DNA of 27,406 nucleotides from a virus. Made by a program: the position numbers and the translations under genes. The stretch spans positions 1 to 27,406 of the IMG/VR virus record IMGVR_UViG_3300009537_000140. One strand, 5' to 3'. Positions 1 to 27,406 of this stretch are shown one piece after another. The notes below the pieces were generated by a model, which was not told where the DNA came from, did no database searches, and saw only the letters and a program-made list of their open reading frames with translations. Position 1 is the stretch's first letter. Each line of letters opens with the position of its first letter.

Positions 1-166
1 CCCAGGCCTGCTACCGGGCTCCCAGGCCTGCTACCGGGCTCCCAGGCCTGCTACCGGGCTCCCAGGCCTGCTACCGGGCTCCCAGGCCTGCTACCGGGCC
101 ACGAGGCCTGCTACCGGGCTCCCAGGCCTGCTACCGGGCTCCCAGGCCTGCTACCGGGCTCCCAGG
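1..166. repeat. 20-bp tandem repeat array (about 8 copies)
   Basis: Eight head-to-tail copies of the 20-mer CCCAGGCCTGCTACCGGGCT fill positions 1-160, with a six-base partial copy after them. Units are identical except at the junction of units five and six, where T100 is replaced by C and the sixth unit begins ACG instead of CCC. Each unit contains the 8-bp palindrome CAGGCCTG. The array touches the window edge, so its true length is unknown. A 20-bp period is not a multiple of three, so it is unlikely to be a protein repeat. There are no spacers, so it is not CRISPR. Its role is unknown. Confidence 0.95.
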
Positions 167-455
167 GCGCTGTATATCGGTCCGCGCAAAACGGGCCCCC
201 GGGAAAGGACCATGCCAGCTTTTCCGGCATGGTTGTATATCAGACCCTGCGAGACGCGAAAACCGTGCCAGCCGAAAACTGCGACCCGACAGGCGAGTGA
301 TATACGGGGTGCTATACCATGGGGCTGAGCGCAAGTGACTGAACGCAAAGGACTTAGAGGGGGGGGGACCCCTAGGAAATCTGAGCGCCTCCGGCGCAGG
401 CGGTAGTAAATTTACCAGAATTTTTCAGAAAAACCTCTCCCAATGGCCAGACCAC
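167..455. other. Non-coding stretch with inverted repeats and GATATAC boxes
   Basis: I see no convincing gene here. Visible structure: a 7-bp stem CCATGCC/GGCATGG (210-216 with 226-232); three copies of GATATAC (minus strand at 172-178 and 234-240, plus strand at 299-305); a run of nine G at 359-367; a 5-bp stem GCGCC/GGCGC at 385-397; and AT-rich sequence around 407-435 that contains the palindrome TAAATTTA and a TTTTT/AAAAA pair. It lies beyond the 3' end of the leftward gene block, so a terminator would be expected, but no stem with a proper U-tract is clear. Confidence 0.5.
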
Positions 456-674
456 CTAACGATTACCTGGCGATCCATAGACGGGCACACCCGATTCATG
501 GCCGCCCCGGGAGACCAGCGCCCACTCCTGCTCGTTGCTTACTTCGATCCAGCGGACCGCAATTGCGGGTTGGTTTTCCGTAGCCGAGCAGGTCACCAGG
601 TAGACGTCTCCGGTGCCGAGGTTGCGGACGGCATCACCAGGTTTCAATTCCAACAGCTGCTCACGTGTGGCCAT
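456..674 (-). CDS. Small protein of unknown function (72 aa)
   Basis: This is the last gene of the leftward block. It encodes a short soluble protein beginning MATREQLLELKPGDAVR. The pattern 'KPGDAVRN.GTGDVYLVT...AIAVRWIEV' suggests a small beta-rich barrel like those in short phage proteins that bind or modify other proteins, but I do not recognise a family. The ATG at 674 is chosen because GGAG lies about six bases upstream; an in-frame ATG at 686 has no such site. The start overlaps the end of the upstream gene by 14 bases, which suggests translational coupling. Confidence 0.6.
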   Translation of the reverse strand: MATREQLLELKPGDAVRNLGTGDVYLVTCSATENQPAIAVRWIEVSNEQEWALVSRGGHESGVPVYGSPGNR

Positions 675-867
675 ATCGTTCTCCATCCGTTACTGCACTA
701 CCGGTCGCTCGTCCGGCCTCTCTCGCAGCGTAGATCCGGCGGGCATCGAGCCAGTCGTCGCGGTCGATCTGGACAACGACGTATCTGACCCGCTTGTCCT
801 CGTGTTCAACGCCCGCAGTCGCCACCACTTCTAGCCAATCGACCTCGGTCGAGGTTGTCATCATCAT
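661..867 (-). CDS. Small acidic/basic protein of unknown function (68 aa)
   Basis: This short soluble protein has no family I recognise. The sequence 'DKRVRYVVVQIDRDDWLDARRIYAAREAGRA' predicts a beta strand followed by a helix. Three consecutive ATG codons (867, 864, 861) follow GGGAGG with 5-8 bases of spacing, so the exact start is ambiguous by one or two residues. The gene lies directly downstream of the methyltransferase gene and overlaps the last gene of the block. Confidence 0.6.
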   Translation of the reverse strand: MMMTTSTEVDWLEVVATAGVEHEDKRVRYVVVQIDRDDWLDARRIYAAREAGRATGSAVTDGERYGHT

Positions 868-885
868 GTCATCCTCCCTGTTCCG

Positions 886-2022
886 TCATGACCCGTCATT
901 GCCACTGGCCGCCTCGGTGAAGGACGTGATGAAGGCCGCTCCGAGCTGGGGTACGATGGCATTGCCCCAGCCTCTCAGCCGCCCCACGTCGCCGGGTACC
1001 CTTGCAGCCAACGGGAATGATCCTGGTTCAACTGGACGCCATCGGGGACCTCGAGGGTCGTGACAGAGGACCCAGTCGCAGTTGGCCCAGTGGCCGTGGT
1101 CGCTTGCAAGCTGAGACTGGTCAGGATGACGCCGAGCTTCTTGCCGTTCGCTACCGTTGCCGCCTGCCGCGGTAGCTGGTCCGTCCTCGACCTCACTGAA
1201 CCGTCCTTGTTGATCGCAACAGTCGCCATCCCCGGAGTGTCTTTGTGGTCGCGGGCTGCTGGCGTTGCCCACCCGGCCACGGCCATCGTCGCCGCATCCG
1301 TCAACGTCACGCCGTATTTGCCCACCTTGCTCCCCGGCAGCCTCCTCGCCGTGGCGTTCCGGTGACTGCCGGCGTCGTTCGCGCACGGCGTTGGCCAACC
1401 GGTCGCCACTGTCAGCGCTGCCGCCTGACTCAAGTCTTCCGGTGCCCCTTTCCGCTCGACCTCTCGATGGCTCCCCTCTATGGTGCGGGCGTTCTTCGCC
1501 CCGTCCCCCGCCCTGCTCGTCGGCCAACCGACCGCCAAAGAACAATCGCTGACGAACATGGGGCGCGCTAACGCTCGCAGCGCACAGATCGGCGGCCCCA
1601 AAGCCATATCCCATCTCTTCCATCTCAGCACGTACAGCGGAGAGCCACGCCCTTCCAAGCGGGCTCGCAACCTGCTCTCCAAAGACCGTTGCAGGTCGGC
1701 ACTTGGCGATGAGGCCTCTCCAATCGGGCCACAAATGTCTGTCGTCATCCTTTCCTGCTCCTCTCCCTGCGACACTGAATGGCTGGCATGGACAGCTTCC
1801 CGTCCACAGCCCTACGACATCGGTCATCCCCGCCAGCGCCAGTGCTAATGGCCAGCCGCCGATTCCCGCGAAGAAATGGCACTGGGAGAAGGGTTCGACC
1901 TCCTCGGGGTCCACGTCGCGGATGTCTCGCCTGTCCACCCACCCTTGTGGCAACTGACCGTTGTCGATGAGCCTCTCCAACCAGTCGGCGGCGAACGGGT
2001 CGTTTTCGTTGTAGTAGACCAT
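886..2022 (-). CDS. C5 cytosine DNA methyltransferase (phage type)
   Basis: Transfers a methyl group from S-adenosylmethionine to cytosine C5 in DNA; in phages this usually protects against host restriction. The family motifs are in order: motif I FAGIGGW (residues 51-57, SAM binding), motif IV with the catalytic Cys in GSCPCQPFS (PCQ at 78-80), FGEQV at 114-118 in place of the ENV motif, the motif VIII-like SAPHVRQRLFF, and motif X GNAIVPQ near residue 353. The N-terminus YYNENDPFAADWL is typical of a phage subgroup, which supports the ATG at 2022 rather than the GTG at 2034. The middle (roughly residues 160-310) is low-complexity and rich in Gly, Arg and Glu, exactly where a second frame is open (see 975-1748). 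Of 40 codons read by hand over 1560-1441, 24 end in G or C in this frame, against 31 of 39 in the other. Confidence 0.9.
   Translation of the reverse strand: MVYYNENDPFAADWLERLIDNGQLPQGWVDRRDIRDVDPEEVEPFSQCHFFAGIGGWPLALALAGMTDVVGLWTGSCPCQPFSVAGRGAGKDDDRHLWPDWRGLIAKCRPATVFGEQVASPLGRAWLSAVRAEMEEMGYGFGAADLCAASVSAPHVRQRLFFGGRLADEQGGGRGEERPHHRGEPSRGRAERGTGRLESGGSADSGDRLANAVRERRRQSPERHGEEAAGEQGGQIRRDVDGCGDDGRGRVGNASSPRPQRHSGDGDCCDQQGRFSEVEDGPATAAGGNGSERQEARRHPDQSQLASDHGHWANCDWVLCHDPRGPRWRPVEPGSFPLAARVPGDVGRLRGWGNAIVPQLGAAFITSFTEAASGNDGS
975..1748 (-). CDS. Nested gene: WPTP-repeat protein inside the methyltransferase gene
   Basis: A 257-aa open frame in the +1 frame of the methyltransferase gene and wholly inside it. 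Its product is not random. It has SSPSADLQRSLESRLRARL near the N-terminus, then a Trp-Lys-Arg-Trp segment, PPICALRALA, three GW[PA]T-type repeats (GWPTS, GWPTP, GWATPAARDHKDTPG), and a C-terminal LNQDHSRWLQGYPATWGG. From memory this is the architecture of a widespread phage protein group often found with or annotated as cytosine methylase; its function is not known to me. The ATG at 1748 is preceded by a very purine-rich site (GGAGAGGAGCAGGAAAGG), and G/C at third codon positions is higher here than in the methylase frame over 1441-1560. A GTG at 1775 is an alternative start. It could instead be a conserved shadow frame. Confidence 0.55.
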   Translation of the reverse strand: MTTDICGPIGEASSPSADLQRSLESRLRARLEGRGSPLYVLRWKRWDMALGPPICALRALARPMFVSDCSLAVGWPTSRAGDGAKNARTIEGSHREVERKGAPEDLSQAAALTVATGWPTPCANDAGSHRNATARRLPGSKVGKYGVTLTDAATMAVAGWATPAARDHKDTPGMATVAINKDGSVRSRTDQLPRQAATVANGKKLGVILTSLSLQATTATGPTATGSSVTTLEVPDGVQLNQDHSRWLQGYPATWGG

Positions 2023-2052
2023 ACTACCAATCACGACCCGTCGTCATGGCCG

Positions 2053-2565
2053 TCATGACCGAGGTGCCCACAAGATCAGTTTCCCCCTTCGCACATCGCC
2101 CCTCTCCCACCCAGCCTTCAGGTAGCAATAACCGGGGTTGCTAGACAGCACCTTCTTGCAATCGACCTCGGTACGCAGACGTTCTTCCGGGGTGGCTCCG
2201 TACTTGGCCAACCACAGCCTGTACGTCTCTGAAACCGCTTCTCGGATCAGATCTGACGACAGCCCTGCGCCTAGGTTTCTGAACATCATATTGCGCCACA
2301 CGGTGGTGACCTTACCGTCCGTCGTCGTCGCTCTTCCCCGTGACGACCCCGTACCTTTACGCGCCGGCGTGCGCTGCCTCACTACAGCCCACACAGCTCG
2401 CCCACACTCCGTGACGAGCACAACTTCTTGCCCAACACCTGTAAAGGTTTTTGACCCAGGGGTCCGTCTGGAGTAGTGCGGGCCGAACTTGGTGAATGCG
2501 CCACGGCCGTCGACGATGTCGAGAGCCGATCGAGACGACGACGAGGAGACGACCCATCTACCCAT
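2053..2565 (-). CDS. Uncharacterised phage protein, possibly GNAT-like (170 aa)
   Basis: The C-terminal half resembles a group of uncharacterised phage and bacterial proteins with the pattern 'VWRNMMFRNLGAGLSSDLIREA...RTEVD...NPGYCYLKAGWE...RGKLILWAP'. The motif NPGYCYLKAGWE is reminiscent of the acetyl-CoA-binding end of GNAT-like folds (GxxYxxAGF), so an acetyltransferase-type fold is a guess. The start at 2565 is chosen because it overlaps the stop of the upstream gene by eight bases; an in-frame start at 2598 would lie deeper in that gene. The N-terminal 30 residues are Ser-rich. The gene sits between a small H/C/C/C protein and the methyltransferase. Confidence 0.65.
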   Translation of the reverse strand: MGRWVVSSSSSRSALDIVDGRGAFTKFGPHYSRRTPGSKTFTGVGQEVVLVTECGRAVWAVVRQRTPARKGTGSSRGRATTTDGKVTTVWRNMMFRNLGAGLSSDLIREAVSETYRLWLAKYGATPEERLRTEVDCKKVLSSNPGYCYLKAGWERGDVRRGKLILWAPRS

Positions 2566-2767
2566 CGCCACCGTCCGGCTCGCACACCGGCACACCACCT
2601 CGGCTCTCGCGCCACTGACTGTCGTCCTCCCACGGCCCTTTGTACAGGGTCACCCAACCACGCTCTGGCCCCCATGGCCCACCTTTCTCCATCAGCCCAC
2701 AGCGCTTGCAACGGCGATCGGTCGACAGCAATAGACGATAGACCCACTTGTGGCGCTTCCGGCCCAT
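2558..2767 (-). CDS. Small putative zinc-binding protein, paralogue A (69 aa)
   Basis: This short protein carries H6, C20-x-x-C23 and C62, a plausible four-ligand metal site. It is clearly paralogous to the product of 3362-3583: both share H-x-W-V, D-R-R-C-x-x-C-G, GWVTL-x-KG, EDD-x-QW and a VP-x-C near the end. The start has a strong site (GGAGAGGAAGG) upstream. Its stop overlaps the start of the next gene by eight bases. The function is unknown; such mini zinc-ribbon proteins in phages may bind nucleic acid or host proteins, which is inference only. Confidence 0.75.
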   Translation of the reverse strand: MGRKRHKWVYRLLLSTDRRCKRCGLMEKGGPWGPERGWVTLYKGPWEDDSQWRESRGGVPVCEPDGGDG

Positions 2768-2792
2768 AACAACCTTCCTCTCCGCCCGACCT

Positions 2793-3071
2793 TCATCCTC
2801 GCTCCTCCTCCTCTGATACGTACTCCCGCAGGCACGACATCGTCAAGATCAACTCGGCGAACATGCCATCGGCGTCCGGCTTGAGGCCATCCACCGCGTT
2901 ACGCCTGGCGCACAGGATCCAGTCGCGAAACTTCCGGTTCTCGCCCTCCAGTCTTTCAATCTCCGCCTCGTACCACGACACCGCCCGAAGGAGTAGCTTT
3001 TCCGTTAGTTCGGACTCCGTCCGAAGAAGCAACATTTCTGTCCGTGCAGACCGTTCCGGCTGATCACTCAT
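2793..3071 (-). CDS. Small coiled-coil protein of unknown function (92 aa)
   Basis: The central segment from about residue 12 to 50 (LLLRTESELTEKLLLRAV...YEAEIERLEGENRKF) has heptad-like Leu/Glu/Lys spacing and should form a coiled coil. The C-terminus is acidic (EEEER). I recognise no family. The ATG at 3071 forms an ATGA overlap with the stop of the upstream gene, which decides this start over an ATG six bases earlier. It is part of a run of small leftward genes between the HTH gene and the methyltransferase. Confidence 0.75.
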   Translation of the reverse strand: MSDQPERSARTEMLLLRTESELTEKLLLRAVSWYEAEIERLEGENRKFRDWILCARRNAVDGLKPDADGMFAELILTMSCLREYVSEEEERG

Positions 3072-3337
3072 GGCCACCCCTCATTCGGTTTCTCCCTCAA
3101 CTCAGCACACGTCACAGGCCGACTGGGCGTCTTCCGATTCGCGGTCATCCTCACTGGGTCACCCCACGCGTCCAGCGGTGAGTCTGCCGTGAGGTGCGCT
3201 ATGCATTCGACGGTCCTCACCAGGTCTCTCGCGTTGGGCTCACTGACACCCAGTGCAATGAGTTTCGTTACGGCAACTTCTCTTTCGTAGACCCGCCGAT
3301 GGGCGTCGATGATACCCGGGTGCCACTCGAACTTCAT
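3068..3337 (-). CDS. Small protein of unknown function (89 aa)
   Basis: It begins MKFEWHPGIIDAHRRVYERE and contains 'VTKLIALGVSEPNARDLVRTVECIAHLTAD', a predicted helical region that could hold a helix-turn-helix, though I cannot assign one. The start is well supported by AGAGGAG eight bases upstream. The stop overlaps the next start as ATGA, so the two are probably translated together. No family is recognised. Confidence 0.7.
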   Translation of the reverse strand: MKFEWHPGIIDAHRRVYEREVAVTKLIALGVSEPNARDLVRTVECIAHLTADSPLDAWGDPVRMTANRKTPSRPVTCAELREKPNEGWP

Positions 3338-3361
3338 CTATCAACTCCTCTAGAAGGGCAA

Positions 3362-3583
3362 CTATTCGGGAACTCCGAATGGTTCGCCACCATCCTCGGA
3401 GACCCGAGAGACGCAGGTGGGGACTGGCTTGGCCTTTCCCCACTGGTCGTCTTCTCCGGTCCCCTTGAATAGGGTGACCCAGCCGCCCCGCTTACCCATC
3501 CAGCCGCTCTTCATCAGCATCCCGCAGTACCGGCATCGACGGTCGTCTGGGGAGGTAGCTCGATTAACCCAGTGATGCTTCAT
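3362..3583 (-). CDS. Small putative zinc-binding protein, paralogue B (73 aa)
   Basis: This is the second member of the pair described at 2558-2767. The matching ligands are H3, C17-x-x-C20 and C57, with H3 to C17 spaced exactly as H6 to C20 in paralogue A. The shared core is GGWVTLFKG followed by EDDQW. It has an extra acidic tail of about 15 residues. The start follows AGGAG at normal spacing. Two unrelated small genes lie between the copies, so this is an old dispersed duplication or two separate acquisitions. Confidence 0.75.
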   Translation of the reverse strand: MKHHWVNRATSPDDRRCRYCGMLMKSGWMGKRGGWVTLFKGTGEDDQWGKAKPVPTCVSRVSEDGGEPFGVPE

Positions 3584-3594
3584 TCAGGTTACTC

Positions 3595-3789
3595 CTAGTC
3601 GCCATCAGGACTCTTGTTGGTCGTGAGTATCTGCACCAGCAACAGGGCCAGGTACCCCTCGGTTATGCCGCCCTCCTCGGCCAACTCGAGGGCCGTGAGG
3701 GTCAGTCTCAACTGTTTCTTCGTAAGCGAATCAGCGTCAGTTAGGAGTGGCTCGAACCGCCCGAAAAGCGGACTACATGAATCCGACAT
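3595..3789 (-). CDS. Small helical protein of unknown function (64 aa)
   Basis: This short, mostly helical protein has the central sequence 'LTKKQLRLTLTALELAEEGGITEGYLALLLVQIL'. There is no predicted membrane segment despite the Leu-rich C-terminus, because charged residues interrupt it. GGGAGGAAATTGG before the ATG is a strong ribosome binding site. It is followed at close range by the paralogue B gene. I do not recognise a family. Confidence 0.65.
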   Translation of the reverse strand: MSDSCSPLFGRFEPLLTDADSLTKKQLRLTLTALELAEEGGITEGYLALLLVQILTTNKSPDGD

Positions 3790-3928
3790 CCAATTTCCTC
3801 CCTAGCCCCGCGTTTCTTTCCTTCGGCGTCGACGCCCACGTCCGCGAATCGACCGAGAAAAGCAACTTTTAGCCCAGGTCCTCATCAAGGTACCGCTTCC
3901 TCACTCCACTCGCGAAGCGTCAGCAGTA
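3790..3928. other. Intergenic gap with a 12-bp palindrome
   Basis: This gap of 139 bases lies between two leftward genes. It holds the perfect palindrome GGCGTCGACGCC (3825-3836) and an AAAAG/CTTTT stem near 3855-3872. A 27-codon, very Arg-rich minus-strand frame runs through most of it, but I find no good start site for it. No promoter with recognisable -35 and -10 boxes was seen. Confidence 0.35.
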
Positions 3929-4564
3929 TCAGCCGCCCGCGTTGCGGTGGAAATCAATCCTCCAGGACTCGCCGTACCCGGGGTGCGGCTCGGTGGCGTG
4001 GACCGCAGCGACAGGGACCCAGGAACCAGAGTCGAGGTTCTTACGGAAGACGTTCCACCCGCTGGGGTCGATACGCATCATCGCTAGGGAGAGGGCGAGT
4101 GCGTCGGGAAAGCCGAAAGCCGAGGCGGCGGTGTAGCCACTGGCTGCGCCGCAGTACGGGTTGCCGTTGTAGTCGTCGCTTGCCCGGGATAGGTCGTAGC
4201 GGAGTCGAGGGCAATGCCTGGAGGCAGAGGCAGCGACGTGAATGGTGGGGACGGCTGGAGTCGAACCAGCTACCGGCTGGATATCAGCCAGCTGCTCTGA
4301 CCGTTGAGCTACGTCCCCGTGACACCCTACGCCCCCGTGGCACCCTTCGCCCCCGTAACACCCTACGTCCCCGTGACGCTCCTCCTCTCCGTGACACTCT
4401 TCGTCTCCGTGACACTCGACGTCCCCAAGCCACTCTACCTCCCGTGGGTCCCCGTGACACTCGACGTCGACGAACTCCCACGAGAAGTACTCGGTCAGCT
4501 GCCGCATGATGTCAGCGCCGTGTCCGGTGCGCCGGGCGATGGTCTCAATGGTTAGTGGAGTCAT
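3929..4564 (-). CDS. Open frame with CHGD repeats, interrupted in frame by tRNA-Ile
   Basis: This 211-codon frame has three parts. Residues 1-35 are an ordinary N-terminus (MTPLTIETIARRTGHGADI). Residues 35-82 carry six-residue repeats of the type x-C-H-G-D-x. Residues 83-107 are the translation of the tRNA-Ile gene. Residues 108-211 again look like normal protein, with high G/C at third positions and a sequence such as 'SAFGFPDALALSLAMMRIDPSGWNVF'. The start at 4564 has GAGGGAAG upstream and overlaps the HTH gene by 20 bases. No ATG, GTG or TTG occurs after the tRNA until about residue 162, so the distal half has no obvious start of its own. Either the frame is read through the tRNA, or a gene was split by it. 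Confidence 0.4.
   Translation of the reverse strand: MTPLTIETIARRTGHGADIMRQLTEYFSWEFVDVECHGDPREVEWLGDVECHGDEECHGEEERHGDVGCYGGEGCHGGVGCHGDVAQRSEQLADIQPVAGSTPAVPTIHVAASASRHCPRLRYDLSRASDDYNGNPYCGAASGYTAASAFGFPDALALSLAMMRIDPSGWNVFRKNLDSGSWVPVAAVHATEPHPGYGESWRIDFHRNAGG
4243..4318 (-). tRNA. tRNA-Ile (anticodon GAT)
   Basis: A complete 76-nt cloverleaf with encoded CCA. The acceptor GGGGACG pairs with CGTCCCC; the D stem is GCTC/GAGC; the anticodon stem GCTGG/CCAGC encloses loop CTGATAT, giving anticodon GAT; the T arm is GCTGG-TTCGACT-CCAGC; the discriminator is A. All stems are fully paired. It reads ATC isoleucine codons. Its 5' end lies within the last unit of an 18-bp repeat array. Confidence 0.95.
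4312..4464. repeat. Degenerate 18-bp tandem repeats abutting tRNA-Ile
   Basis: About eight imperfect units with an 18-bp period, consensus on the plus strand CGTCCCCGTGACACCCTA. Clear unit starts are 4312, 4330, 4348, 4366, 4384, 4402 and 4420; the array then decays and one more recognisable CCCCGTGACACTCGA follows at 4450. On the minus strand they encode the hexapeptide ECHGDV and its variants. The first unit (4312) begins with the bases that are the 5' acceptor strand of tRNA-Ile. Confidence 0.85.
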
Positions 4565-4817
4565 ACTCTTCCCTCATCATCCTTCGGTGGAAATGGAGCG
4601 CCTTGTCAGTATCAGACATGTTGTAAATCGCTTCGACGGAGACGCCGGTCAACTCAGCCAGCTTTGTGGCGACCGGTGCGCTCACCTGAAGCGCGCCGGC
4701 GGCCATGCGGGAGAGGTACCCCGCGCTCACTCCCAGTGCCGCTGCGGCGGCCCTCTGGGTGCCGAAGCACTCCCGCAGGAAGCGGGCCAGGTAGTTCCTT
4801 GTCGGTCTCCCGCTCAT
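4545..4817 (-). CDS. Helix-turn-helix DNA-binding protein (Cro/YdaS-like, 90 aa)
   Basis: A small DNA-binding protein, probably a transcription regulator. Residues 18-42, around TQRAAAAALGVSAGYLSRMAA, fit a helix-turn-helix of the Cro/C1/YdaS type (recognition helix AGYLSRMAAG), followed by 'VATKLAELTGVSVEAIYN', the usual third and fourth helices. The start at 4817 forms a TGATG junction with the stop of the upstream gene. An N-terminally extended frame to 4997 exists, but its extra 60 residues are only a shadow of that gene. The likely operator is unknown; palindromes at 5347-5501, upstream of this gene cluster, are candidates. Confidence 0.75.
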   Translation of the reverse strand: MSGRPTRNYLARFLRECFGTQRAAAAALGVSAGYLSRMAAGALQVSAPVATKLAELTGVSVEAIYNMSDTDKALHFHRRMMREEYDSTNH

Positions 4818-5125
4818 CACTCTCTCGCCGGGAGGTTCTCCGGGTTGCCCGGTCCCGCCATCCGGGAGTACTCTTCGACGGAGGGAACCGGGCAGGCGGG
4901 GCTGCGTGTCACCTCGGCAGAGCTGTCGCGGTACGGCCACAGGAAGCACGCCTCGACTTCGCAGGTGATCACGGCACTCCTCGATCCGCCCTGGCAAGCC
5001 CGGCAGAAGAGCCTGATTGCGTCGGTCGGCCGTCTCTCGTGGTCTACCCTGGACGCAGTCCCCGGGTACCGCTTCCGCACGTAGTCGATGACGTGCGCCT
5101 CGGGGTCGAACTCCCTCTCCCTCAT
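4817..5125 (-). CDS. Cys-rich small phage protein (C4 motif, 102 aa)
   Basis: Contains C41-x2-C44 and C55-x4-C60 in the pattern 'AIRLFC-RAC-QGGSRSAVITC-EVEAC-FLWPYR'. From memory this matches a common family of small phage proteins with 'IRA.CL.C.GG...V..C....CPL.PYR', presumed to bind zinc; the function is unknown. The ATG at 5125 makes an ATGA overlap with the upstream gene; a GTG at 5134 is an alternative. The C-terminal 35 residues are Pro/Glu-rich and probably disordered. Confidence 0.75.
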   Translation of the reverse strand: MREREFDPEAHVIDYVRKRYPGTASRVDHERRPTDAIRLFCRACQGGSRSAVITCEVEACFLWPYRDSSAEVTRSPACPVPSVEEYSRMAGPGNPENLPARE

Positions 5126-5346
5126 CTCTTCCACCTCTCGTCCTGCGTCATCCGCCAGAGGTCACCGGCCTCCTCTGCCCACGCGGCTACCGACCCGGCT
5201 ACCCCAGCGAACAAACCAAAGACGATCGCCAGCGGCAGCAGTAGGGCCATGCAGATCGGGACCAGGACCGGGAACCTGACCATCAACTTCTCGTATCCAT
5301 TCAAGGTGTCGAAGAACGGCGGGTACCTGTTTTCAGGGTGTGACAT
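5122..5346 (-). CDS. Small membrane protein (74 aa)
   Basis: One long hydrophobic stretch (about residues 24-55, VRFPVLVPICMALLLPLAIVF and on through GVAGSVAAW) predicts one or two membrane segments. The N-terminus is polar and the C-terminus is charged (EEAGDLWRMTQDERWKR). I do not recognise a family. It is the first gene after a 155-base control-like gap and is coupled to the Cys-rich gene by ATGA. A holin role is possible but unsupported by neighbours. Confidence 0.65.
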   Translation of the reverse strand: MSHPENRYPPFFDTLNGYEKLMVRFPVLVPICMALLLPLAIVFGLFAGVAGSVAAWAEEAGDLWRMTQDERWKR

Positions 5347-5501
5347 TTCGCCTCACTCGGTTTCGCGTTGGTTAGGGACCTTCGGTCTTTAAGAGTAAGA
5401 AACAGACTAAGAGAAGATCGGAGTTAACTCCACACCGGCGGTTGTATCGTTCCGACAGGAACAACAAAGTTTTCCGGCGGATTATTCCCGGATTCGAAAG
5501 T
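5347..5501 (-). promoter_or_regulatory. Intergenic gap with two palindromes, possible control region
   Basis: This 155-base gap in the leftward block separates the nuclease gene from a membrane protein/Cys-rich/HTH cluster. It contains the perfect 12-bp palindrome GGAGTTAACTCC (5420-5431) and the inverted repeat GTTCC-GACA-GGAAC (5449-5462). It is less GC-rich than its surroundings. A short stem GACC-TTC-GGTC followed by TTT lies near 5377-5390. No convincing -35/-10 pair was found, so operator or promoter function is inference. Confidence 0.35.
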
Positions 5502-5930
5502 TTATTCACACCAACCTTGCCTCGTCCCGCCAAAGTACTCTCTCGCAAGGCCTTGTGAGATGAGTTTTTCTTTCACTTGGGTGCCGTCGACGGACATTTC
5601 CGCCATCAGCCGGAAGAACTTCCCGCGCTGGACTCTCAAAAGCCGGATGTTTGACGCGTCGGAGATGAGGCGCTCTACGAAGACCTTCGCTTCGATTGCC
5701 TTGTCCTTCTCGTGTAGGCACCTGCCTCTGATTTCCGGCGTATCGAAGCCGAGGAGCCGCACGGGCATCGGCGAGAAGAGCGGCGGAACCCCGGGCAACT
5801 CGACGAAGATCGTGTCGCCGTCATAGACGTAGACAACATCCGCTGGAGTCAGGTCGAGGCAGCCGCCGCGTTCCAGCTCAGAGGCCGGCGGGCAGAGAAA
5901 CGAGAGGAGGAGGCTGATTGCTGCGATCAT
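5502..5930 (-). CDS. Staphylococcal nuclease-like (SNase) protein
   Basis: A predicted Ca2+-dependent nuclease of the SNase/thermonuclease fold (142 aa). The key residues are in place: D37 and D39 in YDGDT, R58 in VRLLGFDTPE with D63, T64 and E66 (equivalents of R35, D40, T41, E43), and R107 in KFFRLMAEM (R87 equivalent). The N-terminal 18 residues (MIAAISLLLSFLCPPAS) form a hydrophobic leader, so the enzyme may be exported or anchored. The ATG is joined to the upstream exonuclease gene by ATGA. Neighbours suggest a nucleic-acid processing group with the exonuclease and the RuvC-like gene. Confidence 0.88.
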   Translation of the reverse strand: MIAAISLLLSFLCPPASELERGGCLDLTPADVVYVYDGDTIFVELPGVPPLFSPMPVRLLGFDTPEIRGRCLHEKDKAIEAKVFVERLISDASNIRLLRVQRGKFFRLMAEMSVDGTQVKEKLISQGLAREYFGGTRQGWCE

Positions 5931-6448
5931 TTCAGCACGAAGTTGCCGTCGGAGTCAAGAAGGCAGGCCACCAGATCGGCCTGGAAGATGGCGTCATCGA
6001 GGGCGTTGTGGTGCGTCCCTTGCCGCTTGATCGGGGCGGGCTTTTTAAGGGCGAATAGCGTCCTCAGGTCCCTCGATACGCGGTAGGACACCTCGGTCAT
6101 GCCCAGCGCCCGTAGAGCGTTCTGGAAGATCACAAAATCGAAGGTAGCATGGGACCAGACCTCGTCGGCACCCTCCAGGAAGGCCCTTGCCTTCCTCATC
6201 GCCACCACGAGCGGCTGCCGGTCCTTGCGGAGCCCCGCCCGCGCCTCATCGCTCTGCGCAAGCCACCACATTACGGTCCTAGCGTCGACGGAGAGGCCGG
6301 CCCTCATGCTGCTTTCGAGGCTCACGTTGATAAGCGTGGCGGTGCTACCGAAGGCACCGAGTTGATCGAAGTCAACGAGGCCAATCTGGATGATGGCGCC
6401 GGTCGGCCCGGTACCCATCGTTTCTAGGTCGATCATCACGCGGCGCAT
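5927..6448 (-). CDS. DnaQ-like 3'-5' exonuclease (Rv2179c-like/DUF5051)
   Basis: A DEDD-superfamily 3'-5' exonuclease (173 aa). Exo I is D7-x-E9 in MIDLETMGTGPTGAIIQIG, Exo II is D104 in SHATFDFVIF, and Exo III is H147...D152 in THHNALDDAIFQ. The signature MIDLETMG-x-GP-x-AIIQIG is typical of the exoribonuclease group related to mycobacterial Rv2179c that is common in phages. The start at 6448 is set by GAGGAG eight bases upstream; a longer frame to 6511 would include non-conserved sequence. It is coupled by ATGA to the SNase-like gene. Confidence 0.88.
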   Translation of the reverse strand: MRRVMIDLETMGTGPTGAIIQIGLVDFDQLGAFGSTATLINVSLESSMRAGLSVDARTVMWWLAQSDEARAGLRKDRQPLVVAMRKARAFLEGADEVWSHATFDFVIFQNALRALGMTEVSYRVSRDLRTLFALKKPAPIKRQGTHHNALDDAIFQADLVACLLDSDGNFVLK

Positions 6449-6497
6449 TGCTCGCTTCTCCTCGGATGCCGGCACTTGTCGCCCTGCACGTGAGCCA

Positions 6498-6920
6498 TCA
6501 GAAGGGGACACACGCGGTCTCCCCTGAGCGACCGCGAGGACCAGGCCGTCGCTCTCGCCGACTTGGAAGCGATCGATTCGCCGCCCCTCGCGTCGCGTCG
6601 CCAGTAATCGCCCTAATGAATGCGGTCATCTCGCCTCGCTTGCTATTGTGCCGGTCCTTCCAGAAGCGCCGCGCCTCACCCACCAAAAGGTACGGATTAC
6701 TCCCACGCGGAATCCCCTGCACGACGCAGCGAGTGGTGCCGTGATAGCAGCTATACGCCACAATCACAGGGCCGGGGAGGGCCGCGCCTAGCGTCACTGC
6801 GGCCGCCTCTTCGTCGGAGTTTAGCGGCCTGAATGCGTCCGCCGTGATCGCCGCTCTGGGGAGGCGAAGGTCAGTGGCCCAGGAGAGGGCGTCGGTGAAA
6901 ATCTCTCTGTCGCTAACCAT
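6498..6920 (-). CDS. Protein of unknown function (140 aa)
   Basis: No family is recognised. The N-terminal two thirds look folded ('AAVTLGAALPGPVIVAYSCYHGTTRCVVQGIPRGSNPYLLVGEARRFWKD'), and the last 30 residues are basic and likely disordered (SLPSRRERRPGPRGRSG). The start at 6920 forms a TGATG junction with the RuvC-like gene and has GGAGG upstream. A GTG three bases earlier is also possible. Confidence 0.7.
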   Translation of the reverse strand: MVSDREIFTDALSWATDLRLPRAAITADAFRPLNSDEEAAAVTLGAALPGPVIVAYSCYHGTTRCVVQGIPRGSNPYLLVGEARRFWKDRHNSKRGEMTAFIRAITGDATRGAANRSLPSRRERRPGPRGRSGETACVPF

Positions 6921-7486
6921 CACTCACCTCCCAGTCGAACTGTTTCAGCAATCCACAAAGCGTCAGCAATCGCTCCATCCTTGACTCTGTTGAGCCCAAC
7001 ATCCGGCCACCTAAGGCGGGCCGCTTCGAGAACCGCCGTCTTCCTGGCTTTTCTCTTCTTGGCGGCCATAGCGGCCTCCGCCGCCTTCTTGCGGGCCGGC
7101 AAGAACCCATCTGTGTTCACTTTCCACCCCCGCCACGGCGTATCAACGCCGACCAGGGCCACAGCGTGCCACTCGCGCGGCCGGACCCTGACAACGTCCA
7201 TCCCGAGGGCCTCTGCAACCCCCCTACAGACGCCCACGCTCTCACCGAATGCAAAGGTCGAGGCAACGCCTTGGCCGGGCATCGAGTGGACCGCTTCGAT
7301 GGCGCAGACCGGAGGCTCGGACACCGCTCCGGCGCCCGCTGCCACATGCACCAGGGACAGCACAGAGAGCAGGGCTCCCGCGTCAGAAGTGTCCACTAGG
7401 GAGGCGAACACGCAGCCGCAACCGTGGAGGAGAGCGATGGCCCCGGTCTTGCCAGGGTCGATCCCGATTATCGCCTGAATGGCCAC
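6920..7486 (-). CDS. RuvC-like Holliday junction resolvase
   Basis: A predicted RuvC-type endonuclease that would resolve branched DNA before packaging. Acidic residues of the RNase H-like fold are visible: D9 in IIGIDPGKTGAIALL, E in CAIEAVHSMPG, and the final pair in KDGAIADALWIAE. 'GVASTFAFGESVGVCRGVAEALG' matches the second core segment of the family. A central basic stretch (ARKKAAEAAMAAKKRKARK) is unusual and may help DNA binding. The frame is open back to 7621, but that part is the tRNA-Met gene. I choose GTG at 7486 because AAGGA lies about 11 bases upstream; GTG at 7513 is possible. Confidence 0.85.
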   Translation of the reverse strand: MAIQAIIGIDPGKTGAIALLHGCGCVFASLVDTSDAGALLSVLSLVHVAAGAGAVSEPPVCAIEAVHSMPGQGVASTFAFGESVGVCRGVAEALGMDVVRVRPREWHAVALVGVDTPWRGWKVNTDGFLPARKKAAEAAMAAKKRKARKTAVLEAARLRWPDVGLNRVKDGAIADALWIAETVRLGGE

Positions 7487-7563
7487 CGGTTTGAAGTCCT
7501 TGCTAGAATTCACTCGCCGAAGATACCGGTTTCCAGCGCGGCAGTCAAGCGTCTCCACTTTGG

Positions 7564-7633
7564 TGGTTGCGGGCCCAGGAGTCGAACCTGGCGCAATCGG
7601 GTTATGAGCCCGAAGCGGCACCTTGCGCCCGCA
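7564..7633 (-). tRNA. tRNA-Met (anticodon CAT) with reduced D arm
   Basis: The acceptor TGCGGGC pairs fully with GCCCGCA, followed by A and encoded CCA. The T arm is CCAGG-TTCGACT-CCTGG, and the anticodon stem TCGGG/CCCGA encloses CTCATAA (anticodon CAT). Only 13 bases separate the acceptor and anticodon stems, so the D arm can form at most two pairs (A11-T20, G12-C19), giving a 70-nt molecule. It lies between the vWA gene and the RuvC-like gene. CAT could also specify Ile if C34 is lysidylated. Confidence 0.8.
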
Positions 7634-7641
7634 GGGGCCGG

Positions 7642-8274
7642 CTATGACATCGCGTCGCGATCCTCGGCGTTAAAGCTAAGTGACGCAGCGTCCCCTGTAG
7701 AGCGGTACGTAGAGACCTTCTGACTGATGACGCTGTACGTGCCAATTATGCTCTGGCCGGCGAAGCCGCTCGTCGTCGCTGCCGACACCCCGAGGTTGAC
7801 GCCAACGTCGAACGCATCGACAGTGGCGCCCAAGTAAATCACCGGCCAGCCCTCGTCGTCACACCCGGCAAGGAGACCCTTGACTCCGGCGAGGTCAATC
7901 TCCCTACTTGAGTTCTCGTGCCCGTCAGTCATGATCACGAGGAGCGCCTTGGTCCCCTCGCTGGCGGCTGACATGCGTTCCCTGAGGACGGCAACCCCGC
8001 GTGCGATCGCGTCTAAGAGGGCAGTTGTTCCGCGGGGGACGAAGGACTTCGCGGTCATGTACGGCAGCTCACCCACCGGCGTCCCCGTGCAAACTACGGT
8101 ATGCTCGTGGTCGAATAGAAGAAGCGATAGTAGGCACTCTCCCGGTTCGTCCCGCTGGTCCTGGAGGAACTGATTGAACCCCCCGATCGCATCGCCCTTG
8201 ATCTGGGCCATCGATCCTGATCGGTCGAGGACGAATACGATCTCGACTGCCTTGCCCTTGTTCTTCTCGCCCAT
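7642..8274 (-). CDS. von Willebrand factor A domain protein
   Basis: A vWA fold of 210 aa with a complete metal-ion-dependent adhesion site: D17-R-S19-G-S21 (DRSGSM), T83 or T84 in VPRGTTALLDAI and D117 in VIMTDGHENS. Such domains bind protein partners through Mg2+. The start has an ideal site (AGGAGGT, seven bases). There is no signal peptide, so it acts in the cytoplasm or virion. vWA proteins in phages are uncharacterised for the most part; a partner (often an AAA+ ATPase in bacteria) is not visible in this window. Confidence 0.9.
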   Translation of the reverse strand: MGEKNKGKAVEIVFVLDRSGSMAQIKGDAIGGFNQFLQDQRDEPGECLLSLLLFDHEHTVVCTGTPVGELPYMTAKSFVPRGTTALLDAIARGVAVLRERMSAASEGTKALLVIMTDGHENSSREIDLAGVKGLLAGCDDEGWPVIYLGATVDAFDVGVNLGVSAATTSGFAGQSIIGTYSVISQKVSTYRSTGDAASLSFNAEDRDAMS

Positions 8275-8276
8275 TT

Positions 8277-8504
8277 CTAGTTACCTCCTGTGGTCATCCT
8301 GCGTCCGCCGCTCCGTAGCGGGCGTCGCCTGGCGGCCTCGAACGCCTCAGCTACGTCATCCAGGCCGAGACCGTGAAGTAATCCGCAGAGGATTCTGTCA
8401 GCCTTGTCGCGCTCTCGCGTCTTCCGAATAAACGCCAGCTTCCTGATCGCGTCATCGATGATCTCTGAGTGCTCGTCGAGGAACGGCTGCGCCGAGACAC
8501 TCAT
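8277..8504 (-). CDS. Small helical protein of unknown function (75 aa)
   Basis: It begins MSVSAQPFLDEHSEIIDDAIRKLAF and continues with charged helices ('RERDKADRILCGLLHGLGLDDVAEAFEAARRR'). I do not recognise a family. The ATG at 8504 overlaps the stop of the SleB-like gene as ATGA; the longer frame to 8681 is a shadow of that gene. The stop codon is embedded in the binding site region of the vWA gene, so the two are probably co-translated. Confidence 0.65.
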   Translation of the reverse strand: MSVSAQPFLDEHSEIIDDAIRKLAFIRKTRERDKADRILCGLLHGLGLDDVAEAFEAARRRPLRSGGRRMTTGGN

Positions 8505-9037
8505 GACTCTGCCCTCGCGGACCCTGCGCGCGGCATGATCGGCTCCCCTGGCAACGCAGGCCACCACCCAGACTTGGGGTGCCCCTCTCGCACAATCTCT
8601 CCGAACCTGAATCGCGCAGGGTCTATCTCTGCCACACTGAAGATCCGAACCTTGTCCCAGTTCCACTTCGGATCGGACCACTTCGGAACCATTGACTGAG
8701 GCGACCAGAACAGGATGACAGTAGGCGGCAGCGCCCTTCCGTACTTGTCTGACAACTCCCTCAGCGCAAGGGCGTCGAAGTGCCCCATTAAGTCCCCGAG
8801 ATGTTCAAGGCACCACTCGCTAGCGCCGGTGATGGTTTTTCGGGCCTCGGTTGGCATCTCATTGAACGCGGAAAACTGCCACTTCTTTGTGATTTCCACC
8901 CAGATCCGACTCGGGTCGATTGCCCTGTTCATGATCGCCGCCATGACAAAGCGCGCCTCATACCACCTGTCCGTCTCCGTCCTGGCCCCCAGGGACAGCC
9001 ACTGGGTTGGCGTGAGGGGAACTATTCTTTCGCCCAA
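8501..9037 (-). CDS. SleB-like cell wall hydrolase (candidate endolysin)
   Basis: The N-terminal half resembles SleB/cell wall hydrolase 2 domains: 'RWYEARFVMAAIMNRAIDPSRIW...KKWQFSAFNE', with E27 as the candidate catalytic Glu and QFSAF as the family signature, then 'PTVILFWSPQSMVPKW' near the end of the domain. It would cleave peptidoglycan glycan strands during lysis. The start is TTG at 9037, preceded by AGGGGAG at eight bases, inside the end of the preceding membrane-protein gene (16-base overlap). There is no signal peptide. The order coiled-coil protein, membrane protein, hydrolase fits a lysis cassette. Similarity is moderate. Confidence 0.6.
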   Translation of the reverse strand: MGERIVPLTPTQWLSLGARTETDRWYEARFVMAAIMNRAIDPSRIWVEITKKWQFSAFNEMPTEARKTITGASEWCLEHLGDLMGHFDALALRELSDKYGRALPPTVILFWSPQSMVPKWSDPKWNWDKVRIFSVAEIDPARFRFGEIVREGHPKSGWWPALPGEPIMPRAGSARAES

Positions 9038-9261
9038 GTGAAGGTCTCCCCTGCCAGCGCTGCGATGAACATTGCCGAGCGATGCCCCACGCCGGCCACC
9101 TCTCCCACTGCCCTGTTGAATGGGCGCCCAACGAATCCCGGCATCCATAGACACAGAGACTGGAGCACCCGGAGCGCGTTTCCCGCCGTTACGGCCACCG
9201 TCATGGCGACCATGAGGAAGGCGATGACGAGTGGAGCGAACGTACGCTTGGCAAACGTCAT
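9022..9261 (-). CDS. Small membrane protein, candidate holin (79 aa)
   Basis: The N-terminus MTFAKRTF is followed by a clear membrane segment (about residues 9-30, PLVIAFLMVAMTVAVTAG); two weaker hydrophobic stretches follow. A positively charged start and a position directly before the SleB-like hydrolase suggest a holin or spanin-like lysis protein; no family is recognised. The ATG is joined to the upstream stop as TGATG. Confidence 0.6.
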   Translation of the reverse strand: MTFAKRTFAPLVIAFLMVAMTVAVTAGNALRVLQSLCLWMPGFVGRPFNRAVGEVAGVGHRSAMFIAALAGETFTWAKE

Positions 9262-9473
9262 CAGTTCACCCCCGGGTCGCTGCCGATCGCCGGCGGGGCC
9301 ATGCCCTTGCTGTCCATCTGCTCGGAGAGGGCCGTGATTCGCAAACTCAGGGACGCAACAGCCTGGGTCAGAACCACGTGCTGAGTGTTAAGCACAGTAA
9401 TGGCCGCTGCCATCCTCTCTAGGAGCCCAGTCGTTCGCGGTACTTCGGTTTGGTCCTGCCCTTTCTTTCCCAT
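9261..9473 (-). CDS. Small coiled-coil protein (70 aa)
   Basis: Residues 16-52 (GLLERMAAAITVLNTQHVVL and on to LRITALSEQM) have regular hydrophobic spacing typical of a coiled coil. There is no membrane segment. The start is preceded by GGAGGG. The gene is coupled to the membrane-protein gene by TGATG and is probably part of the same lysis-linked group. The function is unknown. Confidence 0.65.
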   Translation of the reverse strand: MGKKGQDQTEVPRTTGLLERMAAAITVLNTQHVVLTQAVASLSLRITALSEQMDSKGMAPPAIGSDPGVN

Positions 9474-9505
9474 TCTTCCCTCCGCTGCGCCCGCAAGGCC
9501 GCCGG

Positions 9506-10075
9506 TCAGATATCGTCAACCCAGGTCGGGCTTAGTGGAGACTCTCCCAGGACGGCGACTTGGATGTTACCGCCTGTTCCGGAGTTCATCTGGCCGGCGA
9601 TGTGAACAGCCATGATGGCGATCTCCTCAACCGAAGCCTCACTTGTCGCAACCAGGGCCGCAGCCGCCCCGGAGGCGTACTGGCCACCGCTCCCGACAGC
9701 GGCTGAGGACTCAATTGGAAATACAGTGAAATCGGACCCGATGACCCAGGCGCCAGACGTGGTGAGATATACGAGCTCCTCGCCAGAGAAGGGAATCACG
9801 TCGTCTAGTGAGCCTAGGTTGTAGCCATTCTCCTCCAGCAACAGTTTGAATGACGCGGCGAACTCAAGGGCGGTTGCCGGTACGTATCCAGCGTCGGCTC
9901 TTCTCTGGAGAATCTGGAGCGATCGGGCGTGCCCGGAGAGCCCGACGATCACCTCGTCGCCGAATCGGACAATCTTCGAGGCGGCCTCGTGGACAATGGT
10001 GTCTCCGTAGCTGACACGGCCGTCCGATGCTATCGCATGCCTGGCCCCGTCAGTCACTACCGCAATCGTTGTCAA
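9506..10075 (-). CDS. Proteasome/HslV-like Ntn-hydrolase
   Basis: A predicted N-terminal nucleophile peptidase (189 aa). After loss of the initiator Met the protein starts TTIAVVTDG, as HslV starts TTI. D17 (in ASDGR) and K33 (in EAASKIVRF) fall at exactly the proteasome/HslV numbering, and GSGGQYASGAAAAL near residue 127 matches the HslV GSGG-x-YA-x-AA-x-AL segment with its Ser. It probably assembles as rings. The start is TTG at 10075, with GGAGG five bases upstream, inside the previous gene (26-base overlap). No HslU-type ATPase is visible. Its target could be phage or host proteins. Confidence 0.88.
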   Translation of the reverse strand: MTTIAVVTDGARHAIASDGRVSYGDTIVHEAASKIVRFGDEVIVGLSGHARSLQILQRRADAGYVPATALEFAASFKLLLEENGYNLGSLDDVIPFSGEELVYLTTSGAWVIGSDFTVFPIESSAAVGSGGQYASGAAAALVATSEASVEEIAIMAVHIAGQMNSGTGGNIQVAVLGESPLSPTWVDDI

Positions 10076-10331
10076 GTTGCCTCCAGTTGTGCTCGACTCT
10101 TTCCCATGCGAACCCGAAGATCAAAGGAATCCTCCAGCCGGAGACTACTACTTTCATCAGGTGTGGTGTAACCTCCCTCCCTATCTCCCTTTGTCTGGCC
10201 ACCCAGATGTCGTATTTAATGGCCGCCTGGATCGATCTTTCGAAGACCGCCACGGCACTTGGCTTCTCTCCGGGGTCACCACTGAGGTCCCGCGGTGTTA
10301 CGTCCTCCGTTTTGATCTCTAGCCAGGACAA
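10050..10331 (-). CDS. Protein of unknown function (93 aa)
   Basis: No family is recognised. The middle is helical ('VAVFERSIQAAIKYDIWVARQREIGREV') and is followed by 'PHLMKVVVSGWRIPLIFGFAWERVEHNW', a likely beta-alpha unit rich in Trp. The start is TTG at 10331 because GGAGGGG lies seven bases upstream, just past the stop of the preceding gene; an ATG at 10385 would lie deep inside that gene. It overlaps the HslV-like start. Confidence 0.65.
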   Translation of the reverse strand: MSWLEIKTEDVTPRDLSGDPGEKPSAVAVFERSIQAAIKYDIWVARQREIGREVTPHLMKVVVSGWRIPLIFGFAWERVEHNWRQLDNDCGSD

Positions 10332-10335
10332 CCGA

Positions 10336-10680
10336 CTACCCCTCCATACTGGACTTTCTCGCCTGGGCAGCTTTTTCCTTTGCATCTCTCTTGGCCAGTT
10401 CCCGAGCCTCTTCGAGTTGGCGGTCGACGTAGAAGAGGGCCCCCCGCGGCATTTCTACGGTCCCGACACCGGAGACAGACACGATAACCTTCGACCGCCC
10501 GACCACAACCACTTGCCCTATTTTGGCAGCCATCTCGGGACTTTTTCCGCCCAACTTCGTGACCCAAGGGATCGCCACGGTCAGCCCGACGAGATACCTA
10601 CTAGGGGGGAGGTCGTGCCCGCTCACAAAGCCTTTGGGGCTTGTATACTGCTCTGCCAGCTGGTCAAACCTGTTCGCCAT
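10336..10680 (-). CDS. Protein of unknown function, first gene of leftward block (114 aa)
   Basis: The product begins MANRFDQLAEQY. Its middle is beta-rich ('AKIGQVVVVGRSKVIVSVSGVGTVEMPRGALFYV') and its C-terminus is a charged helix (EEARELAKRDAKEKAAQARK). I recognise no family. The ATG at 10680 is favoured over one at 10683 because GAGG is then five bases away. It is the promoter-proximal gene, about 30 bases from the expected transcription start. Confidence 0.7.
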   Translation of the reverse strand: MANRFDQLAEQYTSPKGFVSGHDLPPSRYLVGLTVAIPWVTKLGGKSPEMAAKIGQVVVVGRSKVIVSVSGVGTVEMPRGALFYVDRQLEEARELAKRDAKEKAAQARKSSMEG

Positions 10681-10718
10681 CATCACCTCGCCTGGGTCAC
10701 AACGCGGCCACCAGGACG

Positions 10719-10746
10719 ACTGTAGCATTCAGCGGGTGGGTGTCAA
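10719..10746 (-). promoter_or_regulatory. Sigma-70-type promoter for the leftward block
   Basis: On the minus strand a perfect -35 box TTGACA (10746-10741) is followed after 16 bases by TACAGT (10724-10719; four of six matches to TATAAT). The predicted start near 10712 leaves a leader of about 30 bases before the ATG at 10680. It lies in the divergent gap between the two gene blocks. I saw no equally good rightward promoter in this gap. Confidence 0.6.
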
Positions 10747-10788
10747 CTCGGTACCCAGGACAACCAAGAAAAGGCAGGGTTAGAGAAT

Positions 10789-11142
10789 ATGGGTCAAGAA
10801 GTCAGCATCCCCATAAAGTGGGGACAGATTCTAGCTGCAATCGTAATCGCAACGGCGGGGTTTGGGATCTCCCAGGTGGGTGACGTTGTCCTTGGGAAGT
10901 CCGGGACAGACTACCAGGTTGCAGCACTTGCCGCCCAGGTCTCAGACATGAGAGGTGAGATCAACGCCGCCCTCCGCGAGATTGTCGCTTCCCAGGTCGA
11001 CCATCGTATCAACCACCCGGACAAAGCACTCGCGGAAAGAATCACGGTGCTGGAGGGATCTCAGCTCACCGCCACAGAGGCCGCAAAGATGGAGAGGCGC
11101 CTGAGCGATGAAATCAAGAGCCTCTGTGCCAACTGCAGGTAG
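10789..11142 (+). CDS. Membrane-anchored coiled-coil protein (117 aa)
   Basis: Residues 11-30 (WGQILAAIVIATAGFGISQV) form one membrane segment. The rest is a long helix ('VAALAAQVSDMRGEINAALREIV...ERITVLEGSQLTATEAAKMERRLSDEIKSL') ending in C-A-N-C. This layout resembles spanin or holin-associated proteins, but no family is recognised. CAGGG lies nine to ten bases before the ATG. It is the first rightward gene. Confidence 0.65.
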   Translation: MGQEVSIPIKWGQILAAIVIATAGFGISQVGDVVLGKSGTDYQVAALAAQVSDMRGEINAALREIVASQVDHRINHPDKALAERITVLEGSQLTATEAAKMERRLSDEIKSLCANCR

Positions 11143-11151
11143 GGCTACTTG

Positions 11152-11160
11152 TGATACAAT
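11152..11160 (+). promoter_or_regulatory. Extended -10 promoter element before the terminase genes
   Basis: TGATACAAT combines a TGn extension with TACAAT (five of six matches to TATAAT). Only nine bases separate it from the GTG of the small terminase gene, so transcription would begin at or next to the start codon. No matching -35 box is visible at 16-18 bases. Confidence 0.45.
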
Positions 11161-11169
11161 CCTTCGCCT

Positions 11170-11691
11170 GTGGCGCGAGGTAGAAAAAAAGACATTTTCC
11201 AAGGCCTGGAAAAGCTGGAAGAATCGTCCACGATCCTTCGGCTAAGAAGAGACGGGTCCACTTACGCTGAGATAGCCGAAAAGGTCGGCCTTTCGCCGTC
11301 TACGGTATACGCCAGGGTAACGCGCCTGATTAGTAAGGCTAGCCAGCTTGTTGCTACCGACGCTTACGAAACTATTCAGAGGCACCTGGACACTACTGGC
11401 GCGATAATTGACGCCCAGTTCAACGCCGCCATGGCCGGGGACACCAAGGCCGCAGAAATCATTCTCAAGGCGCTTAGCCGGGAAGCCAGGCTTCTCGGTC
11501 TGGACGCTTCCGAACGGGCCTCGATCGGTCTCAGCTATACCGAGATCATCAACAAGCTCCGTCAGATCGGGCGAAAAGACCTCCTTGAACGGATCGTGAA
11601 GGGAGAGGACCCGTCGAAAGTGATCTCGGGCGAGATCGAGATCTGGGCGAGCGCCAGCCCGGTGACGCCGGAGGCTGAGGATGAACCCTAG
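11170..11691 (+). CDS. Terminase small subunit (likely)
   Basis: Recognises phage DNA and hands it to the large terminase. Residues 22-52 ('TILRLRRDGSTYAEIAEKVGLSPSTVYARVTRLI') form a helix-turn-helix, followed by a helical part ('DAQFNAAMAGDTKAAEIILKALSREARLLGLDASERA') typical of small terminases, and an acidic tail. The position directly before TerL with an 11-base overlap supports this. The GTG at 11170 is the only usable start: an in-frame TGA lies at 11152, and no ATG follows until deep in the gene. No ribosome binding site precedes it. The gene at 14691 is a second HTH candidate. Confidence 0.75.
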   Translation: MARGRKKDIFQGLEKLEESSTILRLRRDGSTYAEIAEKVGLSPSTVYARVTRLISKASQLVATDAYETIQRHLDTTGAIIDAQFNAAMAGDTKAAEIILKALSREARLLGLDASERASIGLSYTEIINKLRQIGRKDLLERIVKGEDPSKVISGEIEIWASASPVTPEAEDEP

Positions 11692-13174
11692 GGCTGAGGC
11701 AGCTGCGATGGCTGCCCAGGCACTCTACGACCTGGACCAACGGCCCGATCAGGCGCGGTCGTTCCGCGACTACGTCAGGCACGTTTTTCCGGACTATGTC
11801 TGGCATAAACACTGCGAGGTACTGGCGGAGTGGGGACAGAAGCTGGTCGACAGGGAGATCTCTCGCCTGTTCATCGCGGCCCCGCCGCAGTTCGGAAAGT
11901 CACAGTTCGTGCGGATGATCTTGGGTTACCACCTGGAGCGGTTTCCGTCCTTTCGCGTCGGCCTTGCCTCCTACAACTCAGACCTAGCTAACGAAATCTC
12001 CCTGGACGCGCGAGGGTACTACGAGTCTGCCGGTGGCGTCTTAATGGAGGATGCCCAGGCGATTCGGAACTGGAGAACCCCAGAGGGCGGTGGCCTCTGG
12101 GCAACCGGTGTCGCGGGAGGGCAGACTGGAAAGCCGGCTTCGATGCTGGTGATCGACGACCCCGTGAAGAATGACCTCGAAGGGGCGTCACCGACCGTCC
12201 AGAGGAAGCACCAGAACTGGTACAGGTCGAGTTGGATTAATCGTTGGAACCGCCACGGTCCACCGCTCGCTCAGATTCACGTGCAGACGAGGTGGGACGA
12301 GAACGACCTTGGCGGGTGGCTTCTACAGCGGGCCGCAGAGGACGCAGCGCAGGCCTGGACGTGCGTCATCCTCCCGGAGATCTACGACTCTCCGGAGGCT
12401 CCCAGAAACTGTTATCTGGTGCCCGACTGGAGGTTGCCTGGTGAGCCGCTCTGCCCCGCCATTACCCCGATTGAGAAGTCTCTCTCTACGAAGGGCATCG
12501 TTGGCGAATATTACTGGTCAGCTCTCCACCAGCAGCAACCGAGGCCAGCGACCGGCGGAGGGATGTTTAAGCGCTGGTGGTTCCACCGGGTGGCTCCGTA
12601 CGTGGACGGCGAAAATCGTCAAGGGATGTGTCCGCCCCTAAATGAGATGGTATCTATGTGCCGCGCCTGGGACCTGGGCGCCACAGCCGACGGTGGGGAC
12701 CACACGGCCGGCGTGCTTATGGGGAGGCATAAGGATGGCAACATCTTTTGGATAGATACGGTTAGGAAACAGCTCTCCCCAGCCGGAGTCGACGAATTAA
12801 TCCTGCGTACCGCCGAAGAAGACGGTAAAGCGGTGACCATCTCGGTCCCTCAGGACCCTGGCGCGGCCGGAAAGAGCGAGGTAGCTTCCAAGTTGAGGCT
12901 ACTCAGAGGGTACCGTGTAACAGTGTCAAGGCCTACCGGCAGCAAGATGACGAGGGCGAGACCGCTCGCTTCTGCCGCTGAGCCTTCCGCAGACGGGGTA
13001 GGCGGCAGGGTTTTCCTTGTGCAGGGAGACTGGAACGAAATGGCGCTTTCTGAGTTGCACTCTTTCGACGGCCTTGACGGGCACTCGGATGACATCGTCG
13101 ATGCGGCGGCTGATTGTTTCAACCACATCGAGGGCAGAAAGCTCCTCAGGCACTTGCGGAGGCTACCCTGGTAA
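11681..13174 (+). CDS. Terminase large subunit
   Basis: The packaging motor ATPase and nuclease (497 aa). The ATPase half has Walker A in FIAAPPQFGKSQ (about residues 64-75) and Walker B in MLVIDDPVKND (about 158). The nuclease half begins with CRAWDLGATADGGDHT (about 327), with the first acidic residue, and ends with DDIVDAAADC (about 470) carrying the last. The start overlaps the TerS stop. The length is normal for the family. Confidence 0.95.
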   Translation: MNPRAEAAAMAAQALYDLDQRPDQARSFRDYVRHVFPDYVWHKHCEVLAEWGQKLVDREISRLFIAAPPQFGKSQFVRMILGYHLERFPSFRVGLASYNSDLANEISLDARGYYESAGGVLMEDAQAIRNWRTPEGGGLWATGVAGGQTGKPASMLVIDDPVKNDLEGASPTVQRKHQNWYRSSWINRWNRHGPPLAQIHVQTRWDENDLGGWLLQRAAEDAAQAWTCVILPEIYDSPEAPRNCYLVPDWRLPGEPLCPAITPIEKSLSTKGIVGEYYWSALHQQQPRPATGGGMFKRWWFHRVAPYVDGENRQGMCPPLNEMVSMCRAWDLGATADGGDHTAGVLMGRHKDGNIFWIDTVRKQLSPAGVDELILRTAEEDGKAVTISVPQDPGAAGKSEVASKLRLLRGYRVTVSRPTGSKMTRARPLASAAEPSADGVGGRVFLVQGDWNEMALSELHSFDGLDGHSDDIVDAAADCFNHIEGRKLLRHLRRLPW

Positions 13175-14704
13175 ATGGCTGAAGAAAAGAAGTGGGATGT
13201 ATCGACTCCCTCGGCTAGGTATTCCGAGTTAGAGTCCAAGCGCAAGATCCACAGGGACCTCCTCGGGGGGACCTCGTCAATGCGGGAAGCCGGCGAGGAG
13301 TGGCTGCCGCGTGAGTCGCAGGAGGACGACGACGACTACCGGAAAAGGCTTGCCAGAAGCGTTTTGTACAACGGTTACAAGAGGACGATCGACTTCCTTG
13401 CTGGAAAAGTCTTCAGAAAGCCTCTCCGACTGAGCCCAACTGCCCCTGACTTCTACTCCCCGATCGCTGACGATATCGACTTGACTGGCAGGAACATGCA
13501 CCGTTTCTGTTGGGACCTCTTCAAGAGCGGGTTGTCCAACGGAATCTCGTTTATCTTCGTGGATCTGCACACAAACGGTGCGCCTCCAAGGGAAACGGTC
13601 TCGGGGCGGAGGATCGTAACCTCTGCCGGATCTTCCTCGGCTCGCCCCTACTGGACGATGATTGACCCGTCCAGGATCTTCCGTTTCGTTTTCGGTTCTA
13701 TCGGTTCCCCTCGGCTTCTGCGTGTCCATATTACGTTTGACGAGGTCGTCAGCGGCGGCGAGGGCGGGCATTGGGCAGAGTCAACTGAGCAGGCGATCAG
13801 GGTCTACTATGCCTCCGGTGTCGAGCGGTCCGACGGCGCCGTGTCGGATGTCTGCTCCTACGAGGTGTGGAGGTTCCTTGCTGAGCGCGGCGAAAAGGCG
13901 CGATGGGTGTTGACGGAGAGCCATGAGATGCCCCCGATCAAGGACATCCCGTTGGTCCCCTTTTATGCGAACTACTCTGGGTACATGGATGCCGAGCCGG
14001 AGTTCGAGGACCTCGCTTGGCTCCAGTGGTCGCACTGGTACAAGAGAAGTGACTTCGACAACACGATGCACTACTCGGCTGGTGTCCCCACGCTCGCGCT
14101 GCCCGGATTCCAGGATCTCGAAGCTTCCGGAATTGCCATGGGCGCGATGCGGACCATCCTCACCCCCAGCGAGAACTCGCGACCGTACTGGCTCGAAGTG
14201 TCAGGTAATGGCTTACGGCTCCTCAAGGGGGATATCACTGAGCTTGAGACAAGGATCCTGCTCCTCGGCTTGCAGCCGCTGATGAGCAAGCCGTCGAGCG
14301 GCCAGCTCGTCACTGCAACCGAGCGTCTGATCGACCAAGAAAACGTGGACAACCAACTTGAAGCATACGCCTTGTCGTTGAAAGATACGATCGACTTGGC
14401 AATGGAGTTCAGCTCTCGATGGATGTCCCGCGCCGACTGGCCGGGGACATCGGCAATCGAGATGCAGGACGATTACAGCTTCAATCCTAACTCCGAAGTT
14501 GATAAGCAGTTCCTGCTCCAGATGAGAGGCGCGAGGGATCTCTCTAGGGAGGGTTTGCTTAGTATCGCAAAGAAGTTTGGAATCATCCCCGACGAGTTCG
14601 ATGTTGACGACGACATGAAGCGGATTCTTGCTGAATCCGAGCCCGCCACGGAGGAGACGGCGCCCACGCCCGCCACCGACGGCGGTGACGGTGGCATGGA
14701 GTAG
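13175..14704 (+). CDS. Portal protein (DUF4055-like)
   Basis: Forms the dodecameric ring through which DNA enters the capsid (509 aa). 'DDDYRKRLARSVLYNGYKRTIDFLAGKVFRKPLRL' near residues 50-85 and 'LFKSGLSNGISFIFVD' match the DUF4055 portal group. 'LEVSGNGLRLLKGDITELETRILLLGLQPL' lies in the conserved later part. The ATG follows the TerL stop immediately (TAAATG). The C-terminus is acidic and Thr/Pro-rich and probably disordered. Position between terminase and scaffold fits. Confidence 0.88.
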   Translation: MAEEKKWDVSTPSARYSELESKRKIHRDLLGGTSSMREAGEEWLPRESQEDDDDYRKRLARSVLYNGYKRTIDFLAGKVFRKPLRLSPTAPDFYSPIADDIDLTGRNMHRFCWDLFKSGLSNGISFIFVDLHTNGAPPRETVSGRRIVTSAGSSSARPYWTMIDPSRIFRFVFGSIGSPRLLRVHITFDEVVSGGEGGHWAESTEQAIRVYYASGVERSDGAVSDVCSYEVWRFLAERGEKARWVLTESHEMPPIKDIPLVPFYANYSGYMDAEPEFEDLAWLQWSHWYKRSDFDNTMHYSAGVPTLALPGFQDLEASGIAMGAMRTILTPSENSRPYWLEVSGNGLRLLKGDITELETRILLLGLQPLMSKPSSGQLVTATERLIDQENVDNQLEAYALSLKDTIDLAMEFSSRWMSRADWPGTSAIEMQDDYSFNPNSEVDKQFLLQMRGARDLSREGLLSIAKKFGIIPDEFDVDDDMKRILAESEPATEETAPTPATDGGDGGME

Positions 14705-14915
14705 GAACCTGGGCATCCCATCAATCCACAAGTCGTACGACTGGAAAAGGCCGTTTCTTGAGTGGCTGAGACTCAACGGGACAGTCAAAATCTCATGTGA
14801 GTTGGCAAGGATTTCGCGTGAGGGGGCCTACCGCGCAAGAAAGCGGGACGAGGAGTTCGCGGCCGCATGGGATCAGGCCCTGTCGCACTTTCGCCGGGTT
14901 ACACGCGGAAGCTAG
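14691..14915 (+). CDS. Small HTH protein resembling terminase small-subunit N-domains (74 aa)
   Basis: The product contains 'KRPFLEWLRLNGTVKISCELARISREGAYRARKRDEEFAAAWDQAL', a homeodomain-like helix-turn-helix with the pattern (F-L-x2-L-x3-G-x-V ... A-R-x-S-R-x-x-x-Y-R-x-R ... D-x-x-F-A-x-A-W) seen in phage TerS-like DNA-binding proteins. It starts at GTG 14691 inside the portal stop region (14-base overlap). Its place after the portal is unusual for a TerS. It may be an accessory packaging factor or regulator. Confidence 0.6.
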   Translation: MAWSRNLGIPSIHKSYDWKRPFLEWLRLNGTVKISCELARISREGAYRARKRDEEFAAAWDQALSHFRRVTRGS

Positions 14916-15069
14916 GCGCAGGTTAGCTTACTAGCGGTGCGCGGCGTGTGTCCGCGCCTTGAATGCAGACCACTTGCGCGGTTTCAGTTGTCGACAGAGT
15001 CGATGATTGATAGCGAGATGCTCGTGGCTGTCGGTCTGCTGCGCGAGATGCGCTAAAGGAGTCAGTTCT
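14916..15069 (+). other. Intergenic gap before scaffold, with hairpin
   Basis: This 154-base gap has a stem GCGCGG/CCGCGC (14939-14944 with 14952-14957, seven-base loop) without a U-tract. A 17-codon frame from ATG 15003 to TAA 15056 ends exactly at the ribosome binding site of the scaffold gene (TAAAGGAG); it could be a leader peptide but has no good start site of its own. Nothing else was seen. Confidence 0.35.
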
Positions 15070-15879
15070 TTGAAACTGAAAGTTGACGAGAATGGTGCGG
15101 TTGTGGTCCGCGACGGGATGCCCGTTTACGTCCACGATGACGGCAAGGAAGTCGCCTTCGATGCAAAGTCGGCGATCTCGACCATCAAGAGGGTGTCGGA
15201 CGAGCGCGATTCGCTCCGCAAGGAGTCAGAAAAGCTCAAGGGGTCGTTGGAGCAATGGACCACGGCCCTTGGAGAAATCACTCCAGAGGACGCGAGAGGT
15301 GCGGTAGATACCGTCGCACTGATGGACGAGAAGCAATTGCTCGACGCTAGTGGTGTCGAGAAGCTAAAGGCCGAGGTTAGTTCCGCCTGGGAGCAGAAGT
15401 TTGCAAAAGCTTCAAAAACCTGGGAGGAGAAGGTTGCCGAGAGAGAGGCGGCTCTGAAAGCCAAAGAAGGGACGATCTACAAGCTCCTCGTGAGCAGAAA
15501 GTTCGACACTTCCGATTTCCTGACCAAGCAAGTGAACCTGATTCCGGAAGCCGCGGAAGCCCTTTTTGGCCCCCGCTTTTCGGTGGAGGGGGAGCAGGTG
15601 GTTGGGCGTGACGGCGACGGGAATGTGATCTACAGCCGGGAGAAGCCCGGGGAGGTCGCGGAGTTTGACGAAGCACTCTTCTCAATGATTTTGGCACACC
15701 CTCGCAGAGACGATCTCCTCCTTAGGGACGAGGCAGTAGGAAGCGGGGCTGGTGACCAGAGCAAGCCGTCAGCGAGTCAGTTTCTTGGGAGGACGAGAAA
15801 GTCCATGACTCCCCGCGAAAAGTCTGAGTTCATCGACAAGCACGGGGGCGCGAAGTTTCGTAGTCTTCCGGAGGGGTAA
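15070..15879 (+). CDS. Scaffold-like protein (DUF6651 type)
   Basis: Probably the internal capsid scaffold (269 aa). The N-terminus 'LKVDENGAVVVRDGMPVYVHDDGKEVAFDA' and the long helical middle (coiled coil over about residues 30-145) resemble DUF6651 phage proteins, which are found before the major capsid gene. 'GNVIYSREKPGEVAEFDEAL' matches the conserved end of the domain. The TTG at 15070 is chosen because AGGAG lies eight bases upstream; a frame from 15007 lacks a site. It precedes the capsid gene by six bases. No prohead protease is seen nearby. Confidence 0.8.
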   Translation: MKLKVDENGAVVVRDGMPVYVHDDGKEVAFDAKSAISTIKRVSDERDSLRKESEKLKGSLEQWTTALGEITPEDARGAVDTVALMDEKQLLDASGVEKLKAEVSSAWEQKFAKASKTWEEKVAEREAALKAKEGTIYKLLVSRKFDTSDFLTKQVNLIPEAAEALFGPRFSVEGEQVVGRDGDGNVIYSREKPGEVAEFDEALFSMILAHPRRDDLLLRDEAVGSGAGDQSKPSASQFLGRTRKSMTPREKSEFIDKHGGAKFRSLPEG

Positions 15880-15885
15880 TACAAA

Positions 15886-16869
15886 ATGGCTATTGGTAAG
15901 GCATCTGACTTCGTTCTCTACGAAGAGCAGTTCTGGTCTGGGGTCTGGGAGGGTCTCGACCAGGTTGCCGTCGGCTTCAACGACGCATCCAACGGAACGA
16001 TCCGTCTCGTGCCGCGCGACCTAGTCGGCCGCTACGAGCAAGAGGCGTTTTTCAAGAGCATCTCCAACCTGATCACCCGGCGCGACGTCACTGCCGTGAC
16101 TGCCGCGACCGACCTGGCAATGACGCAGGGCGAGTTCGTGAGCGTCAAGATCAACCGCAAGATTGGTCCCGTCGCCCAGACCCTCGACGCCTGGCGCAAG
16201 ATCGGCACCGACTGGGGCGAGATGAGCTTTATCCTCGGTCAGAAGGTTGCCCAGGAGCAGGCCAAGGATCTCCTGAACACGGCCCTGATCTGCGGCGAGG
16301 CCGCGCTCGAAGGGCAGTCGTCTCTCGTGTACGACGCAACCGGGCTATCCACGAAGACCGCGACCCACGCGCATTTCAACGCTGCGCTGGCCAAGCTCGG
16401 CGACTTCAGCGGGCGAGTTGCTTGCTGGGTGATGCACAGCAAGGTGTATCACGACCTTCTGGGCCAGGCGATCACTGACAACGTCTTCCAGATCGGCGGA
16501 CTTGTCATTCAGCGCGGCCAGGTGCCGATCTTCGGTCGTCCGGTGGTCGTGATCGATGCCCCGGCGCTCACCGATGCCAACGGTTCGCTCACCGACACGT
16601 TCAACACCCTTGGGCTCGTGCCTGACGCTATCGTCATCACCGAGTCTGAGTCGAGGGAAATCATCGGAATGCCGGTGTCTGGCCTCGAAAACCTTGTCTA
16701 CCGTGTGCAGGGTGAGTACGCCTTCAATGCTGCGGTCAAGGGCTTCCAGTGGGACATCACCAACGGTGCCGCAAACCCGACCGATGCGGCGCTCGGAACC
16801 ACGACCAACTGGGATCTCGCGGTCACCAGCTACAAGAACGCCGCGGGCGTTCGTCTGGTCACCCAGTAG
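15886..16869 (+). CDS. Major capsid protein
   Basis: Forms the icosahedral shell (327 aa; HK97 fold expected). 'LVGRYEQEAFFKSISNLITRRDVT' near residue 45 and 'WVMHSKVYHDLLGQAI...GQVPIFGRPVVVIDAPAL' in the second half are typical of a phage major capsid family. A strong GGAGG lies upstream of the ATG. Position after the scaffold fits. No N-terminal delta domain for cleavage is apparent. A GC-rich hairpin follows. Confidence 0.88.
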   Translation: MAIGKASDFVLYEEQFWSGVWEGLDQVAVGFNDASNGTIRLVPRDLVGRYEQEAFFKSISNLITRRDVTAVTAATDLAMTQGEFVSVKINRKIGPVAQTLDAWRKIGTDWGEMSFILGQKVAQEQAKDLLNTALICGEAALEGQSSLVYDATGLSTKTATHAHFNAALAKLGDFSGRVACWVMHSKVYHDLLGQAITDNVFQIGGLVIQRGQVPIFGRPVVVIDAPALTDANGSLTDTFNTLGLVPDAIVITESESREIIGMPVSGLENLVYRVQGEYAFNAAVKGFQWDITNGAANPTDAALGTTTNWDLAVTSYKNAAGVRLVTQ

Positions 16870-16878
16870 TCTGACTGA

Positions 16879-16895
16879 CGCCGCTGGGCGCGGCG
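16879..16895 (+). terminator. GC hairpin after the major capsid gene
   Basis: The stem CGCCGC/GCGGCG (six pairs) has the five-base loop TGGGC, ten bases after the capsid stop. It lacks a U-tract, so it may act as an attenuator or mRNA-stabilising end rather than a full terminator. The next gene starts 62 bases later. Confidence 0.4.
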
Positions 16896-16956
16896 GGGTG
16901 GCTTTGCCTCCTTGGTCTACTCCGTCGCGCCCAGGGTTCTTTCTGAAGGGGGCCTC

Positions 16957-17928
16957 ATGATTGGTATGTACGGGAAGTACGGGCGCGAGGTGGTTGACCT
17001 CCTCGCCCTCGGCTTCAAAGAGCTTCGTATGAAGTTCTCGCTTCGCAACGGCAACGTTTTCACTGAAGACCAAGTGGAGAGGCAGTTTGACCTGGTCTTT
17101 ACCGATGGCCTGCGTCGAGGCTTCGGGGTTGTCAGGGACGCCTACCTGCGGGCCGGCGTCCCGGTGGTAGTCGCTGACATGCCCCATTTCCGGGTTCCTG
17201 GGTACCATCGCCTGTCTCTTGGTTCACACGAATGGTCTCCAAAGATCAGCACTGCCGGGGAGAGACTCCGCAAGCTAACTGGCAATTGGTCCCCGTTCGA
17301 GTCTCGGGGGCCGGAAGTGCTCGTCCTCGGCCAGGTTGGGAGCGATAGTCAGCACGGGAAGAACGACAACGAACTGAGGGTATTCTACGACAAGTTGTTC
17401 GCTGACCTGAGGCGCTACACCAAGCGGCCCATCAGGTGGCGGCCGCACCCTGAATTCAACCTTCACCCGGCACTGGCCGGATTGGTTTCCGTTCCGAAGA
17501 TCGAGTCGCTCGACGACGCCCTTTCGAGGGCGTGGTGTGCAGTTACGTACAACAGCACAGCAGGAATCCAGGCACTCTTCCGCGGCGTCCCTGTGTTTTC
17601 TTTTGGTCCCTCTCCCTACGGGGCGCTCTCTACTGACGAAATCTGGAAGCTGGATGACGCGGCCTCTCCTGACCAGCGCGTGGTTATCTCATCCATGGCC
17701 CCGCTGGCGTACACTCAGTGGAGTGAGAGTGAGATCAAGAAAGGCAGGGCCATCAACTTCATAATCGACTGTGTGCGTGGCAGGGATGTTTTTCCGGACG
17801 AGGGAGATAAAGCGGAGGCTGTTCCAGCGCCGCCCCTTGTCCCTAAGGCTAAGGTCGCACGGGCAGTTTCCCTGACGCCCACTCCGAAACGACGCGGGAG
17901 GCCGCCTAAGAGAAGGACTGCCGAGTAG
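16957..17928 (+). CDS. Capsule-synthesis-type glycosyltransferase-like protein
   Basis: A 323-aa protein that resembles the Capsule_synth (PF05159, KpsC/KpsS-like) GT-B family. 'EVLVLGQVGSDSQHGKN' is followed by 'RWRPHPEFN' and by 'ALSRAWCAVTYNSTAGIQALFRGVPVFSFGPSPY', matching the family's nucleotide-sugar binding end. The N-terminal Rossmann-like half is divergent. The C-terminus is Pro/Lys-rich and ends with RRGRPPKRR, an AT-hook-like motif. AAGGGGG precedes the ATG. It sits between the capsid and connector genes, so it may modify virion proteins or the host surface. Catalytic competence is not proven. Confidence 0.65.
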   Translation: MIGMYGKYGREVVDLLALGFKELRMKFSLRNGNVFTEDQVERQFDLVFTDGLRRGFGVVRDAYLRAGVPVVVADMPHFRVPGYHRLSLGSHEWSPKISTAGERLRKLTGNWSPFESRGPEVLVLGQVGSDSQHGKNDNELRVFYDKLFADLRRYTKRPIRWRPHPEFNLHPALAGLVSVPKIESLDDALSRAWCAVTYNSTAGIQALFRGVPVFSFGPSPYGALSTDEIWKLDDAASPDQRVVISSMAPLAYTQWSESEIKKGRAINFIIDCVRGRDVFPDEGDKAEAVPAPPLVPKAKVARAVSLTPTPKRRGRPPKRRTAE

Positions 17929-18438
17929 ATGAGCTTGATTGTTGAGGACGGAAGCGGAAAGGCCGACTCGCAGGTCTTCGATACCATCGCCAATTGTGCC
18001 ACTTGGCTCGTAGCGCGTGGAAAGACCTCCTTCAACGCGCTAGCGACGGACGCACTCAAAGAGCAACATCTGCTGATTGGGACCGAGCACGTCAACCTCT
18101 CGTTCGAGTCCAAGTTGCCAGGAACGCGTCTCTATGCCTCGCTCTCGATCAGGCAAGCGCTGACCTGGCCGCGGGTCGACGCCCGCTTTTCCGACACCAA
18201 CGGGCCCATCGATTACAACGAGATCCCATCCGAGTGGAAGTACGCCAGCTTCGAGGCGGCTGAACTATCCGCGGCTGGCACGCTAGATACGCTAAAACCG
18301 TTGGCCGGGGTTGCCGAGGAGTGGTCTCCGTCCGGGCGTATCAAGTATCGCCCGGGGACTCACGGCTATCCGCATAGCGAAGTCATGAGATGGGTCTCGC
18401 GGTTGCTCGCTGCGCCGGGGAAGTTCGCGAGGGCCTAA
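17929..18438 (+). CDS. Head-tail connector (DnaT-like fold family, PF20557 type)
   Basis: The product begins MSLIVEDGSGKADSQVFDTIAN and contains 'ARGKTSFNALATDALKEQHLLIGTEHVNLSF', 'LTWPRVDARF' and a late 'GYPHSEVMRWVSRLL'. These features resemble phage proteins annotated as DnaT-like ssDNA-binding proteins, which by position act as head completion or adaptor proteins. The ATG directly follows the previous stop (TAGATG). Length (169 aa) is normal. Confidence 0.7.
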   Translation: MSLIVEDGSGKADSQVFDTIANCATWLVARGKTSFNALATDALKEQHLLIGTEHVNLSFESKLPGTRLYASLSIRQALTWPRVDARFSDTNGPIDYNEIPSEWKYASFEAAELSAAGTLDTLKPLAGVAEEWSPSGRIKYRPGTHGYPHSEVMRWVSRLLAAPGKFARA

Positions 18439-18439
18439 G

Positions 18440-19060
18440 GTGTCCTTTCAGGCCAGGCTGAAGCGATCTGTCGCTCGCGTTGCCCGCCACTTTGGTGACG
18501 ACAGGACGGTTGTTGTCAGGAAGAGGTGTGAGCTTTTCAACCCGACGACTGACGACCCGCTCCTGACGCTAGCCCTGAACGGAGCAGCGACAGCCGGTGA
18601 TACATCCGTTAATCTCGATGCCGCCTCGCTTTCTGGTTCCTTGCGTCCGGGCTTGACGCTTACCATCGCCGGGGACGCAACAACCTACGTCGTAACCAAC
18701 GAGGTGCGCGCCACCGGGAACGCTCTGGCGTCAGTCTCGATCCTGCCGGTGCTTGCGGCGAACGCAGCGGATGATACTGCTGTCACGGTCGCTGCGTCGG
18801 TTGACTACTCTTTCTACTCGTCGTTCGCCTCCATTCCGGATGGGTTAATCGATGGAACTATGATTCAGCGAGGGGACAGAAAGCTCGTCTTGAGTGCGGA
18901 GGGAGTAACTTACGCGCCGTCGAACTTCGACACGCTGATTGTTGATGGTGTTGGGTTGAACATCCTCTATGTAAACTCCATCAGCCCGGGCAGCGGCCTG
19001 ACCGGCTGGGTGGTATTCGCTGGCCACCGGCTCACTCGTATGCCGGTTGGAGTGGGTTAG
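18440..19060 (+). CDS. Head-closure or neck protein (206 aa)
   Basis: The product starts MSFQARLKRSVARVARHFGDD. The central part is beta-rich and Ala/Thr/Asp-rich ('TLTIAGDATTYVVTNEV'). The later part 'LIDGTMIQRGDRKLVLSAEGV...DTLIVDGVGLNILYV' resembles phage head-closure proteins placed between the adaptor and gp10-like genes. The start is GTG, two bases after the previous stop. The assignment rests on both pattern and order. Confidence 0.6.
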   Translation: MSFQARLKRSVARVARHFGDDRTVVVRKRCELFNPTTDDPLLTLALNGAATAGDTSVNLDAASLSGSLRPGLTLTIAGDATTYVVTNEVRATGNALASVSILPVLAANAADDTAVTVAASVDYSFYSSFASIPDGLIDGTMIQRGDRKLVLSAEGVTYAPSNFDTLIVDGVGLNILYVNSISPGSGLTGWVVFAGHRLTRMPVGVG

Positions 19061-19440
19061 TGTCAAGTAACCTTTCAGGGTTTGCGAATTGGTCGGAGGA
19101 CCTCGTAGCCGATGTTGAAGACTTTGTTGCTTCCAGCCACAGAGGAGTCCACCGCAAGGTCTTGTATGTGGCCCAGCTGCTGACTCCGGTCAAGACTGGA
19201 CAGTTAGTCGGCTCATGGGTCTCCAGCGTCGGTTCTCCGGCAACCTTCAAACCAAACGACCCGCACCCGCGGGAGGGCCCGGTGAAGACTGCCTCGGTTC
19301 TTGCCGGTATGCGCCCAGGCGACAGTACTTGGATCGTGAACAACCAGGACTACGCCAGGAAGATTGAGGAAGGTGGTGTCCATGGGCCGGGCAGGTTCAT
19401 GGGAAAGATTGCTGCGGAGTCTATGGGAGAGGGCTTCTAG
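19060..19440 (+). CDS. HK97 gp10-like neck protein
   Basis: A tail-completion/neck protein (126 aa). The pattern 'VLYVAQLLTPVKTGQLVGSWVSSVG' followed by 'STWIVNNQDYARKIEEGG' is the family signature (TPV-x-TG-x-L, then N-x-x-x-YA-x-x-x-E-x-GG). The start is a GTG that shares its G with the previous TAG (TAGTG). It precedes the tail terminator gene. Confidence 0.75.
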   Translation: MSSNLSGFANWSEDLVADVEDFVASSHRGVHRKVLYVAQLLTPVKTGQLVGSWVSSVGSPATFKPNDPHPREGPVKTASVLAGMRPGDSTWIVNNQDYARKIEEGGVHGPGRFMGKIAAESMGEGF

Positions 19441-19856
19441 TGGGTTTTGAAGCGACCTCGAACGCCCTGCGTGCGCTTTTTGCGTCCGAGTGGACAGCCA
19501 CACCCATCGCGTGGCCAGGGAGGTCTTTTACGCCCCCTCCTCCAACCGGAAGCTCGTCGTCGCCGTCCGGCTGGGTGAGATATCAAGACGTCCCAGTTGT
19601 CGCTTCGCAGACCACGATGGGGTCGAGCGGCTCTCGCGAACAGCGCGGGTTTATCGTGGTCAGCCTCTTCATCGAGAGAGCAGGGAGTGTCGATCAGCTG
19701 CGCCGTTGGGCAGATACTGCTGCTGCCATCTATCGAGACCAAACGACCGGGACAGTCTGGCTAGGCGAACCATCCGAAATGGCCGGCGATCCTGAGCAGG
19801 ACGAGTGGCTCATGTGGCAGGTCCACGTTCCCTACCTGAACATCGCGTCCTACTAG
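19440..19856 (+). CDS. Tail terminator-like protein (DUF4128 type)
   Basis: Probably caps the tail tube and joins it to the head (138 aa). 'ATPIAWPGRSFTPPP', 'WVRYQDVPV', 'SREQRGFIVVSLFIERAGSVDQLRRWADTAAAIYRDQT' and the end 'EWLMWQVHVPYL' match the DUF4128/tail terminator group. The start is GTG, sharing its G with the previous TAG. Order after the gp10-like gene agrees. Confidence 0.75.
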   Translation: MGFEATSNALRALFASEWTATPIAWPGRSFTPPPPTGSSSSPSGWVRYQDVPVVASQTTMGSSGSREQRGFIVVSLFIERAGSVDQLRRWADTAAAIYRDQTTGTVWLGEPSEMAGDPEQDEWLMWQVHVPYLNIASY

Positions 19857-19886
19857 AACGGGATACCCAGAAAATCGGGGTGCTCA

Positions 19887-20069
19887 ATGACAGAAAAACC
19901 AGGATACAAGACTAGTGAGTTTTGGATGACCGCCCTAGTGGTGGTTGCAATCACCCTCCTCATTGCGATGGGGAGGATTTCCACGGGGGACGTGCTGGAC
20001 CTGTGGCCAGTCCTTGGCAGCGTTGTTGCCTATTCGCTGTCGCGTGGGCAGGCCAAGAGCAAGGGGTAG
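19887..20069 (+). CDS. Small two-segment membrane protein, holin-like (60 aa)
   Basis: Begins MTEKPGYKTSEFWMTALVVV. Segments at about residues 13-32 and 36-52 are hydrophobic, with a short polar link and a basic tail (SRGQAKSKG). Phage and bacterial proteins with 'KPGYKTSEFW' followed by two membrane helices are known as holin-like small proteins; this is recognition from memory. GGGGTG precedes the ATG. It lies inside the tail gene run. Confidence 0.7.
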   Translation: MTEKPGYKTSEFWMTALVVVAITLLIAMGRISTGDVLDLWPVLGSVVAYSLSRGQAKSKG

Positions 20070-20163
20070 CCCCCTGGGTCACACGTTATCGTCAGTGTCT
20101 CGGTAGAGTTGCCTAGGCCGGATCCCTGTGCGGTTCTCCGGTGGCGACCTTTGGAGGATATGA

Positions 20164-20373
20164 ATGCCGAAAGGCGACGGACTTGTCGATGTAGTGCTTG
20201 GACCGGCAGCTGGCAAGCTGTCCGGGAAGAAGATGCGTGTCGACCCGGTGCGCGCCGCAAAATGGAGGGCGATTGGCTACTTAGACCGTCCCTCCCGGGT
20301 CCCCGCCTCGCTCGGGTTCGCCCCGCCAGAGACGCTAGGCCCGCCAGTAACGGAGGACTCGGACATTGGCTAA
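20164..20373 (+). CDS. Small protein of unknown function (69 aa)
   Basis: A short basic protein with the core 'LVDVVLGPAAGKLSGKKMRVDPVRAAKWRAIGYL'. I do not recognise it; its site between the connectors and the tail tube genes suggests a virion or assembly role. The start has a strong site (TTTGGAGGA). Its stop overlaps the TTG start of the next gene by eight bases. Confidence 0.65.
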   Translation: MPKGDGLVDVVLGPAAGKLSGKKMRVDPVRAAKWRAIGYLDRPSRVPASLGFAPPETLGPPVTEDSDIG

Positions 20374-21106
20374 GCATCTGATTCGCAATGTGCGGGCTCT
20401 TGTCGGCTCCTACGCACTCCATCCCGACACCAACAATCTCTCCGTTTCCCTTGGCGCTGATGTTCAGGATGCTTCGGTTGTGGGCAGCACGTTCCACGAG
20501 AAGGTCCTTGGAATGACCGACGGTAGCGTCGACTTCAGCGGGTTTGTTGATTACTACACCGGCGGTGAGGTTCAGACCGGGTTGCAGACGCTGTACGAGG
20601 CTGGCGGTAGTAACGTCGTCTCCCTCGGCGTCGAGGCGGGGGCTGCGGTTGGTACGGTTTCCTACTTTGGAACCGGAATCATCAGCACCCTGAGCAAGTT
20701 TGGCGGTATCTCGGACGTTGCTCCGTTTAATCTGACCGTCGAGTTGGATGACCTTTTCCGCGGCCGCGTCCTGGGCACTCAGTCCGGGGTTACGACCACC
20801 GGCGTCGAAGCTGGATACCAACTAGGGGCGGCTACATCAGCCCAGACAATCCGCAGCGCCCTGCACGTCTTCGCGGTGAGCGGAACGACTCCCACCCTCG
20901 ATGTTGTCGTGGAGAGCGATACCGCCGACACCTGGGGCGGGGCGGAGACTACGCGTATCACACACACCCAGGCGACTGCGGTGACTTCTCAACTCTCTAC
21001 CCTTGTTGGTCCGGTAACCGATACTTGGTGGAGGATCACCTACACCATTGGCGGGGGAAGCCCGGTGTTCAGTTTCTTCCATTCATTGGCCATCGCGGCC
21101 ACATAG
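20366..21106 (+). CDS. Tail tube-like protein, long copy (246 aa)
   Basis: Residues 22-60 (NLSVSLGADVQDASVVGSTF then HEKVLGMTDGSVDFSG) align with the next gene's product (VTLSTSADIQDLSCMGDTF then KQKGVGLIDWSFDV), which suggests two tail tube paralogues. The last 90 residues, from about 155, form an extra beta-rich Thr/Ser domain ending 'WWRITYTIGGGSPVFSFFHSLAIA'. The start is TTG at 20366 with GGAGG nine bases upstream. It may be a decorated major tail protein or a tail initiator. Confidence 0.65.
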   Translation: MAKHLIRNVRALVGSYALHPDTNNLSVSLGADVQDASVVGSTFHEKVLGMTDGSVDFSGFVDYYTGGEVQTGLQTLYEAGGSNVVSLGVEAGAAVGTVSYFGTGIISTLSKFGGISDVAPFNLTVELDDLFRGRVLGTQSGVTTTGVEAGYQLGAATSAQTIRSALHVFAVSGTTPTLDVVVESDTADTWGGAETTRITHTQATAVTSQLSTLVGPVTDTWWRITYTIGGGSPVFSFFHSLAIAAT

Positions 21107-21116
21107 GAGCTAGTAA

Positions 21117-21527
21117 ATGGCCAAGTTTGTTTTCAAGGACGCCTCGCTGACTGTCAACGCTGTCGATCTTTCCGATCACGTCGCCTCGGTAACCCTGAGC
21201 ACCTCGGCGGATATCCAGGATCTTTCCTGCATGGGTGACACGTTCAAGCAGAAGGGCGTCGGACTGATCGACTGGTCGTTCGATGTGACCTTCAGGCAGG
21301 ACTTCGCCGCCGGCGAGGTCGACGCGACGCTGTGGCCTCTCAATGGCGCCGCAGCATTCGAGTGCATTCTGCTGCCGACTTCGGCTGCGGCCAGCGCGAC
21401 CAACCCAAGCTACACCGGCAACTGCCTCCTGGCCAGCTACTCTCCGATGGGCGGCGGGGTAGGCGATGCTGCCGATGCTCCGGTCACCCTGGAGGGGACG
21501 GGTACGCTCACCAGGGCGACGTCGTAG
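21117..21527 (+). CDS. Major tail tube-like protein, short copy (136 aa)
   Basis: 'LTVNAVDLSDHVASVTLSTS...IQDLSCMGDTFKQKGVGLIDWSFDVTFRQDF' is typical of small siphovirus tail tube proteins: a beta barrel that stacks to form the tube. AGGAG precedes the ATG. It comes before the frameshifted chaperone pair and is followed by two strong hairpins, as often seen for highly expressed structural genes. Confidence 0.72.
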   Translation: MAKFVFKDASLTVNAVDLSDHVASVTLSTSADIQDLSCMGDTFKQKGVGLIDWSFDVTFRQDFAAGEVDATLWPLNGAAAFECILLPTSAAASATNPSYTGNCLLASYSPMGGGVGDAADAPVTLEGTGTLTRATS

Positions 21528-21543
21528 TCTGACCTTCTCTCCC

Positions 21544-21603
21544 CGCCGGTGTGACCGGCGTGGTTGAAGTGGGTCTCCGGTCCGGTGGTCACGGCCACCG
21601 GAC
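21544..21603 (+). terminator. Pair of GC hairpins after the tail tube gene
   Basis: The first stem is CGCCGGT/ACCGGCG (7 bp, three-base loop, 21544-21560). The second is GTCCGGTGG/CCACCGGAC (9 bp, six-base loop, 21580-21603), followed by AAGTTTCGTT. The second could be a weak terminator or attenuator; it lacks a run of T. The next gene has its own AAGGAGG site downstream. Confidence 0.45.
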
Positions 21604-21627
21604 AAGTTTCGTTCTAAGGAGGTTCTG

Positions 21628-22101
21628 ATGTTTCTGAGTATTGAAAAGAGGTTTGGTCTGGCCGACTACCGTTGGGTAGAAGGCACCGAGGAAACGTGGG
21701 GCGAGGGGATCACCCTGAAGATCCGGCGCTGGGGCAACAGGGATCACGAGAAGCATCGGCAAAAGGTTTCCAGTGCGCTGATGGGCCCGGTTGTGACGGC
21801 TAGCCTCAAGAACTCGATCGGCGCTGGCGACAGGGCTTTCGACTTCGAGCTCGATGACGAGGCTGTCCAGCTGTACACCAAGAAGGACTTTGAGGGCGTC
21901 GCAAACTTCATTCTTGCCGACTGGCGCGGGGTAAACGAGGTCTCCGACGACGGTGAGGAACTGGAGGAGGCCAAGTACACGCCAGAGATCGGTCTGAAGG
22001 TCCTGTGCGATAACCCGAGACTCTTCGACCTCATCGTCGAGGAGGCTCAGGAGCAGACCAAGTACCGCGACGAGTTCCTTCGGGCCACGGCAAAAAACTA
22101 G
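21628..22101 (+). CDS. Tail assembly chaperone, frame-0 product (lambda G-like)
   Basis: An acidic 157-aa protein beginning MFLSIEKRFGLADYRWVEG. It stands where the lambda gpG-type chaperone stands: after the tail tube and before the tape measure gene. The stop TAG at 22099-22101 follows the slippery sequence A AAA AAC (22092-22098). A strong AAGGAGG precedes the ATG. It would bind the tape measure protein and recruit tail tube subunits. Confidence 0.82.
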   Translation: MFLSIEKRFGLADYRWVEGTEETWGEGITLKIRRWGNRDHEKHRQKVSSALMGPVVTASLKNSIGAGDRAFDFELDDEAVQLYTKKDFEGVANFILADWRGVNEVSDDGEELEEAKYTPEIGLKVLCDNPRLFDLIVEEAQEQTKYRDEFLRATAKN

Positions 22102-22131
22102 CCGAGTGGCGGGGCTGGATGCTCCGCCACT
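22092..22131 (+). promoter_or_regulatory. Programmed -1 ribosomal frameshift site
   Basis: Slippery heptamer A AAA AAC (22092-22098) in the right phase, then a six-base spacer, then a perfect 8-bp stem AGTGGCGG/CCGCCACT (22105-22112 with 22124-22131) with an 11-base loop. The zero-frame stop TAG is immediately after the heptamer. Confidence 0.88.
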
Positions 22132-22499
22132 GGGACAACCTTCCGAAGATCCAGCGCGACGGGATCTCCAAGGCCATGATGGATGGGGCCGAAGTTAAGC
22201 ACTTCGGCCCCATCATCAACCCGCGTACGGGGGCAGTTGATCGCCCCGGTTGCCCCGCCTTGGGCCCTGCGTCGAAGCCATTCTGGGACCTCTACTCGTA
22301 CCTACAGAGGACCCCCTCGTTCGGTGGATATGGCCCCATTCCACTGAGTGAAAAGCTATGCCTACTTGACGAGCACGGGTTACAGGACCCCAGTGTCCGC
22401 GATGCATATTTAACCGCGTGGCATGCCCTCGACGCCGAGTTGTACCTCTTCGCCGTTGAGCAGGAAGAGGAGCGAAAGGGGGCGAGGGGCGGCAAGTAA
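22098..22499 (+). CDS. Tail assembly chaperone, -1 frameshift extension (lambda T-like)
   Basis: This is the continuation of the chaperone in the -1 frame. The fusion joins 21628-22098 to 22098-22499, passing from ...RATAKK into LAEWRGWMLRHWDNLPK. The frame is open from the slip site. An internal ATG at 22119 lies inside the stimulatory stem-loop and has no good binding site, so independent translation is less likely. The C-terminus is Glu/Lys-rich. The fused product is the GT-type chaperone. Confidence 0.8.
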   Translation, partial: LAEWRGWMLRHWDNLPKIQRDGISKAMMDGAEVKHFGPIINPRTGAVDRPGCPALGPASKPFWDLYSYLQRTPSFGGYGPIPLSEKLCLLDEHGLQDPSVRDAYLTAWHALDAELYLFAVEQEEERKGARGGK

Positions 22500-22502
22500 C
22501 TA

Positions 22503-25500
22503 GTGCCAAGATATAACATCGAAATCAAGCTGTCGGCAGGTAGGACTGCCAGCACGCTGAACAAGATCACTACCGCCCTTCGCGACATGGCGAAGGCAGC
22601 TGGCCCCGCTGCGTCTGGCATCAAACAGGTCCAGGGCGGACTAGGGCACGTCGCCCCGGCAACAGGCAGGGCGCGGGCCGGCGTTGGCAGCCTAGCCGGT
22701 GGCCTGATCAACTTGCGCCGAGTCATGCTGACACTCGGAGTCGGCTACCTCGCGCGAGAGATCGTGGATCTCGGTAGGGCAGCACTGAATGCCCAGCGCG
22801 ACTGGGAGCGCCTGACCAACACTCTGCGCGCAGTAGCGGGCTCCCACTCGGCCGCTGCTAAGGAAATCGGGTTCGTCACAGACCTTGTCAAGAGGCTAGG
22901 ACTCGACCTGCGCAACACTGCTGGCAACTACGCGAGGTTCACCGCGGCCGCGAGTGGTACCGCTCTTGAGGGTGAGAAGGCTAGGAAGATTTTCACCGAC
23001 ATCTCCGAGGTCATCACGGTCCTCGGCATCAATGCCGACCGGGCCAGCCTCGTGTTCCTTGCTCTCGAACAGATGATGAGCAAGGGAACTGTCCAGTCCG
23101 AGGAGTTGCGCCGTCAGTTGGGCGAGCACCTGCCAGGAGCCTTTCAGTTGGCCGCTAGGTCGATGGGGCTCACGACCGCCGAATTCAACAAACTGATCAA
23201 GCAGGGCAAGGTCCTTACTGACGACTTCCTGCCGGAGTTCACCGCGGCCGCCAAGAAGACGCTTGCCGGGACCGAGATCGAGGCGGCCTCGCAGTCGCTG
23301 AATGCTAACTTCAACAGGGTCTCAACCGCAATCTTTGAGATGTCGAAGGCGGTTGGAGAGGGCCTCGCACCCGGATTCAAGGACTTTGCCGCCACAATCA
23401 AGGCAATTGCTGAAGACGAAGCGTTCATTAGTTGGCTGAAGGATGTCGGCGAGGCGCTAGGGTGGATCCTGTCTGCCCTTGGAAGGTTCGCCCAAACCAA
23501 CATCAATGCAATTCAGAGCCTCTTTGGGACACTATCTGACGCCTCGAAGCTGCGCATGATGGGCGTTGAGCTGGGGCGTATCAACAAGGAGATCGAGGAT
23601 CTAAGGCAGCGCCGGAGCGACTCTAACTTCGGATCTTATGCGTTCGACAAGCTAACGGAAAGCATTGAGCGTCTGGAGGGGCAGGCGAAAGACGTCCAGG
23701 CTGACATCGACGGGATGACAGAGAAGATAGACATCGCCAAGGAGGCGGCCGAGGAACTGGCCCGTTCCAATGTGGCACTTGAGGATCGCTACAAAGACCT
23801 GCTTGTTCAGTTGCGCAATGCCAGGCTTGCCCAGGCGACGCTCAACGACGGGACGGCCGAGAGCGCCGAGTTGGCCGCTGAGTACGAGGCGGTAATCAGG
23901 GATCTTGAAACGCAACTGGCGAGCCTCGGGGTGGAGTTCACTGAGGCCTCTATCGCGACCGAGGGGTGGGAAGATAGCGTCAGGAAGTCAATCGAGACTA
24001 ACAACCGGCTAATCTCCGCTATTCCTCTTGGCGAAAAAAGGTTTGAGTTGCTTAGCAGGGCTATCGATGCCGGCCTGAAGAGTTCAGACAGCTTTTCTGC
24101 GGCGGACCGCGCCCTAATCCAGCAGCTCATCGACGGTGAGTCGGTCATCAAGCAGGCTACCCAGAACTGGAAAGATCTCGGCGAGGCGCAGAGCAATCGA
24201 GGGGCTACCCAGTTCTCGTTCTTGGGTGGCGAAGCTCCGGATGACACTGGCGGCCAGTTTAGCCTTTTCGGTGAGGGCGACATCGAGGCGGGGAAAACTC
24301 TTCTCGGGTTTACTCAGGATATGGGGCTCGCCTGGATCGAGATGGCCGGATCGATCGATGTTGCCGCCACCGGAGTCGGGATCTACGGTATGTCGTTGCA
24401 ATTTAGCGCAGAAGAGGCGAAGAGGCTGCGTGAAGAGACTCAAAAGATCGCCAAGGAAGAGAGGGAGCGCCGCAAGGGGCTTCGAGAGATGCGCAATCTT
24501 GCCGCCGGGGTATTCGACGACATAGCTGACGGGTTCGAGGATTCGAACTCCGGACTGTCGACGATGCTCCACGGAGCCAGCGACCTTGTGGTCGCGCTCC
24601 AGAAGATGGGTGACGTTCTAGATGGCAACGCGACGAAGTGGGAGAAGAACGCCGCCAAGATGGGGGCCTTGATTGCTGGCCTGGGGGCCCTGCAGGCCAT
24701 CGGAGATGAGAAGACTGGTGGTGCGAATTACGGCGCCGAGGGTGGCCTAATCGGCACAGTCATTGGCGGAATCATCGGCGCTTTTGCCGGTGGTAACGTC
24801 GCCGCCGGAGCTGCAATCGGAGGCGCGGCCGGTTCTGCGCTCGGTTCGTTCATGGCCAAGGGTGCCGATGAGTTCCTTGCCAACTTCAAGCAGTCTATCG
24901 ACGGTACGGTCTCCTTCTTTGCTACGAAGATTGAAGGAGAGATGGGTGTTATCGGTGGCGCGTTCACTAGGGCCATCTCTCAGGGGATTCAGTCCGCTCT
25001 CGATGCGCTGAACGCATCCATTGACCTCAGCGAGGCGCTCATCAGCATCAAGGTGAGGGAGGGCGTCTATTCCGTCTTCGCAAACGGGATGGTCGCCAGG
25101 TTTGAGGACATGGCCGACGCTGTCGACTTCGCCATCTTGCAGGCCCTAAAGTCCGGAGAGATCGGAGGGATTTCCGATAATGTTCGCTCTGCAATTGAGA
25201 ACTCCCTTGCTGAATCGTTCGAGGGCCTTGCTCGTGACATCGACTTCGCCTTGGCAATCGATCGCCTGCCAGAGGTTGGCGAGGCGGCGTCTAATGCCGC
25301 CCTGACGATTGGTACCGCGGTAGACGACTTCCTCGCAACCTTTCGTCGTGCGACCGAACTCGGCATCGAAACGGGAGCAATCAGGCAAGACTTCGAGAGG
25401 AACCTGCAGGGCCTCCGCGACTCATTGCTTGGAATCTCCGAGACTCGCGAAGACGCGTTGAGACGTGAGGTCGCAGCATTCAATCGCGAAGTTGCTCTTC

Positions 25501-27406
25501 TTGCCGCGCAGGAGCTGGCTCGTCAGGCCGACCTCGAAAGCAAGCGAGCTGAGACCGAAGCCAAGATTGCTCAGCTGCAAGCTTCCGTAGAGATTGCCCG
25601 TTCGCAGATCGCGATAGAAGAGGCATTGCTCCTGGCTGGCCAGGCCTACACGGAGGGCAAGATGGAGCTTGCCCGCCGCGAAATCTCTACGATGCGAGCG
25701 CAGATGGCTGCTGCTCAGGCTCAGCTTGCCGCTCTAGCTGCCGTTGACGCAGCGCTGGCAAGGTCCGTGGAGCTACTGGGCAGCTTGCCAGACTTGATTT
25801 CAGACGAGGAATTGCAACAGGCCCTCAACAACCTCGGAAAGGGTACCGGCAGTAGCGCCCCATCTGGGCCAACCTTGGAAGATCAGATCAAGGGCTTCAA
25901 CGAAGAGATAGCGAAACTCACCACCCAGATGCTGCCGCAGTTCAACCAGGAACTACTGGCGGTCATTGACAAGTACGATGCGCTTCTCGAACAGGCGCGC
26001 GCGCTCGGGCAGTCTGAAGAGGAGGTTATGCGCCTTCGTGAGGAGGCCATCGACCGGCTGATGGATCAGGTGAAGAGCCCGATCCAGCAGTACCTCGGGC
26101 CAGGGGCGGTCGAGGGTGGCACGTATGGGCTTGGTGACGCCGGCGGCCGGGCAGCTGACATCCGCTCTGCGTTCGACAAGATCAGAGAAGAGAACCAGGC
26201 CCTACTAGACGAGACAGGGGAGCAGGCGGTCGCGTTCTGGCAGATCAATCTTGCCGAGATTCGTGCACTGAAAGAACTCGCCGGTGAAGTGATCGACAGC
26301 TTCGGGCTCCCAATGGAGGAAGCCAAGGCCCGAATTCGCGACCTACGAGAGAACCTTGACTTCCTTCGCGAGATGGTAGATGAGGGAGTCATCTCAATTG
26401 ATCGGTTCAACAGCGTGCTCGGGCAGCTGGCCAAGCAGGCCAGGATCGAGTTGCTGGACATGGCTGCCGGCCTTCTCGATCATATGAACCAAACCGAGAT
26501 GGCCGAAGAGGTTCGGGCGAAGCTCGAGCGCCTCAACTTCCAGTTGAAGAGGGCGGAGCTTAACTTCCTGTTTCAACAGTACGTTGCGCTGGGCCTTATC
26601 AGTGGCAGCGTAAAAGATGACATGGAGGAGCTTCTCGATTTCATTAATGATCCGGAGAACTGGCTGCCTCCCCCGGTAGGCGAAGGCGATCGCGGTGGGG
26701 AAGAAGGGCTTGACACGTCAGGCCTGGATGCGGCCCTCGATGCTGTCCAGGAGTGGCTCGACCTTCTTCACGGAGTGACCCCCGGGATGAAGGCACTGGG
26801 GGAGGTGCAGGCGGCATTTGATGAAGCACGCCTTCAGCTGGAAGCAAGTGGAATCCCAACCAGGCGGCTCGGCGATGCACTGCGCGATCTGGCCGAAGCG
26901 GAACGGCTTGCAATCGAGGCCCTGGGCGTAGATTTCGTCGAGAGTCTCGTCCGGCTCGGTGCTTCTCTGCCGACAGAGGTAGTCGACGAGCTTGCCGAGG
27001 CCCAGTTCAGACTGGCGCAGGCGCAGGCGCTTGCAACGGCCCTCGCGCTGCAGGAGGCCGGCGCGTTCGAGGGGCTGGGTTTTACTTTCGAGGACATCGT
27101 CGGGTGGATTAACGATATCGAGTGGCCGCCACCGGGAATCGGTAGCGACCCAACTGACCCGACTGATCCCGACTCCTTTGGGGTTGACTGGGCGCCCTTC
27201 CTCGACTCTCTTGCGCCAATCCAGGAGTGGGTCGACCTCGTCAGGGGCATCCCCCCGGGCGCTCACGCTCTCCGCGATACCCAAAAGGCCTTCAACGACG
27301 CACGTGCTGCCCTGGAAGAGACGGGCGTTCGTGGCGAGCGACTTGCCGGACAGCTCGCTATCCTTGCCGAAGCCGAGAGGCTTGCTATCGAGGCACTGGG
27401 CGTTGA
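22503..27406 (+). CDS. Tape measure protein (3' end beyond window)
   Basis: Determines tail length; more than 1,630 codons, open to the window end. The N-terminal part holds a tape-measure domain ('VTDLVKRLGLDLRNTAGNYARFTAAASGT...LGINADRASLVFLALEQMMSKGTVQSEELRRQLGEHLPGAFQLAAR'). Residues about 748-785 are a Gly-zipper hydrophobic segment (GLIGTVIGGIIGAFAGG). Long coiled coils lie at about residues 360-460 and 980-1100. The C-terminal part has repeats of about 158 residues (see 26748-27406). The start GTG at 22503 follows the chaperone stop by three bases; the binding site is weak. Confidence 0.9.
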   Translation, partial: MPRYNIEIKLSAGRTASTLNKITTALRDMAKAAGPAASGIKQVQGGLGHVAPATGRARAGVGSLAGGLINLRRVMLTLGVGYLAREIVDLGRAALNAQRDWERLTNTLRAVAGSHSAAAKEIGFVTDLVKRLGLDLRNTAGNYARFTAAASGTALEGEKARKIFTDISEVITVLGINADRASLVFLALEQMMSKGTVQSEELRRQLGEHLPGAFQLAARSMGLTTAEFNKLIKQGKVLTDDFLPEFTAAAKKTLAGTEIEAASQSLNANFNRVSTAIFEMSKAVGEGLAPGFKDFAATIKAIAEDEAFISWLKDVGEALGWILSALGRFAQTNINAIQSLFGTLSDASKLRMMGVELGRINKEIEDLRQRRSDSNFGSYAFDKLTESIERLEGQAKDVQADIDGMTEKIDIAKEAAEELARSNVALEDRYKDLLVQLRNARLAQATLNDGTAESAELAAEYEAVIRDLETQLASLGVEFTEASIATEGWEDSVRKSIETNNRLISAIPLGEKRFELLSRAIDAGLKSSDSFSAADRALIQQLIDGESVIKQATQNWKDLGEAQSNRGATQFSFLGGEAPDDTGGQFSLFGEGDIEAGKTLLGFTQDMGLAWIEMAGSIDVAATGVGIYGMSLQFSAEEAKRLREETQKIAKEERERRKGLREMRNLAAGVFDDIADGFEDSNSGLSTMLHGASDLVVALQKMGDVLDGNATKWEKNAAKMGALIAGLGALQAIGDEKTGGANYGAEGGLIGTVIGGIIGAFAGGNVAAGAAIGGAAGSALGSFMAKGADEFLANFKQSIDGTVSFFATKIEGEMGVIGGAFTRAISQGIQSALDALNASIDLSEALISIKVREGVYSVFANGMVARFEDMADAVDFAILQALKSGEIGGISDNVRSAIENSLAESFEGLARDIDFALAIDRLPEVGEAASNAALTIGTAVDDFLATFRRATELGIETGAIRQDFERNLQGLRDSLLGISETREDALRREVAAFNREVALLAAQELARQADLESKRAETEAKIAQLQASVEIARSQIAIEEALLLAGQAYTEGKMELARREISTMRAQMAAAQAQLAALAAVDAALARSVELLGSLPDLISDEELQQALNNLGKGTGSSAPSGPTLEDQIKGFNEEIAKLTTQMLPQFNQELLAVIDKYDALLEQARALGQSEEEVMRLREEAIDRLMDQVKSPIQQYLGPGAVEGGTYGLGDAGGRAADIRSAFDKIREENQALLDETGEQAVAFWQINLAEIRALKELAGEVIDSFGLPMEEAKARIRDLRENLDFLREMVDEGVISIDRFNSVLGQLAKQARIELLDMAAGLLDHMNQTEMAEEVRAKLERLNFQLKRAELNFLFQQYVALGLISGSVKDDMEELLDFINDPENWLPPPVGEGDRGGEEGLDTSGLDAALDAVQEWLDLLHGVTPGMKALGEVQAAFDEARLQLEASGIPTRRLGDALRDLAEAERLAIEALGVDFVESLVRLGASLPTEVVDELAEAQFRLAQAQALATALALQEAGAFEGLGFTFEDIVGWINDIEWPPPGIGSDPTDPTDPDSFGVDWAPFLDSLAPIQEWVDLVRGIPPGAHALRDTQKAFNDARAALEETGVRGERLAGQLAILAEAERLAIEALGV
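26748..27406 (+). repeat. 158-aa internal repeats in the tape measure gene
   Basis: The motif VQEWLDLLHG ... EAERLAIEALGVD at 26748-26930 recurs as IQEWVDLVRG ... EAERLAIEALGV at 27222-27404. The offset is exactly 474 bases (158 codons) at both ends of the match. A more diverged earlier copy of the linker is visible: FINDPENWLPPP near 26640 against WINDIEWPPPG near 27103. The last copy is cut by the window edge. Confidence 0.8.

Follow-up and report, generated by a model that had tools for sequence, protein, structure and literature searches.

A putative split phage C5-cytosine DNA methyltransferase with its candidate recognition subunit encoded in the +1 frame of the catalytic gene

The window analysed here, 27,406 nucleotides making up positions 1 to 27,406 of the IMG/VR virus record IMGVR_UViG_3300009537_000140, carries on its minus strand a 382-codon C5-cytosine methyltransferase open reading frame (2034-886), hereafter alpha, and a second, 257-codon frame (1748-975, minus strand), hereafter beta, which lies in the +1 frame of alpha and is entirely enclosed by it, as a preliminary description of the sequence had claimed. 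In window 3929-9154 and 10027-27404, terminase, portal, major head and tape measure genes are found on the plus strand, and minus-strand genes for an exonuclease and a Holliday junction resolvase occupy the same arm as the methyltransferase. The left contig end, window 1-170, holds tandem 20-bp repeats (cccaggcctgctaccgggct, about 8 copies). The features of the overlapping pair are the following.

886 to 2034, minus strand: alpha subunit (putative) with motifs I-VIII and X, starting at GTG 2034 or ATG 2022 (PF00145, phrog_363, family alignment A1)
975 to 1748, minus strand: beta subunit (putative), nested +1-frame open reading frame of 257 aa (phrog_1008, phrog_31772; homologues aligned in A3/A4)
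1774 to 1806, minus strand: alpha motif IV, WTGSCPCQPFS, with the catalytic Cys (invariant columns in A1)
1540 to 1566, minus strand: alpha motif VIII, APHVRQRLF (A1), beyond which selection moves to the beta frame
1749 to 1771, minus strand: purine-rich ribosome-binding region GCAGGGAGAGGAGCAGGAAAGG preceding the beta start (from the sequence and from the clustering of homologue starts and Shine-Dalgarno (SD) sites)
1551 to 1748, minus strand: N-terminal element of beta, over alpha motifs V-VIII, a predicted helix and two strands with weaker beta-frame constraint
1398 to 1526, minus strand: candidate recognition cassette 1 of beta, WPTSRAGDGAKNARTIEGSHREVERKGAPEDLSQAAALTVATG, common to a cassette of locus L158, with DNA differences at beta position 3
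1272 to 1397, minus strand: candidate recognition cassette 2 of beta, WPTPCANDAGSHRNATARRLPGSKVGKYGVTLTDAATMAVAG, from cassette clustering, in which no close cassette relative was found
1158 to 1271, minus strand: candidate recognition cassette 3 of beta, WATPAARDHKDTPGMATVAINKDGSVRSRTDQLPRQAA, with cassette relatives in other loci and DNA differences at beta position 3
984 to 1031, minus strand: motif-IX-like segment of beta, LNQDHSRWLQGYPATW, with invariant L, W-L, G and W columns in A4 and beta-frame constraint
928 to 972, minus strand: alpha motif X, GWGNAIVPQLGAAFI, in the alpha frame past the beta stop codon, with GNAI invariant in A1
1032 to 1539, minus strand: low-complexity 'passenger' linker of alpha, open yet unconserved in the alpha frame

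The motifs that mark a C5-cytosine DNA methyltransferase, namely I, IV with its PCQ, VI, VIII and X, are all present in alpha, FAGIGG, PCQPFS, GEQV, QRL and GNAIVPQ being invariant or nearly so in A1, and phrog_363 matches along alpha's length (7e-68). The Pfam family PF00145 matches with 9.6e-12 and covers only aa 78-173, that is motifs IV-VIII, ending after VIII, and alpha does not hold a target-recognition domain (TRD) and motif IX in one polypeptide with I-VIII, as it drifts across VIII-IX and across motif IX. Beta is matched by phrog_1008 (9e-17) and also by phrog_31772, and all three PHROG families are named 'DNA methyltransferase', while being listed as independent proteins with shared DNA or a subunit role unstated in the record. 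The statement that two protein groups recurrent in phages are one DNA read in two frames is borne out by phrog_363 and phrog_1008, both of which are annotated as coding sequences in phage PhiXhv-5.

An open frame inside a GC-rich gene may of course arise by chance, and the possibility that the methylase alone is real, the WPTP frame being a by-product of its codon usage, can point to a high GC content that reduces stop density, to the conservation of alpha and to the window gene itself, where shuffling the alpha codons gives 2.9 expected +1-frame stops in the overlap and a probability of finding none of P = 0.015, which is modest and not extreme. Across homologues the evidence is overwhelming. 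In the sample of 160 loci fetched with the alpha profile, together with phage records, no stop interrupts the +1 frame from motif IV to X in 141 of 145 loci, and not one of the 145 has an open +2 frame; in three of the four loci with an interrupted +1 frame the stop falls beyond motif IX. When alpha codons were shuffled synonymously within each gene (118 loci), 129.5 stops were expected in the +1 frame over motifs IV-VIII and 123.0 over motifs VIII-IX, about 250 together, and none was observed in either, whereas the +2 control met expectation (377 against 388 in IV-VIII, 709 against 700 in VIII-IX); being related, the 118 loci do not count as so many independent trials, but relatedness is equal in the +2 control. 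Conversely, shuffling beta codons in VIII-IX leads to an expectation of 386 alpha-frame stops where 0 are observed, and alpha therefore stays readable through this stretch as well. Stops in the nested frame of homologues, which the preliminary description had named as an observation that would speak against it, are thus absent.

The frame in which selection acts can be read from the positions of substitutions, since the third codon position of alpha is the second of beta and the first of alpha is the third of beta, so that opposite patterns are expected from the two frames. Among 40 disjoint pairs of loci at 85-98.5% identity, aligned as plain DNA, divergence at alpha positions 1/2/3 amounts to 0.025/0.009/0.196 before the overlap and 0.084/0.031/0.271 after the beta stop, the third position being fastest in both, and to 0.165/0.072/0.072 between motifs VIII and IX, where the first position is fastest. 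Estimates of omega from 27-75 disjoint pairs per identity class follow the same course, with alpha at 0.04-0.29 ahead of motif IV and past the beta stop (0.17-0.19 in the latter), alpha at 0.23-0.41, beta at 1.16-1.37 and the third frame at 1.69-2.15 in IV-VIII, and alpha at 1.34-1.41, beta at 0.31-0.46 and the third frame at 1.2-1.6 in VIII-IX. A finer profile has beta constraint setting in at motif IV and peaking past motif VIII, with beta at 0.24-0.26 against alpha at 0.88-1.28 in motif IX; selection on the N-terminal half of beta (IV-VIII) is weak, its omega of 1.2-1.4 being yet lower than that of the third frame. A distant C5-methyltransferase subfamily has a matching frame-switch pattern, as judged from few pairs. 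A whole-gene substitution test of the window is uninformative because most of its cassettes are non-homologous to those of its relatives, and the comparison was therefore made between matched cassettes, mainly cassettes 1 and 3, which differ from their relatives at 146/360, 67/362 and 51/361 of alpha positions 1, 2 and 3, the signature of beta coding.

Base composition had also been invoked for the nested frame, and it was among the numerical statements of the preliminary description that were checked, all of which held. In the stretch 1441-1560, beta position 3 (alpha position 1) has a GC of 0.775 and alpha position 3 one of 0.60, while it is alpha position 3 that is GC-rich ahead of the overlap and at motif X (0.73 each). 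Neutral substitution in the nested frame had likewise been named as a finding that would count against it, and changes in VIII-IX are instead synonymous in the beta frame. We conclude that dual coding is real, with both frames open and under selection, and that along the DNA selection acts on alpha over motifs I-VIII, on beta over the recognition region and motif IX, and on alpha again at motif X. Openness and selection in VIII-IX both agree with the proposal that the nested protein is conserved and sits at the target-recognition region of the methylase, with the refinement that alpha is only partly dual-constrained, its VIII-IX stretch being an open, freely drifting passenger.

Beta appears moreover to have a start site of its own. 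In the window its start is ATG 1748, with GTG 1775 as the alternative, and a start upstream of motif IV is impossible here because the beta frame is stopped at about 1812-1814. The strong purine-rich start site ascribed to beta is seen in GCAGGGAGAGGAGCAGGAAAGG directly before the ATG, and SD sites recur in homologues, where beta-frame starts cluster 2-4 codons ahead of the alpha RHLWP motif (145 loci; TTG at -4 in 72, ATG at -3 in 39, ATG at -2 in 28) and where SD matches of at least 4 bases precede 85 of 111 beta-frame starts as against 5 of 99 in a control frame. The start site and ribosome-binding site are thus conserved in most homologues, and start codons with strong SD sites coincide with the onset of beta-frame constraint; a start codon at the canonical position is however missing in 34 of the 145 loci, which counts against a separately translated subunit of a split enzyme. 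Taken with the stops and with substitutions that are silent for beta but not for alpha, the conserved starts make a mere by-product of methylase codon usage exceedingly improbable, and the alternative that one of the two protein groups is a shadow annotation of the other can be rejected for beta from motif VIII to IX on stops and selection, and weakly so for its N-terminal part.

The same starts bear on the notion of a programmed +1 frameshift near motif VIII, which would yield a fusion of alpha (I-VIII) to beta (TRD-IX) with no separately started beta. This is in line with selection switching frame right past motif VIII and with locus L076 (1710-2552), in which the alpha N-terminus and the beta TRD-IX lie in one frame joined at a G-run while motif X is in another frame, a join which may be a frameshift, a sequencing indel or phase variation. 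A shift at motif VIII does not, however, require the +1 frame to be stop-free in IV-VIII, as it is, nor start codons with SD sites to recur just past motif IV, and no shared slippery site was noticed on an unsystematic look. We therefore regard a programmed frameshift as very unlikely.

Beyond its N-terminal element, beta is made up of 1-5 cassettes of about 36 aa (median 36 aa) with a WPTP-like start, followed by a short conserved tail and LNPxHSRWLMGYPxxW. The window beta has three cassettes, and the three GW[PA]T repeats noted before (beta aa 74, 117 and 159) do lie over RLADE, RLANA and RVGNA of alpha, all in a single phase. Relatives of window cassette 3 were found in L175, L004, L240, L165, L104 and other loci, and clustering of 336 cassettes gave 142 clusters that recur at differing positions. 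Among 944 locus pairs with alpha identity above 75%, all cassettes are common to 6, some to 223 and none to 715, and the recognition region is therefore exchanged much faster than the catalytic frame. The cassettes are thus modular and swapped between phages. Such an arrangement of several exchangeable modules between VIII and IX, 1-5 per locus and in varied combinations, is that of multi-TRD enzymes, and it suggests that the cassettes are TRDs and would confer multispecificity, although no known TRD was found to resemble the WPTP cassettes.

At the C-terminal end of beta, LNPxHSRWLMGYP resembles motif IX of M.HhaI, LHPRECARVMGYP, both in its pattern and in lying between VIII and X, and its LxP..MG.P is under beta-frame constraint at the expected place; as profile searches returned no significant motif IX match, the putative assignment rests on order and pattern. 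Searches of Pfam and of PDB profiles with beta gave no match. Four rows from public phage records were left out of the alignment used for structure prediction. AlphaFold models of the window beta and of the compact homologue L224 are poor (pTM 0.29 and 0.28), the only confident part being an N-terminal helix and two strands (residues 11-60, pLDDT about 72-92) reproducible in both, and the best Foldseek matches in the PDB (Z 3.3-4.1, GnsA) are below a useful level and include no methyltransferase small domain. On such models we make no claim as to the fold of beta.

The occurrence of beta was followed from beta itself, with the motif-IX peptide and a beta profile as queries and with methyltransferases admitted that have PCQDIS as well as PCQPFS. 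In 151 of 153 resolvable loci beta lies in the +1 frame of a C5 methyltransferase and in the remaining 2 in the +2 frame, these being apparently broken; no free-standing or same-frame beta was found in the 153, and 7 more loci end at contig edges. The loci span several distinct C5-methyltransferase subfamilies. L009, considered as a free-standing WPTP protein, was rejected as such, since it overlaps another C5 methyltransferase in like manner: at L009:557-1697 a 378-aa WPTP-type open reading frame (MAWLYVPGL...) runs in the +1 frame over the full length of a methyltransferase of the NGLALCAGVG subfamily. The relaxed-specificity prophage methyltransferases of Paracoccus and Sinorhizobium, reported as proteins of about 700 aa, were judged to be outside the nested class.

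Several individual loci deviate in layout or annotation. In L280 (696-1761) alpha ends within the cassette region, and cassettes, motif IX and motif X all lie in the nested frame; together with L076 this suggests how frames can move. In L006, Komagataeibacter phage phiKX1, the RPVEP segment of alpha and its motif X are separated by an insertion of more than 100 residues, which lies beyond the beta end. At L247 (E. coli NZ_CP041110.1, 1933222-1934391) RefSeq calls an intact alpha two partial pseudogenes flanking the cassette region, while both frames are open in the DNA, and the doubled product name seen there recurs in nine E. coli genomes among the matches listed.

It could furthermore be that beta, though genuinely overprinted, serves something other than methylation, for instance anti-defence, and merely shares DNA with the methylase, and indeed no sequence or fold match ties beta to methyltransferases and the cassettes are unlike known TRDs. 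This seems very unlikely in view of the facts that beta always occurs with a C5 methyltransferase in resolvable loci, that alpha constraint is lost exactly at the canonical place of TRD and motif IX, leaving alpha without a recognition domain, that the C-terminal LxP..[LM]MG[YF]P of beta is found at the canonical place between VIII and X, and that the beta frame of L280 takes motif X too. Along the DNA the motifs keep their usual order (I-VIII, variable region, IX, X), yet the reading frame passes from alpha to beta and back to alpha. A split enzyme is the simplest account. We accordingly hold it to be highly probable that the two frames encode a split C5-cytosine DNA methyltransferase, one enzyme in which alpha would provide catalysis and beta recognition and motif IX. 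Alpha would then make the catalytic and AdoMet-binding domain (I-VIII) and the closing helix (X), bridged by a long unconstrained linker, and beta would be translated in the +1 frame from its own internal start just past motif IV on the same mRNA, and would supply in trans both motif IX and the target-recognition region, an array of WPTP cassettes each about 36 residues long. Together the two would form one enzyme for methylating phage DNA, whose target site or sites the cassettes would set. Translation of beta, the alpha-beta complex, its specificity and its activity are all predicted from sequence; on the evolutionary evidence it is probably the hidden beta protein that selects the sequence to be methylated, and the role is probably that of protecting phage DNA from host restriction.

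Comparable designs are known for parts of this arrangement. Multispecific phage C5 methyltransferases carry several short tandem recognition modules between VIII and IX; these are single polypeptides in one frame, whereas the modules here lie in a separate nested protein. Enzymes of this kind are those of the SPR and phi3T type (Trautner et al. 1996, cited in PMC12707154). In M.EcoHK31I the gene for the small polypeptide reportedly lies within the large one in another reading frame, with both polypeptides needed for activity, and the nesting of the small gene is the same in the window. In PMC3404938, M.EcoHK31I (YGGCCR; Lee, Kam & Shaw 1995, cited there) is described as having I-VIII and X in its larger polypeptide and IX in its smaller one, with the predicted TRD put in the larger subunit, and M.AquI (CYCGRG) as a C5 methyltransferase split past motif VIII into two polypeptides, the small subunit having IX and X. 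Compared by description only, the window resembles M.EcoHK31I in that alpha also has I-VIII and X, and would resemble it in the smaller polypeptide too if the motif-IX-like segment of beta is indeed motif IX, but it differs in that selection puts the recognition region in beta, as swappable cassettes, and in being a phage gene without a recognised partner endonuclease rather than part of a restriction-modification system. The layout differs from that of M.AquI in that motif X of the window stays in alpha past the beta stop and the small gene is nested; one relative, L280, shows an AquI-like layout. Relative to M.EcoHK31I, what appears to be new is that the region is organised as an array of cassettes, that this array lies in the beta frame and that the class extends widely across phages and prophages. 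A literature search, with most subscription journals outside its coverage, found no paper on the nested class, and specialists may know it.

We think it rather likely that these loci represent a very large class of C5 methyltransferases in phages and prophages that has gone largely unrecognised, in which a specificity gene nested in the +1 frame carries an array of cassettes, each about 36 residues long, the host frame remains open there only as a free linker, and phages change or add specificities by recombining cassettes readable in both frames. If this is true, a common phage anti-restriction enzyme is being misread in databases, where its specificity protein goes without annotation, bears the label 'hypothetical' or appears as a second 'DNA methyltransferase', and any specificity predicted from the alpha sequence would be meaningless. 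The pair would furthermore rank with the most widespread of the known long overlapping gene pairs on one strand, its two frames dividing selection between them unusually cleanly, and would be a source of small modular DNA-recognition cassettes. It would also offer a specific re-reading of M.EcoHK31I, whose TRD has so far been put in the large subunit.
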